Shown piece by piece: positions 1 through 64,000 of a stretch of DNA of 64,000 nucleotides. Source of the stretch: Microglena sp. YARC. Its lineage: Eukaryota; Chlorophyta; Chlorophyceae; Chlamydomonadales; Chlamydomonadaceae. Numbering within the stretch: position 1 is the first letter of the stretch; each line of letters opens with the position of its first letter. The stretch spans positions 59,000,195-59,064,194 of the forward strand of contig CM039462.1 in assembly GCA_022414725.1 (NCBI GenBank), read 5' to 3'. A program made the position numbers and the translations under genes. A model generated the notes under the pieces. It was not told the DNA's origin. It worked only from the letters and a program-made list of their open reading frames with translations, and made no database searches.

Positions 1-222
1 AAGGTCGGCGCGCCCCCCTTTCGCCATCATCTCTCCAACTCGCTGTGGTGGTCGGATCAGTACGGTAATGGGCCATCCAGAAAATCTGTCGTGCAGAGTT
101 TTACACACTAATACAATCTTGGGGTTGGAAGAGAATAGGGCAATACGATCAAGAATGTCATGGGGAAACGTTAGGAATGATTGCGTGGGCGAATGCATGT
201 TCGATGAACATGTTTGTACATG
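1..222 (-). pseudogene. 5' end of an F-box/ankyrin-repeat gene, copy A, cut by the window edge
   Basis: On the minus strand this segment encodes the same N-terminal stretch seen in the copies at 1637-2656 and 3329-5121. It begins near PHDILDRIALF, runs through VCKTLH.RF and ends in MMAKGGRADL. This stretch resembles an F-box (leading Pro, hydrophobic spacing, VCK). The ankyrin repeats would lie before base 1 and are not in the window. Upstream of PHDIL the frame is broken relative to the other copies, so the original start is not readable here. It is one of four related copies in the window. The F-box reading rests on motif pattern only. Confidence 0.55.
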
Positions 223-266
223 CATGCAAGCGCACAGGATGGTATAAATAAATAATGAGTTGGGAT

Positions 267-300
267 AAACCCTATAAACCCTATAAACCCTATAAACCCT
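267..300. repeat. 9-bp tandem repeat CCCTATAAA (about 4 units)
   Basis: The unit CCCTATAAA is repeated four times just upstream of copy A of the ankyrin gene. The equivalent position upstream of the other copies (about 2716 and 5209) has only one or two units, so this is a local expansion inside the duplicated promoter-side segment. Confidence 0.7.
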
Positions 301-370
301 TGGTTGCACTTGCCTGGCATGCAAGCGGCAAGCGGCACTTGCCTGGCGGTATCTGCAAGCTTTACAGAAT

Positions 371-532
371 GGTTCCTGCCTCCCGGCGATTCTTTTGAAT
401 TTTCAAAGCAGAAGTTAGAGACGTACGAACGACTAACTCACTCGCCAACTAGATATTTAGATCTCCGCGGAATTGCGATTCCGACCAGACAAGGCTCCGA
501 AACCAGTCAAAATCCATTCGGGAGGCAGGAAC
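371..532. mobile_element. MITE of the GTTCCTGCCTCCCGG family, copy 1
   Basis: The ends form an imperfect inverted repeat: GTTCCTGCCTCCCGGCGATT on the left and its near complement AATCC-TTCGGGAGGCAGGAAC on the right. The interior is about 120 bp and non-coding. The same ~160-bp element sits at 2795-2960, 21713-21880 and 23218-23374. The terminal sequence resembles the ends of the 5.56-kb element at 42466-48021, which may supply the transposase. Confidence 0.7.
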
Positions 533-744
533 AAATGTACTGGTGCAAATTGTCTTACTTTCTTACATTAAGGAATTCAAGTTTCATCAAGTTTTGTAAC
601 CGATCTTGTCAATACAACAAATATTGTCTTCTGGAGATTGACACAAAACATTCAAGGACTGTAAAGACATAGAAGTTACATCTTCAAAGTAGCCTGAAAA
701 GTCAAAGTACTGTCTCTCATCGTGCGCATCAATAATCATTTCAT

Positions 745-1430
745 AAGCATCATTACATAAGAAGGATCAGATTCGTTCTATAGCACAGTTTAGAATGGGT
801 TCCCATTGGCTGAACACAGAAAGAATGAGGGTGGTGGATAGAGCACACATCCCTCGCTCAATGAGACACTGTCAAATGTGTGGGTTCCAAAAACCTGAGG
901 ATGAAATGCATATGTTTGAGTGCCCTTTTTATAATGATATTCGCCTCCGCTACCAGAAGCTGTTTACAGATATTTATAGGCATGTCCATGAGGATACCGA
1001 CTTAACCGTATGGAATGTGGAATTCTGCGATTCCACATTCAGAACCTTTATGAATGGAAATGGCACTAAGTCTTTTTGGAGCAACCTAGCCGACTATCTT
1101 TCTACTTGTAGAAGAGCAAGACAGGAAGCCCTGGACTGCTTAGTGGCACCGTAATTTATCATCCCTTTTTTCTTCTTCTTGTGACTTCTCATTTGTTAGC
1201 TTCTTACCTCCGCCACTGTAAGTGGTTGAGATCTGGGTCCGGCTCTAAGGGGTTTAATACCTACGCCACCAAAACGGTGGTTGGGAGTTTGGTTTGTTTG
1301 TCCTCGACACACCCCTGATGTAATGGGGTTTTTTGCTTTGTGGGTGCTTTTTCTTTTTGTTTAAAGCACAGAGTCTCATACACCCTCGCGGTGCCAAGTA
1401 GACTTTAACATGTAATGTAATGTAATGTAA
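745..1430 (+). mobile_element. 5'-truncated LINE-type retrotransposon, 3' end with (TGTAA)n tail, copy 1
   Basis: The fragment interrupts the duplicated ankyrin flank. The sequence just before it matches about 3160 and the sequence just after it matches about 3195. The 7-bp direct repeat ATTTCAT lies at 738-744 and 1430-1436 and looks like the target duplication. The 3' end is a short (TGTAA)n tail. A second, more decayed copy of the same 3' end lies at 17697-18340. Short 5'-truncated copies with a simple-repeat tail and variable target duplications are typical of LINEs. Confidence 0.75.
795..1154 (+). pseudogene. C-terminal fragment of a LINE ORF2-like protein (Cys/His zinc-binding tail)
   Basis: The 119-residue frame contains HCQMCGF.......HMFECPFYNDIR, a CxxC...H....C arrangement followed by Pro-Tyr. 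Non-LTR retrotransposon polyproteins commonly carry such a motif downstream of the reverse transcriptase. No reverse transcriptase motif is present, so only the last part of ORF2 was inserted. The stop at 1152-1154 is followed by about 275 bp of 3' UTR and the TGTAA tail. The family assignment is from the motif and the element structure and is not certain. Confidence 0.6.
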
Positions 1431-1636
1431 TTTCATGCCTCATAATCAAATATTTCTGCTACATCTGGAATTATTGGGCACACGCAGCGATATTTTCGCT
1501 TGAGCAAACTGAAAACATTGCTGAAAAGTTTGAGGAGAGTGGATAAATACTTGCTCTACGGTGGCAAAAAAGAAACGTGTCCTGCCTAACACAAGATACA
1601 GCTGCTGTCAAGTTTCACAATGGCCCTGAACTCAAG

Positions 1637-2656
1637 TCAAGCCACCTCTGGATCCATGAGCAGCTTGCAGACATCTGCGTGACCTGCCTTAGCAGCCGCC
1701 CGCAAGGCCCTGCTGTTGACAGAGTTCGCCCGGGCCCTGAACTCAATTCCAGCCACCGCTGGATCCATCAGCAGCTTGCAGACATCGGCGTGACCTTCAT
1801 TGGCAGCCTCCCACAATGCCCAGCTGTCGCTAGTGTTCGCCTTGGCCCTGAACTCAAGTCCAGCCACCTCTGGATCCATGAGCAGCTTGCAGACATCTGC
1901 GTGACCTGCCTTGGCAGCCACCCTCAAGGCCTTGCTGTCGACAGAGTTCGCCCGGGCCCTGAACTCAATTCCAGCGACCTCTGGATCCATGAGCAGCTTG
2001 CAGACATCTCCGTGACCTTCCTGTGCAGCCACCCGCAAGGCCCAGCTGTTTCTAGAGTTCGCCCTGGCCCTGAACTCAATTCCAGCCACCTCTGTATCCA
2101 TGAGCAGCTTGCAGACATCTGCGTGACCTTCCTTTGCAGCCTCCCACAATGCCCAGCTTTGCGTAGAGTTCGCACGGGCCCTATACTCAATTCCAGCCAC
2201 CTCTGGATCCATCAGCAGCTTGCAGACATCTGCGTGACCTTCCCTTGCAGCCAGCCACAATGCCCAGCTGTCGATAGAGTTCGCCAGGGCCCTGTACTCA
2301 AGTCCAGCCACCGCTGGATCCATGAGCAGCTTGCAGGCATCTGCGTGACCTGCCTTGGCAGCCACATAGAGAAGCTTGTTTTCATTTTGGTTCGCCCTCA
2401 ATTGTAGGGCCCCCTGTACAAGATGATTGGACACCAAGCATACTTCTAGAAGATCGGCGCGCTCCCCTTTCGCCATCATCTCTCCAACTCGCTGTGGTGG
2501 TTGGATCAGTCCGGTAAGGGGCCATCCAGAAAATCTTTTGTGCAGAGTTTTACACACTAATACAATCTTGGGGTTGGAAGAGAATAGGGCAATACGATCA
2601 AGAATGTCATGGGGACACGTTAGGAACGGAAACGATGATCGCGTTTGCGAATGCAT
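1637..2656 (-). pseudogene. F-box/ankyrin-repeat protein gene, copy B (premature stop)
   Basis: The protein starts at ATG 2656 (MHSQTRSSFPF). An F-box-like segment follows (CPHDILDRIALF....VLVCKTLHKRF) and then seven ankyrin-type repeats of 37 residues (111 bp each) with the core GHADVCKLLMDPEVAG. An open frame continues upstream of this ATG, but the ATG matches the conserved block of the sister copies. The frame ends at 1637 where GTGGCT-GGA of the other repeats is GTGGCT-TGA, a one-base nonsense change. Reading resumes for 16 further codons. F-box plus ankyrin proteins act as substrate adaptors of SCF ubiquitin ligases and are common in large DNA viruses and algae. Here that function is inferred. 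Long open frames on the plus strand are a by-product of the in-phase 111-bp repeat. Confidence 0.7.
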
Positions 2657-2794
2657 GTTCGATGAACATGTGTGTACAAGCGCAGAGGATGGTATAAATA
2701 AATACTGAGTTGGGATAAACCTATAAACCCTTGGTTGCACTTGCCTGGCATGCAAGCGGCACTTGCCTGGCGGTATCTGCAAGCGGTACAGAAT

Positions 2795-2960
2795 GGGTGT
2801 TCCTGCCTCCCGGCGATTTTTTTGAATTTTCCAATCAGAAGTTAGAGCCGTACGAACGACTCACTCACTCGCCAACCAGAGATTTAGCTCTCCGCGGAAT
2901 TGCGATTCCGGCCAAACCAGTCTCCGAAACCAGTCAAAATCCATCCGGGAGGCAGGAACA
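2795..2960. mobile_element. MITE of the GTTCCTGCCTCCCGG family, copy 2
   Basis: This is the same element as 371-532 at the equivalent place in the next duplicated ankyrin unit. It was therefore probably copied along with the segment and not inserted independently. The ends are GTGTTCCTGCCTCCCGGCG and the complement of ATCCGGGAGGCAGGAACA. Confidence 0.7.
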
Positions 2961-3328
2961 AATGTACTGGTGCAAATGTCTTTCTTTCTTACATTAAGGT
3001 ATTCAAGTTTCATCAAGTTTTGTAACCGATCTTGTCAATACAACAGATATTGTCTTCAGGAGATTGACACAAAACATTCAAGGACTGTAAAGACATAGAA
3101 GTTAGTAACATCTTCAAAGTAGCCTGAAAAGTCAAAGTGCTGGCTCACATCGTGCGCATCAATAATCATTTTTAAAGAGTTCCTGCTTCATAATCAAATA
3201 TTTATGCTACATCTGGAATAATTGGGCACACGCAGCGATATTTTCGCTTGAGCAAACTGAACACATTGCTGGAAAGTTTGAGGAGAGTGGATAAATACTT
3301 GCTCTATGGTGGCAATAAAGAAACGTGT

Positions 3329-5121
3329 CTACTCGGGGCTAGCCGCATCTGGATCCATCAGCAGCTTGCAGACATCGGCGTGACCTTCATTGGCAGCCTC
3401 AAGCAAGGCCCAGCTGTCGAAAGTGTTCGCCCTGGCCATGAACTCAAGTCCAGCCACCTCTGGATCCATGAGCAGCTTGCAGACATCGGCGTGACCTGCC
3501 TTGGCAGCCGCCCCCAAGGCTCTGCTGTTGATATGGTTCGCCCTGGCCCTGTACTTGAGTCTAGCCACTGCTGGATCCATCAGCAGCTTGCCGACATCTG
3601 CGTGGCCTTCTTTGGCAGCCGACCACAAGGCCCAGCTGTCGCTAGCGTTCGCCCGGGCCTGTACTTGAGTCCAGCCATTGCTGGATCCATCAGCAGCTTG
3701 CAGACATCTGCGTGGCCTTCTTTGGCAGCCGCCCACAAGGCCCAGCTGTCGCTAGCGGTCGCCTGGGCCCTGTACTTGAGTCTAGCCACTGCTGGATCCA
3801 TCAGCAGCTTGCAGACATCTGCGTGGCCTACATTGGCCGCAGCCCCCAAGGCCCTGCTACTGGCATTGTTAGCCCGGGTCAAGTACTTGAGTCCAGCGAC
3901 CTCTGGATCCATCAAAAGCGAGCAGACATCTGCGTGACCTTCCTTTGCAGCCGCCCACAAGGCACTGCTGTCGTTAGAGTTCGCCCGGGCCCTGAACTCA
4001 AGTCCAGCCACCTCTGGATCCATCAGCAGCTTGCAGACATCTGCGTGACCTGCCTGTGCAGCCGCCCACAATGCCCTGCTGTCGAAAGTGTTCGCCCTGG
4101 CCCTGAACTCAAGTCCAGCCACCTCTGGATCCATCAGCAGCTTGCAGACATCTGCATGACCTGCCTTGGTAGCCGCCCACAATGCCCAGCTGTCTCTAGA
4201 GGTCGCCCGGGCCCTGAACTCAAGTCCAGCGACAGCTGGATCCATGAGAAGCTTGCAGACATCTGCGTGACCTTCCTTTGCAGCCGCCCACAAGACCCAG
4301 CTGTCGCTAGTGTTCGCCTGGGCCCTATACTCAAGTCCAGCCACCTCTGGATCCATCAGCAGCTTGCAGACATCTGCGTGACCTGCCTTGGCAGCCGCCC
4401 ACAATGCCCTGCTGTCGAAAGTGTTCGCCCTGGCCCTGAACTCAAGTCCAGCCACCTCTGGATCCATCAGCAGCTTGCAGACATCTGCATGACCTGCCTT
4501 GGAAGCCGCCCACAATGCCCAGCTGTCTCTAGAGGTCGCCCGGGCCCTGAACTCAAGTCCAGCGACCGCTGGATCCATCAGCAGCTTGCAGACATCTGCG
4601 TGACCTTCCTTGGCAGCCGCCCACAAGACCCAGCTGTCTCTAGTGTTCGCATGGGCCCTGAACTCAAGTCCAGCCACCTCTGGATCCATGAGCAGCTTGC
4701 AGACATCTGCGTGACCTTCGTTTGCAGCCAGCCACAATGCCCAGCTGTCGCCATAGTTCGCCTGGGCCCTGAACTCAAGTCCAGCCACCGTTGGATCCAT
4801 GAGCAGCTTGCATACATCTGCGTGACCTTCCTTGGCAGCCACATAGAGAAGCTTGTTTTCATTTTCGTTCGCCCTCAATTGTAGGGCCCCCTTAACCTGT
4901 ACAAGAGGATTGGACACCAAGCATACTTTTAGAAGGTCGGCGCGCCCCCCTTTCGCCATCATCTCTCCAACTCGCTGCGGTGGTTGGATCAATCCGGTAA
5001 GGGGCCATCCCGAAAATCTTTTGTGCAGAGTTTTACACACTAATACAATCTTTGGGTTGGAAGAGAATAGGGCAATACGATCAAGAATGTCATAGGGACA
5101 CGTTAGGAGTGGAAACGATGA
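3329..5121 (-). pseudogene. F-box/ankyrin-repeat protein gene, copy C (frameshift, start codon region lost)
   Basis: This is the longest copy. After an F-box-like block (TCPYDILDRIALF) come eleven 37-residue ankyrin repeats in one frame down to about 3660. Three more repeats lie in another frame down to the stop at 3329. The break matches loss of one G in a G/C run (AGGCCCGGGCG where other repeats have AGGGCCCGGGCG). At 5122-5124 a TGA replaces the CGA found in copy B, so the conserved ATG is cut off and no in-frame ATG follows before the F-box. Repeat units differ mainly at a few positions after the DPxVAG turn, as expected for arrays under gene conversion. The copy is either a pseudogene or carries two small sequence errors. 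Confidence 0.7.
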
Positions 5122-5264
5122 TCACGTGTGCGATTGCATGTTCTATGAACATGTGTGTACATGCATGCAAGCGCACAGGATTGTATAAATAAACACTAAG
5201 TTGGGATAAACCCTATAAACCCTTGGTTGCACTTTCCTGGCGGTATCTGCAAGCGGTACAGAAT

Positions 5265-5325
5265 GTGTGTACCTGCCTCACTGCGGATTTTTTGAATTTT
5301 CTACTCAACTGAATTTAGATCCTCA
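5265..5325. mobile_element. MITE of the same family, left part only
   Basis: Only the left terminal block (ACCTGCCTCACTGCGGATTT and following TTTGAATTTTC) is present. It sits at the place corresponding to 371 and 2795 in the duplicated units. Beyond 5325 the sequence is unrelated, so the tandem ankyrin duplication ends here. Confidence 0.5.
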
Positions 5326-5693
5326 GGCGGTTTCAAGATGGCTTTCGAAGCCCAACACTCATCCTCGATCGCTTCAACACGAAGATAGTTCTCAGCGGCC
5401 CGCACCAAATCAACGTTGCTTTCCAATTGGGCAATAGTGTTCCGATCGGTTGCGAATTTGATTTGCTTTTCCCTCTCCTGCTCCAACTGTTGTATTCTGC
5501 GTTCAAGTACTTCTTTCTTGTGCATGAAATGGTAATTGATGTATCCAATCTCCTTTTTAAGCTTTTCATCGTAGTCGACAGCGCCATCATCTTTTAATGG
5601 TATTCCTTTGATGCTACGATGCAAGTAATGAGGAGGAGGAGCAGCTGTAGCTGAGTGATCGTTCATGTTTGAAACAATGCTTATTCCAATCAT
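5301..5693 (-). CDS. Hypothetical protein, predicted coiled coil
   Basis: The frame gives about 130 residues from ATG 5693, or about 121 from a second ATG at 5666 (MNDHSATAAPPPHYL). The second half is strongly charged and helical, with KKEVLERRIQQLEQEREKQ and a heptad-like run, suggesting a coiled coil. No family is recognised. The start is uncertain because the frame stays open upstream. An overlapping minus-strand frame at 5614-5913 looks equally protein-like, so the two may be halves of one gene joined by a frameshift near 5690. The 3' end lies in the MITE remnant. Confidence 0.35.
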   Translation of the reverse strand: MIGISIVSNMNDHSATAAPPPHYLHRSIKGIPLKDDGAVDYDEKLKKEIGYINYHFMHKKEVLERRIQQLEQEREKQIKFATDRNTIAQLESNVDLVRAAENYLRVEAIEDECWASKAILKPPEDLNSVE

Positions 5694-5913
5694 GATGCAT
5701 TTTGTTTTTATACACCCAAAACCGCTCGATCTCCCAAGCATTGATCTCGTCAGCAAGCAATTTATGATGAAGGGACGTCCACCAAGACAATGGCTTTTCT
5801 TGAGAACGTCGGTATTTAGTACTTCTTTGAGGGTCGTTAGAAACAAAGAAAATCCTGTTTGAATTGTTCGTTTGATTCATTCTTAGATTCAATCGGAGAT
5901 AACCTTGATTCAA
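5614..5913 (-). pseudogene. Possible upstream half of the coiled-coil gene at 5301-5693
   Basis: The frame contains PLSWWTSLHHKLLADEINAW and ERFWVYKNKMHHDW, an aromatic-rich composition unlike random sequence. It overlaps the start of the 5301-5693 frame in a different phase on the same strand. I do not recognise the family. The link to the downstream frame is a guess from position. Confidence 0.25.
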
Positions 5914-5969
5914 TCGATCTTTGTTTCCTGTTTGAATCAGTCGGCCATCAAACCTACCGATTGAGATCC

Positions 5970-6114
5970 GTTTGAAACAAGGTTGGTTGTTTCAAACATG
6001 ACTCAAACCATGTTCAAATAGATCTTAATCAAGCCGTCATCAACGTGCCCCTTGAAAAAGGTTTGAAACAAGGTTGGTTGTTTCAAACATGACTCAAACC
6101 ATGTTCAAATATAT
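5970..6114. repeat. Two 54-bp direct repeats, each starting with an 11-bp-arm palindrome
   Basis: Units at 5970-6023 and 6061-6114 are nearly identical. Each begins with GTTTGAAACAA, a 6-base spacer, then TTGTTTCAAAC. Related TTCAAAC/GATTCAA motifs are scattered through 5870-6000 and again at 12410-12570. No gene is visible between 5914 and 6279. Confidence 0.7.
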
Positions 6115-6279
6115 CTGTTTTTTCGTAAAGCAATGCAAGCACTGAAGACTGAGGGCGCATATTTGGACAGCAGGACTCTTCGATCTTTGTTACAGAAATT
6201 GAAAGCACCATAATGAATGAATCCTTAGATAGTTAAGCATGATAGTAATTAGTGATTGAAGAGCTAGATATATATGCTA

Positions 6280-6591
6280 CTAAGGAAGTGCAGTTGGCCA
6301 CGAAGTAGTTCCTCTGGTACGAATTGACGAAACTCCAGCATGCTGTGCTTCTTGTTCATCAACGACATCGTCTTCAGCCTCAAGGTCATAAGCATCCAGG
6401 CGTTCTGACGCGAGACCAGTCGCAAGAGTGAGACCTGCAGACAAATGTTCGTTGGTGAGCGTTAGTTGAGATACATTGGCAGCAATGCGCATTCTTCCGA
6501 CTTTCAAATAGCAGCCATGGTTCAAACCAAATTCGCTATCTGAATGCGCACCTGTTTTGCACCTCGAGCATTGGAACTCTTGCGGCTCCAT
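6280..6591 (-). CDS. Hypothetical short protein with CxxC motif
   Basis: The 103-codon frame begins MEPQEFQCSRCKTG. The same start (MEPQEFQCSRCETG) recurs at 6687-6983 in the tandem duplicate. A CxxC pair and a later acidic stretch are visible, but there is no recognisable fold. The segment could be one exon of a larger gene or non-coding sequence with an open frame. Confidence is low. Confidence 0.25.
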   Translation of the reverse strand: MEPQEFQCSRCKTGAHSDSEFGLNHGCYLKVGRMRIAANVSQLTLTNEHLSAGLTLATGLASERLDAYDLEAEDDVVDEQEAQHAGVSSIRTRGTTSWPTALP

Positions 6592-7470
6592 GATGAGCTG
6601 GACGATAGGTCGACTTGCTGCAGCTGCCTTAATGCCTGCGGAACAACTCGAAAAAGCGAGTCAGTCAAAGTTGAGACAAATTCTGGTCAAGTAAGGCACC
6701 ACTTGACGAGACGCAAAACGCAGTACCTTAAACCGCACGCGCGGGGGCGGAGAAGCAGGTCGCTACAGTCTTGGGTTGAAGCACAACAATTCCCAAAGCA
6801 AAGTACCGCGGAAGCAAAGTGCTCGCGCGTGTAGGTATTGACGGATCTCAGAAGTAATTCGGGAATGGCTGAAGCTATGAAAGCAAGCTCAGTCCAAGTT
6901 AATTCAAGGAAAGCAAGCAGCATGTCGCTATCTGACTGCGCACCTGTTTCACACCTCGAGCATTGGAACTCTTGCGGCTCCATGATAGGTCATTTTGCTG
7001 CAGCTGCCTTAATGCCTGCGACACAACTCTGGTCAAGTAAGGCACCACTTGACGAAACGAAAAATGCAGTACCTTAACCGCACGCGCCGGCGTGGGCGGA
7101 GAAGAAGGTCGCTACAGTCTTGAGTTGAAGCACAAACCATTCCCAAAGCAAAGTGCCGCGGAAGCAAAGTGCTCGCGCATGTAGGTATTGACGGATCTAG
7201 GAAGCAATTCGGGAATGGCTGAGGCTATGAATAGATCAGTCCATGTTAATTCAAGGAAAGCAGGCAGCATGGTGCGCTATTCTGCAGGAATATCGCTGAG
7301 TCGAGAAACCAATTGACGCGCAGTGAACAGTGAAAGCTTGCACAGCCGCTAAGTTTGAAGCGCTAACCCATTGCGCTGACCAGTTTGAACTGTACAGCAT
7401 GCAGTACCGCCGTAACCGCACGCGCATGGGCGGAGAAGCAGGTCGCCATATTTGAATCGGATTCTCGGGG
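6537..7470. repeat. Degenerate tandem duplication, period about 385 bp (2-3 units)
   Basis: Blocks such as CATTGGAACTCTTGCGGCTC (6566 and 6959), GCAGCTGCCTTAATGCCTGC and the AATTCGGGAATGGCTGA block (6857, 7207) recur in the same order. A third, shorter unit ends near 7450. The CxxC-type frames at 6280-6591 and 6687-6983 lie within this duplication. Confidence 0.7.
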
Positions 7471-7555
7471 CCTGCGCCTGCGGTGCATGCGGGATCTGCG
7501 TCGCAGGACCTAGACAACCCTGATGGGGGTCATGCTAATCAAACCTGATGAACAA

Positions 7556-9125
7556 TGGGGATAATGATCCCGAAACTTCTCATGTACCCAAATATGATTA
7601 TTCCGATTCTGGAAAACAAAAGATCATAACCAGATTCAAAAGGGACGAGGAAGTTTTGAGCTTAGAGAACTGGTTACACATCCGCGCCTTTCGAACAGCG
7701 ACCAGTTGGGACCCTGCACACCAGGTAGGCTATCCTCCACTATGATAATGGTTTCTAAACTTCTCATGTACCTATATATGATTATTTAGATTCAGGAAAA
7801 CAAAAGATCATAACCAGATTCGAAGGGACGAGGAAGTTCTGAGCTTAGAGAACTGGTTACAGATCCGTGCCTTTCGAACGGCGACCAGTTGGGACCCTGC
7901 ACGCCAGTAGGCTATCCTACACCTAGATAATGGTTTTCTAAACTTCTTAGGTACCTATATATGATTATATCGATTCAGGAAAACAAAATATCATAACCAG
8001 AATCGAAGGGACGGGGAAGTTCTGAGCTTAGAGAACTAGTTACAGATCCGCGCCTTTCAAACAGCTACCAGTTGGGACCCTGCACGCCAGTAGGCTATCC
8101 TACACTACGATAATGGTTTCTAAACTTCTTAGGTACCTATATCTGAAAAATTAGATTCAGGTAAACAAAATGTCATAACCAGATTCGAAGGGACGGGGAA
8201 GTTCTGAGCTTAGAGAACTGGTTACAGATCCGCGCCTTTCGAACAGCGCAGATCGGTAACTACTGATTTAAACTCAGAACTTCCTCGTTCCTTCGAATCT
8301 GCTTCTGATCTTTGGTTTTCCTGAATCGGACTGATCACATATAGGCACCTGACAAGTTTAGGTACCATTTTCCTACTGTAGAATAGTTTATGGGGTTCAG
8401 GATCTCAACTGGTTACGGTTTAAAGAGCGCAGATCGGTAACTACTGAGGTAAACTCAGAACTTCCTCGTTCCTTCGAATCTGCTTCTGATCTTTGGTTTT
8501 CCTGAATCGGACTGATCACATATAGGCACCTGACAAGTTCAGGGACCATTTTCCTACTGTAGGATAGTCTATGGGGGTCAGGATCTCAACTGGTTACGGT
8601 TTAAACAGCGCAGATCGGTAACTACTGATTTAAACTCAGAACTTCCTCGTTCCTTCGAATCTGCTTCTGATCTTTGGTTTTCCTGAATCGGACTGATCAC
8701 ATATAGGTACCTGACAAGTTCAGGGACCATTTTCCTACTGTAGGATAGTTTATGGGGTTCAGGATCTCAACTGGTTACGGTTTAAACAGCGCAGATCGGT
8801 AACTACTGATTTAAACTCAGAACTTCCTCGTTCCTTCGAATCTGCTTCTGATCTTTGGTTTTCCTGAATCGGACTGATCACATATAGGCACCTGACAAGT
8901 TCAGGGACCATTTTCCTACTGTAGGATAGTTTATGGGGTTCAGGATCTCAACTGGTTACGGTTTAAACAGCGCAGATCGGTAACTACTGATTTAAACTCA
9001 GAACTTCCTCGTTCCTTCGAATCTGCTTCTGATCTTTGGTTTTCCTGAATCGGACTGATCCCATATGGGTACCTGACAAGTTCAGGGACCATTTTCCTAC
9101 TGTAGGATAGTCTATGGGGGTATGT
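7556..9125. repeat. Satellite array, ~185-bp unit, with internal inversion at about 8247
   Basis: Four direct units (about 7560-8246) contain AGATCATAACCAGATTC and GTTCTGAGCTTAGAGAACTG. From about 8247 to 9125 five units run in the opposite orientation (GATCGGTAACTACTGA, CTCAGAACTTCCTCGTTCC, TCTTTGGTTTTCCTGAATC). The two halves are related but not identical, so each subarray was homogenised separately. The five inverted units are nearly identical to one another. No coding potential is seen. Confidence 0.85.
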
Positions 9126-9640
9126 TATAAACATGTTTTATTACATTGATGACCTCTTTGACATATATTCCAAAGCATCCTTAGTCATATCTAAGTCTAT
9201 GTAACTTAAAGGAAGTACGGTATGCAAAGATTTGAATAGTTATTCATTAAATAATGCAGTTGTATTCACTGCTGAAATTGGGCCGAAATACCTACGGTTA
9301 ATAAGCAATATAGACCCTTGTGCTAACCGTATATTCCCTTTTCCTACCCTTGCTGGCCCTTCACCGTTGGTTCCTCTCTTCCCTGTTCCAATAAATCCGG
9401 GACGCGAACTGTTGTAGTGCTAGCTGGACTGTTGTTCCAAGCAACCGTGTACCGTACTCCTGTCCGGCTCTCAGCTGTCCCGCGCCCAGTAGAAGATCCC
9501 TGGCAACGGAGCCCACGCACGCCAAACCCCTGAACCCACAAACTGAACCGGCCAAGTGCAATTCGAGCCACCAGATTGTAAACTCGCATTCTGAACGCTA
9601 CGCTACGATCCTCCTCTTCCTCTTTTTTCTTCACTTCGAC
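9126..9640. other. No gene recognised
   Basis: This is AT-rich sequence to about 9340 and then moderately GC-rich sequence. It may contain upstream exons or the promoter of the histone-like gene that follows, but I could not find an H3 N-terminal tail in any frame. Confidence 0.4.
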
Positions 9641-9650
9641 TGGAGACAAC

Positions 9651-9745
9651 TACTAACGAGGCAACGATCACAAGGCATACATGCATCGGTGAGCAGCCCT
9701 GGTCGCCAACTGCATCTTGGCCTTGTGATCGTTGCCTCGTTAGTG
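9651..9745. repeat. 25-bp inverted repeat (hairpin) just upstream of the H3 exon
   Basis: ACTAACGAGGCAACGATCAC (about 9652) and its exact complement ending ...GATCGTTGCCTCGTTAGT (about 9745) flank about 45 bases. The right arm ends at the TTAG that is the likely splice acceptor of the H3 exon. Confidence 0.7.
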
Positions 9746-10329
9746 CAAGCTGCTCCTCGTAGTTACACGAGGCTAGTTCGACAAATTGTACAAGATTTCG
9801 GAAATTACAGAATCCAAGCAGGGGCAAATTTGGCCCTTCAGGAAGCGACAGAGGCCTACTTGGTGGGCCTCTTCGAGAACACTAATCTGGCGGCTATACA
9901 TGCCAAGCGGTAACCATTATGCCCAAGGATATGCAGGTGCGCTATCTACAGGGGTTGGGGGTGGGGGGGGGTGGGTGGGCGGGGTGGGGGGTAAGAGTTG
10001 GATCCACACAAAATATGCTGAAGCTTCTGGGCAGATCCCTAGGTGGGCAGTTAGCCTTTGGTAAAAATATGCTGCAGCTGCTGGGACCCGTACACGACAA
10101 AACACAACAGTACACTACACTACACTACACAACAGTACACAACACTATACAACACTACACAACATTACACAACACTACACAACACTATAGAACAAGGGGG
10201 TTGGAGGGGGATGGGGGGGGGGGGGGGGGGGGGGGGGACTGAGCTACTTGAAACACTCACTCATTCACTAACTTTGATGTCTGTTTCCACTTGCAGCTCG
10301 CTCGGAGGATTCGAGGGGAGCGAAACTAG
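9744..10329 (+). CDS. Divergent histone H3-family gene, last two exons (one-base frameshift)
   Basis: The penultimate exon encodes [10 protein letters not shown], then [19 protein letters not shown] and AAIHAKR. After one missing base at about 9910, VTIMPKDMQ follows in frame +1. The exon ends CAG at 9936. A GT..AG intron (9937-10296) holds poly-G and ACACTAC repeats. The last exon (10297-10329) gives [10 protein letters not shown] and a stop. Together these are alpha1, alpha2 and alpha3 of the H3 histone fold. The sequence departs from canonical H3 in alpha1 ([11 protein letters not shown] where LPFQRLVREIA is usual), has a shortened loop 1, and ends in Asn. The N-terminal tail exon(s) were not found. 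It could be a centromeric or other H3 variant, or a decaying H3 gene. Restoring one G at AAGCGG|TAACC would mend the frame, so a sequencing error is possible. Confidence 0.8.
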
Positions 10330-10369
10330 GACTTGGCAAGAAGTTGTGGTGAGTTATGCTTTCATGCCT

Positions 10370-10990
10370 TAACCACCCTCATGTAATGCATGTTACTTAT
10401 CAATAATATCATAATATGGCTTAGCTGAACCTACCCATACTGTAGCCCGATAAGCGCCCTTGAGGCTGCTTGCTACAGAATGGGCGGGAGATGCGATTTG
10501 CCTTGTATGGTATGCCTGAACCACCCTCATGTAACAACTTAATTAATGCATGTTACTTATCAATAATATCAGAATATGGCTTAGCTGAACCTACCCATAC
10601 TGTAGCCCGATAAGCGCCCTTGAGGCTGCTTGCTACAGAATGGGCGGGAGATGCGATTTGCCTTGTATGGTATGCCTGAACCACCCTCATGTAACAACTT
10701 AATTAATGCATGTTACTTATCAATAATATCATAATATGGCTTAGCTGAACCTACCCATACTGTAGCCGATAAGCGCCCTTGAGGCTGCTTGCTACAGAAT
10801 GGGCGGGAGATGCGAATTTGCCTTGTATGGTATGCCTGAACCACCCTCATGTAACAACTTAATTAATGCATGTCAGTAATAAAAAATATGGCTTAGCTGC
10901 ACCTGCCCATTATGTAGCCGCATAAGCGCCCTTGAGGCTGCTTGCTACAAAATGGGTGGTCAATGCGTTTAGCCATGTATGCATCCACCA
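10370..10990. repeat. Tandem repeat, ~170-bp unit, four copies
   Basis: Units share TATGGCTTAGCTGAACCTAC, AAGCGCCCTTGAGGCTGCTT and CCACCCTCATGTAA. The first three are almost identical; the fourth (about 10840-10990) is diverged and shorter. The array starts just after the H3 stop codon and so includes the gene's 3' flank. Confidence 0.85.
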
Positions 10991-11460
10991 CCCTCTGCAC
11001 ACACTTAAGTCACCAACATGATAAGTGCAGCACATTCTAAGCAGCATTATCTTACTCATTCTAATGTGTTTTCCCTTGCAGGTCATTCATGAATGCTGGC
11101 TGTTGGGAGGCAAGTAAAGGACGAATATGCAGTAGTGGAGCTGCCTGGAAGCTGCCATCATGTGGTGCCAAGCTTAGCCAATGGGATATTAAGGCATGTT
11201 AGTGCCCTGAATATATAGTAGCATGGAGCAGTAATCATAGGGTGACTTTAGTTTGGGTTTTGTTTATGAGGGTTTAAAGGTACTGCCTGAAATTTCAAGC
11301 ACAGCAGTAGATAGGCCTATTATCCCTTCCACCACCTTGGACAATAGCCGGGCCTGGTAGTTGACAATATACAGCCTTCTTGTGTGCGATACCCACGAGA
11401 GCACTGTATTGTATTCATCAATTGTGCGATACCCACAACGATGAATACTTTCCCTACAAC
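10991..11460. other. No gene recognised
   Basis: The stretch contains a possible splice acceptor (TTTTCCCTTGCAG at about 11080) and a short repeated phrase TGTGCGATACCCAC. I cannot assign an exon. Confidence 0.3.
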
Positions 11461-11479
11461 TGAATTAGACCTAAACTTC

Positions 11480-11875
11480 CAGCCAGCTCCATTAGGTTGT
11501 ACAGCTTCCAGCCATGGTTGTACAGCTTCCAGCTAGCTCCTTAGGTTGTAGAAACTTTCCAGCCAGCTTCAATAGACTTTCACTTTGTGTGACAGGTTGT
11601 ACAGCTTCAGCCAGATCCCATTAGGTTGTACAGCTTCCAGCCAGCTGCATTAGGTTGTACAGCTTCTAGCCAGCTCCATTAGGTTGTAGAGCTTCCAGCC
11701 AGCCTCCATTAGACTTTCACTTGTGTGGCAGGTTGTAAAGCTTCCACCCAGCTCCAATTAGGTTGTACAGCTTCCAGCCAGCTCCATAAGACTTTCACTT
11801 TGTGTGCCAGGTTGTATAGCTTCCAGCCAGCTCCATTAGGCTGTCTCTCTGTATATTAGGTTGTTGTGTAGCTTC
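11480..11875. repeat. Minisatellite, ~29-bp unit TTAGGTTGTACAGCTTCCAG, about 12 units
   Basis: Variants of the phrase AGGTTGTACAGCTTCCAGCC followed by AGCTCCA recur at a 29-bp spacing. They are interspersed with a longer form that adds GACTTTCACTTTGTGTG. Confidence 0.8.
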
Positions 11876-12047
11876 GAGCAGCTAAGCCGTCCTCAGCAGG
11901 AAAATAAATATATGATACCAATTTGTTTTCTGGCATTATATTTGTTTCCTTTCTTGTAAAAGTTTTCTTTCTACCATTGTCCAAAGTGCGAGTACTTAAA
12001 CACGCACACACACCCTACTTGGGCTGTTTCCAAACTCCTACATTCAA

Positions 12048-12175
12048 CTTAACTTGGTTACATAGCCAGACTTCAACTTGGTTACATAGCCAGACTTCAA
12101 CTTGGTTACGTAGCCAGACTTCAACTTGGTTTACATAGCCAGACTTCAAACTTGGTTACATAGCCAGTTGGTGAC
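12048..12175. repeat. Minisatellite, ~22-bp unit ACTTGGTTACATAGCCAGAC, about 6 units
   Basis: Near-perfect head-to-tail copies of the 22-bp unit. No other structure is seen here. Confidence 0.85.
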
Positions 12176-12179
12176 ACTT

Positions 12180-13290
12180 GAGATTACAGCCATCATTTGC
12201 TAGCACCTACACCCCACCCTAGATTTTTTGTCTAGCCAATGAAAGCACAACTAATGTACGACAAGGTACGGATTTGTGCCGGTTATCGCGCTAGGCGCTC
12301 GCCCGCCTCGGTTCAAAACTTCCTACCTTCTCGCAGCCTACATATGGGAGCTTAGCTACATTTCGAAGTGCGCAATATCGTCGACACCTTGAATTCCGTT
12401 TGATATTGTCTTTGATTGACTTCCGTCTGATTCAATGAATAAGCTGCTTGAATTGAATCACTGATTCAAACTGTTTTTCAAGGGTACCCTGATTCAAGGG
12501 GAAAAACCGCTTGTAATTAGGGGTTCATTGATTCAAACCAGGTTGATTCAAACGATTTCAAAGGTCTGCCTAAATACCGACGAAAGGCGCATGGCGTCCA
12601 CAAGGTACTGCGCCCCCGCAGCGAACACATAACTGTCACCTTACATTCGCATCCGAAGTGGCCTCAACCCAAACCCGCTCAAGGCCAGACGTTGAGCGGT
12701 GCGAGAGCGCCTCTCTGCTATGACACGCGACTCGCTCATCAGGTTGCAAAAGCGCAATGGCTCAGGGTTCGATGCCATCGGATGAGCGGTAAAGTAGGCG
12801 CGAAGCATGGGCGCACAGGCAAGCTTGGATGAAATCGCACATCTAGAGAGATTCCTCTTCCCTTCCGCCAAGCGGCGTCCAAATGGGTCCCAAGGATCAC
12901 CCTGCAAGAAGGCCACACGGTTCACAAGGCATGTCGCTAGCACGCAAACGCCGCCACCAGTGTAATGCAAACCACGTAATCTGCCTCACGACCCGATTAT
13001 CCAGAATGCTCGAAAAAGAACATCGACATCACTACACTTTTGTACCAATACATCGAACAAACGTTGCTTTGCATCTTCGGCAGTACTACCCTTGTGACCG
13101 AACAACGAATATTCCAGATGAAATAAGGTACCGCTCGCCGGCCAGGAAAACGCTCCGAAAACGCAAAAGCCAGCGCGGATACCCATCGTTTACCACCCCC
13201 GGTTCGTTGTAGCCAAGCAACCACAACGTCTGAGACCGAGCGAGAAGATGACGATGATATAGCATGTCTTTCATTTACGCCACCATCTGG
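12180..13290. other. No gene recognised; scattered GATTCAA motifs at 12410-12570
   Basis: The TTCAA/GATTCAA-rich patch resembles that at 5870-6115, so the two may be relics of one repeat. Open frames from 12640 to 13270 overlap on both strands, and none shows a recognisable motif. Confidence 0.35.
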
Positions 13291-13326
13291 GGAAATGTGT
13301 TCGTAATATTAGTGTCTCATTACTTT

Positions 13327-13910
13327 TCACATGTTGCCGCACTCCGAACGCCCCACAAAAAACAAAACGAAAAAGTGGTCGAGTTCCCTGTTCTTCCGAT
13401 GCGTGTGCACTTTATTTGAGAACAGTGTAAGGGGAGAATGATGAAATAAATAAACAGAACATGCTGACTTTGCATAATTTATTTGGAGGGGGGGGGAGAC
13501 TTGTTTGAAACGGTGGCTGGATAAAATGAACCAGGTGTCATGATTTTCATTTTCATCAATGCGCTCATTCCATATTCCGGGCTCACTTGATGGCTGCATC
13601 TGCTGCTGCTCTGGCCTGGATGCAGTCACGACGATCTGTGCTACAACTTTCAGACCGGCAACAGCGTTGCTTGTATCCTTGTTGGATGGAATTGCAGTGT
13701 ACGTTGAGAAGAAGATGCAGGTACTTCCTGATTGCCGCCGATGTGTATTGGGCTGGCAGGATCAGGCACATTCTGGATCTCCAGATTTGCCAAGCTGCGG
13801 GTAAATAAGGAGCCGGCCACAACTGAGTACATTATGAAAGGGGGCGTGACGGCAACCACTCTACGCAATTTTTGCCAAGCACTACATCCATGGCTGATAC
13901 TGTCTATCAA
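13327..13910 (-). pseudogene. Unrecognised minus-strand gene remnant, at least one frameshift
   Basis: Reading from 13910, one frame gives VVAGSLFTRSLANLEIQNV, then DPASPIHIGGNQEVPASS. After a shift near 13690 another frame gives AIPSNKDTSNAVAGLKVVAQ and continues through QQQMQPSSEPGIWNERID to past 13500. The two parts read like one protein rich in small residues. An AATAAA-type signal on the minus strand lies at 13411-13416 within the block TGTTCTCAAATAAAGTG. That block is shared with 31628 and 56833 and supports a transcribed gene ending here. Function unknown. Confidence 0.35.
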
Positions 13911-14378
13911 ACATCTGGCACACTGGGAGAATCAGCTTCCTATGGATGCTACCACGAGAACTACAGGCCCCGTCCTGAGGGTCTTGCTTTTTTCCGTTTG
14001 TTCAGATGACGCATGTGGACGCATGTGATGAACTGGGTCGTCTGCTCAACGCAGATACCAGAGGCTATTGAGAGGTTTATAGTTTTTTTCCGGAATGTGG
14101 CTCACGTGTCCGTATTCGCATTCAATTTGCTGTTACATTCACATTTCCGTTGGCGTTGATGTCCTCTCGTGGACGTGGGCCCGTTGAGGTACGTAGCCCC
14201 TCCAGAGGCACAATGCGCCGGCAGCCAGCCCCCGTAGTACGCCAGTCCATCTTTATTGAATAGTCGCAACCAGTCGTCATTGGCCATGCTTGTCACCCCA
14301 TGCGCGCTTTAAGTCACTTAGTCCGCCAACGGCGTTGATCGTATTCGCATTCAGTTGTGCCAGTTGATCTTTTTTCTA

Positions 14379-14680
14379 CAGTCGACGGAATACGTAAAAT
14401 GAAACCACGCCTCGTGTACGGCACACTTACGGTGTAAACCAATGGTGTATGCAACCCACGGGGCAGTGGAAGCACCAAATACGATTTTTGAATCAACGAA
14501 AATTGCCCAGGATGTTTAACGAGAAATATCGTGGTTCTTTTTTAGGATGAGACGGCTCTCCCATGCCTGCAGCCCTCGTATCGTTCTTTTGCGTTACTTT
14601 CGAGAGTTGTACATTGGAAGGGACGCAGCCGCACTTAAGCGATCGGGCCTACCATGTCAGAGGCTTATCGTCGAAGGCGC
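14379..14680. mobile_element. Relic of the Fanzor/mariner transposon family (terminal part)
   Basis: CAGTCGACGGAATACGTAAA at 14379, preceded by TA, matches the left end of the 57004-60471 element. The adjacent CGTGTACGGCACACTTACGGTGT block matches as well. Further in (to about 14680) it is homologous to the reverse complement of 38400-38677 (CACGGGGCAGTGGAA, ATCGTGGTT, GCCGCACTTAAGCGATCG). The far end is not recognisable. This is probably a non-autonomous or decayed copy. Confidence 0.65.
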
Positions 14681-16920
14681 TTCCGCGATCCTCCTACAAC
14701 ACAGAGCCAACAAAAGGCTAACGCGGATCTAATGCAATTCATTTCCGATACCGGTGAGTAAAAGAAAGACCTGTATTCGAAAAGGATATGCGATGGGTCG
14801 AATTGAGACCAGGACAAGAAGACAGACGCCGTTATGTTGGCATCTGCAAATGGTTCAACAAGGCTTGCGTATCAGTCGCTTCAAGTGTTCTGGACAATAT
14901 CAGAAGAGATCAGGAGGTGCCTCATTTTAGATAGATATAGGTGTGTTCCGAAAAAGTTGACCTGAGGCTACACTTCTTGTATGTCAGGCTGGCTTCACAG
15001 AGGCTTGTCAACATGAAGGCAGACAGCGTAGTCTGGCGGGAAGTTTGGAGATTAGAGGGATATTATGTGGAGGCAGAAGATGGTGGTGAAGAACGTCAGG
15101 TCAGTCAAGTACTAGATAGATAGAGATAGATGATACAATCAAAGCGCATATCCAATGTGCGCTTGTGGTGCAACCTGGAACCGAGACGTGAACGTGCAAG
15201 AACCTTCTAATTCCTGCTTCTGACAAGTGGATGACGGAGACAGAGACAGACTAGCGCATTTCGTGTTCCTCCGCAATTCAACAAACCGGCAGTTTGCATC
15301 GAGGCGAGTTGTGAGACGATAACGACGCCCACCTGGTTTGTGCAGCAGCTTGCCTTGTTATCCTTTTGGGCAGGCTAAATGCTGAATACAGAGATGAAGG
15401 GGCAAAATATGTACTGCGCCTTTAGCTGATGCTACCCATTGGGTCAAGGGTACGGGTAAGGGTGTCACAAATATTGTTGTCTTTTTCCGACTGCTAAATG
15501 TCATGTAAGCTGTATGATTGACAATTGACGATGGGTCAAACGCTGTTAGTCCGCGGTTGTTTTCGGATCGCCTGAGACCCCTGTGTCCGCAAAAAATGGT
15601 GGGCAAGGCTCGCTTTTGTTTTTCGGCTGCTTGCTCTTCCTGTTTTGGGGGGGATTTGATGCGCATTCGCACGTGAATGCAATTTGATGACGAAACCCGA
15701 ACACCCATGAGCTTTCCAAGATCGTCGGCCGCAACGGGCGCCATGGTCGGGGTCGGTGCACGTCGCGGTGGATTGCAGGCAGGGGTTGCGCGCAGTAACT
15801 CTCGTACAGACGATGGGTACTTTCTCGTCTTTACTCCAATGGCATACGGCGGTGCGTGAGTTTTTGGCTGTGTTCAGCCGAGCTGGCTTTCGCGTGCATG
15901 CCAAGTGTCTGAGCGCCATGTCCAGTTAACCACCTGTCCATCTCGTGACGGTCGCGCGCGTATTTTAAACAGGGCGGCCTCGGTGCCTTCACGGGGCGTT
16001 GTTTCTCGCGCTTCAGACGACTGGTTATCGTGATTTTTCGTACGTCTTCTTCGCTACCGCAAGAGGTGTGGGGTAACCATCTCCGCCAATAGACGGCTAG
16101 TATTAGGGATCGCCTCGATATATGCGGGCGGGCCTTCTCGAGGGGGGGTGCGCGGAAAGTGTTTGGTGGCATCCGGAAAGAGGCGCGGCCCCTCGGCGAT
16201 GTTCCTTCCACAGATGGGTGGGCCGTATCGGACGCAGACATTATTAGATCTTATACCACACAAGTATCGGGCATCTTTCAAATTTTGTGCGCGGCTCATG
16301 CTCGCCCTGCCACGAAACGCCCGACATCCGGGCGCTCCTCTCCTACGCTTTTTTGCGCGGTGGTCATCGCATCGATGTGGGGCTACCGGGCTTCGGACAA
16401 GGGGATTTCCGACATGTTCAAAACCTACATGGCTCGGGCCTCTTGTGTCCTGGTGTCGGCAAGCTACAGAGCGCATCCGCATCATGGTGACCATGGCTAC
16501 GTCAGCGCAACGTCTTGACATAGGTGACATCCTTCTGTTGGACGGAGCCGTTCAGGGCTGCGTGACTTCCACGAGACCTACGGTACCTCGACGGTACACG
16601 GCATTGGACCGTGCGCGAACAGGCGTCCTCCGGCGACACGGTTTCCGGAACATGACCAGGGGGCTGTCTAAGAGATAAGTGGTCATTGTCTTACCCGTGA
16701 CGACTCCAACGACACGTCGTGAAGGTGAGGGAGCCTTCGGGGTAGGGGGAGAACCAGACGAAGTCGAGAGGGGTTTTGGTGGAGGACGGGGTGACATGCG
16801 TGGAGGGAGGAGATCGCCAACAGGTCAGTCCGTGCACTGGGTCCTCACATTCGTGGTGCAACGACGTGGATGACCGGTTTTAATAAGCGCGCAGACTGTC
16901 CCTAGATTTCGTGGTCGCGT
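14681..16920. other. No gene assigned; GC-rich stretch open on both strands
   Basis: From about 15350 to 16870 overlapping open frames of 60-176 codons exist on both strands, as expected by chance in GC-rich DNA. None shows a motif I can name. A diverged or frameshifted virus-like gene could be hidden here. Confidence 0.3.
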
Positions 16921-16924
16921 CGCT

Positions 16925-17315
16925 CGAATGGAACGCTGCTATGTCGAGTATGGGTACGCGTCGCGGGGGAGAGCATTCACGATCGTGGCCGTCAAAAAGT
17001 ACAGTGCCGCATTCGATGCTCGAGTTGAATTCGTGATCAAGTCTCTCTGACACACGGACAAGGCATTACGGAGTTACAAAGAGCGGGTATGCCTACAGAA
17101 TTCTGCTCTCACAATCGCAAGGCGTGCACTGCATGAACCTGTTGGGTCTAAGGGAGACCGCTTCAAAAATTTTCCGGTGCAAGGCTGCGTGTTGTTGCGG
17201 CTATCAAAAACATGATGGTATTCCCACTGCCGCTCTGCTTTCTACACCATAATGAGCACACACTCTGGTGTGCGCGACTCCAGAAAGCGGTTTCATTTAT
17301 ATGCAAGGGAAGCGA
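16925..17315 (+). pseudogene. Relic of a Fanzor gene 3' end and transposon end
   Basis: From about 17097, SALTIARRALHE corresponds to the RuvC-III region SALTIARLHCMEL of the Fanzor at 57120-59496. The nucleotide match (TCTGCTCTCACAATCGCAAG) continues to GAAAGCGGTTTCATTT at about 17311, which is the transposon terminus in inverse orientation. Just upstream an open frame (RMERCYVEYGYASRGRAFTI, then a TGA at 17048) is not obviously Fanzor and may be a captured or diverged part. Confidence 0.55.
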
Positions 17316-17696
17316 AGAGGGAACGCTGACTTGGCGGCTCGGTGTAGACATCGATGACCCAGGCTCCCAGTTGTGGCTTGATGCCAGGGACTTGGAAGCG
17401 CTGGGACAATAGCTCCTTGCATCTCTCCGACCCTCCCTCCCTCAGCAGCGTGCCGGTCTCCTGTGATCAACGCTGTCGTGCGTCGATCCCAGGAGCTTTC
17501 AAATCGCTCAGCAAACTCAGGAAGGCGACAGGCTTGCTTGTGCCAGCCATGTGACCCGGGAGTTGAAACTCGTTGAAATCACGTGAGCTGCTAGTGTTTC
17601 GAAAGACAGCGCCAGTGCCAAGCCTTTATGAATATTGCTGCTACAGGCGCATTTGCTGCACACACAGTCGCATTTGCACATTTGCGCACAGGGCAT

Positions 17697-18340
17697 TTCC
17701 CATTGGCTGAACACAGAAAGAATAGGGTGGTGGATAGGCACACATCCCCGGTCAATGAAGACACTGTCAAATGTGTGGGTTCCAGAAAACCTGAGATGAA
17801 ATGCATATGTTTGATGTGCCTGTTATAATGTATTCGCCTCCTGCTACCGTAGATAGCTGTTTACAGATCTTTGATAGGCATGTCCATGGAGGATACCAAC
17901 TTAACTCGTAATTGGAATGTGGAATTCTGCGAATTCCACAATTCAGAACTTTATGATGGAAATGGCACTAAAGTCGTTTTTGAGGCAACCTAGCCGAACT
18001 ATCTTTCTTACTTTGTGAAGAGCAAGACAGGAAGCCTGGACTGCTAGTGCACCGTAATTTAATCATCCCTTTTTCTTCTCTTGTGAATCTCATTTGTTAG
18101 CTTCTTACCTCCGCCACTGGTAATGTGTTAGATCTGGGTCGGCTCTAGTAGGGGTTTTAATACCTACGACCACCTAAAACGGTGGTTGGGAGTTGGTTTG
18201 TTATGTCCTCGACACCCCTGATGTTAATGGGGTTTTTGCTTTGTGGGTGCTTTTCTTTTGTTGAAAGCACAGAAGTCTCATCCACACTCGCGGTTCAGTT
18301 AGAACTTTAACCAGTTAATGTAATGTAATGTAATTGGTAA
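17697..18340 (+). mobile_element. LINE 3' end, copy 2 (indel-rich)
   Basis: Homologous along its length to 797-1430 (CCCATTGGCTGAACACAGAAAG to the TGTAATGTAATGTAAT tail), but with many scattered one-base insertions and deletions that destroy the reading frame. Substitutions are much rarer than indels. This resembles uncorrected long-read sequence more than neutral decay. Confidence 0.75.
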
Positions 18341-18618
18341 AGGCGCCAGAGCTGAATTCTCGCGTATGCCGTGCTGCTTTTAGAACAGCCCATCTCGTCC
18401 GCTTGCTTCTAACCTGGCTGAAATAGGCAGCTACGGCATCTGCCTTGACATAGCAACAAAACAACTGCTCTTGAAACACAAACGTGTGGAGGTGAGATTC
18501 AGCAGGTCTCCTGCCGTTGCGACCTCAAAGTCAACTGCGAGGTTGAACCAAGTTGACTCATTTGCTTTCCGAAAATAAGTAAACCTAATAGTGGTATAGA
18601 GGAATTTTTGCATGTAAA

Positions 18619-18665
18619 GGGCGTTCCTGCCTTCCCCGATTTTTTTTAAATTTCTAATCAGGATT
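18619..18665. mobile_element. MITE left end running into the assembly gap
   Basis: GGGCGTTCCTGCCTTCCCCG followed by a T-run and AAATTTC matches the left terminus of the MITE family. The rest is hidden by the N run. Confidence 0.55.
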
Positions 18666-19665
18666 NNNNNNNNNNNNNNNNNNNNNNNNNNNNNNNNNNN
18701 NNNNNNNNNNNNNNNNNNNNNNNNNNNNNNNNNNNNNNNNNNNNNNNNNNNNNNNNNNNNNNNNNNNNNNNNNNNNNNNNNNNNNNNNNNNNNNNNNNNN
18801 NNNNNNNNNNNNNNNNNNNNNNNNNNNNNNNNNNNNNNNNNNNNNNNNNNNNNNNNNNNNNNNNNNNNNNNNNNNNNNNNNNNNNNNNNNNNNNNNNNNN
18901 NNNNNNNNNNNNNNNNNNNNNNNNNNNNNNNNNNNNNNNNNNNNNNNNNNNNNNNNNNNNNNNNNNNNNNNNNNNNNNNNNNNNNNNNNNNNNNNNNNNN
19001 NNNNNNNNNNNNNNNNNNNNNNNNNNNNNNNNNNNNNNNNNNNNNNNNNNNNNNNNNNNNNNNNNNNNNNNNNNNNNNNNNNNNNNNNNNNNNNNNNNNN
19101 NNNNNNNNNNNNNNNNNNNNNNNNNNNNNNNNNNNNNNNNNNNNNNNNNNNNNNNNNNNNNNNNNNNNNNNNNNNNNNNNNNNNNNNNNNNNNNNNNNNN
19201 NNNNNNNNNNNNNNNNNNNNNNNNNNNNNNNNNNNNNNNNNNNNNNNNNNNNNNNNNNNNNNNNNNNNNNNNNNNNNNNNNNNNNNNNNNNNNNNNNNNN
19301 NNNNNNNNNNNNNNNNNNNNNNNNNNNNNNNNNNNNNNNNNNNNNNNNNNNNNNNNNNNNNNNNNNNNNNNNNNNNNNNNNNNNNNNNNNNNNNNNNNNN
19401 NNNNNNNNNNNNNNNNNNNNNNNNNNNNNNNNNNNNNNNNNNNNNNNNNNNNNNNNNNNNNNNNNNNNNNNNNNNNNNNNNNNNNNNNNNNNNNNNNNNN
19501 NNNNNNNNNNNNNNNNNNNNNNNNNNNNNNNNNNNNNNNNNNNNNNNNNNNNNNNNNNNNNNNNNNNNNNNNNNNNNNNNNNNNNNNNNNNNNNNNNNNN
19601 NNNNNNNNNNNNNNNNNNNNNNNNNNNNNNNNNNNNNNNNNNNNNNNNNNNNNNNNNNNNNNNNN
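18666..19665. other. Assembly gap (exactly 1000 N)
   Basis: A run of exactly 1000 N is a scaffolding placeholder, so the real distance is unknown. The open frames that cross it are artefacts. Confidence 0.99.
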
Positions 19666-19692
19666 AACAGCACGCACTCGGGCAATAGCCCC

Positions 19693-21500
19693 ATGTCTAT
19701 ACGCTTGCAAGATACCATAGGCCAGGCAAAGTGGCCTTTGCGCTTGCTGCGTTGCAAGTATACCAGCCAGGCAAATGTGCCGTTGTCGTTGCAGATACCG
19801 CCAGGCAGAGTGCCCTTACAGCTTAACGCTTGCAGGATAGCCGCCAGGCAAACACGTAACACACAACGCGGAGTATACAGGGTTTATCACCCAACTCATT
19901 GTTTATTTAATACCCATCTGTGCGATGGCCATGCATGTACACATATTGTTCATCAACACTCGCATATCAGCACACGCGATCATCGGTATTCACCTAAACG
20001 TTTCCGCCATGACAGTCTTGAATCGTATTGCCCTATTTCGTTCAACCCCAAGATTGTATCAGTGTGTAAAACTCCTGCACAAAAGAAGTTTCTGGATGGC
20101 CCCTTACTGGACTGATCCAACCACCACAGCGAGTTGGAAGAGATGATGGCGAAAGGGGGCGCAGCCGCTACTACCCAAGAAGTAAGCTTTGTTGTCCAAT
20201 CCTCTTGTACAAGGGGCACTACTAATTGAGAGCGAACCACAAATGAAAACAAGCTTCTCTTATTGGCTGCCAATAGAGGGCATAGAACGCCCAGATGTCT
20301 GCACACCGCTGCTCTAACGCTAGGATTCCACTGGGCCGGTAGCCGGGACTTGAGTGATGATGGAGCCGCTTGGGCGAACTGCTATGACACGCACAGCCCT
20401 GGCCTGGCCCGCTGATTGTGGCTGGCTGCAAGCGGAGGTCCACCGCAGATGCCTGAACCAAGCTCTTCATCGGATCCAGAGGTGGCTGGAAATTGGAGTT
20501 ATAGCCCGTGCGAACAATCTACGCAAAGCTGGGCATTGGGTGGCAGGCCGCTGCAAAGGAAGGTCAACGCAGAATGTCTGCAAGCCTGGCTCAATTAGCG
20601 CATACTAAGAGGTGCTGCGATGAGTTCAAGGCCGGGCGAACTCTAAATAAACAGCTGGGCCTTGCGGTGCTCGCCACAGGAAGTCACGCAGATTCTGCAA
20701 GATGCTCCATACAGGATCCACACGGTTGGCCTGCCTTGAGTTTCAGGCCCCGGAGCGAACTCTGCGACCAAGGCCCTTGAGGGTGGCTAGCAAATGAAGG
20801 CTCCCAGCAGCAATGTCTGCAAACCATCGCCTCATGTCCAGAGGTTGGCTGGGCTTGAGTCTCAGGCAGGGCGAACTCTAGAGACACGCAGGGCTTGGGG
20901 GCGGCTGTCCAAGGCAGGTCACGCCGACTGGTCTGGCACGCTTTTTGATGGATCCAGAGGTGGCTTGGAATTGAGTTCAGGGCCGGCAAACCGCTAGACG
21001 ACAGCTTGGCCTTGCGTGAGGCCTGCCAACGGCAAGGTCACGCAGATGTTCTGCAAGCATGCTGATGGATCCAGATGTGGCTGGACTTGAGTTCAGGGCC
21101 GGGGAACTCTACGCACAGCTTGACCTTGGCGTGAGGCTGCAAAGAAGGTCAACGCAGATGTCTGCAAGCTGCTGATGGATCCAGATGTGGCTGGAATTGA
21201 TTCAGGGCCCGGGCGACTCTAGCATAGCTTTGGCCTTGCGTGAGGTAGCTGCAAAGGGTATAGTCACGTCGATTGTCTGCAAGCTGCTGATGGATCCCAG
21301 ATGTGGCTTGGATATTGGAGTTCAGGGCCCGGCGAACTCTACGCACAGCTTGCGCCTTGCGTGAGCTGCAAAGGAAGGTCACGCAGATGTCTGCAAGCTG
21401 CTGATGGAATCCAGATGTGGCTGGCCCGCCGAGTACAAGGCCTTGTGAAATCTTGACAGCGCTGGTCTTTGCCACCGTAGAGCAAGATTTTATCCACTCT
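19693..21500 (+). pseudogene. F-box/ankyrin-repeat gene, copy D, inverted and heavily frameshifted
   Basis: On the plus strand, 19985-20150 matches the F-box-like block (LNRIALF, NPKI..VCKTL). From about 20250 to 21480 the 111-bp ankyrin unit recurs (GGATCCAGATGTGGCTGG, CACGCAGATGTCTGCAAGC) about ten times, with an indel every 20-60 bases. The downstream flank (CACCGTAGAGCAAG..TTATCCACTCT, 21470-21600) matches the 3' flank of copies B and C. It therefore belongs to the same family as the 1-5.1 kb tandem copies but in inverse orientation. No usable frame remains. Confidence 0.7.
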
Positions 21501-21712
21501 CATCAAACTTTCAGAAATGTGTTCAGTTTGCTCAAAGCGAAAATATCGCTGCATGTCCAATAATCCAGATGTAGCAGAAATATTTGATTATGAGCCAGCA
21601 CTTTGACTTTTAAGGCTACTTTTGAAGATGTAACTTTCTTATGTCCTTGAATGTTTTGTGTCATCTCCTGAAGACAATATCGTTTGTATGTACAATTTGC
21701 ACCAGTACTTTT

Positions 21713-21880
21713 GTTCCTGCCTCCCGGAGGGATTTTCTGGGTTTCGGAGCCTGGTCTTGGTCGAATCGCAATTCCGCGGAGAGCTAAAATTCTGGTTGGC
21801 GAGTGAGTGAGTCGTTCCGTACGGCTTCTAACTTCTGCTTGGGAATAATTCAAAAAAAAAACGCCGGGAGGAGGACGCCC
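21713..21880. mobile_element. MITE of the GTTCCTGCCTCCCGG family, copy in inverse orientation
   Basis: GTTCCTGCCTCCCGGAGGGA at the left and ACGCCGGGAGGAGGACGCCC at the right, with an interior matching the reverse complement of 2795-2960. It flanks ankyrin copy D as the other copies flank A to C. Confidence 0.65.
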
Positions 21881-22700
21881 AATTGTTTTTCCTTTGGAGA
21901 TTGTTTGCGATTTGGTTTTTGAAACCGAGTATAATGTTTCTTCGATGATGTAGATATTGTTGTGTATTATCCTGTCGTAAGCTTTATGAAATGTCCGATT
22001 CGTGTAGGAGACGTTCTGGCTCTGTGATCCCTTCCGCCTCAGTCGGTACGGATCACTTCATAACCTGGTAACATCGGAGCGGTCCCTTCTCAGTTCTGGG
22101 CGTCGACATTGTGCAATCGTGAAAATTTGTTGCGTCGTGCGATCATCGCTTGTGTGGAGACCGCGGCGTTCTGACACTGGGGTTCTCCTGGGGGCGGTGG
22201 TGGTGGTGTGCGCGTACTTGAGAAACACGTCCGTGATGCAGCAACGAGATGTTGGCTCTCCGTGTGTCCAGCTTGTGCCTTTGTGGGTCCTGACTCCCAA
22301 CGAGTTTGGAAGAACTTCGCCGCTGGCGACTACCAATGCACCCTTGCCGGCGACAACGGGATGAGTGTTTGATTGTGGTGAGCGGAGACTTTGTAGTTGT
22401 GTAACGCTCAGGCGTCCTCGTTTCCAGAGGAGCGTTTTGAAGGCGTCTGTTTCCTGTTGACCAGGCGTCGGTGTGAGCTAGTCTGTTACTTACTGTCTTG
22501 CGCCCCAACATCATTGTGGCGGCGTCGGCGAGGCTGTGAACATCACGGTGATGCGAGGCTTTGGCTCCGGTCGGGATTCATTGCGAGATATTTCTCTCGT
22601 CTTGCTCTGCATTTTCGTTATCTATAAGAGCCTGTTTGTGACGATCGACTTCGGTTCTCCGACAAGTTCGATTTTTTCGTTGAGAGCGTGAACCCGAGCA
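21881..22700. other. No gene recognised
   Basis: Short overlapping frames only. The GC-rich patch 22030-22600 is open on both strands and shows no motif. Confidence 0.3.
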
Positions 22701-23075
22701 TTGTTCCCTTACTTATCCTCGTTTTTTCTAGGGTTCCGCTTCTTGTTCGAGACATCTATTGGATCTCTCTATGAAGACGTCCTGTGCCGGAGCGCTGTCT
22801 TCGTTTGTGGACTCGACCGTCCGGGTGGCGCGAGGAGCATTCTTTTTCCCGGTTTGGACCATACCTTGGGAAATTTAATACAATGGGCTCCGCGTACGAC
22901 TTTGGATTCGGGCGCGGTGGCAAGTCCCATGTGTTTGAGTTACGTCGGCTACTTCACAAAGCGGCACCCTCTTGTGGACGACATAACATTTAAGATGCAG
23001 CTCCGCGAGGCAGGACGAAGCCCCCGACTCGCGTCTCGGATTGTCTTATTGGAGGGGCGTTTGTATGGTGCGTAA
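22701..23075 (+). CDS. Possible exon of an RPB11/AC19-like RNA polymerase subunit
   Basis: The frame contains GLDHTLGNLIQWA and, about 30 residues later, YVGYFTKRHPLVDDITFKMQ. RPB11/AC19 (RPC19) family members carry DHTLGN followed by a GYxxxHPxxxxxxxRIQT-type strand. The order and spacing fit. The flanking residues do not, and no start or splice sites were fixed. A chance similarity is possible. If real, it is a host or viral subunit of DNA-directed RNA polymerase. It lies alone between repeats, just upstream of a MITE. Confidence 0.3.
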   Translation: MFPYLSSFFLGFRFLFETSIGSLYEDVLCRSAVFVCGLDRPGGARSILFPGLDHTLGNLIQWAPRTTLDSGAVASPMCLSYVGYFTKRHPLVDDITFKMQLREAGRSPRLASRIVLLEGRLYGA

Positions 23076-23217
23076 AGCACTGGAATCTCTGACTAAATCG
23101 AGTGGATTCGTTTCTGTGGCTCAAGGGGCAATGTGGTTTGTGGCCATTGAGATGTTCCTCAACGTTCTTAACGCTGCTACAGTCAGCGGAAAAGAAAATA
23201 CTAATAGTGCCCCTAAA

Positions 23218-23374
23218 GGGCGTTCCTTCCTCCCAGCGGATTTTTTGAAATTTCTACTCAGAATTAGAGTCTCCAGGAACGACTCGCTAGCCTGAGATAT
23301 CAGCACAGAGGAATCACAATTCCGCTCCAGGCCATGTTTGGCAACACAGGTAAATCCCGGGAGGCGGAACGCCC
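23218..23374. mobile_element. MITE of the GTTCCTGCCTCCCGG family, copy with GGGCG termini
   Basis: Left GGGCGTTCCTTCCTCCCAGC and right CCCGGGAGGCGGAACGCCC form the terminal inverted repeat. These ends (GGGCGTTCC...GGAACGCCC) are the closest in the window to the termini of the large element at 42466-48021. Flanks CCTA and CCTG would be an imperfect 4-bp target duplication. Confidence 0.75.
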
Positions 23375-25240
23375 ATTCCTGTAAAAAATATCCAGACAAA
23401 GTTTCGTTATGTGCGGGAGACTTAAGAATCTCCGACTATCAGATATATTGATTTGCAGTAACGCTTTGAACAGGATTATGTGATGGCGCACGGATGTAGC
23501 CATCAGTTTTCACGGGGTACTTTCGAACATGTTAAATTCAGTGTCCTTTAGATGCCTTGAATTTTTTGTGTCAACAACTGACGACAGGTACTCTGTATTG
23601 ACAAGGTGTCACAATAGAAGGTGTCCAAATATCAAATGTCCCTATCTGTATTGGGTTGGTGTCTCTGAGATGCATCGACCGCATGATGCAAGCCCACCTC
23701 AGTCGACGACAGACAAGAATGGCGGAAAACGTGGGAGTTCGCAAAGAAACGTCCGCCAGATCATTCATTGCCTGTATTGGTTTCAGGGGGATTATCATTC
23801 AAATTATACAGTTAAACACGTTTCGCCGATTGGCGCATTATCTGAATGACATCATTGTTGAATAGTTGTACACAGCGACCGTGTACCGCATGGTAACTTT
23901 GCTTCAATTGATAAAATAACGAACTTGGTTAAAGCATCTTCTCTGGAACCGATTAAAACTTATACGTACTGACACCAAGACCCCATAGTATAACAGCAGT
24001 GGAATGATAACCAATTGTATTTTACAAGTATCTTTGTATATGTTTCCGGCCGATTTAGTAAGGTTGATATATGCGGACACTAAGAGTATCATTTACGTAA
24101 GTTATTGCAATTTCGTCCGGAGATGGAATTTGTGAAAAAGGGTAACGGGTTTCACCTTTTATATACTCATAGTTTGTATGGGTGATGGAGAATGGTATGA
24201 CATTGGTGTCGCGGTTGTGGTCTAAGGTAGATTGGTGATTTGTTTGTGGGCTAGGAGATGGTGAATTGTTGTGAGTCGGGAGATGGTGTGGCGATTTGTG
24301 GTGGGAAATGTTGCTGGTGATTGGTCGATTTCGTTAGTGGTGCGTAGCTCGATTTCTTGCACCATACTTCACCTCTTTGGAGTCTTGATTAGGGGGTCGA
24401 GGAGATGTTGATGGTGATTGTTGTGGTCGAGGAGATGGTGTAATGGTAGATGTTGTGGTGAACTAGGTTAGGTTGCAGTTCTCAAGAATGAGAGATTTAT
24501 AATTTCCTGTCAGTCACACAATTTTTTGTAAATTCCTGCAACACTTGTTTGATTTCCACGAACGTAGTATTGCAACACAACACGTGAGTAACCTGCTCCC
24601 CACTGCCCACTACCAAGAATATTGTTGTTAGTGCTCTGCAAATACGAAAATACCGGGACTAGACACTCTATCTGGCATAGGGTCAAGGCTTCCAAAACTA
24701 TCCATCGTGATAACTCACACTGGACAGCTCTAGATGGAGGAAAACGGGGCGGTATTGAATCGAGAAGTCACTCTCATTCGCTCACCACACAACTTAACCG
24801 TCACCTGGTACACATCACTTTAGCGCCATACTGCTGTAAATTGATTGGTGATTTAAAGGCTGAAAACGAGAAAAAACGAACCAAGGTTCTCCTCCATATC
24901 GCGATCGCAATCTAAATGTTCGAACTTTGTCATCATCTGTCTGTTATCGTCCGACGAGGTCAAGAATACACCTGGAACCGCGGTGTTTTGTGCGGATATG
25001 AAATTGCTGGATTAAATGAAACTGGTGGAGAGCAGTGAATTCTTCTATATCGTTTACTTGGTCGACTGAACTTTGCTTTGTTGCATATTTAATGGTAATA
25101 TTTATCTTGTGCATGAGCCAACTCAGTCCAAGTATTATTGTTAACTAAATATGGTATTGCAATGACATTGCATATATTATATATGTGAGATTTAAACGCA
25201 ACATGCCCAAAATGCCAAAAAAAATAAGTGTTGTTTTTGT
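23375..25240. other. No gene recognised; GGTG-rich low-complexity patch at 24180-24470
   Basis: AT-rich sequence with only short open frames. Between about 24180 and 24470 GAGATGGTG/GGTGATTG words recur in a degenerate fashion. Confidence 0.4.
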
Positions 25241-25242
25241 TT

Positions 25243-25376
25243 TTTCCTTGTAAAACCAATAAACACAGAAGTTTTAAACACCCAAGTCAGAAAACCATTC
25301 TTAACGCCAATTTTATAACGGCGATGTTGTTTATTTCCATCTGATATATGTTTTCATTTTACTGTTCCGCCGACTG
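25243..25376. mobile_element. Relic of the right end of the Fanzor/mariner transposon
   Basis: TTGTAAAACCAAT, then AAACACAGAAGTTTTAAACA, ATTCTTAACGCCAATTTT, CGGCGATGT and TTACTGTTCCGCCGACTG match 60118-60471. The helix-turn-helix part of the transposase is deleted in between. The end GACTG at 25372-25376 is the transposon terminus. Confidence 0.7.
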
Positions 25377-27215
25377 AAGACAGTATGCTTACAAAGATTG
25401 ACTGAATTTGTTTTTCTGCGTTTTATGACAATGTATGTTTTGTACGTCGGTGTTTTAGTTTTGCAAGTTGTTACTCCAAAGAAAAATTTGGTCATCGAAA
25501 AAATCGTTTTTTTTGTATTCTATGCGTCTTGCAGATACATATAATCGCGCGCTCCGATGAAAATCAATGATAGAATAATTATGACTAATATATTGCTGAT
25601 ATTCTTTTTGTATTTTTTGTAATTTATCTGTATCGTCCACCCGCGTTCTCGTTTGGATGGCTACGTGCTTTTTTAGTGTTTGGTCTATCAACAAAAGTCC
25701 TAATATTGGTGCAATAAAGTACTCCCTTTTACTTTGACTTGGTCATTATAATGAATATTGTGTATACAAATATAGTCTTGAACCATACAATCGATATGTG
25801 GTTCTTTTGTTGGCTTGGGTCCAATATTGTAAAAAAGAAAGAAAAATGTAGCGATTCCAATTAAATGCACAACAAATGGGGAATGCGAAACCATAATGCG
25901 TTGCAAATTTCTCACAGTTTATATAGTTTGGACAGGTGTGCGAACAAAACCCCATAGAAAATACTTGACAGTCTGTGCCTTGCGTCAAATGTTCGTTGAA
26001 TCATATTCTAAATACCTTTGTAGAATAAAATTAAATATACATGTCCTCGGTCGTCGTAAAATCAAAATCAAGCACGCCAAAATACACCTGAAGAAATGGG
26101 GAGTGATGAAGATGAAGATGACGATGACGACAATCGAGATCAAATTAAGCGCCGCGTGACGAAGAAGACTGTACTGTGTGTGGTCTGGGTCGAAAAGTAT
26201 GGGAAGTTGTCTATCAGTCGCTCATTCTTCCGACATCTCTAAAGAACAACACGGTTAGACCATAGAATTTTGCCGTTCAATGCTTTGAATAAGTGGTCCA
26301 ATCAGAACTCGATTCCCAACGACCAGAGGATCGTCGTAAATCAGAGCCAAGCGGAAACCATCACCTAGAAAGCACGGTGCGACTATCGCGAAGAAACCTA
26401 TAGATTCTTTCGACATGTGGTCGCTTTTTTCGAGAGGCATCCGACGAGAGAGAACGCAATCTCGTCGTGGCAGCACTCAGCAAAGACACCGCTCTGATAC
26501 CAGCTGAAAAACAAGGGACGGTATTCAGTAATTTGTTTAATTTTAGACGAGTACCAGCGCGTACCCTGCGCACGCTATGGCGAAGATGGCGGATCCGTCA
26601 AAATTATCAGGTGGAATAAGAATCGAAGAAAAATGCACTGGGTGATTGTAGAAGAGATGCGGCAGTCGAGGTAGACCGACGCGTTCGCGTGATCCAGCGC
26701 GTGTGGAGGAAAGTTACGTTGACCCTGCTTATTCAGTCCCGTGCAGAAGCCGACTGAACAGAGAGGTTTCTGACGGTTGAACATTGATCTGACTACATGT
26801 GTGTATGATCTACATTATGACCGTGAATCCGCAGTTTGCGTGTGGCGATTGCTGGGATGGGGTTGGTTTCTACATTCATTATATCGAGATTTATCTTTCT
26901 CTATCGACGTTTGCGTGTGAGACAGGGAGAGAGAGAGGGAAATCATGGCAGCAGCATCATTTAATCATCTTGTTACATCACCCCTCGAATTTAAAAATAA
27001 ATGGAAACTAGAAGTACTGATTGTTGCTAGACGTGTTGTCTCAATTCAGTGACACAGTAGCTAAATGAGCAGCTAAGGGTAGCGGGCATGATTGGACAAG
27101 TCTATAATCTCTGATGGGATCCGCGGGATTGACTCGCAGTGTCATCCAGCGCTTGTGCTCCAGAGCCCAGAAGATCCTCGCCAAAAGCCGATTCGATTGG
27201 CCGTAAAGGGCAGGG
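25377..27215. other. No gene recognised
   Basis: AT-rich, with short frames on both strands only. I see no exon, RNA gene or repeat that I can support. Confidence 0.4.
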
Positions 27216-27217
27216 AG

Positions 27218-27804
27218 TCAGGAAAGCGCTGAGCATAACTCATGATACACAGTTGAAGTGCACGGATTCGCTTCCGCTTTTTCTAGCACCACAGTCCCCT
27301 CGTACACCATGAAATCGAGGTAGGGTTGAAGGAGGTCGCTATTCGGTCGCTGTCCTTTTTCATTTATCCTGGACTGTCGAACGAAGTGGTGGAGCCCAGT
27401 GTAACCCAGGACGATAGCCTGGGGCTCGAACTCAGGTTCCAGTACATCAGTGGGGGAGTCTCCCATCCAGAAGTAGTAGCGACGTGCTGGAACCTGTCGT
27501 CGAAACCCAGGTATATCGTTGACCAGTAGTGTATTTCTGAGCTTTCGTCAGAAATGACAGTCGCCCTCGTGCACCATGAACTCGAGGTACTCGGCGGGTG
27601 GTAGGGGCTCGACGGTTTGCTGTGACTCTTGAGGAGATCCCTCGTCTCTTTCATGAATTTGTTAGTGATCAGCGAAAACCCATGTTGGAAGCACACATCT
27701 TTTTGGGCGACCGGTTTCCAAATGATCGTTGAGGGGGTCCTCCGTTGAACCACAAGTTGGTAGCGAAACAGCTGGGCCGTGTTCGTGAACTCGAAGTTTG
27801 TCAA
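27218..27804 (-). pseudogene. Unrecognised minus-strand gene remnant, frameshifted
   Basis: Two overlapping frames in the same direction carry protein-like pieces. One is NKFMKETRDLL in the upstream part; the other is YYFWMGDSPTDVLEPEFEPQ followed by QPYLDFMVYEGTVVLEKAEA. The phrase (Q/E)YL(D/E)FMV(Y/H)EG occurs twice (about 27320 and 27580), hinting at an internal duplication. I do not recognise the family. Confidence 0.3.
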
Positions 27805-27885
27805 CCTGTTGAAACATATCGTCGAGAGTTGAGAGTTGAGAGTTTACTGTGTTTGTCGAACCTGTTCCCAGAATTTATACTCCGT

Positions 27886-27925
27886 TTGGGCACCCTAAAC
27901 CCCACCGTGGGGTTAGGGTTTATAC
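27886..27925. repeat. Palindrome with telomere-like arms
   Basis: ACCCTAAACCCCACCGTGGG followed by GTTAGGGTTT forms a near-perfect inverted repeat whose arms resemble CCCTAAA/TTAGGG telomere words. It is a single copy without a repeat tract. Confidence 0.55.
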
Positions 27926-28159
27926 AACTTACCATTGTGTATTATACCACATTTTCTATCAGAAGCGGTACAGCATCTTTGTGACCTCTCTTGTACGCGG
28001 TCCCTCTGAATCCTCTGGGTCTGCGGCACCTCGTCCCCGACTTCTCTCTCTCTCTCCTCTCTTCCTGTGCGGAAATGAATAGTCGGTTGAACAGTAAATT
28101 AAACTTCCCAATTTCCACTTAAAAACAGGTGTTAAGCTGATGTCTGCAATTCCTCATTA

Positions 28160-29473
28160 TCATACACCCGTCTGGGGGCGGTGAACCGGAGAACCCTTCA
28201 CATGATGGATCAAGTCCGAAACTGTTTTGAACTCCTTATTACATTGTCTGCAACACACACCGTGTGCACTGGGTTGATCCAGGATAATACGTCGATGCGC
28301 GACACTTAGCTTGTAAAATAGATAACGATAACGAGACCACTTGCATCCGCGTACCTCGAACACACCGCGGAACATCGAGTCCCAATCACGCACGCATATT
28401 CTTTTCACGATATTCGCAACCATGCAGTGCACTTGATTGCGAATTTCAGCATCTTGTGAAGCGATACATTCCTGCTTAATGGCATCTCCATAATTGCGTG
28501 AAAACACGGCATGCGTCAGCTTGGGGAAATCGCCCACCGAGGAAGCAACGTCAGCCATCACGGCACAAGATATCGAGCCAGCATGTGCAATTATGACATC
28601 GAGGGGCAGGTCTTTGAGATCAATGCATAATTTTGTAATGAAGCCGGTAAGCTTGCGGATGAGCAGAGCGTGCGTAACCCCAAGAATATCGGCTGTTGTG
28701 CATGACACCACCAACTGATCCTTGGGCAACAGCTTGTCGAGCAGCTGACCCTTGGGCACCACACTTGCGCAGCACTTGAACACATGTGCAAGATCTTGAG
28801 ACGACATGATGTGGTCATCCAATTCATCCAACGATGCCTTCCGCATGGAACCACGAGAGTCGTGCAGCCTCCTTGTCCGCGATTACTTTTGCTGTTGCGA
28901 GTTCGCAAAGCTCGGTGTTAGCAAGAATAAGAAGAACTGTCGCCGAAACAAACCGCATCCTTTATAAGGAACTCCCGCGCACGCGCATACACATCGGCGC
29001 TCCAGAGAAATGTGAGGTCGTAGGTGAGGTCGACATATCGTTTGTACATGCCAATTGTGATGGAGGGCAGTCCCCTACAAATATACGAAACAACCTCTGG
29101 ACCAACCCCTTCAGGTCATTCTTGACAGCAAAATCGCAAATAGTGTTTTCCCGGTAGACATGTCTGACAAATGCGTTTGCCAAACTGCCAATACACTTTG
29201 GAAGTATTCGGGTGAGCGTCACACAACTCACATCCGCGTCCGAGAATCAGCATTACCGCGTTTTCGATACGAGCATTCACATCACACACTTTTTTTGCTG
29301 AAGATCCCGCAGACCAATTGGAAAAATAGTTTCCCATATGTCATCGCCGACGAAGGTCGCGCTCTCAGCTGACTCAACATACATACGCTCACAAGCGGGC
29401 GCAATGCCGCACGAACCGTCTTCAAAGGGAGCCTGTGGGCAGGCGTCTCAATGATTCCACAACGCAACAGCAT
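28160..29473 (-). pseudogene. Virus-like F-box/zinc-finger protein, about 430 residues over several frames
   Basis: Reading from 29473: LRCGIIETPAHRLPLKTVRA; then in another frame DDIWETIFPIGLRDLQQKK; then GRGCELCDAHP....YWQFGKRICQTC, a CxxC...CxxC zinc site; then MYKRYVDLTYDLTFLWSADV; then ELCELATAKVIADKEAARLS. From 28846 a clean 228-residue frame follows, ending in a C2H2-like finger (CCRQCNKEF...LIHHVKGSPVH). At least four frame changes are needed. An F-box-like start followed by a CxxC/RxCxxC site and a long alpha-helical region is a layout known from algal, fungal and large-virus F-box proteins. The assignment is by pattern. The neighbour at 29701 is also virus-like. Confidence 0.5.
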
Positions 29474-29700
29474 ATCTGGGACAATATTACATCCACCAAT
29501 ACATTGGGAATATCAGGTATCCTTGATTCGGACATTGTCATTGGTGGTGTCTTCTTTCAACAAAGCGGGACACCTTTATATGAATTGCAGCTTGGAAAGG
29601 TGCTAAAAAATATGCGAATCAACTTCTCTCAGAAACGCTTGGGAGAGGAAGCGAAGCGAAGCAAAGCGCCAACCCATCTAGCATCGCGCGAGTCACTGTC

Positions 29701-30061
29701 TCACTCATCCTGTTCGTCACCGCAGGCTTCGCCATACCAGGCGTACTTCAAAACGTTCGCTAACATACCATTGTAAACGGTGGCTTCGCCCACCTCGAAG
29801 TACTCGGCACCCACATCTCTTCTTGGCTGGATTCTGGAATCGTAACCACCGCGCATGTACCCGAGCAGTGTCGCCTGCATCCACGCACGCTTGTGCATCT
29901 CGAACATGGATGGCAAAAATGATCTGGGATCCATTGGGGTACTGCGAGAGCCTCTTGCAGAACGGATGGCTGGTCCGGCCGACCTTTACGACCAACGGGG
30001 ACTTGCCTAGGAACTCGCGCTCGACGAGGGCGTACACGATGTGGTGGGTGTGGTGCGCCAT
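29701..30061 (-). pseudogene. T5orf172/GIY-YIG-like domain protein (one frameshift)
   Basis: From ATG 30061: MAHHTHHIVYALVEREFLG, then LVVKVGRTSHPFCKRLSQYP and GSQIIFAIHV. After a shift near 29905, FEMHKRAWMQATL follows, with a late GAEYFEV. The pattern VYAL...VKVGRT...RLxxYPxGS....E..........EYF is that of the T5orf172 (MUG113) domain, a GIY-YIG-related nuclease fold often found in NCLDVs and phages. It has about 120 residues in total, a usual size for a stand-alone domain. The frame break makes it a pseudogene or a one-base error. It lies in the run of virus-like genes from 28 to 41 kb. Confidence 0.6.
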
Positions 30062-30174
30062 GGATGGATGATACACAAGGGAAGGGAAGCTTGACTCAGC
30101 CAAGATGGCTGTCGCGAGCTTTATACCGTGATAATCGGGCGTTTTTACGAGGTCCAAGAGAGATCCAAGGACGA

Positions 30175-30440
30175 AGATGCGCCGTTTGCCGCGCATGCAT
30201 TTTGTCATGTCTTCACGATGCTCTCTGTTTGTTCGTGAACTCCCATTCTATTTTTGGGGAGCCTTCGGTCCCAGATGGACGATCGAACGATCGATGGAGT
30301 TTGCGACAGGACGAGGAGGACGAATATGCGCCGGTTGCCCGCGCATGCATGTCACGATGCTCTTTGTTCATTCGTGAAGTCCCACTCTATTTTTTGGGGC
30401 CTCCCAGTGGGTCCCAGGGACGGACGACGGGAACCGGACG
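30175..30440. repeat. Direct duplication, ~145 bp
   Basis: CGCGCATGCAT...CACGATGCTCT.TTTGTTC.TTCGTGAA.TCCCA.TCTATTTTT at 30190-30260 recurs at 30335-30400. It lies in the upstream flank of the T5orf172-like gene. Confidence 0.65.
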
Positions 30441-30847
30441 GACGGAGTGGACAAGATATCGCCCTTGACATCCCCCTTCTTATCTCACGCTTTCCGCCTG
30501 TTTGTCACAGTCCACATATAGAGACTGGCTACATCCACGAGTGGCTCGTCGCTCGATGAATGCCTCTGCCACAAATATCAAAAAAATTGAATTGGATTAG
30601 TCCGGAAACAATGAATAAACTCAAACCAATTAAAACCCTAAACTCCAACAAATTCTAATGAATTTCCCCACAGTCTGTCACCAGACAACTGAACATATCA
30701 TATCATGAATGTGAGGACACATTTGACGTGTCTGGTGATCACGACCTTCTATTGGTGGCACTAAAAGCTTCGCTTGATACTGCTGCCTATTACGAGGTAT
30801 GGACTCTGGACACTCTTACTACTTTCGCAGACGGTTGTCACAACTGA

Positions 30848-31510
30848 ATGTATCGAAAGTGTCACCGCGTCTCGCGATGGGTTGCACTTGATATATTGCG
30901 CATGCGTCTGTCCTGCCGTGAAACAAGAGTGTCTCGCAGCGTCTCCTTCACTGGATCATCTGGATCATCTTGCAGTAAGTCTTCAAAAGGACTGATCTTT
31001 GCGCTCGATCTGAGTGGATATGACGGAGGAGGGAGAGTACATGTTGCCAACTATTTGAACCCTTTTCTATGGCGAAGTGGTGCATGGAGACATGGAAATG
31101 CTCCTGCGTGGCTTGACCTTGAATGCTCATTACCCTGTTCTACACCCGTATCCGAACCATCTTTTGCGATAGGTGTCAAAACCACTCGCACCCTCGCGTG
31201 GCTTGACATTGAAGCGCCCGATACAGTCCGAATGAACGGAGAACTCCGAGATTTGTACTACTTCGGTGCCATCAAGTCCTCATCATCTGATGATGATGAT
31301 GATTACGCATATGATGATTCCGCACATGCTGATTCCACATATGATGATTCCGCACATGCTGATTCCGCATATGATGATTCCGCACATGCTGATTCCGCAT
31401 ATGATGATTCCGCATTTGATGACACTGTCCCTAACATTGATTCAGATCCTGAACAGGTAGATAGTGGCTTTGGATATATCACGCCTGAACAAGGCAGCGC
31501 ATGGGTATGA
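30848..31510 (+). CDS. Hypothetical protein with acidic AYDDSAHADS repeats
   Basis: The 220-residue frame has a middle part with WRSGAWRHGNAPAWLDLE and TLAWLDIEAPDTVRMNGEL, repeating the word AWLD(L/I)E. A Ser/Asp tract and about four copies of the ten-residue unit AYDDSAHADS (30 bp at DNA level) follow, and then a short tail. The first 50 residues look less protein-like, and a GTAAGT at about 30974 could be a splice donor, so the true start is unsure. AATAAA is present 30 bp after the stop. No family is recognised. The repeat is a minisatellite, so length polymorphism is expected. Confidence 0.4.
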   Translation: MYRKCHRVSRWVALDILRMRLSCRETRVSRSVSFTGSSGSSCSKSSKGLIFALDLSGYDGGGRVHVANYLNPFLWRSGAWRHGNAPAWLDLECSLPCSTPVSEPSFAIGVKTTRTLAWLDIEAPDTVRMNGELRDLYYFGAIKSSSSDDDDDYAYDDSAHADSTYDDSAHADSAYDDSAHADSAYDDSAFDDTVPNIDSDPEQVDSGFGYITPEQGSAWV

Positions 31511-31621
31511 GACAAGTACTCCCCTCTTTTTTTTTAATTCCAAATAAAACCATTATCGACATCGTTTCCTCAGTTTTCGTGTGGACGTGCGAATGAGTCC
31601 CCTATTATTCCATGCGGTGTG

Positions 31622-32262
31622 TCCCACTTTATTTGAGAACAATGTTATCATTTTCGGATTCAATCACTGTGTGTGTAAATGAGTAACTTGTAACACATTT
31701 GACCATGTGACAAACAAATAAATCTCATTTTTCTCCAGTGGTTACAATGGTTACAGTTACAATTGGATTTATTAAGGGTGGGGAGAAGGACATAGGATCA
31801 AGCAGACTCCTGCTCAATGAAAAACACTTCATGCGTTTGGTAGGACTTTATTTTCATTTTCGGATTCAATCAATGTGTGTGTAACTGAGTAACTTGTAAC
31901 CATGTGAAAACAAAGAATCACATTTTCTCATTTTCTCAATTGACCATGTGACAAACAAATAATCTCATTTTTCTCAGTGGTTACAATGGTTTACAGTTAC
32001 AATTGGATTATTAAGGGTGGGGAGAAGGACATAGGGATCAAGCAGACTTCCTGCTCAATGAAAAACACTTCATGCGTTTGGTAGGACTTTATTTTCATTT
32101 TTGGATTCAATCAATGTGTGTGTAACTGAGTAACTTGTAACCATGTGAAAACAAAGAATCACATTTTCTCATTTTCTCATTTTCTCAATTGACCATGTGA
32201 CAAACAAATAATCTCATTTTTCTCAGTGGTTACAATGGTTTACAGTTACAATTGATTAGCTG
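31622..32262. repeat. Tandem repeat, ~235-bp unit, about 2.5 copies
   Basis: Blocks TGTGTGTAA.TGAGTAACTTG, TTGACCATGTGACAAACAAA, GTGGTTACAATGG and TTAAGGGTGGGGAGAAGGAC recur in order at 31660, 31870 and 32110. Non-coding. The first copy starts next to TTTATTTGAGAACAAT, the shared 3'-end motif. Confidence 0.8.
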
Positions 32263-32439
32263 AGTATTCAAATGCTGGTTTAGGGTTAGTGTCCTTATTT
32301 TTCCTCTGGTGGGGGTGTGATTTGATGTGCAGGGAGTGAGCTACGTGAAGGGCGATTCAATCGATTCGGTATAAAGTGAAAACGATAACGGCATTATTAT
32401 TACTACTACTACAGTCAGCACCGAGACAAATCCGGTATT

Positions 32440-32792
32440 ATGGGCACTCATTCTGAACATAATGGAGGGTCGTTTACTTCTGCAACTGATTCTGCTGATG
32501 CCCCATGAAAAAGGGGGCAGTCCATGCTGTCCAACAGGCGGTACAGACAGATCGAAGAAAATTCAAGAGATCCTCATCGGAGACAGCAAAGAAGAAAACG
32601 ACTGGGTCCTCTTATCCAGGCTCCTCACAGAATTCAGGGAAATTATGCAGTTTGATCCTGAGGGACCTACGTATGGAGCAAGGGACAAGGCAAAAACAGT
32701 GCGAATACCACAGAAACAGAAATATTGCCATCAAAGATCTTGCAACAATGGTTCGTTCAAAGCTTAAAGACGAGTCACATGATGTTTATTAA
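32440..32792 (+). pseudogene. Small ORF upstream of the D5-like gene, frameshifted
   Basis: ATG 32440 begins MGTHSEHNGGSFTSATDSAD and meets a stop at 32506. One base over, the frame continues as KKGAVHAVQQAVQTDRRKF and runs to 32792, ending in AIKDLATMVRSKLKDES. The break lies at an A-run (ATGAAAAAGG). It is a short basic protein with no recognised family. The stop lies 10 bp before the D5-like ATG. Confidence 0.35.
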
Positions 32793-32801
32793 ACACTCTA
32801 T

Positions 32802-35800
32802 ATGTCATCCCTCGATGCTCTTCTGTTGGCGGCACATGTCAATAACTTCCCTGCCCACACAGAGGCAACCCACGGTGCCATGGGGGACCCCATGTTCGGT
32901 TCGTTCGCGATCCCTGATGGTGGACCTCATGCACAGGCGTTCCGAGAGGCCTACGTGCACGCGCTCAGGGATGAGTCGACCCATGTCTATCGTCGAGGCC
33001 CACACAGACACCTCGCCCGTCATCGTTGATCTGGACATGCGACAGACGACCCCAGAGCGCATCTACACACAGAAGCACATCGAGAATTTCATGGACGCGC
33101 TCGTGGCGGCCACCAAGTACTTTGTCGACCCAGCAACACATGGACGTCGTGATCCTCGAGAAGCCAAATCCAAGACTCGACAAGAAACACCTAGGGTGTA
33201 CAAAGATGGTCTACACGTGTTCATGCCAAATGTCATCACACACCCAGAGATCCAACTCGCCATTAGAGAGCACTTCGTCAACGATGTGACCGAACACATG
33301 GCGTTCTCGAGCACCATTTGCATTCCTGGACTGGCCGAAATGGATCCCGGGAAGATATATGACGAAAGCGTGATCAAACGGGGCGCAGGTGGTTCTTGTA
33401 CGGATCGAAGAAACCGGATGAGGCCCACCCGTGGAAAGTCACTGCCTGTACCAATTCGATATTGCCGCAGGCTCGTTCGCGGAAACGTGACGTACAGCAA
33501 ATGGATCTCGATACACTCGTGCAGAATCTGAGCATCCGTGTGCATCCGAAGGGGGGCACAGCCATACACCAAACACGGCCAGGAGGAAATGGTGATCCGT
33601 GGTGACGACAACTTGTCGAGCCTAAGAAGACTTTCGACTCGCATCATGGAATGGATGTGGAATCCCTCTACAATCTCGTGGACATACTCGATGCACATAG
33701 AGCCAGAGGATACGATTCATGGCTGAAGATCGGGATGGCGTTAAAGAACACAGTGGAAACGGGCACCGACACTCAGCGCCTCGAGATCTGGAAGGCTCTT
33801 GCAAAAAAATGCCCCTCAAAGTTCTCTGACACCAATCACGAAAGGGTGTGGTCCAATCTTAAGCCGCAAAAGATCACTCTAGGGACCCTCTGCTTCCTTG
33901 CCAAGGAGGATGACCCGATGGGGTACGCTGAATGGATCCGACAATGGGACACCAACGACAACAAACTGGGTGTGAAACTCGACAAGGATCGCATCATCAA
34001 GGACCTGAAGGTAAAGCTAATCAACTTGCACATTGATAACATGATATTATTGGATGTCGTACACGATAGCATCGAGTTCAATATGGAAAACGGAGCGAAA
34101 GGAGCCATCCATAAGAACCAATACATGGTGGAGGTCGATGACAAATATTATGGATCGCTGATCGACAAGTTCCCGATCCACGAAGACCCGGGGTTCATGA
34201 AGAACGTGCCTAGTGACAAAGGACCCTACGAGCTGCAGGCCATTGATGGCAAAACAATTAGCAGTGACATTGTGAAGAGCACCGACGTGCAAATCGCATT
34301 AATGAATATGGGAAGTGAAAGCCAATATGTAAATGTGCAATCCATCAAGTGCAACGCATGCAAGATCCGAGACAAGCAGGTCATCAACACAATCCATAAC
34401 ATGATATTCAAGGCTCAAGATTCCCACGCGAAGAACATGTATGGCATCACGCAGAACATCTTCCTGGTCAACAACACCATCAACATCCACATAGGGGGGG
34501 GAGATGTTGACTCGTTGTCGTCGTCCTCAATCACTGAGGATGTGCTGGCGGAGAAGTTCATGGAGGCCTCACCCGAATTCTTCAGCCGAATCAAGTTTGT
34601 GCCAGAAATCAAGAAGAAGGAATGTGTCGGCGACATGTATTACTGCGATCCTGCTACCAATCGCTGGTCAAACTGTTCGAACATGAGGATCAGCAAATAA
34701 ATAAAAATAGCATTCACATCCACGTTCCAGGTTGATAATAAGAACAAGACGAATGAGAAGCTTCAGTGGTTTGTCGACACGGTTAGGGGACGTTCTGCGT
34801 TCCTTCAATCCGTTGCATCTCTCGTCCTTGACAAGACATTTGCCGATAACCTCGATATCAACCCGGATCTCTTTGCAGTCAACAACGGCGTTTTCGACAG
34901 CTCGTCGAGGGACACAGTAGTGTTCCGAAAAGTCGAGATGACCGACAACATTAGTAGGTGCGCAAAGTGGGATTACCAGGGAGAGGACAACAACCACCTC
35001 AAGCGATGCAGGGATGAACTCGATGATTTCTTGCGGAAGGTAATGCCTGTTGACGATGAGCGTGACGTCGTGCTTGCCTTCTTTGCGGGGCTCCTATCAG
35101 GTCGACGCAAGGAGAAGAAATTCCTAGCCTTCACCGATAAGACATCCGGGGACAACGGCAAGAGCACTCTCGTGGCCCTTATGGGTAACTTTTTGGGAGT
35201 ACGGGAGCAGCAATGGCACAAAGTTTTTGACAAAGGGGTCGTTTGCAAGGGGACGTGATGACCATGACGCGGGTCTCAAGCCAATGAAGGGCGTGAGGCT
35301 ACTGGTGGCCGAAGAAATGAAACCCAACATCGCGGTTGGACGAGGCGTTGATCAAGCGCAGTTGCGGGGGGGGAAGGTGTGCGTGTTTGCGGGGCGCTCA
35401 TGTGGCACCGGGAACTCTTTCGACTTCATGTGGCAGGCTGGTGTAGTAATGATCTTCAACGAAGGCGATTGTCCCAAGTTCGACGGAGGAGACAACGCAT
35501 TCGTCAAGAGAATGGTTGTTGTCCCTATGCGCTCAAATTTCTTGATACACCCCGACCCACAGCGCGAGCACGAGTTTGAGCGCCGCGACGACCTAGCCGA
35601 CATCCTACCAACCTGGAGGTCTGCGCTGGCGCAGCTGCTCATCGAGCACTTTCGTCGACCAGGGAGCTCCAGCATCTTCGACAACCTACCGGTCTCGACG
35701 ACCGAGTGGAAGTCTGGTATTGCGGACAGCGCCAACCCCCTGACCGAGTGGCTAGAGGAGGTGGTTGAGGTGACGGGGTCGTCTTCGGACGCAGTGTGGA

Positions 35801-35934
35801 TCGGGGACCTCAAGATCCGTTGGAAAGAGTCCCACTATGGACACGAGGCATCCTTCAGCACCAAGTTGGTCAAGGCGTTCTTTTCGGGCAAACAGGGAAC
35901 AGAGTGGAAAGAGACTGCAAGAATGGAGAACTAA
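32802..35934 (+). pseudogene. D5-like primase-helicase, copy 1 (NCLDV type), several frame breaks
   Basis: In order, over about 1040 codons: an archaeo-eukaryotic primase-like part (SFAIPDG, VIVDLDMRQ, DGLHVFMPNV, then after a shift MYGSKKPDEAHPWKVT); a PriCT-2-like block at 33651 (ARGYDSWLKIGMAL...KCPSKF); a D5_N-like segment (VGDMYYCDPATNRW); then a superfamily-3 helicase with Walker A SGDNGKST at 35141-35168, KGVRLLVAEEMKP and the arginine-finger-type strand VKRMVVVPMRSNF. NCLDVs use this fusion protein to prime and unwind replicating DNA. Breaks occur near 32965, 33390, 33610, 34700 (unrelated 45-bp patch and stop) and 35200. The region is homologous to copies 2 and 3. It cannot be functional as read. 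Confidence 0.8.
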
Positions 35935-35984
35935 AAGTCAAAAAGGAGTGATTAAGGGGTGTAAAATTATTGTTTATTAAACTC

Positions 35985-36120
35985 GACGGAATACTAAAAT
36001 GAAATCGCTTTCTGGAGTATACGGTACTACACCTTACCGATAACAGGTTTTCCTACAGGGGAATACCCATAATGTGGCTTGAGACGCTCACTAAACCCAC
36101 ATTGGTCAACTGATACTAAA
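35985..36120 (-). mobile_element. Composite relic of the Fanzor/mariner transposon behind D5 copy 1
   Basis: CGACGGAATACTAAAATGAA at 35984 is the transposon terminus without its first bases. GATAACAGGTTTTCCTACAG at 36039 through CAACTGATACTAAA (36115) is about 96% identical to 59938-60018, which encodes the first catalytic Asp region (SVDECGF) of the transposase. Here the Asp-Glu-Cys codons are altered (TTGGTCAAC where the intact copy has TTCGTCAAC). Terminal and internal parts are directly joined, so the interior has been deleted. Confidence 0.7.
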
Positions 36121-36360
36121 CCTGTTAATCGATGATGATCCACATCGTTTGGGTTCATGCTTTCGCATATTTAGCATACAGTACGATGTTGTTGCTTGTC
36201 CCCATTCTCACACATGCCGCGAAAGCTTTCGCATCATTTGCGCCTGCCTCGTCCATTCGTCCTCGAATGAAGTGTAAACAACAAAGCTGACCCTTCTTTA
36301 TTGCCAGCACACTTCACCGACACTACTTCTTTATTGTTCACGTTATTGCGTCAGAGGACG
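36121..36360. other. No gene recognised between D5 copies 1 and 2
   Basis: About 240 bp of unassigned sequence with TTCTTTATTG twice. It could hold the promoter of the 36360 fragment. Confidence 0.3.
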
Positions 36361-38276
36361 CGATGCTCATTCCAGACGTAATAAAAGACAATTGGTACAA
36401 GGGAGACTACGGTCTGGGCCAGGTCGCGCACTTCTTGTTGAAAGGGTCCGTGAAGAAGACTGGGGCTGGCCGCGGGGTCTACTACATATTCGAGGAGGAC
36501 ACGTGCCAATGGGTCAAGGTGGATGAAGGGAGGGTGAAGAGCGTGGCGGCCTAGGCCATGGAGGTGGCGTTGAGGGATGTGGACGCCTGGATATCAACCT
36601 CTATGATGGTAGCGGACCTGGATTTGAAGAGAAGGGAAGTTTTTAAGGCTGATCCGGTACACAAAGGTCTCCATCGCGGAGTGACAAACGTGATGGCATT
36701 TTGCAGGCTCTATGCTGAGGGACGAGACGTTCGAGCAAGGCTTGAACATCATCATGGTGGGTGGGGGAAATGACACGGACGATGATGATGACTCGTTGTC
36801 GTCGTCCTCAATCACTGTGGATGTGCTGGCGGAGAAGTTCATGGAGGCCTCACCCGAATTCTTCAGCCAATCAAGTTTGTGCCAGACTTAAAGAAGGAGG
36901 AATGTGTCGGCGACATGTATTACTGCAACCCTGCTACCAATCGATGGTCAAACTGCAGCAACATGAGGATAATTAACGTAATCGCAAACGAGTTCAAATC
37001 CGAATTCTCTGCTGAGAAGAAGAACAAGACGAATGAGAAGCTTCGGTGGTTTGTCGTCACGGTTCGGGGACGTTCTGCGTTCCTTCAATCCGTTGCATCT
37101 CTCGTCCTTGACGAGACATTCGCCGATAACCTCGATATCAACCCGGATCTCTTTGCAGTCAACAACGGCGTCTTCGACAGCTCGTCGAGGGACACAGTAG
37201 TGTTCCGAAAAGTCGAGATGACCGACAACATTAGTAGGTGCGCAAAGTGGGATTACCAGGGAGAGGACAACAACCACCTCAAGCTATGCAGGGATGAACT
37301 CGATGACTTCTTGCGGAAAGTCATGCCGGTTGACGAGGAGCGTGACGTCGTGCTCGCATATTTTGCGGGACTTCTGTCCGGCCGCCGCAAGGAGAAGAAA
37401 TTCCTAGCCTTCACCGATAAGACATCTGGTGACAACGGGAAGAGTACCGTTTTGGCCCTTTTCGTAGCTTTTTTGACGAGTACGGGAGCTTTGATGAAAA
37501 CCAAGCTCCAGACAACGGGTCGTTTGCAAGGAGTCGTGATGACCACGACGCGGGACTCAAGTCAATGAAGGGCGTGAGGCTCCTGGTGTCAGAAGAAATG
37601 AAACCCGGTATCTCACTGGACGATGCGTTATCAAACGCATTGAGGGGGAGAGGGTGTGCGTATCGAAGGGCGCTCATGTGGCACGGGGAACTCGTCCGAC
37701 TTCATGTGGCAGGCTGGCGTTTGTATTGTCTTCAACGAAGGCGATTGTCCCAAGTTCGACGGAGGAGACAGCGTCTTTGTCAAGCGGATGGTCGTGGTAC
37801 CCATGCGATCAAACTTTGTGCTACACCCTGAGCGCGAGCACGAGTTTGAGCGCCGCGACAACCTAGCCGACATCCTACCAACATGGAGGTCTGCGCTGGC
37901 GCAGCTGCTCATCGAGCACTTTCGTCGACCGGGGCGCTCCAGCATCTTCGACAACCTGCCGGTCTTGATGACCGAGTGGAAGTCTGGTATTGCGGACAGC
38001 GCCAACCCCCTGACCGAGTGGCTAGAGGAGGTGGTTGAGGTGACGGGGGCGTCTTCGGACGCGGTGTGGATCGGGGACCTCAAGATCCGTTGGAAAGAGT
38101 CCCACTATGGACACGAGGCATCCTTCAGCACCAAGTTGGTCAAGGCGTTCTTTTCGGGCAAACAGGGAACAGAGTGGAAAGAGACATCGCAGGTGGCAAT
38201 CTCTACGGAGGAAGAGAAGAAGAAGGTTGTGAAACGAGGGGTCATTCGAGGCATCAAGTTAGTGGGGGCCAGCTAA
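36360..38276 (+). pseudogene. D5-like primase-helicase, copy 2 (chimeric 5' part, intact C-terminus)
   Basis: It begins with a D5_N-like segment absent from copy 1 (NWYKGDYGLGQVAHFLL, GVYYIFEEDTCQW) and then FRSMLRDETFEQGLNII-type sequence in a shifted frame. At about 36785 it becomes homologous to copy 1 (SLSSSSIT.DVLAEKFMEAS). Then come MYYCNPATNRWSN, a frame without the stop seen in copy 1 at 34700, Walker A SGDNGKST (about 37430), a break at 37450-37560, and the complete C-terminus to 38276 (VKRGVIRGIKLVGAS). Copies 1 and 2 are about 90% identical in the shared helicase part. The 5' part seems to come from a second D5 lineage, joined at a GGTGGG/GGGGGG stretch. The region has three or more frame breaks. 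Confidence 0.75.
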
Positions 38277-38677
38277 ATTGCAATATGAATTACTTCCTGG
38301 TGACAATCATATATTGTATGAGTGGATGGTCCTACAAAATTGCCCGTCCAGCAAAGAAACCTCCTTTCATGACGCATTGCACATCAACAAAGACCCCGTG
38401 TTCTTTTGGGCCACGGTACCGGGGAAGAGGCGATCGCTTAAGTGCGGCTGGTCCTTCAATGGACACTCTCGAACGTACCGACAAAAGAACGATATGGAGT
38501 CTGCAGGATGGAGAGCCGTTATCTAAAAAATAACCACGATATTCTCGTTAACATCCTGCAATTTGTTGATTCAAAATCTTATTGGTGTTCCACTGCCCCG
38601 TGGGTTGCTACACTATTAGGTTACACCGTAAGGTGTGCCGTACACGAAGCGGTTTCATTTTAGTATTCCGTTGACTG
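38277..38677 (+). mobile_element. Relic of the Fanzor/mariner transposon family behind D5 copy 2
   Basis: The right edge TTCATTTTAGTATTCCGTTG-ACTG (ending 38677, then TA) is the transposon terminus in inverse orientation, with the adjacent stem-loop ACACC-TTAC-GGTGT. Going left it is homologous to 14379-14680 on the opposite strand. An 82-codon frame at 38278-38526 (DPVFFWATVPGKRR, YRQKNDMESAGWRAV) lies inside. It may be transposon-derived and is not recognised. Confidence 0.6.
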
Positions 38678-38879
38678 TACTGTAGACGACCCATCAACCC
38701 AAGAGTGATTATTTCCTCGACCGGTTTGTCAACGTTCTTTGACTTTCAAGTATTCAAGCAGAACAAAGCAAATAATTATAGTTAAAAGCCACATTATCAA
38801 TGTAAACATTCCTCTGCACTTCGCTCATCATCGTGCCTATATATTCCCCGTGACTTTGCAAAAAAGGGCACTACTTTTC

Positions 38880-39499
38880 TCACTGGACGAGGCGTTTATC
38901 AAACGCATTGCGGGTGTAACACGTGGAACTCGTCCGACTTCATGTGGCAGGCTGGCGTTGTTATTGTCTTCAACGAAGGCGATTGTCCCAAGTTCGACGG
39001 AGGAGACACCGCATTCGTCAAGAGGATGGTTGTTGTCCCTATGCGCTCAAATTTCTTGATACACCCCGACCCACATCGCGAGCACGAGTTTGAGCGCCAC
39101 GACGACCTTGCCGACATCCTACCAACATGGAGGTCTGCGCTGGCGCAGCTGCTCATAGAACACTTTCGTCGACCGGGGCGCTCCAGCATATTCGACAACC
39201 TGCCGGTCTCGATGACCGAGTGGAAGTCTGGTATTGCGGACAGCGCCAACCCCCTGACCGAGTGGCTATAGGAGGTGGTTGATGTGACGGGGTCGTCTTC
39301 GGACGCAGTGTGGATCGGGGACCTCAAGGGTCGGTGGAAAGAGTCCCACTATGGACACGATACAGCTTCAGTATTCAGCACCAAGTTGGTCAAGGCGTTC
39401 TTTTCGGGCAAACAGGGAACAGAGTGGAAAGAGACTGCAAGAATGGAGACGAAAGTAAAAAAAGGAGTGATTAAGGGGTGTAAAATTATTGTTTATTAA
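38880..39499 (+). pseudogene. D5-like primase-helicase, copy 3 (C-terminal third only)
   Basis: The sequence is homologous to the last third of copies 1 and 2. It runs from LDEAFIKRIAG.., then in the main frame SDFMWQAGVVIVFNEGDCP, VKRMVVVPMRSNFLIHP and LPTWRSALAQLLIEHF. A TAG at 39269-39271 replaces the GAG of the other copies. The frame continues to KGVIKGCKIIVY and a stop. No Walker A is present, so the copy is a truncated duplicate. Its 3' flank is nearly identical to that of copy 1, including the transposon end, so the two were duplicated after that insertion. Confidence 0.75.
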
Positions 39500-39665
39500 A
39501 CACGACGGAATACTAAAATGAAACCGCTTTCTGGAGTGTACGGTACACCTTATCAACAACACGCATCCCTGCAAAATGGAAGCGGTCTCCCTTGACCCAA
39601 CAGTTCCATGCAGTGCAGACTTGCGATTGTGAGAGCAGAGGAGCGGACCGGGGTCCTCCCCATCC
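39500..39665 (-). mobile_element. Fanzor transposon relic with RuvC-III remnant, behind D5 copy 3
   Basis: From 39501 the terminus CGACGGAATACTAAAATGAA leads into sequence matching 57155-57240. On the minus strand RSSALTIASLHCMEL and GRPLPFC can be read, corresponding to the last Fanzor motif (RSSALTIARLHCMEL). The rest of the gene is missing. Confidence 0.7.
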
Positions 39666-39897
39666 AAAATTACAAAAGTAACAAAAATAACAAAATTCAG
39701 GGAAACCCAATCGTATTTACATTATCATTATCATTACATCCTACGACATGGTTGTTCTCATCCTCAATCATTATAAGTTTAATTGCCGGGCATGATAAAA
39801 GGCCCTCCTCGCCCCGAATCTGCATAATTTCCTTTTTTTTTTGTTATCTCTCTTCCGTCGCCGACGACCGACCACCTATATTAAGCTTCGAGTTGCC
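39666..39897. promoter_or_regulatory. Upstream region of the glycosyltransferase gene, TATA-like CTATATTAAG at 39877
   Basis: The stretch is A/T-rich with a T-run (39832-39842). CTATATTAAG lies 12-21 bp before the chosen ATG, close for a eukaryotic core promoter but of the spacing seen in some viral promoters. No further signals are recognised. Confidence 0.3.
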
Positions 39898-41304
39898 ATG
39901 AAGTACCGGCTTCCCATAGCTGCCCTCTCCCTGATTTTCGTAACCGGTATCTCGTGCACCTACCTCAAGGTGCGCGTGCTCAATGCCGACGTGCTGACCA
40001 CCAAACTGCGTGCGTGGTTCGTGCAGAACCCCGAGGACCGCCTGTACCCCCCCGTCATCGGAGTCACCCGGTACGACAGGGCACTCGTCACCGGTCCCCT
40101 GGGCGACGTTCTCGTCCCGCACGCCCGCGAAGTGGTGTACCCGCTCGTATCGGACCCGAGGATGCCGTTCGACGCCCTGATCCAACGCCTGCGTCACTTT
40201 CCCCGCGCGGAGCGCCACGCCAAGCTGTTCTCAGTGGTCCACAGCTACGGGTTCATGACGTTCCATTTCATGTACGAAATCGTCCCCAAGATCGCCGAGG
40301 GCATCGCGCTCCTGCGCGCAGACCCCGAGGTGAAGCTTCTCGTCTGGAAGAACGACACAACGTGGATCCAGACGCTCTTCGACCTTCCCGCGCACAGAAT
40401 CGTGCAGTACGATCACCACACCGTGTACCACGCCGTAGAGCTGTTTGTCCCGTCTCCGGGGCACACCGGCTACACGACCCCCGAGCTGGTGCGAGCTGTC
40501 CTCGCGCACCTGCCCGCGCGGGTCGAAAACGACAGGCCCTACGTTCTCTACGTATCCCGCGGGTTGTCGATCGATCGCAGGGTGCGCAACGAGCACGAGC
40601 TAGTCGAGGCGCTGCGCCACGCGTCGCCCTACCTGCTCGTCGTCTTCACCGACCTCGAAACACCGACGCAGATCGTCGCGCTCTTCAGAGGAGCGGCGGC
40701 TGTGGTGGGCTTCCATGGAGCGGGCCTCGTGAACGCGATGTTCTGCGCGCCAGGGACGCCTCTTATCAAAATGATGTTCACCTTCGAGCCGCATTGGGAC
40801 TTCATGCAGCTCGCGCGCGCCCTAGGGATGCGATACTGGCTGGTGCCTGTCCCGCAGAGCTGGTGGATGCAGCCTCTCGTGACGGCCCCCGTGGGGCTGG
40901 TCGTCGCGACGCTGATCGCAGCGCTGGAAGCGCCCACCCCCTGCCCGTCGGGCTTCTCTACGAAGAGCGACCAGGACTCCAGGCTGGGCCATGACTACAT
41001 GGGGGAGATCAACGACCCCGGTGAAAGCAGTTCGCTGCGCAAAGACAAGAGTGCCTCCTTTTGCTCAGGATGCGGCGCGGGGCGCATGGGCGACGGTGCG
41101 TCCTGCTGGCCGTGTGCGCCCGGATGGTTCGCGCCGGATCCGGGGGCGAACCCGACGTGCCGCATTTGCCCTCTGAACACCTTCGCGGCCTCGGACGCCG
41201 CGCGGTGCGTCTCGTGCCCGTCGGGAACGGGAACGGTACTCCCTGGGGGGCGAAGCGCTGAGGACTGCGTGGACCGCGCGCTATTTCGTACCGCACGGAG
41301 CTGA
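39898..41304 (+). CDS. Glycosyltransferase family 61-like protein with C-terminal Cys-rich (ephrin-receptor-like) domain
   Basis: The intact frame of about 468 residues starts from ATG 39898 (GCCATGAAG context). The open frame extends 19 codons upstream but has no ATG there. Residues 1-25 are a hydrophobic signal anchor (LPIAALSLIFVTGISCTYL), pointing to the secretory pathway. The middle contains HSYGFMTFHFMYEIVPKI, RPYVLYVSRG and VVGFHGAGLVNAMFCAPGTP, the typical DUF563/GT61 pattern. From about residue 360 a Cys-rich module (CSGCGAGRMGDGASCWPCAP and CPLNTFAASDAARCVSCPSG) resembles GCC2/GCC3 ephrin-receptor-like repeats. It would transfer a sugar to a glycan or protein in the Golgi; the donor is unknown. 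It is the only intact virus-region gene of this size. Codons are strongly GC-ending, unlike its neighbours. Confidence 0.75.
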   Translation: MKYRLPIAALSLIFVTGISCTYLKVRVLNADVLTTKLRAWFVQNPEDRLYPPVIGVTRYDRALVTGPLGDVLVPHAREVVYPLVSDPRMPFDALIQRLRHFPRAERHAKLFSVVHSYGFMTFHFMYEIVPKIAEGIALLRADPEVKLLVWKNDTTWIQTLFDLPAHRIVQYDHHTVYHAVELFVPSPGHTGYTTPELVRAVLAHLPARVENDRPYVLYVSRGLSIDRRVRNEHELVEALRHASPYLLVVFTDLETPTQIVALFRGAAAVVGFHGAGLVNAMFCAPGTPLIKMMFTFEPHWDFMQLARALGMRYWLVPVPQSWWMQPLVTAPVGLVVATLIAALEAPTPCPSGFSTKSDQDSRLGHDYMGEINDPGESSSLRKDKSASFCSGCGAGRMGDGASCWPCAPGWFAPDPGANPTCRICPLNTFAASDAARCVSCPSGTGTVLPGGRSAEDCVDRALFRTARS

Positions 41305-41828
41305 ACGGCATCATCGACATCGTTCTCAAGATGACTCCGCGGTCCTCGCCGCCACCCGACACCAGACTCGCGCTCACGGAATGGGAGTGGACAGTCTTCG
41401 GGAGCGACTCATCATCGTCGGCGCAGACCCTGCCCTCGACAAACCACGACTGGCGCTCGCTCATTTCCGAAACCCAGTGCGACAGCGACGACCCGTACAT
41501 ACCCAGGTGCTATGCATCGCGCCTCACCATAGCCTTCAGCGGAATCGATTACTCTATCCTCGAGACCGACCCCAAGGCCTTGCGGGTCTTTAACGACTCC
41601 GTGCGCGCAGAGATCGCAAAGAGCCTGGACGTCCCGAACGAGCTCGTCTCAATTACGGGCATACGCCCGGGGTCGGTGGTCGTGGACGTCACGGTTCGGT
41701 ACGCGAACGAACCACCCGCGACGGAGAACATCGTGTTCCGGGAGACCTTCAAGAACACGTGGGGGTCACAGAGGTCTCTGTGCCAGGCTTTCCTTGTGTC
41801 GGAAACGATACATTCTGCCTTCAGATGA
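41292..41828 (+). pseudogene. Fragment following the glycosyltransferase: possible former C-terminal domain
   Basis: A frame beginning about 41292 (YRTELNGIIDIVLKM) continues through 41331 to a stop at 41828. It contains ALRVFNDSVRAEIAKSLDV, then PNELVSITGIRPGSVVVDV, a pattern (helix, SITGI.PGSVVVDV strand) seen in SEA-like or similar extracellular domains of large stramenopile and viral surface proteins. It starts in another frame before the glycosyltransferase stop (41304). The two may once have been one protein, now parted by a frameshift near 41285. Its end overlaps the minus-strand F-box/SAP/XPA-like gene. Confidence 0.45.
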
Positions 41829-42465
41829 AAGACAGATGATCGCAGGCTTTCAGGTATGTCAAGGACATCGTCAAGATCGTGTGTATCGGCCCACTGCTTC
41901 ATGGCTTCCGACTTGGCAGACGAACTCAGCTCATGAGGATCGATGTGGTGGTAATTGTCGTACTCGTACTCGTCGATGTCGCTGTCACTGTCATACTCCC
42001 CATCACGCTCGCGTCTGGAATCTTCCCAAAGATTGTCTAGAATTGAAGCGTACTCAGTGTGGTTGTGAAAGAATTTCATCTCAAGCATCGATACAGCGAT
42101 GTCCTCTGGATCTCCGTTGTCGTTGTCAACAAAACCTGTGCACAAACGAGAGTCACTGCGAAGTTCACACCCTCGATCCTCGAGAGCCCTCTCCAACATG
42201 TGAAGGCGAGTATTTGTAGCAATGATGTCTGCAGCGACTTTCACAGCACCCCCCCCTCTTCCAGAATTCACGTACAAATCTCTGGCCCTGCATGCGGATT
42301 CCGAAACGGAGAATATCCTGGAATCCAACGTCATGTCACCAAGCTTCTTGAAAAGCAACGTCTCCCGAGAGGTACGTCGCTCATCCGCAGAGATGGCGGG
42401 GACTCGAATACGTGTATGGGATGATGCATGCTTCTTAAGCGCAACCCGAGCCACGTCGCGGATAA
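41549..42465 (-). pseudogene. F-box/SAP/XPA-like gene, 3' segment (after the DNA transposon)
   Basis: Continues the gene from 48022-48475. It opens with IRDVARVALKKHASSHTRIR, the end of the XPA-like block, then an acidic Asp/Glu/Tyr stretch (DSDSDIDEYEYDNYHHID) and a helical end. The ATAA at 42462-42465 is one copy of the target duplication. The open frame ends at 41549, but the last 90 codons overlap the sense-coding plus-strand fragment at 41292-41828, so the original stop may have been earlier. With both transposons removed the reading frame is uninterrupted from ATG 55607. Confidence 0.6.
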
Positions 42466-42509
42466 AATGGGCGTTCCTGCTTCCGAACGGATTTTTTATT
42501 TTACTGAAA

Positions 42510-42679
42510 TCTTACGATAAATATTGTAAGATCGTTTTCGCAAATTAATTGATTTTGCTTTTTTGGTGTATTTTACGAAAATATCTTACAATTTATTTTG
42601 TAAGATCGTTTTCGCAAATTAATTGATTTTGCCTTTTTGGTGTATTTTACGAAAATATCTTACAATTTATTTTGTAAGA
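42510..42679. repeat. Left subterminal palindromes TCTTAC(N10)GTAAGA, three copies
   Basis: 22-bp palindromes at 42510-42531, 42584-42605 and 42658-42679. The last two lie in a 74-bp direct repeat. Three matching palindromes sit near the right end (47701-47722, 47776-47797, 47921-47942). Clustered palindromes just inside both TIRs are the expected form of transposase binding sites. Confidence 0.75.
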
Positions 42680-43369
42680 CTGTTTTGTTGTATTCAGGAG
42701 AAAGAGACTATTCCCTTCAATTTCAATTGTAACATTGATTTTCTCGTTTGGAGAGAGAGAAAGTTCCTTCGAAGTATTCCAATACAAAATCAATTGTAGA
42801 GGACAGTCAAGAGGAAGGTGAAAGCTGTTTACAAAGTCTTGAACGCATTGCTCATAATTATTTATCTCACAACTCACAACTCAACAGTTCGAAAGTACAA
42901 CTTAGTACTTATGACTCCGAAATCTGTACTTATGTGTACCTCACTTATGTATAACTCACAACTCAGAACTTATATGTACCTTATACAAGTCAGAACTAAT
43001 AACTCCTTACTCAGGACTTATTATTCATAATTTCATACCTCATAGCCTCATTATGTACATAACACAAATTTATATCCTTAAATCTGCCAACTGCCATCCT
43101 AGAATCCTGAAATCACTCAAAATGTGTGTTGGATAAGGCAAACTAGTACACTCGTGCAAACTTGTGCACGGTGCTAATGTTGCACTGCTGCCAACAAGTC
43201 CATTGGTGATAACTTCTGCACTTGGTGCTGACAGGTCATGTGCTCACTGACGCCATGGTGCTACCAGACACAATACTGTCTAGTCTAGATTGGCTGTGGG
43301 AACAGGCTATCACGTTGTAGAAAGAGGGCCAATGCTAACTTGTTGGGTAACAACAGCGCCTGTACAATC

Positions 43370-43510
43370 GCTGCACTAGAATCTCCTCCTCCATGCCCCC
43401 ATCCCCATCTTCCTCCTCCTCCATCTCCTCCTCCTTAGCAATGTCTACATTGTCTCCATCCGATTGCACAGCCTCTGCCTTGGTGTCCTTCTCAATGGAT
43501 TGGCAGCTTG
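43370..43510 (-). repeat. Inverted copy of the transposase acidic tail
   Basis: On the minus strand SIEKDTKAEAVQSDGDN and AKEEEMEEEEDGDGGMEEE match the C-terminal tail of the gene at 47490-47625 (SIEKDTRAEAVQSDGDN). The element thus carries an internal inverted repeat of about 140 bp, 4 kb apart. Confidence 0.75.
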
Positions 43511-44340
43511 ACCCCTTTGCATGACTCCTTGCTGTGCATTGATTGCCATGCCCAGCACCTTCTCTGGCAGCTTGACCCCTTTGCATGACCTGGCAGCTTG
43601 ACCCCTTTGCATGACCCCTTGATGTGCATTGATTGACCCCCCTTGCCGGGCCCCCCCTTGCTGCGCATGCATGAAAGACTGTTTTGATAAGTCGGAAAGG
43701 CTTTGCTTCATGCCTTGCGTTTTCACCTCTTTTCGTGCCTTGCGCTTTCACCTCCTTTCATGCCTTGCGCAAATTGCCTTTCGCATCCTGCATTGCTTTG
43801 CTGCGCATCTGCATTAGCACCGGGTGGCCCTGCATGGTCCCGAGTTGCACCTAATTCTCGCACCCTTTGCGCAATGCATTTCACTGCTATGGGAATTCAC
43901 TTCAGCTCTGTTCTCATGATCTGCTGCTTTGCCTTTCGCTTTCTGCATCGCCTTGCTGCGCATCTGCATTAGCACCGGGTGGTTGTGAATAACCCCCGAG
44001 TTGCACCTAATTCTCGCACCCTTTGCGCAATGCATTTCACTGTCACTGTCCTGCCTAGCACCTTCTCTGGTGGATGCTGGGCAGATAGCCAGGAGCACTG
44101 GCGCTCGGAGCACTGGATAGGTCTGCCTACCTGCATGGCGGTTACCCGCCTGCACCTGCCAGACCAGACCAGGACACGCGCCGGGCCAGCACCTGCGCCG
44201 GAGTACTGGCGAACAGCTCTGCACCCGCCTGCACCTTCCTGAGGCATGCCTACCTGCATGATGGTTACCCGCCTGCACCTGCGTCAGAGTACTGGCGGAC
44301 AGTACTGCATACCCATATGGCATGCATCCTTAGCTACCGT
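43510..44340. repeat. Patchwork of short direct repeats inside the transposon
   Basis: Words CAGCTTGACCCCTTTGCATG (three times near 43500-43610), AATTCTCGCACCCTTTGCGC (43852, 44008) and CATGGCGGTTACCCGCCTGC/CATGATGGTTACCCGCCTGC recur. Open frames exist on both strands but look repeat-driven. Confidence 0.6.
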
Positions 44341-44769
44341 TCCAAGATTTCCATAGCGTCTAGTTTGGTTATGAATAGCAGTGTAGTGGTAGACTGCAAT
44401 TGTAGCCCAGACTTAGCTGCCTTGTGCCTGTGTTGACCAAGTTACTGCTTGCCAACAGGTTGCCTTGTTTATTGGTTAATCTTTGCCGGGAGTGTGGTTG
44501 GGTGTTTATGTTGTGATTGGTACTTTACATGACACTGACATATGGATCATGTACACCTGCAGTTCTTATATTTTACTATGTTCTTGCCCACCTCGGCCAC
44601 CTACCTATTTACTAGGTTTGTTTTAGTGGCCCTGTACTGCAATAGGTAAAGCAAAGATGTGTAGTTGAGGCCTGTTTGCCTTGCATAGCATGACTGATGA
44701 AATGTCATAGCCCAGAAGAATTTAGCCCTTTTGCCTGTTCTGTCTAGGCATTCGGTGGATCAAGTTTTC

Positions 44770-45430
44770 ATTGACTGGTTTTAGGATTGATTTTTTTATG
44801 ATCGGGAGGACTGTATGTATTCCGAGTTTGGTTTTCTCAATCATTCGCTCGTTGGGTTTGACAATGCTCCCGATTATGTTCGGGAGGACTGTGGGTATTC
44901 TGAGTTTGGTTTTTCTCAATCATTCGCTCGTTGGGTTTAACAATGCTCCCGATTATGATCGGGAGGACTGTGGGTATTCTGAGTTTGGTTTTTCTCAATC
45001 ATTCGTTCGTTGGGTCTGACAATGCTCCCGATTATGATCGGGAGGACTATGGGTATGCCGAGTACAAAAAAAAAAAAAAAAAAAAAACCAGTACATGTTT
45101 TCTGAATCATTCGCTCGTTGGGTTTGACAATGCTCCCGATTATGATCGGGAGGACTGTGGGTATTCTGAGTTTGGTTATTCTCAATCATTCGTTCGTTGG
45201 GTTTGACAATGCTCCCGATTATGATCGGGAGGACTCTGGTATGCCGAGTACAAAAAAAAAAAAAAAAAAATGCCGAGTACATGTTTTCTGAATCATTCGC
45301 TTGTTGGGTTTGTCAGTGCTCCCGATTATGATCGGGAGGACTGTGTGTATTCCGAATTTGGTTTTCTCAATCATTCGCTCGTTGGGTTTGACAATGCTCC
45401 CGATTATGATCAGGAGGACTATGGGTATTC
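44770..45430. repeat. Tandem array of a ~76-bp unit with the palindrome CTCCCGATTATGATCGGGAG
   Basis: Seven units each contain TCAATCATTCGCTCGTTGGG and then the palindrome at 44867, 44946, 45025, 45133, 45212, 45319 and 45397. Two A-runs of about 20 bases (45066, 45252) follow TGCCGAGTAC. The same palindrome occurs singly in the introns of the transposase gene here and in the copy at 61.5-64 kb. Confidence 0.85.
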
Positions 45431-45689
45431 TGAGTTTGGTTTTTCTCTAAATCTGAATCTGATTTTGAATCTGAATCTGAATCTGAATCATTTGCTTTAC
45501 CAACCTATTTGTCTTCCGCAGGGTTTACAATGACAGTACCGTGGAAGTAAAACTCCAATCGGACGGGAAGGATTTGGGATGCGGCGTCATGGACGAATGG
45601 ACCAAGGAGCGCCAAGTGCAAATGAACATCGAAGTCGTTGTTGGTGGACCAGACTTCTATGTTACGGCTACGCACGCTCACTGGTTGAG

Positions 45690-47647
45690 GTTTCGCGGTA
45701 CTGTCATTGTTGGTTGAGATGAACTGGTTTGAGGAAGTGTACGTCCATTTCCTCCCTCCCGGACACACACATAGCAATCTTGACCAAAAGTACTCTGTGA
45801 TCTCGCAAGGGTTAAAGAACATGGAAGTGTACACCCTGGACCATCTGATGGGCATTGTTGGTAACTTATTCAAGAAAATGGGCCCTTACACAAGGCAAGA
45901 CGTCGTGACCTCTATAGGGGACTTCTCCGCTGTCCTCCTAGACAACGTTTACAAGTTGTTCGGTCATGGCACTAGCACCGTCAAAGAAGTGAATCGCCGT
46001 TTACACGCATTCAAGATAACGAAAGGTCCCAACGGGAGAGTCGGTAAGAATACTTGATATACTGATATTTACAAATTAAATGCTACCAAGCGTGTATGTA
46101 CTGTCTGCACAATGCTCCCGATTATGCTCGGGAGGAATATGGGTGTGCCATGTCCTCATTGATTTACATGTACAGTCTTCAATAGAAATTAAATGATACA
46201 AAGGAAGTTGTACCTTGGACCTAGGATGTATTATCCAAGGGATGCTCCCGAGTATAGTCGGGAGGAATATGGGTGTCCTAAATGATTCACTAATATAAAA
46301 TACATGTTTGCACACCAACAATTGCAGGGGTCTATTACAAGGAGTATGACGAGTCAGGATCTTGGAGAGGACAGTGGGACAATGACGCTGAACCTATTTA
46401 CGTCCTCCAAGGCTTCCCACTGGTGGACACCAGAACAGTATTTAAGGAAGCCCCCAAGATCAAGATTGAAGAGCTCGAGAATATCGAGGCAAACGGGGCG
46501 GCTGTCTGGAAGACTATTCATAACGAGAAGCCCGGAGGTGACGTCCTTGCAGGCCACATGGCCGATGGTCCTGTACAAAACCGCCGGTGACGACCGTGCA
46601 AGACCCGTAGCTGATGTCCGTGTACGACACGCAGCGGAGGACCTTCTAGAACCAGAAGCCGATGACCAGCAGCCGATGGATGAACCAGCAGCCGAAAGCC
46701 CATCCCATGCCCAGTCCTTCAAACATATTGCCGAGAAGCTTCGTGAAACTTGGGAAGCCAGCAATAAGTGGGGGCCTGATTTCTTCAACGTTGAGAAGAG
46801 TTATTGGAGCACTCAACCAGATGATGCTGTGACTGGGGAGTACCCGAAAGACCAACATTTTGTCGACTTCCCATCGAAGTTGTCAGCAACCAGTCGTGTT
46901 CTGACACAGTCTGAGAAATCAATGGCCAAGCGCTTGAAAGCAACATTGGATGACTTGTCCATGGATGTGTCAGACATTTTACCTGCAAGTAACGAGATTG
47001 CCAAGACTATGAAGGTCGCACACACTTTGGAGACTAATATGGAAAGGCCAGAGGAGGAGGATGTGTTGTACTTATATTCTTCACAAGGGACGAAGCCGGA
47101 TAGAAGAATAGCCTACGTGCCCACTACTGATTTGGTTGTTGGTCATGTCGCTGTGGTCAAGGTACAAATGGATGACTCTAGCGGACTGAGAGGATGGGAC
47201 GTGGTGGAGGTCAAATCACTACCAGTGAATGGAGAAGTGGAATGTGTATATTTAAAGCCCTTGTACTCTGGGGCTCAGAAGTTGGTGTACACTGAAACAC
47301 AATACCCAACTTGGCCAGAAGATTGGATGGACCACAAGCTTGTGCCTATTACCGTGGGGGTTAGGAGAAAAGCAACATGGACGGGCTATATTCCCATTGA
47401 CGCATTTCAATTCAGCTGCGAACCCACCAAGGGTATGAAGATCCAGAGAAAGTACCACACAAGCATGCTCCTAGCTTGTCAATCCATTGAGAAGGACACC
47501 AGGGCAGAGGCTGTGCAATCGGATGGAGACAATGCAGACATTGCTGAGGAGGAGGAGATGGAGGAGGAGGAAGATGGGGATGGGGACATGGAGGAGGAGA
47601 AGGAAGAGGAAGAGGAGGACGAGGAGGGGGGGGAGGAGGAGGAGTAA
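45690..47647 (+). pseudogene. DUF7869-like transposase gene, 3' half, two exons, one frameshift
   Basis: Exon 45690-46043 reads SLLVEMNWFEEVYVHFLPPG, HTHSNLDQKYSVISQGLKN and so on to GRVG. Intron 46044-46327 (GTAAGA...TTGCAG) holds two palindromes. Exon 46328-47647 starts VYYKEYDESGSWRGQWDND and ends in a long Glu/Asp tail. An extra A in ACAAAACC at about 46576 breaks the frame; the copy on the minus strand at 61.6 kb lacks it. GHTHSNLDQ matches the DUF7869-type motif GHTHxxxDQ and is probably the third acidic region of an RNase-H-fold transposase. The first two (DAMDNKK and MDNAAKDNKN in the other copy) are missing here. Upstream of 45705 an unrelated exon (VYNDSTVEVKLQSDGKDLG, after TTCCGCAG) is joined. 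Confidence 0.6.
46115..46264. repeat. Two intron palindromes, CTCCCGA(N6)TCGGGAG
   Basis: CTCCCGATTATGCTCGGGAG at 46115-46134 and CTCCCGAGTATAGTCGGGAG at 46245-46264, each within ATG-[palindrome]-GAATATGGGTGT. Both lie in the intron of the transposase gene. The corresponding intron of the second copy has both as well (61925-61944, 62055-62074). Confidence 0.85.
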
Positions 47648-47700
47648 GATGTTTGACACATAGCCGTTTTTTACTAAATTAGAAAAATTAAATGAATTAT

Positions 47701-47942
47701 ACTTACGATTTTTATTGTAAGATGTAAAAGCTGAATTCTGCCTGCCGACTTATAACCGTCCGCTTTCCCTTTATTTCTTACAATTATAATTGTAAGACAC
47801 GAATTGATGTTAACACCTTTTGTTCCAAATATGGCATTTCAACGTTGTAACATTCGCAATCTGTACGTTTCTCCGTCTTTCAAGCTCATTTCAAGCATAT
47901 TTTGTCAAAATTGACTACAATCTTACGATTTTTATCGTAAGA
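47701..47942. repeat. Right subterminal palindromes TCTTAC(N10)GTAAGA, three copies
   Basis: 22-bp palindromes at 47701-47722, 47776-47797 and 47921-47942, plus a half site at 47981. They mirror the left set at 42510-42679. Confidence 0.75.
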
Positions 47943-48021
47943 TTGCATTTGGAAAGCATCAAAAGACCCCCAAAAAGTGATTGTAAGATTGGAAATCCGT
48001 TCGGAAGCAGGAACGCCCATT

Positions 48022-48475
48022 ATAAGATATAAACGCATCGGTGCTGCTGACCGATACATCGGATTTCGTTTGAGTTCGCAACTCAGGGTCGTGAGATCCC
48101 TCTCGGTCAAGCGATACTCTAACTTGACCGTTGACACACACATGCGTGCTGAGCGCATAGCCCTCATTTCTGAACGGAATTTTGCAGACAGTATGCACCC
48201 TCTAGGGGGGCGAGCGACAACTTCCGCCTCCATCAGCCTCCTCCACAATGCGGCTTTGACACCAGAAACCATCAGTCCACGATCTCGACACGCCTTCTTT
48301 AGAACATCCGCTTTGCTTGCCTCTGAAAGACCCTCGTGAATACGCATCCTCTCGAACACTGCATCGTTCACGATGCAAACACCAGGCTCCAGCTTCTCTT
48401 GCACCGCAATACTAAGCTCTGTGAACGCTACGTTTCCCACCAACATGAGGTTCGCGGCGTCCTCTGAGACGTCGC
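48022..48475 (-). pseudogene. F-box/SAP/XPA-like gene, middle segment (between two transposons)
   Basis: Begins with the target duplication GTCGC (48471-48475), then VSEDAANLMLVGNVAFTELS (rest of the F-box-like part). A SAP-like helix-extended-helix follows (LSEASKADVLKKACRDRGLM and SGVKAALWRRLMEAE). The XPA-like block is VKLEYRLTERDLTTLSCELK and NPMYRSAAPMRLYLI. XPA proteins share Y.LTE.DL, NP and M(K/R)LYL in this order and use the domain to bind damaged DNA. SAP domains bind DNA as well. The element at 42466-48021 is inserted right after the LYLI codons. Confidence 0.65.
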
Positions 48476-48869
48476 TGTCAGCATGAATTGCGGTGCTCTC
48501 AAGCGTTTTATGACTTGGTGACTACTTATGTACTCCCTTAGAACTATCGGCCCTGATAGCTTCCCATAGTGATAGCTTCCCGTAGAACTGAGTCATCCTT
48601 TAGTGACTCAGTGTCAGCTCCCTATTGACTGCCTGTCTCTCTGTGTCTTATCGGTCTCTCCCTGACATGTCCTGTGTTAAACGGTGTCAGGGTGACAAGT
48701 TCCGGGCTTAGGGTCTATTCAGGTTACAGGCATCCACTTCGCCCACCGCTGGTGTCCTTTAGTGTACGTCCTTGCTTGTAACGTTATTCTCGTCTCTGTG
48801 TATAGATTGGCGCGTCTGTCTCCGCTGCATACATCTCTGTCCACTCTTAGAAGTGCTTAATAGCTGATA
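48476..48869 (+). repeat. 5' LTR of the Ty1/copia element
   Basis: TGTCAGCATGAATTGCGGTG to CTTAATAGCTGATA. The sequence right after it (GGTTCTGGGCTTCATC) should contain the primer-binding site; I could not assign the tRNA. Confidence 0.95.
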
Positions 48870-48906
48870 GGTTCTGGGCTTCATCTCGATCTACCACTGC
48901 TTTATA

Positions 48907-51105
48907 ATGCAACTTCCGCGTGGGCCTCCTGCCGGCTTCGAAAAGCTAACCCCACAGAATGGTTTGTCTTGGTCGCGCGGTATGGAGAGCGTCATTGTAT
49001 CCAATGGCTGCGACCGCATTCTTTCGTTCAAGACTCGTGTTCCCACTGATTGGCTTGATGATTGCGCGCCAGCGGCCTCTGCTGCCTTAGATGAGTCTCC
49101 TTCCGCCATCATGGAAGACATCCCCCCCTACCAAACCTCCATTTCTCTCCCTCCTTCTCCTCTTGTCCAACGCCTCCTTCCTGAGGTAGAGGATATTCTG
49201 ATGCGTCTATGCTGCGTCTCGACTCAGATCATCAAATACAAGTCTTCTCCTCCGCCTCCTGATGCCCGTTTTGAGTATGACAATGCTGATCTGGCTCGCC
49301 ATAAGCATGAAGATGGCTACTACACTGAGGATGACGATGACAACGAAGAGGAAGACCTACAGAGTGCGCGGAGTGGTGACTTCGGTGGAGTCACACCTTC
49401 CACTGCCACTCGTGTTTTTGAGTCTCCGGTGTTTGAGCACCAGTCGGCTCCTCCTCCTCCTCCTCCTCCTCCTCCTGTCTACAAGCCTCCGACTGCTCCT
49501 CCGCATCCACCTGCGGTACCTGAGTTGGCTATGCCAACTTTGCTGAGAAGCTCGTCACTTGGTCCTTTGATTCCTCCCCTCCCCTTTGTTCGCAACCCTT
49601 CTGAGCGAGCTCTGGCTGGCTACCACACGCGGTCTCGTGAAACTGCTGTTGCTGCCTCGAGTGTCCACAGCGATGCTGCTGGCCCCTCCCTGAATCCACC
49701 TCCACCTCCACCGGTGGAGCAGCCTCCTGCCCCTTCTCCTTTTCCTCCCCCCCTGCCCTACTACCCGAATCGCTCGCTGGGATGCTTATCCTGGGAGCAC
49801 CTGCTTGATGGCTCCACACCTTCGCGCATGGATGTGCGGAGTTGCCGCCAAATTCGCCAGGCGCAGAAAGCTGGTGACTCCTTGGACCGCACTTTGTACG
49901 GTAGGATGGATCAGGCTGCCACTCGGGCTAATCTAGATACGAAGGGGCGGGCTAGGCGAGTGATGGTGTTCTCTGAGTTGGGTCATGCATGCAGTGCTTA
50001 TCTGGGGCCTGTGCATGCAGGGATTGACTACCCCCCTCCTGGTGGTGCTACCTTTGGTGGATTGGGAGTTCGAAATGCAAATCTACGCAAGTACCAGTTT
50101 GCCAAAGTTCCTCTCAGCTTTGTACCTCCTAGGCCAGATTTTGAGCTACTCGTAAATGTTGCGAGTTCTTTGGATGAGATTGAGAACCTTGATGACCAGC
50201 GTGCATATGATGCTGGCATCGCTGCCGAGTACTTTCTGTCGGTTCGCGCTATGTATGATGCCACGCCGTTTTCGCCTGTTGCCTCACCACCTGCCTCTCC
50301 TAGTCAGACTCGTGTAGATCCTGCACTGTTAGGATTTAGTACCCTGCCCCTTGCACGCCAGAAGTTCATGTGTCTCACCATGATGCTCGCGCACATGACG
50401 GAACCGATGGTACAGGTGTATCAGGATTTTGCTACACCTCGCGATATCTTACTGCATATCAAGAGGCAGCATTCTGATGCCCTTGCTGCTTGGGTTCCCC
50501 TCATGCTTGTTGAGCTTCGTAGTGTGACCATGAACAACTCTGAACCCGTGGATGTGTTCTTTCGCAGGGTGCGGCAGTTGTGCACTGATCTTCGCAGTGC
50601 GGGATACCCGCAGCCGCAGCGTCACGCGATGCACACTATAATCAATGGCATCACTCACCCTCGATTCGATTCGCTGCGCCTCCAGTTTGGCTTTGAGTTG
50701 TACCAGAACAAGACCGTAGACTACTGGTCTTGTCTTGATGCTTATAGATCGTTAGATTTCTTAAATGTGTCTCTCCCCAGGTCTAATCCAAGGCATCCTG
50801 GCTGGTCCCGCGACCCTCCCCAGATCCCTGCTAATGCTGCTTTCCAGCGGGGCAAGGGATCTGGTTCTCAGAGTTCCGGGGGCACCAAGAGGCGCTTGGA
50901 TTGCACTTGGGGACCCTGTCGTTCGAAAACGAGCCACTCGGAAGACCGCTGCTTTACAAAGTATCCGGAACTCAGAAAGGCCAAGGGACGTGCACCTGGT
51001 TCTGAACCGGTGCCCGTAGCTTTGGCCCTTCCAGGGTCGCTTACACGTAAGCAGCTGTCGTCCTTGCAGGCTCAGATCGATGGGTACGCCATTTCAAAGA
51101 ACTAG
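48907..51105 (+). CDS. Gag-like protein of the Ty1/copia element
   Basis: An intact frame of 732 residues from ATG 48907, 38 bp after the LTR. Residues 150-300 are a Pro-rich low-complexity region ([20 protein letters not shown]). The region about 480-630 has the capsid-like helical pattern (FMCLTMMLAHMTEPMVQVYQ, ELRSVTMNNSEPVDVFFRRV) of copia gag. Near 680 a Cys/His cluster (CTWGPCRSKTSHSEDRCF) resembles a zinc knuckle of atypical spacing. The C-terminus ends QIDGYAISKN. It packages element RNA. A TAG stop separates it from pol. The length is larger than most copia gags because of the Pro-rich insert. Confidence 0.8.
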   Translation: MQLPRGPPAGFEKLTPQNGLSWSRGMESVIVSNGCDRILSFKTRVPTDWLDDCAPAASAALDESPSAIMEDIPPYQTSISLPPSPLVQRLLPEVEDILMRLCCVSTQIIKYKSSPPPPDARFEYDNADLARHKHEDGYYTEDDDDNEEEDLQSARSGDFGGVTPSTATRVFESPVFEHQSAPPPPPPPPPVYKPPTAPPHPPAVPELAMPTLLRSSSLGPLIPPLPFVRNPSERALAGYHTRSRETAVAASSVHSDAAGPSLNPPPPPPVEQPPAPSPFPPPLPYYPNRSLGCLSWEHLLDGSTPSRMDVRSCRQIRQAQKAGDSLDRTLYGRMDQAATRANLDTKGRARRVMVFSELGHACSAYLGPVHAGIDYPPPGGATFGGLGVRNANLRKYQFAKVPLSFVPPRPDFELLVNVASSLDEIENLDDQRAYDAGIAAEYFLSVRAMYDATPFSPVASPPASPSQTRVDPALLGFSTLPLARQKFMCLTMMLAHMTEPMVQVYQDFATPRDILLHIKRQHSDALAAWVPLMLVELRSVTMNNSEPVDVFFRRVRQLCTDLRSAGYPQPQRHAMHTIINGITHPRFDSLRLQFGFELYQNKTVDYWSCLDAYRSLDFLNVSLPRSNPRHPGWSRDPPQIPANAAFQRGKGSGSQSSGGTKRRLDCTWGPCRSKTSHSEDRCFTKYPELRKAKGRAPGSEPVPVALALPGSLTRKQLSSLQAQIDGYAISKN

Positions 51106-51111
51106 GAGGTA

Positions 51112-51160
51112 AGCTCTGTCCTATTTTCTTGCACGACTAAGTTCTCAAACATTTGCAGCC
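51112..51160 (+). other. Intron-like segment between gag and pol
   Basis: GAG|GTAAGCTC at 51108 and CATTTGCAG at 51160 look like splice donor and acceptor around about 50 bases. Splicing would not remove the gag TAG but would bring pol closer. Copia elements of insects use splicing to control the gag:pol ratio. Here that role is speculation. Confidence 0.3.
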
Positions 51161-54100
51161 CAAGTCTTTCTGAAGGTATCTGGCATGTGGACTCGGGAGC
51201 TGGGATGTCAATCACAGGTGATAGGTCGTTGTTCACTGTGTTTGAATCCTCTGCTGTTGGGCCTGCAGTTCGATTTGCTGATGGGGTGATTCAACGGTCA
51301 GAGGGTATGGGGTCCATTGTGTTATGTAGTGATTAGTTACCAACATCAATCACCTTAACCAATGTTCTATACATACCCCACTGTCCAGTAAATCTCCTGT
51401 CCGTAAATGCTGTAGCTCGTTCCCTCCACTGCAAGATTGCTTTTGATAGTATTAGTTGTACTGCCACTCAGGGCTCTTCTGTGCTCTGGTCCTTTCCTGC
51501 TTCCAGTGATGGTGTGTATAAGTTTGCATGTAGGCCTTGTCACACCTCCAGTCGTTGTTTGAGGGTTGCTGAATATTATCCAGCTTTTGCACTTGATGTT
51601 GATGAGGACGGTGGAGTTATTATCCCTACCACTCCTGGTTGTGGCATAGGCGACTGGGTCATCCCGGTTATGATGCCTTGCACAACCTTGTCAAGCGTGG
51701 TATGGTTACGAACTTACCCCTCAGCCTTCATCAAGTACAAAAGATGGGTAAGATCCCATGTGATGCTTGTCAACAGGCTAAGGGAAAGCGTCTCCCTTTT
51801 CCTAAAGAAAGCATGACTGAGGTCCTTGCACCCCTCCAACGCCTTCACTTGGATATCATGGGACCGGTTCATATTAGGGGTCTTCGTGGGAGTTTTATAT
51901 CTTGTGCCTTGTAGACCAATTCTCTGGCTATGCTGAGGTATTGTGCTTGAGGACCAAGGATGAAGCTCCCTTAGCAGTCCAGACTATCATCCTCAGATGG
52001 TCAAATCAGCTGCAGGGGTGTGCCTTTAAGTGTCTGAGATCTGACAGGGCTAAAGAGTTTATAGTTAAATGGTTCGAGGATTGGTTAGAATCGGTTGGGG
52101 CAGTACATGAGTTGTCTTTGGCATACACTGCACAGCAGAATGCAACTGTGGAAAGGTATAATGGGGTCCTTCAGAATATAGCTAGGAGTATCCACTTGGA
52201 GTCTAAGCTTACTAAGTCCTTTTGGCCCTATGCCTTCCTGGCTGCTTGTTACCTTAGAAACCGTCTGCCTAACCAGGGACGCAAGACACCCGTTGAGTTG
52301 TTTTATGGGGTGAAACCTGATGTGTCGTTATTACGTGTGTTTGGATGCCCCTGCTATGTTACTCTAGTCAATGGGAAGAAACGTAATAAGCTAGACGAAA
52401 GGGCGTTATCTGGTAGACTGGTTGGGTATTCTCTGGTGAGTAAGGGTTATTTTGTTTGGGTTCCTAAGTTGCGCCAGGTAGTAGAGAGTCGTGATGTACT
52501 CTTCTATGAGCAGTTTGATCATAACTGCATTCCTGGGCTAACTCCCTATGATGGGTCGCCATATGTCTCTAGCATCCCTGCCGCCATCAACGGACACATG
52601 CCTGAGGTTGCGGTTGATTCCCTAGACCCTTTGTCTTCCCCAATTGTTGACCACTGTCTTGGCCATAGGATGACTCTGCGACCTAGGTCGGGGGCCAGTG
52701 GTACTGTTTTGCGTGAGAACACACTGGGCGGGGCGAGTTTCTGCGGCTCCTACGGACAAAATCTTAGCCGAATCTCAGGGGGTCGCCAGGCCCTCCTCTG
52801 CGTCACATTCCGTCGGTGAAGTCGTTGGATTTACACCAACTCAGACCATAGTGGATCCTTTGTTAGATCCATTGCCTACTAGTCATCATACTCCCATCAT
52901 CACTGATAGCTCGATGGAGTTGGTGAACGCTTCACCTCCTGCCGTCTCTGATAGATTACTCAGGAGTCCGGGTGATGATGTAGCCGTTGCAGATGATGCA
53001 AGTGATGATCTTTGAACCGTGGTCAGGCTCCGATACTGCGTATGGCTGGGGTGTTCCGGTCGACCCAGGCTTCGTTGATTTAGAGGCAAAGAAGGCCGGC
53101 CCTGTTCAACCAGGCAGTAGTTCTGCACTGGGGGCTTTACTAATGGTTACTTCTGATACTGCCGATACCCCCGCTGCCCATGTACAAGTAAACTGCTTGT
53201 ACGTGGGAGCATCAGTTGCATCCACCACTGAACTGACCTACAAAGGTGCCATGTTGCATACCAACCCTGACAGGGATCAATGGCTTCTTGCCATGAAGGA
53301 TGAGATGGCTTCCCTTCATGCCCATGGTACATGGGTTCTCACTCCACATCCTCGTAAGCAGAAGATCCTGTCTGGCAGGTGGTTATTTGTGAAGAAGATT
53401 GGTGTTGATGGTACTATACGCTTCAAGGCACGTTTTGTGGTCCGTGGTTTTCTGCAGCGTCCTGGGCTGGATTTTCATGATGTATATGCCCCTGTCTCCT
53501 CCAAAGCAGGTCTTAGGGTGCTCCTGGCTGCCATCACTCATAGGAAGATGTTTGTTCGGCAGCTAGACATCAAGACTGCATTCCTAAATGCCAAGCTGGA
53601 GCCTGGTCTGGACCTGTACTGCCACCAGCCTGAGGGCTTTAGGCACCTTGGTCCTAACGGTGTTCCACTTGTCTGCAAACTGATCAAGTCCCTTTATGGA
53701 TTGAAGCAGGCACCCAGAGCTTGGAGTAGGGATGTCAAGCGGGTTCTGGTTGCTCATGGCTTTACTATGTGCAAGCAGAACCTGCTCTGTACTTTAGGAA
53801 GGATTCTGATGGTGGGTGGAGCTATGTCCTAACCTATGTTGATGACTTTATCTGTGCTTTTAGTGAGCTGGATAGGTATGTGTTGCTGATCCAGGCAATG
53901 GAAGCAGCTGGCTGGGAGGTCAAAGAGATGGGTGTTCCAATTCAGTTCCTCTCTTTGGACATGGATGTTACTCTTGACTCTGAAGGCAGGTGTGTTCAGA
54001 TCAATCTCTCTCAGCACACCTACATTGTTGATCTGGTGGAGCAGTTTGGTCTTACTGCTGCTGCCCCACCCAAGTTTGCTGCTCCCATGTCCAAATCCAC

Positions 54101-54806
54101 TGTTTCTGACGCCCCTGGAGAGCCCCTGCCGTCTAATAGCCAGTACCTCTCTCTTGTAGGTGCTTTGCTATACCTGGCCACTTGCACCAGGCCTGATATT
54201 TCCTTTGCTGTTAGCTATTTATCCAGGTTCTCTGCTCACCCTACAGTCCCTCTCTGGGGGGCTGCCAAACGGTTACTCTTGTATTTGAGAACACATTCTC
54301 ACCTGGGTCTCACTTACACCCACAGCCCTGATTTCACTTTTACTGTCTTTAGTGACTCATCTTATGCTGATGATGGGTCTGACAGGAGATCTCAGACTGG
54401 CTTTGCAGTTCTAGCTGGTGGGTGCATTGTTAACTGGATGAGCAAGCGACAGCCTACTGTTGCTATTAGCTCTAGTGAGGCTGAGTATCAGGCCCTGTCC
54501 CAGGCTGCCAGTGAGGTCCAATGGTTGAAGAAATTGAGGGTGGATCTGGGTCTGCCTTGTGCTTTGGTTACAATTCAGGGTGACAACTTAGGTTCCCTGA
54601 GTTGGGCCACTGACTGGCAGCTTCTGCCTCGCAGCAAGCACATTGATGTTATTCATCACTACATCAAGGAGCTGGTGGAGGATGGCCAACTGGCTGTTGC
54701 CTATGTTAACACTGTGGATAACTGTGCTGACCCCTTCACCAAGCCCCTTGATCCTGCTGTGTTCTGGCGGTTTGTCCGTATGCTTGGAATGACCGCTACT
54801 TCTTAG
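51161..54806 (+). pseudogene. Pol polyprotein of the Ty1/copia element (frame breaks)
   Basis: Domains in order. Aspartic protease: WHVDSGAGMSITGDRSLF, 51180. Integrase: HHCC HRRLGHPGYDALHN...CDACQQAKGK about 51640, then LDIMGP, QFSGYAEVL, GAVHELSLAYTAQQN and the GYSLVSKGYFVW end, to about 52530. Reverse transcriptase from 53280: FKARFVVRGFLQ, VRQLDIKTAFLNAKLE, SLYGLKQAPRAW, and YVDDF after 53832. RNase H: FSDSSYADDGSDRRSQTGF and AISSSEAEYQAL, ending at 54806. Breaks occur at about 51334 (TAG), 51640, 51905, 52815-52990 and 53775. The integrase-before-RT order is diagnostic for Ty1/copia. Despite almost identical LTRs this copy cannot make a complete Pol as read. Confidence 0.9.
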
Positions 54807-55129
54807 GGTCATTTTTTAGTTTTTGGTTACATACGTTTCTTGTTTTTTGGTTATCATTGTATGGCATTAGGTTCCTATTCTCGGATCGGGTTTTCTATAC
54901 CGTTGTTACCCGTCATTGATATTCGGTTATCCTCTTTTCTCCCTTGGCACTCTTTGGTATTTTGCCTTGGTCCATTCCTTCATTTACACCCTTTGGGTTA
55001 CATCTGAAGTTCTCTCGTTTTTTCGGAGTTCTTTAATTTTTTTTTTTTTAATCTGTTACATATAGTTCTATGTCCCCAGTGCCATAGGTGGAGTAGTAGT
55101 ATTGTATGTCACCTGTGTCATAGGTGGAG
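54807..55129. other. 3' untranslated part of the Ty1/copia element
   Basis: T-rich, non-coding. A short direct repeat (TCATAGGTGGAGT, 55080 and 55117) ends in GGTGGAG immediately before the 3' LTR and may include the polypurine tract. Confidence 0.6.
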
Positions 55130-55523
55130 TGTCAGCATGAATTGCGGTGCTCTCAAGCGTTTTATGACTCGGTGACTACTTATGTACTCCCTTAGAACTA
55201 TCGGCCCTGATAGCTTCCCATAGTGATAGCTTCCCGTAGAACTGAGTCATCCTTTAGTGACTCAGTGTCAGCTTCATATTGACTGCCTGTCTCTCTGTGT
55301 CTTATCGGTCTCTCCCTGACATGTCCTGTGTTAAACGGTGTCAGGGTGACAAGTTCCGGGCTTAGGGTCTATTCAGGTTACAGGCATCCACTTCGCCCAC
55401 CGCTGGTGTCCTTTAGTGTACGTCCTTGCTTGTAACGTTATTCTCGTCTCTGTGTATAGATTGGCGCGTCTGTCTCCGCTGCATACATCTCTGTCCACTC
55501 TTAGAAGTGCTTAATAGCTGATA
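55130..55523 (+). repeat. 3' LTR of the Ty1/copia element
   Basis: 394 bp, matching 48476-48869 except at about four positions (for example GTCAGCTTCATATT versus GTCAGCTCCCTATT). Confidence 0.95.
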
Positions 55524-55607
55524 GTCGCATAATCGATGGTATTTATCATCACTTTTTGATAAATGCAACGCGATGATGTGGAGTGGGCCTTCAGGGAGAA
55601 GTTCCAT
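55524..55607 (-). pseudogene. F-box/SAP/XPA-like gene, 5' segment (start codon to the LTR element)
   Basis: ATG 55607 gives MELLPEGPLHIIALHL and runs to HRLCD, where the target duplication GTCGC of the copia element begins. The segment LPEGPLHIIALHL, continued after the insertion by VSEDAANLMLVG, fits an F-box at the very N-terminus. Joined with 48022-48470 and 41549-42461 it gives 1446 nt, 482 codons including the stop, without a break. Before the two insertions the gene was therefore intact. Confidence 0.65.
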
Positions 55608-55801
55608 GATTTGTTGCACTCAGACCGGTCAATACTGGTATGTTCCAATCAATGTACAACTTTACTGTGTATGTAATCAATTCTTAATGTACAACTTTGA
55701 CCGACGAGTTCTGGAATGGCAATTTCTAGAAATGTGGTATAAAGTATTCGGTAGATTGGGTTAGGAATGTTCAACCCTAAAACGTTTTCGGGGTACAATT
55801 T

Positions 55802-56776
55802 GTGAAGGAGAATGGGGTCGGCGAGTCATTATCGTTTGTACATGAACATGAGGCTGACCAACATGATGACGTTGCAGAACTTGTCGATTATGAAGGGGAT
55901 GAGGATGAGGAGTGTGCACCTGGGCGAGCAATTTGTGTGGTCAAGAAACATGCCTCGTGCAACATGGAGTCTGTCCTATACATCGCGACGTCCCGCGTCA
56001 TCGAGGCGTTCTCGAAGAAGCCTCCAACTTTGGAAGAAAATATCGCGTCGTACAGCAAGAACGAGGGAGACAGTGCGTTCAGTAGCGCCCTCATGAACCA
56101 GGTGGGGCTTGCTGCGTCTAGCGACCGCAAGCCACTGCGCATCATCGACGTGGGCTGCGGTCGCAGGACAAGCGCGGGACAGATCGCCTCTCTGATTCCT
56201 GCGTCTTCTGCCGAGTACACCTGCATCGACAAGGCCATGCCGGAGACGTGCGGTTTCGCGTCTAGGTCGCTGAAGCTAGTGTGTGGCGCAGACGGCGTCG
56301 GCATGACCGAGATCCTCGGCGACGTCTTTGATGAGAATACGACGACGGCCCTCGGAAGCAGGAGCAGCAACAGATTCGACTTGGTGATCATTGACGTTGA
56401 GCCGTACGGTCGAGAAATCGATGTGTACGAGAAGATCGTCGGGCACCTCGCGGACACGCATCTCGTCCTGCTGAAGCACGTATGCGGTATTGACCTTTTC
56501 GGGTCGGCCTATGCCGACTGCTTCCTTGCCAAGTACGACGATGAGGGGAAGGTCATGGACTACCTTGCAGTTAAAGTGTTGAACGGGTGGTTCCATCGGG
56601 ACTTGTACGTCCTCATGACTCGACATGGGGGAGTGCGCGGTAGGAGGACTCATGAGCTGTTCCGCGCCTCGGTCGCCGCAGAGGGTCGGACGCTCCGCAA
56701 GTACGCTTACTTGAACAAGGACTACCGCACGTACGTGGAGGTTGTCGACGATTTCGGCACGGTTGAACGGGGATAA
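55802..56776 (+). CDS. AdoMet-dependent methyltransferase-like protein
   Basis: The frame opens after a stop near 55780. No ATG occurs before 55964 (MESVLYIATSRVIEAF), yet the preceding acidic stretch (ADQHDDVAELVDYEGDEDEE) looks coding, so the 5' end may be altered. Motif I of a Rossmann methyltransferase is RIIDVGCGRRTSAGQIASLI. Then come YTCIDKAM (motif II), FDLVIIDVEPYGREIDVYEK (motif IV) and HLVLLKHVCGIDLFGSAYAD (a Lys-containing strand as in 2'-O-methyltransferases). It has 324 codons. The substrate is unknown; an RNA cap or ribose methylation role would fit but is inference. AATAAA at 56852-56857 lies 76 bp after the stop. Confidence 0.6.
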   Translation: MKENGVGESLSFVHEHEADQHDDVAELVDYEGDEDEECAPGRAICVVKKHASCNMESVLYIATSRVIEAFSKKPPTLEENIASYSKNEGDSAFSSALMNQVGLAASSDRKPLRIIDVGCGRRTSAGQIASLIPASSAEYTCIDKAMPETCGFASRSLKLVCGADGVGMTEILGDVFDENTTTALGSRSSNRFDLVIIDVEPYGREIDVYEKIVGHLADTHLVLLKHVCGIDLFGSAYADCFLAKYDDEGKVMDYLAVKVLNGWFHRDLYVLMTRHGGVRGRRTHELFRASVAAEGRTLRKYAYLNKDYRTYVEVVDDFGTVERG

Positions 56777-56822
56777 AGATGATTTGACAAGATGAAACAT
56801 GCGAGAAGCTTTTCGACATTTA

Positions 56823-56860
56823 AATTTCCCACTTTATTTGAAAACAACTGTAATAAATAA
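56823..56860. terminator. Convergent 3'-end signals, AATAAA on both strands
   Basis: On the plus strand TGTAATAAATAAG (AATAAA 56852-56857) serves the methyltransferase gene. On the minus strand TTGTTTTCAAATAAAGTGGG (56833-56838 core) serves the gene tail at 56919-57003. The minus-strand block is shared with 31628 and 13411. Confidence 0.5.
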
Positions 56861-56918
56861 GTTGCAGTTCGTTGCTCAAGAGCAACGTTGGGCAATATCC
56901 CCAATATCGGGCATGTTG

Positions 56919-57003
56919 CTAGAGCGGAACATCGAGTTTGTCAAGATACTTTGCATCTAATGCGGGTGTCACGTCGTCGTAGTCTTCCAGTTTATCGTTT
57001 ATA
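56919..57003 (-). pseudogene. C-terminal tail of a minus-strand gene cut by the Fanzor transposon
   Basis: On the minus strand NDKLEDYDDVTPALDAKYLD continues to KLDVPL and a stop at 56919-56921. It is followed by a polyadenylation signal. Upstream it meets the transposon border (TA at 57002-57003). On the other side of the transposon (60473 on) the same frame meets a stop after a few codons, so the rest of the gene is not adjacent any more. Confidence 0.35.
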
Positions 57004-57028
57004 CAGTCAACGGAATACTTAAATGAAA
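57004..57028. repeat. Left terminal inverted repeat of the Fanzor transposon
   Basis: CAGTCAACGGAATACTTAAA and then TGAAA, preceded by TA. It pairs with 60447-60471. Confidence 0.85.
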
Positions 57029-57119
57029 CCGCTTCGTGTACGGCACACCTTGCGGTGTAACCTAATGTTGTCGCGACCACCGGAGGGGGACCGAGTGGTG
57101 TCTACAACAATACGAGTTT
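57004..57119 (-). ncRNA. Candidate guide (omega/fanzor) RNA scaffold at the Fanzor 3' end
   Basis: In TnpB and Fanzor systems the guide RNA is transcribed from the 3' end of the nuclease gene through the transposon end, and the adjacent flank supplies the guide. Here the 116 bp from the stop codon to the terminus hold a small stem-loop (ACACC-TTGC-GGTGT, 57045-57058). It is kept in relics at 38640 (ACACC-TTAC-GGTGT) and, less perfectly, at 14430. The predicted guide would be the minus-strand sequence beyond 57004. No expression evidence is available; this is inference from family knowledge. Confidence 0.3.
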
Positions 57120-59496
57120 TTATTCATCAACAACAACAGAGCTGCTGTGGGCAAATGGAAGAGGTCGTCCTAGACCCATCAATTCCATGCAGTGCAGCCT
57201 TGCGATTGTGAGAGCAGAAGAGCGATCCCGGTCCGAGTAAATGCATGTTTCTGGAGAGAATCGCAGTCCTCGTACCTCTTGGTACCGCTCGATCGATTTT
57301 TGAGAATCGACAAGGGAAGTGGCGAAGCCACCCCTCCTGTGCTTCTCTTGTGCGCCTTTACGTTTATTGTACAACCTTACCCCTAAGTGGTCGCAATCAG
57401 CGACCTTTGGCATCGTTTTCGATTTCGTGTGACCAAAACGTTCACCACCCAACCTAAGCTTCACGTCTGCTGAACAAACGCTTGGGATCTTGTAAACACG
57501 TTCTTTTTCTTTACCCGTCTCCCACGACATAAGAGTCGTTTTGAACTCATCTGTCACAGAAACGTCCTCTTTGAAAATTCTTTTACACGATGCAAACATG
57601 GCCCCAGTGGGAACTGCAACTTCTCCCGGTCCAGTAGGCTTCAGTTTCGTGATGGCAGATCCGTAGGCCACGCAAACCTTCATATCAGGAAGTTCTTTCA
57701 TCATGCACCGCTTGATACCCGCCCAGAAAGAGTCTTTGACCTTTCGTTTTCCGATGTAACGCTGCAAGTTGTCACGGGATTCTCGGCGTCGCAAAGCCAA
57801 TCTCCACCACTCGTCAGAAAAGTTAGCGTAATTTGACAAGTACACCGAGATCTTATCCGTCCTCGATGTACTCAAAGCTGCTCCATTTTCACGCAGAGAC
57901 TCCCACATAGGAATCATGTCAGAAAAACGCAGTTCCTTCTGCCTTGTCTGCTTCTTGATACCCGACTTGTGGTAAAATGCACCACGTGTCAGCGTCCATG
58001 TCTTATTTTTATCGTCTGCCAAATACGTTACCGTAGCGATGTTGCTCCGTCCTGGGTCCACACCAGGACGACGATACCCATATCGGGCAATATCGTTTTA
58101 AGTGAGCCGTCGTATTTTTCTGCGATCTTGATACCTTCTTCTTTACGAGGCTTCTTACAGGTCTTCTTCAGATCTGAGACAAGGACATGTACTGTCTTGC
58201 TGTACTGCATGCTCAAGGAGACTCCGTCAGTACAGATGCTGCTGTCGAAAACCCACCCATTCTTGACAGGTGGTTTTCTGAAGAATGAACCTGCGACTGT
58301 TTTTCGGGCGTTCACAAGCGTGTCATACAAACCCTTTGCATGTCTGTACACGTCAGTAGCCTTGATATCCTTAACATCATCATCGTACTGCTTCAGGACC
58401 GACTTGTATGCCTCCCATTCACCAGGACCACATGATTTTTTCTTCTTCTGTGCAGGCCTCTGGGGCAACATGAAGCTGTCGGGATTCTTTACATGTTCCC
58501 ACTTGGAAAGCTCAACGATGTTCTGGTCATTGGGGAACATGTGCCTGAACAGGTTCACGAGGGTCTTCAGGTCAAGGCGAACATGCACCCGTTGGACATT
58601 GAAGATGGGCATCAATCGGATACGACGTGCATCCATATCCTCCAACCGTGTCTGTATCCAATAATTAAACCGGACCATGGTCGGAAAGTCCATGTCTTTG
58701 CCATAGTTATCATAAACTCGACTTCCATCTGGAACACTCAGCATCTCCCAAACTTCATTGACGTACTCTTGAACAGACTCTGGCCATCCCTCCATGTTTT
58801 GGACTTCTTGCTGAATAGCCCGCATCACGTCGTATCCCCGAATGATCTTCGATGTGTCCAGCGTCTTCGGGGCATTTAATTTTTTAAGGTGGTGGAAGTG
58901 AGTCTGGTCAGACGTGGTATCAAAGGAACCCATGCGTTATTTGACACGACAGTGCTCAATGTGTGACCTGCATAGTTCAATACCTGATCGAAATAGATCG
59001 GATAAGACTTGATGTAGTCAGCGTCGTCATTACCAATTACATCGCCGATGGAGTCCTTCACAGCTTCGTACGATATCTTGTTTTCCTCATCAGGGAAGAT
59101 TCCGTCTACCCCGATACGGAGCTAATCCTTCCAGTAGGTATCTTTCATGTTGTACAGGTCTGGAATCTCCAGACCTTTCTCTAAGAGACTCGTGATGTGG
59201 AAAGTCAGCACCAGACTGGACCGCCGTAACATGCGGCTCACCACATTGACGAGCTGGTCCACATGCTCCCTAAACTTACCGAATTCTTCATCGTCAAGAC
59301 TCATTGCCTCCTTCAGGGCGCATTTCACGACACACATCTTTTCCACCGTCTTGTATTCTGGAGGGGGTCTGGCGATGAGACCATTGTCTTCGCATAAACG
59401 GACAAGATCGTCCTTGTTGGACTTCGACGAGTATGGTACTTCAGCCAATTTCAGTAGCTCCTTCAATTTCGCGACTGTCAGAGGTTTCGTCGCCAT
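57120..59496 (-). pseudogene. Fanzor (TnpB-like RuvC nuclease) with N-terminal SAP domain; one stop and two frameshifts
   Basis: From ATG 59496: residues 1-40 are a SAP-like domain (LTVAKLKELLKLAEVPYSSK, DLVRLCEDNGL). The frame stops at TAG 59122-59124 but continues in phase (LRIGVDGIFPDEENK, SIGDVIGNDDADYIKSYP) to about 58930. There it shifts to the 58028-58933 frame with a helical recognition-type region and a basic patch (KKKKSCGPGEWEAY). At about 58047 CTGGTGTGGACC lacks one G. Restoring it would give GVDPGR, the RuvC-I Asp motif. The last frame holds DPGRSNIATVTYL, VAYGSAITK and YSDRDRSSALTIA (RuvC-III). It is about 790 codons in all. Typical Fanzors cut DNA guided by RNA from the element's end. 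All three RuvC regions are present, but the gene is broken. Confidence 0.8.
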
Positions 59497-60426
59497 CTTT
59501 CATAATCAATACGTCACAGACCGCTTTATACACATAAGTGTTCCAAACGTGTTCAAAACAACCCATAATAATTTTATCAGTGAGGTTGCCGAATGCTAAG
59601 GAAATCATATCAGACACGTGCGTCTTTGTTTCATTCGGTATGTAGTTCAAACGACGAAAGTCTCTCTTCACCTTAGCGAATGATAGCTCAATAGCATTGA
59701 ATTCTGGACTGTAAGGAGGTGTGTAACAAATATTGACGGGGTGACTGAGGACCAATTTCTTATGGATACTGGCATTGTCCATTATTACTACTGAGTTATT
59801 GCACAAACTCAATGATTCAATAAATGCAACGAAGTCCGTCTTCTTCACAGATCCTTTCTTCACAACGAACTCTTTCCTACCATCTGAAAAAACTGCCATC
59901 AACAAACTTTGGTGTACCCACCCACCAGTAGTTTTAACGATAACAGGTTTTCCTACAGGGGAATACCCATAATGTGGCTTGAGACGCTCACTAAACCCAC
60001 ATTCGTCAACTGATACTAAAATTTCCCAGCATTGATTGTCTCCTTGTACCTACTACAAAATTCATTGACAAGTGGAACTAAGTCCCCTTTACACTGTCCA
60101 CGGAGTTTGCTCCTTTTTCTTGTAAAACCAATGAGTTTTATGAAACGATACACTGTTTTAGTTGATAATCGTACACTGTGAGTACTTTTGAAAAAAGCAA
60201 CAACGCCTCTTGCGGTTGTGCATTGAGTTGACAATAAAAACGATTTTAACAAATCCTTATTCGTCTCAAAAAGGTTGCTTACAAATTCACGTCGTTTTCG
60301 ATTTACACCAAAGCGTTTCCACCTCCACAGAGTAGAACGACTGATGTTCGTAAACACAGAAGTTTTTAACACACCCAAGTCAGCGACCATTCTTAACGCC
60401 AATTTTCTAACGGCGATGTCGTACAT
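59441..60426 (-). pseudogene. IS630/Tc1-mariner-type DDE transposase (one frameshift)
   Basis: From 60426: MYDIAVRKLALRMVADLGVL, then SRSTLWRWKRFGV, a helix-turn-helix, and STKTVYRFIKLIGFTRKR, a second one. At about 60018 one A is missing (GGGAAATTTTAG). The frame goes on as ILVSVDECGF (first Asp), VVIMDNASIHKK (second Asp) and YTPPYSPEFNAIELSFAKV (Glu, about 30 residues after the Asp). It ends DSREIEGATEIG at 59441, inside the start of the Fanzor frame. It would cut and paste the element at TA. It is about 327 codons, normal for the family. The overlap with Fanzor suggests one transcript for both. Confidence 0.85.
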
Positions 60427-60446
60427 TTATTTCCATCTGATATATG

Positions 60447-60471
60447 TTTCATTTTACTGTTCCGCCGACTG
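60447..60471. repeat. Right terminal inverted repeat of the Fanzor transposon
   Basis: Read inward on the minus strand: CAGTCGGCGGAACAGTAAAA and then TGAAA, followed outside by TA. Confidence 0.85.
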
Positions 60472-60476
60472 TAGAG

Positions 60477-60487
60477 GTATAAATAAT
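60477..60487 (+). promoter_or_regulatory. TATA-like element GGTATAAATAA
   Basis: Lies about 70 bp before ATG 60556, just outside the transposon. It is followed by TTTCCCAATTTATTCGATAACAAC, which resembles TTTCCCACTTTATTTGAAAACAAC at 56826, so a shared control or 3'-end block flanks the insertion on both sides. Confidence 0.4.
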
Positions 60488-60555
60488 TTCCCAATTTATT
60501 CGATAACAACAAAAACAGCGAAGACCATAAGACCATCAGGAGTATCGGGAGAGAT

Positions 60556-61068
60556 ATGGAGTCTGAAAAACCCGCTTGGACGGATGCCAACGTCGTCTCA
60601 GCCCGCGAGGCATTTTGCAATTGCAAGGCGTTTGTTTCCGGGTGGTCAAACTACGAAGACGCCAGGCTCGTGGCGTCTCTCAAAAACGCAAAGTCGCTTG
60701 CGCAGGTCAACGAGCTGGAGCGTACTTACATCGCGTACATGCAAGCATTGGAGCCCTTCCAACCCAAGCGTTCAGAGGTGGATGAGCAGAAGGAAAAGCT
60801 CATGGAGAGCATTAACGATGAGGCGGGATCACTGATGAATTTGTATATGAAGGGGTTGATAGACAGCATGCCGGATGAAAAATATGTGCCCATGATGTAC
60901 GTTGTGCCCCAGTCAGGCACATACTGGGTCAAGGGCGTGCCGTTTGCCCGCGAACAGGCGGGCCGCGCCCGCGCCATGTACTTTAATGGGGCGACCGTTG
61001 TTGTATTTGTTGCCGTTGTTGCTGCATTTATCTACAACAAGTTCTTTCAAATTAAGTATGAAGTCTGA
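60556..61068 (+). CDS. Hypothetical protein with C-terminal transmembrane helix
   Basis: The intact 170-residue frame runs from ATG 60556 (MESEKPAWTDANVVSAREAF). The body is mostly helical (SLAQVNELERTYIAYMQALE, KLMESINDEAGSLMNLYMKG). Residues about 145-162 form one hydrophobic helix (ATVVVFVAVVAAFIYNKFF) with a short basic tail, so a tail-anchored type is likely. Clean frame and GC-rich codons resemble the methyltransferase and glycosyltransferase genes. I do not recognise the family. By context it may be a virus-derived membrane or virion protein. Confidence 0.55.
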   Translation: MESEKPAWTDANVVSAREAFCNCKAFVSGWSNYEDARLVASLKNAKSLAQVNELERTYIAYMQALEPFQPKRSEVDEQKEKLMESINDEAGSLMNLYMKGLIDSMPDEKYVPMMYVVPQSGTYWVKGVPFAREQAGRARAMYFNGATVVVFVAVVAAFIYNKFFQIKYEV

Positions 61069-61167
61069 AGTGTACAGAAATGAATTGGTGATCCGTGAAT
61101 CAGTCGATTCTGAATTGGGCCATTTGTAAATGGTGCGGAAAAAAAACGGTAATCTACTACGTTGAAT

Positions 61168-61462
61168 CTAACAGTGTTGTTTTTTCAAGATGAAGTTAGA
61201 GATATCGGTTGGGGTCTCTGGTGTATCAGTTCCTTCGAGAGTTTTTTCTGACAATTGGTTAACGGCAATGTCCTGATTCTTTTTGATACTTTTAACCAAC
61301 AGACAGAAGTTTGTCGAGCCCTTCTCAAGCGGTTGAATTACAATCGATAATGTAGATTTGAGCTCAGATAAGAATATGTCCGCAATTTCAGAGTTGAATC
61401 TGAAAGATTTCCTCGTTCCAGATTCCATCCCAATGTTGATTCGGCATTTCCGTGACCGGAAA
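61168..61462 (-). pseudogene. 3' part of an unrecognised gene, cut by the transposase copy
   Basis: On the minus strand the frame runs KCRINIGMESGTRKSFRFNS, EIADIFLSELKSTLSIVIQP, TNFCLLVKSIKKNQDIAVNQ to ILKKQHC and a stop at 61168. It is convergent with the 60556 gene. Above about 61462 the sequence is the transposase copy (QSFKHI), so the gene is truncated at that junction. No family is recognised. Confidence 0.4.
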
Positions 61463-61924
61463 TATGTTTGAAGGACTGGGCATGGGATGGGCCATCGGCT
61501 GCAAGTTCATCCATAGGCTGCTGGTCATCGGCTGCTGGTTCTAGAAGGTCCTCCGCTGCGTGTCGTACACAGACATCAGCTACGGGTCCTGCACGGTCGT
61601 CACCGGCGGTTTGTACAGGACCATCGGCCATGTGGCCTGCAAGGACGTCACCTCCGGGCTTCTCGTTATGAATAGTCTTCCAGACAGCCGCCCAGTTTGC
61701 CTCGGTATTCTCGAGCTCTTCAATCTTGATCTTGGGGGCTTCCTTAAATACTGTTCTGGTGTCCACCATTGGGAAGCCTTGGAGGACGTAAATAGGTTCA
61801 GCGTCATTGTCCCACTGTCCTCTCCAAGATCCTGACTCGTCATACTCCTTGTAATAGACCCCTGCAATTGTTGGTGTGCAAACATGTATTGTATATTAGT
61901 GAATCATTTAGGACACCCATATTC

Positions 61925-62074
61925 CTCCCGACTATACTCGGGAGCATCCCTTGGATAATACATCCTAGGTCCTAGGTACAACTTCCTTTGTATCATTTAA
62001 TTTATATTGAAGACTGTACATGTAAATCAATGAGGACATGGCACACCCATATTCCTCCCGAGCATAATCGGGAG
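61925..62074. repeat. Two intron palindromes (copy 2, 3' intron)
   Basis: CTCCCGACTATACTCGGGAG at 61925-61944 and CTCCCGAGCATAATCGGGAG at 62055-62074, in the intron that corresponds to 46044-46327. Confidence 0.85.
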
Positions 62075-62771
62075 CATTGTGCAGACAGTACATACACGCA
62101 CGGTAGCATTTAATTTGTAAATATCAGTATATCAAGTATTCTTACCGACTCTCCCGTTGGGACCTTTCGTTATCTTGAATGCGTGTAAACGGCGATTAAC
62201 TCCTTTGACGGTGCTAGTGCCATGACCGAACAACTTGTAAACGTTGTCTAGGAGGACAGCGGAGAAGTCCCCTATAGAGGTCACGACGTCTTGCCTTGTG
62301 TAAGGGCCCATTTTCTTGAATAAGTTACCAACAATGCCCATCAGATGGTCCAGGGTGTACACTTCCATGTTCTTTAACCCTTGCGAGATCACAGAGTACT
62401 TTTGGTCAAGATTGCTATGTGTGTGTCCGGGAGGAAGGAAATGGACGTACACGTCCTCAAACCAGTTCATCTCAACCAACAAGGACAAGTATGCGAACAT
62501 GAAAGCGTTCTTGTTGTCCTTTGCCGCGTTGTCCATTTGCAAGAAGCAATACGGTGGAAGCTGCCCCTCTTCTTCAAGGACCCGGTTGAAGAAATGTTGG
62601 AAGCATGATATAGTCAGATTGATGGACTGCGAGTAGAATGGCAAAGCCCAATAACCAATGAAGCCTCTTCCCTGGAAGAATAATCCTGAGTTAACATAGA
62701 AGGAAACATGAAGTCAGAATATTAGCATTATTTTGTTAAGTAATCATTTCAAGTTTTAAATACTGTGTATG

Positions 62772-62791
62772 CTCCCGATTATGCTCGGGAG
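62772..62791. repeat. Intron palindrome CTCCCGATTATGCTCGGGAG
   Basis: Lies in the intron between exons 63478-62824 and 62700-62135 of the transposase copy, close to the splice donor side. Confidence 0.85.
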
Positions 62792-63489
62792 GACATGTCC
62801 TACATGCGCTGTATTTGTACTCACCCATGATGCGTGTCTTTAGAAGTTCACCTCCTGCGGTCTTCTTTGTATGTGAGAAGTGGCGTGACTGAGGAAGATT
62901 AGTCTTCTTGTTGTCCATTGCATCAGCGGATGCGTGCAAGAAGAGCTTCGGATACTGTTCAGACAGTTTTTCACGGATGTCATACCTACGCCGACCAATG
63001 GAAATCTGATTACGGTGCACAGCCTGACTCTGACGAAGTTCATCAACTGCTGGCTGAAACGTAGTGGTCAGGAGTCTGGCTCGGTACTTGACGCAGTCGT
63101 CGCACTTGGCAAAAGGCTGCCAAGTCTTTATCTTCACGTTCCACCAATGTGCATGCCATAGTTTACGCAAACTGCTGTATAATGTTCTGGGAGGAACCAT
63201 GCCGTTCTTCTTCATGTCCCTAAAGACAGCTTGCTTGCTTGGAAATATGCCGCAATGTAAAAAAATCAAAGGGCGCATGACCTTAGATTTTTCCTTCCTC
63301 TAGATCCTAGAGCATATGAAGTCTGGTGCGGCATTGACTCCCCAAACTCATCTACGAGAGATTTCATCGCAGCGTTGAAATTGTCCCTCAACACTGCGGG
63401 TGCACTCCTCTTCCTCCTCACCTTCACAGCAGGTTCAAACCTAGACAGGGTCCAATGGAACGAGGTTAGGTCGCTTATTGTTATGGATG

Positions 63490-63570
63490 CTCCCGATTAT
63501 AATCGGGAGGGTAGAATGGATCATTATACGGTTGCCTGATGTATTGGGTTGTCCCGAGCATAATCGGGAG
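63490..63570. repeat. Two intron palindromes (copy 2, upstream intron)
   Basis: CTCCCGATTATAATCGGGAG (63490-63509, a perfect 20-bp palindrome) and GTCCCGAGCATAATCGGGAG (63551-63570), in the intron 63612-63479. Confidence 0.85.
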
Positions 63571-63770
63571 GAAGCAAAGTGCACTGTAACCACATGAGAA
63601 TTCGGGATAACTTACTCTCTGTTGTTTTTGATCTGACCACTTATCGCAAGCCATGCATTTGAACCGATTACGGATGCAGCCTGATAAAATGACTTGCAAA
63701 CGTCAACGCCCAATATCCTGAACGAGCAAAATAATCGTTAAGTTCGAGTCATAATACTTTTCAAAAATCT

Positions 63771-63806
63771 TTAGGCGCATCAGGCGCATCAGGCGCTTCA
63801 GGCGCA
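63771..63806. repeat. 9-bp tandem repeat AGGCGCATC/AGGCGCTTC, four units
   Basis: Short perfect-to-near-perfect tandem run within a presumed intron of the transposase copy. Confidence 0.7.
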
Positions 63807-64000
63807 AGATCAAATTATTGACAACCTACCTTTGTGAGTAACGGTTCTACACGGATGTAACAATTTCAAATTTCAAATTACAACCTACCTTGTCGACACA
63901 CTCCTTGTCCCTGTCTTGCGATCCCGGTTGCTTGCCAGTGCATTCAATTCGATGTAGCATCGACGTTGCCTTTCGGCAGGTTCGAGCTCGGCGAATTCAT

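Follow-up and report, generated by a model that had tools for sequence, protein, structure and literature searches.

In IS200/IS605 elements with TnpB, the target motif (TAM) lies beside the left end and the right flank serves as the guide, as is in part also stated in print. These elements use a HUH transposase without target duplication, in contrast to the DDE transposase and TA duplication of the element described here. Mariner-Fanzor composites have been known since 2013: Mariner elements carrying Fanzor1 are PGv-1, PUl-1 and PUl-4, and SPu-1 is described with TA duplications as well (Bao and Jurka 2013, PMC3627910, available text). According to the same text, the Fanzor1 motif comprises a C4 zinc finger between a [TS][TS] pair and an RD pair. 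Published systems take their guide from the sequence flanking the right end and have the TAM across the empty site from it; the TAM of SpuFz1 is CATA and thus ends in TA (Saito 2023, PMC10432273, available part). There, the biological role of Fanzors was given as unknown in 2023. The guide-RNA scaffold of Fanzor1 includes the inverted repeat and the target duplication, and a TDG motif in the WED domain is a Fanzor1 feature (PMC10711439, available part).

The element lies in a window of 64,000 nucleotides from Microglena sp. YARC, namely positions 59000195-59064194 of contig C1 in a genome of 568 Mb and 2390 contigs. It is best explained as a recently active DNA transposon of the Tc1/mariner type with a Fanzor1-type cargo, and in this explanation as a whole, which includes the mechanism proposed below, we place slightly more belief than doubt. 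Its features, in window positions, are the following.

57004..60471, minus strand: whole element, with both genes read from this strand; exactly these bounds occur in 28 of the 43 match rows from the genome
60446..60471, minus strand: left terminal inverted repeat (transposase side), by comparison of the ends
57004..57029, minus strand: right terminal inverted repeat (Fanzor 3' side), by comparison of the ends
60472..60474, minus strand: CTA before the left end, consisting of the TA duplication and the C conserved at left ends; predicted TAM, from genome counts
57002..57003, minus strand: TA duplication at the right end, read from the sequence
57004..57078, minus strand: right-end segment retained by miniature copies; proposed guide-RNA scaffold, a hairpin followed by a stem that includes the TA
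56982..57001, minus strand: flank, putative guide, its length taken from published systems
60016..60426, minus strand: N-terminal piece of the transposase (HTH); HTH_23 at 1.8e-4, below cut-off
about 59444..60049, minus strand: C-terminal piece of the transposase (DDE_3) in another frame, from profile match and open reading frames
59122..59496, minus strand: N-terminal piece of the Fanzor, ending at an in-frame stop, from open reading frames
58028..58933, minus strand: middle piece of the Fanzor with the TDG motif, from open reading frames and motif
57120..58061, minus strand: C-terminal piece of the Fanzor with the RuvC motifs, from open reading frames and motif
59386..59481, minus strand: HeH/LEM (SAP-like) helix-extension-helix motif, a match below cut-off with two helices in the model of P0016
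14377-14645, 17101-17164, 25260-25376, 36034-36120, 38299-38680 and 39505-39645: further fragments or miniature copies of the same transposon family

As the original prediction had it, the element has inverted ends (57002-57029 and 60446-60473) and a TA at both borders; including the TA, the ends comprise 28 nt and are imperfect, with 82% complementarity. A search of the genome with the element as query gave 43 match rows, 40 of 2911 candidates being scored. The proposed borders stand, since 28 rows cover query positions 1-3468 and two more 1-3467. With the window copy, full-length copies share 97-99% identity. Together with 39 further copies, retrieved with 500 bases on each side, the window copy gave a set of 40 sequences, selected by likeness to it. 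The ends were readable at the common border in 34 (left) and 33 (right) of the 40 sequences. A TA is present at 33 of 33 right and 32 of 34 left ends (T at position -2 in 34, A at -1 in 32), and two empty sites contain a single TA, which corresponds to the TA duplication of Tc1/mariner elements. Allowing at most one mismatch, the left end occurs 3409 times in the genome, against three occurrences of the reversed pattern. On contig C1 left ends are clustered between 0 and 14.8 Mb, with dense regions at 0-2 Mb and 6.4-8 Mb; none of 100 listed left ends lies between 1.98 and 6.42 Mb. Relatives of the element were not found in the collections of phage records and viral contigs that were searched.

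The transposase in the window consists of two pieces with one frame change between them. The predicted DDE domain was confirmed as DDE_3, with 5e-16 for the window piece and 1.9e-23 for an open copy, where it covers residues 137-265 and identifies an IS630/mariner-type enzyme. The catalytic triad was placed by motif at D141, D217 and E247. Like Tc1/mariner-IS630 elements in general, the element thus combines a DDE_3 domain with TA duplication; it differs from them in the C before the left TA only and, by our own placement, in that the second D is separated from the E by 29 residues, compared with 34 in Tc1.

The Fanzor gene is not a single frame of 790 codons, as had been proposed, since an in-frame stop and two frame changes divide it into three open pieces (57120-58061, 58028-58933 and 59122-59496). 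Its identification as a Fanzor was nevertheless right. The protein has a Fanzor1 fold, with WED, REC with insertions, and RuvC, and the three predicted RuvC motifs are present on the minus strand, in a piece that Pfam left unnamed. In an alignment of 50 proteins the RuvC-I motif DPG is strongly conserved (D481 in 49, P482 in 48, G483 in 50), as is the TDG motif of the WED domain (T423 in 50, D424 and G425 in 49 each). E651, taken as the alternative RuvC-II glutamate because it precedes the [TS][TS] pair, and not by superposition, is found in 48 of 50 proteins with two gaps, and D758 of the RuvC-III RD in 46, with three gaps and one other residue. Every protein scored for the [TS][TS] pair has it (48 of 48). 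Between this pair and RD, a CxxC is absent from 46 of 47 assessable relatives (three of the 50 are too short); only the outlier P0066 retains it. Consequently, we file the protein as a zinc-finger-less relative of Fanzor1 and not as a standard member. For the SAP domain of the original prediction, the best library match is the related HeH/LEM motif, which scores 22.4 bits in the window piece (E 9.8e-5) and 15.9 bits in an open copy, below the cut-off of 28.9 bits.

With PGv-1, PUl-1, PUl-4 and SPu-1 the element shares a Mariner-type transposase and/or inverted ends, TA duplications and an internal Fanzor1; it differs in lacking the zinc finger of their motif and in belonging to a far larger family, and the available text mentions only TA at their insertions, compared with a one-sided CTA here (PMC3627910). 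SpuFz1 of Spizellomyces (PMC10432273) resembles the present protein in its Fanzor1 fold and in a TA-ending TAM, which is predicted here, and differs from it in having a zinc finger. Between the ends of Spu-1 that study detected no transposase (PMC10432273, available part), whereas here the transposase lies inside the element.

Among the copies the CTA is one-sided. Read on the Fanzor strand, 33 of 34 copies have a C in front of the left TA; behind the right TA no base is favoured (11 T, 10 G, 6 A and 6 C, n = 33). Among exact ends in the whole genome, duplicated copies being counted separately, C adjoins the TA at 1955 of 2038 left ends versus 642 of 2660 right ends, leaving 83 and 2018 non-C ends, respectively (Fisher p prints as 0); in the window, C precedes 19.8% of all TA. 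On C1 up to 12.72 Mb, where the listing of exact ends is complete, 38 left-right units have C on the left in 35 cases and on the right in five. At position -4, G occurs in 279 of 1955 CTA left ends (14.3%) versus 288 of 1132 CTA in the window (25.4%), a weak indication of an extended motif. Of the 83 non-C left ends, 20 were inspected. Nine have one flank in common (seven near-identical, L059 and L061 similar), and further flanks are shared by L051 and L052 and by L062 and L064; hence there are fewer than 83 independent exceptions, and some of the 1955 C ends may be non-independent likewise. In the available literature that was searched, no paper was recognised as describing Mariner-Fanzor insertions with a motif that goes beyond TA on one side.

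Empty sites were sought for 27 junctions from the 40 copies, the others having no clean end or TA. Among matches crossing a junction, with the retrieved sequences as the source of relatives, five ungapped ones (L029, L031, L036, L032 and L012) were counted and two gapped ones (L023 and L041) left out. The C is already present in the uninterrupted relative in five of five comparisons and the full CTA in two: the relatives of L029 and L031 contain CTA once, and those of L036, L032 and L012 contain C followed by a diverged TA, these relatives being paralogues that may have diverged. Thus, the duplication comprises the TA, and the C already belonged to the target site. Five pairs of left ends on C1 without a right end have C at 10 of 10 ends, although three of them exceed 1.9 kb and are perhaps chance neighbours; the compact units L071/L088 and L075/L082 have TAG at the far end too. 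The C on both sides of two-left-end units points to the left end itself as the part that goes with CTA. L089 looks like two copies fused.

Twenty CTA left ends, hand-picked from the first 100 listed and not random, were read for miniature copies. Six come from miniature copies with one left and one right end, about 340-450 bp in length. In five of these the left end is reduced to 27-28 bp and the right end to 68-80 bp; the sixth, L083, retains about 263 bp and 190 bp, respectively. They may be compared with the 134 ghost loci of Spizellomyces, which have ends and guide RNA without the gene (PMC10432273, available part). The right segment can be folded into a hairpin and a stem including the TA. 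Its fold energies are not striking (z -0.7 to -1.7), and covariation is no better than in shuffled alignments (101 of 500), so that a right-end guide RNA, by analogy with known systems, stays a proposal. A search of Rfam gave one snoRNA match at chance level (E 0.83). By their right ends, the 40 copies (L009-L047 plus the window copy) fall into 15 of type A, 18 of type B and seven unassigned; what separates the types is five extra bases and the pairing adjoining the TA. In L068, L069, L071, L084 and L085 the left end passes after 19-28 bp into unrelated sequence, some of it host-like or repeat; these may be elements that share this left end and have captured DNA.

The following mechanism is proposed. 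RNA reading through the right end would provide a short scaffold, made of the hairpin and the stem of inverted repeat and TA, and the flanking sequence behind it would be the guide. With the TA counted in the scaffold, the empty site would consist of CTA and the guide sequence, hence a predicted Fanzor TAM of CTA. Such a site (CTA and right flank) could be cut after exit of the transposon, or on the other chromosome, and repair templated by an occupied copy would then bring the element back or produce a further copy of it. If the left end and the transposase are matched to the nuclease motif, nearly every insertion would receive CTA on the usable side. In favour of this explanation, the C is on the side on which published systems have their TAM, the TAM of SpuFz1 also has the TA ending, the right end is kept at greater length than the left in miniature copies, and the third-position bias in both genes reported below is consistent with it. 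Against it, C stands on both sides of two-left-end units, a pattern that would not be expected from guide-dependent removal of the other insertions; RNA structure and covariation are weak; and the zinc ribbon of active Fanzors is missing. The interpretation in the original prediction, a Fanzor1-type composite whose RNA-guided nuclease would help an IS630-like transposase persist, is partly supported.

The state of the copies bears on whether the family is alive. Contrary to expectation, the window copy is no good reference, because frame changes and an in-frame stop break both genes. Two among the 40 sequences do have both genes open. The 328-aa transposase is open in 15 sequences, the 792-aa Fanzor in six and neither in 21. 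In open copies the Fanzor starts inside the end of the transposase with an overlap of 56 nt; in L010 and L028 the overlapping frames are different ones. Many indels are single bases in short homopolymers, and assembly error may be behind some frame changes. A dead family, composed of decayed copies with none active now, would agree with the 21 sequences and with the many frame changes, some perhaps assembly errors; we consider it improbable in view of the two open copies, of a metagenome protein (P0016, 792 aa) with 99% identity, and of a distance of only 0.3-1.7% from the column majority in 37 of 40 copies (three with large indels were left out). This low divergence indicates that the present set of copies spread recently, and nothing follows from it for older ones. 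With sites treated as independent, substitutions shared by at least two copies fall on third codon positions in 37 of 61 cases for the Fanzor (p 1e-5) and 24 of 44 for the transposase (p 0.003); for singletons the numbers are 102 of 239 (p 0.002) and 42 of 106 (p 0.10). This suggests selection on both genes during the expansion of the family.

For the C itself, a wrongly drawn left border would make it part of the element. Its presence in 33 of 34 copies resembles an element base, and yet the empty sites contradict this (C in five of five ungapped comparisons), another base occurs at 83 of 2038 exact left ends, and TA is the only base pair common to both ends; C as an element base was rejected, and we give such a border hardly any credence. 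In a weightier alternative, which we still judge unlikely, the left-only CTA would reflect what the transposase prefers as a target when bound at the left end, and the Fanzor would be an unlinked passenger. The two-left-end units with C on both sides are in line with it, as are five two-right-end pairs with C at only three of 10 ends, which is expected if C follows the left end. To our knowledge, a one-sided preference of 96% is unusual for a mariner element, which speaks against this alternative, and the exact match with the TAM side, the selection on the Fanzor and the longer right end of miniature copies are all left unexplained by it. An end-dependent precedent is Sleeping Beauty, in which transposon ends can shape target preference, as described in the available part of PMC7987939 for aberrant non-TA sites. 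Co-adaptation of the left end and transposase with the nuclease motif is our preferred reading, because the C in two-left-end units points to the left end itself; it belongs to the explanation that, taken whole, we hold to be somewhat probable.

What merits a second look is the zinc-finger-less branch and the one-sided CTA over about two thousand ends. Put most pointedly, insertion and nuclease would be co-adapted in a eukaryotic cut-and-paste transposon: the left end would steer a mariner transposase to CTA, the TAM required by the internal, zinc-finger-less Fanzor, and almost all copies, guide-only miniatures included, would thereby be addressed and self-protecting; we offer this tentatively, with rather more doubt than belief. 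If true, it would be the counterpart of the IS605/TnpB logic in a DDE transposon and would record, across a whole genome, how Fanzors function in nature. In a single genome the transposase and the Fanzor occur alongside copies that are probably guide-only, naturally open copies and roughly two thousand insertion ends that can be scored, and the sharp prediction of CTA as TAM makes the role of the Fanzor testable by one assay.

Elsewhere in the window, the stretch 18001-20000 has a GC content of 23%, compared with mostly 45-54% in the rest, and contains an open frame of 402 aa (18654-19862, minus strand) without a Pfam match. Separate open frames at 32725-37568 (plus strand) encode primase-helicase pieces of the type of large DNA viruses (AEP_C962R 2.2e-16, PriCT_2 1.6e-15, D5_N 9e-4), which a virus may have left in the host chromosome long ago. 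A Copia-type retrotransposon at 48476-55429 (plus strand) is bounded by direct repeats with 99% identity (48476-48775 and 55130-55429) and contains integrase and reverse transcriptase pieces (SH3_retrovirus 1.3e-24, RVT_2 1.2e-34).
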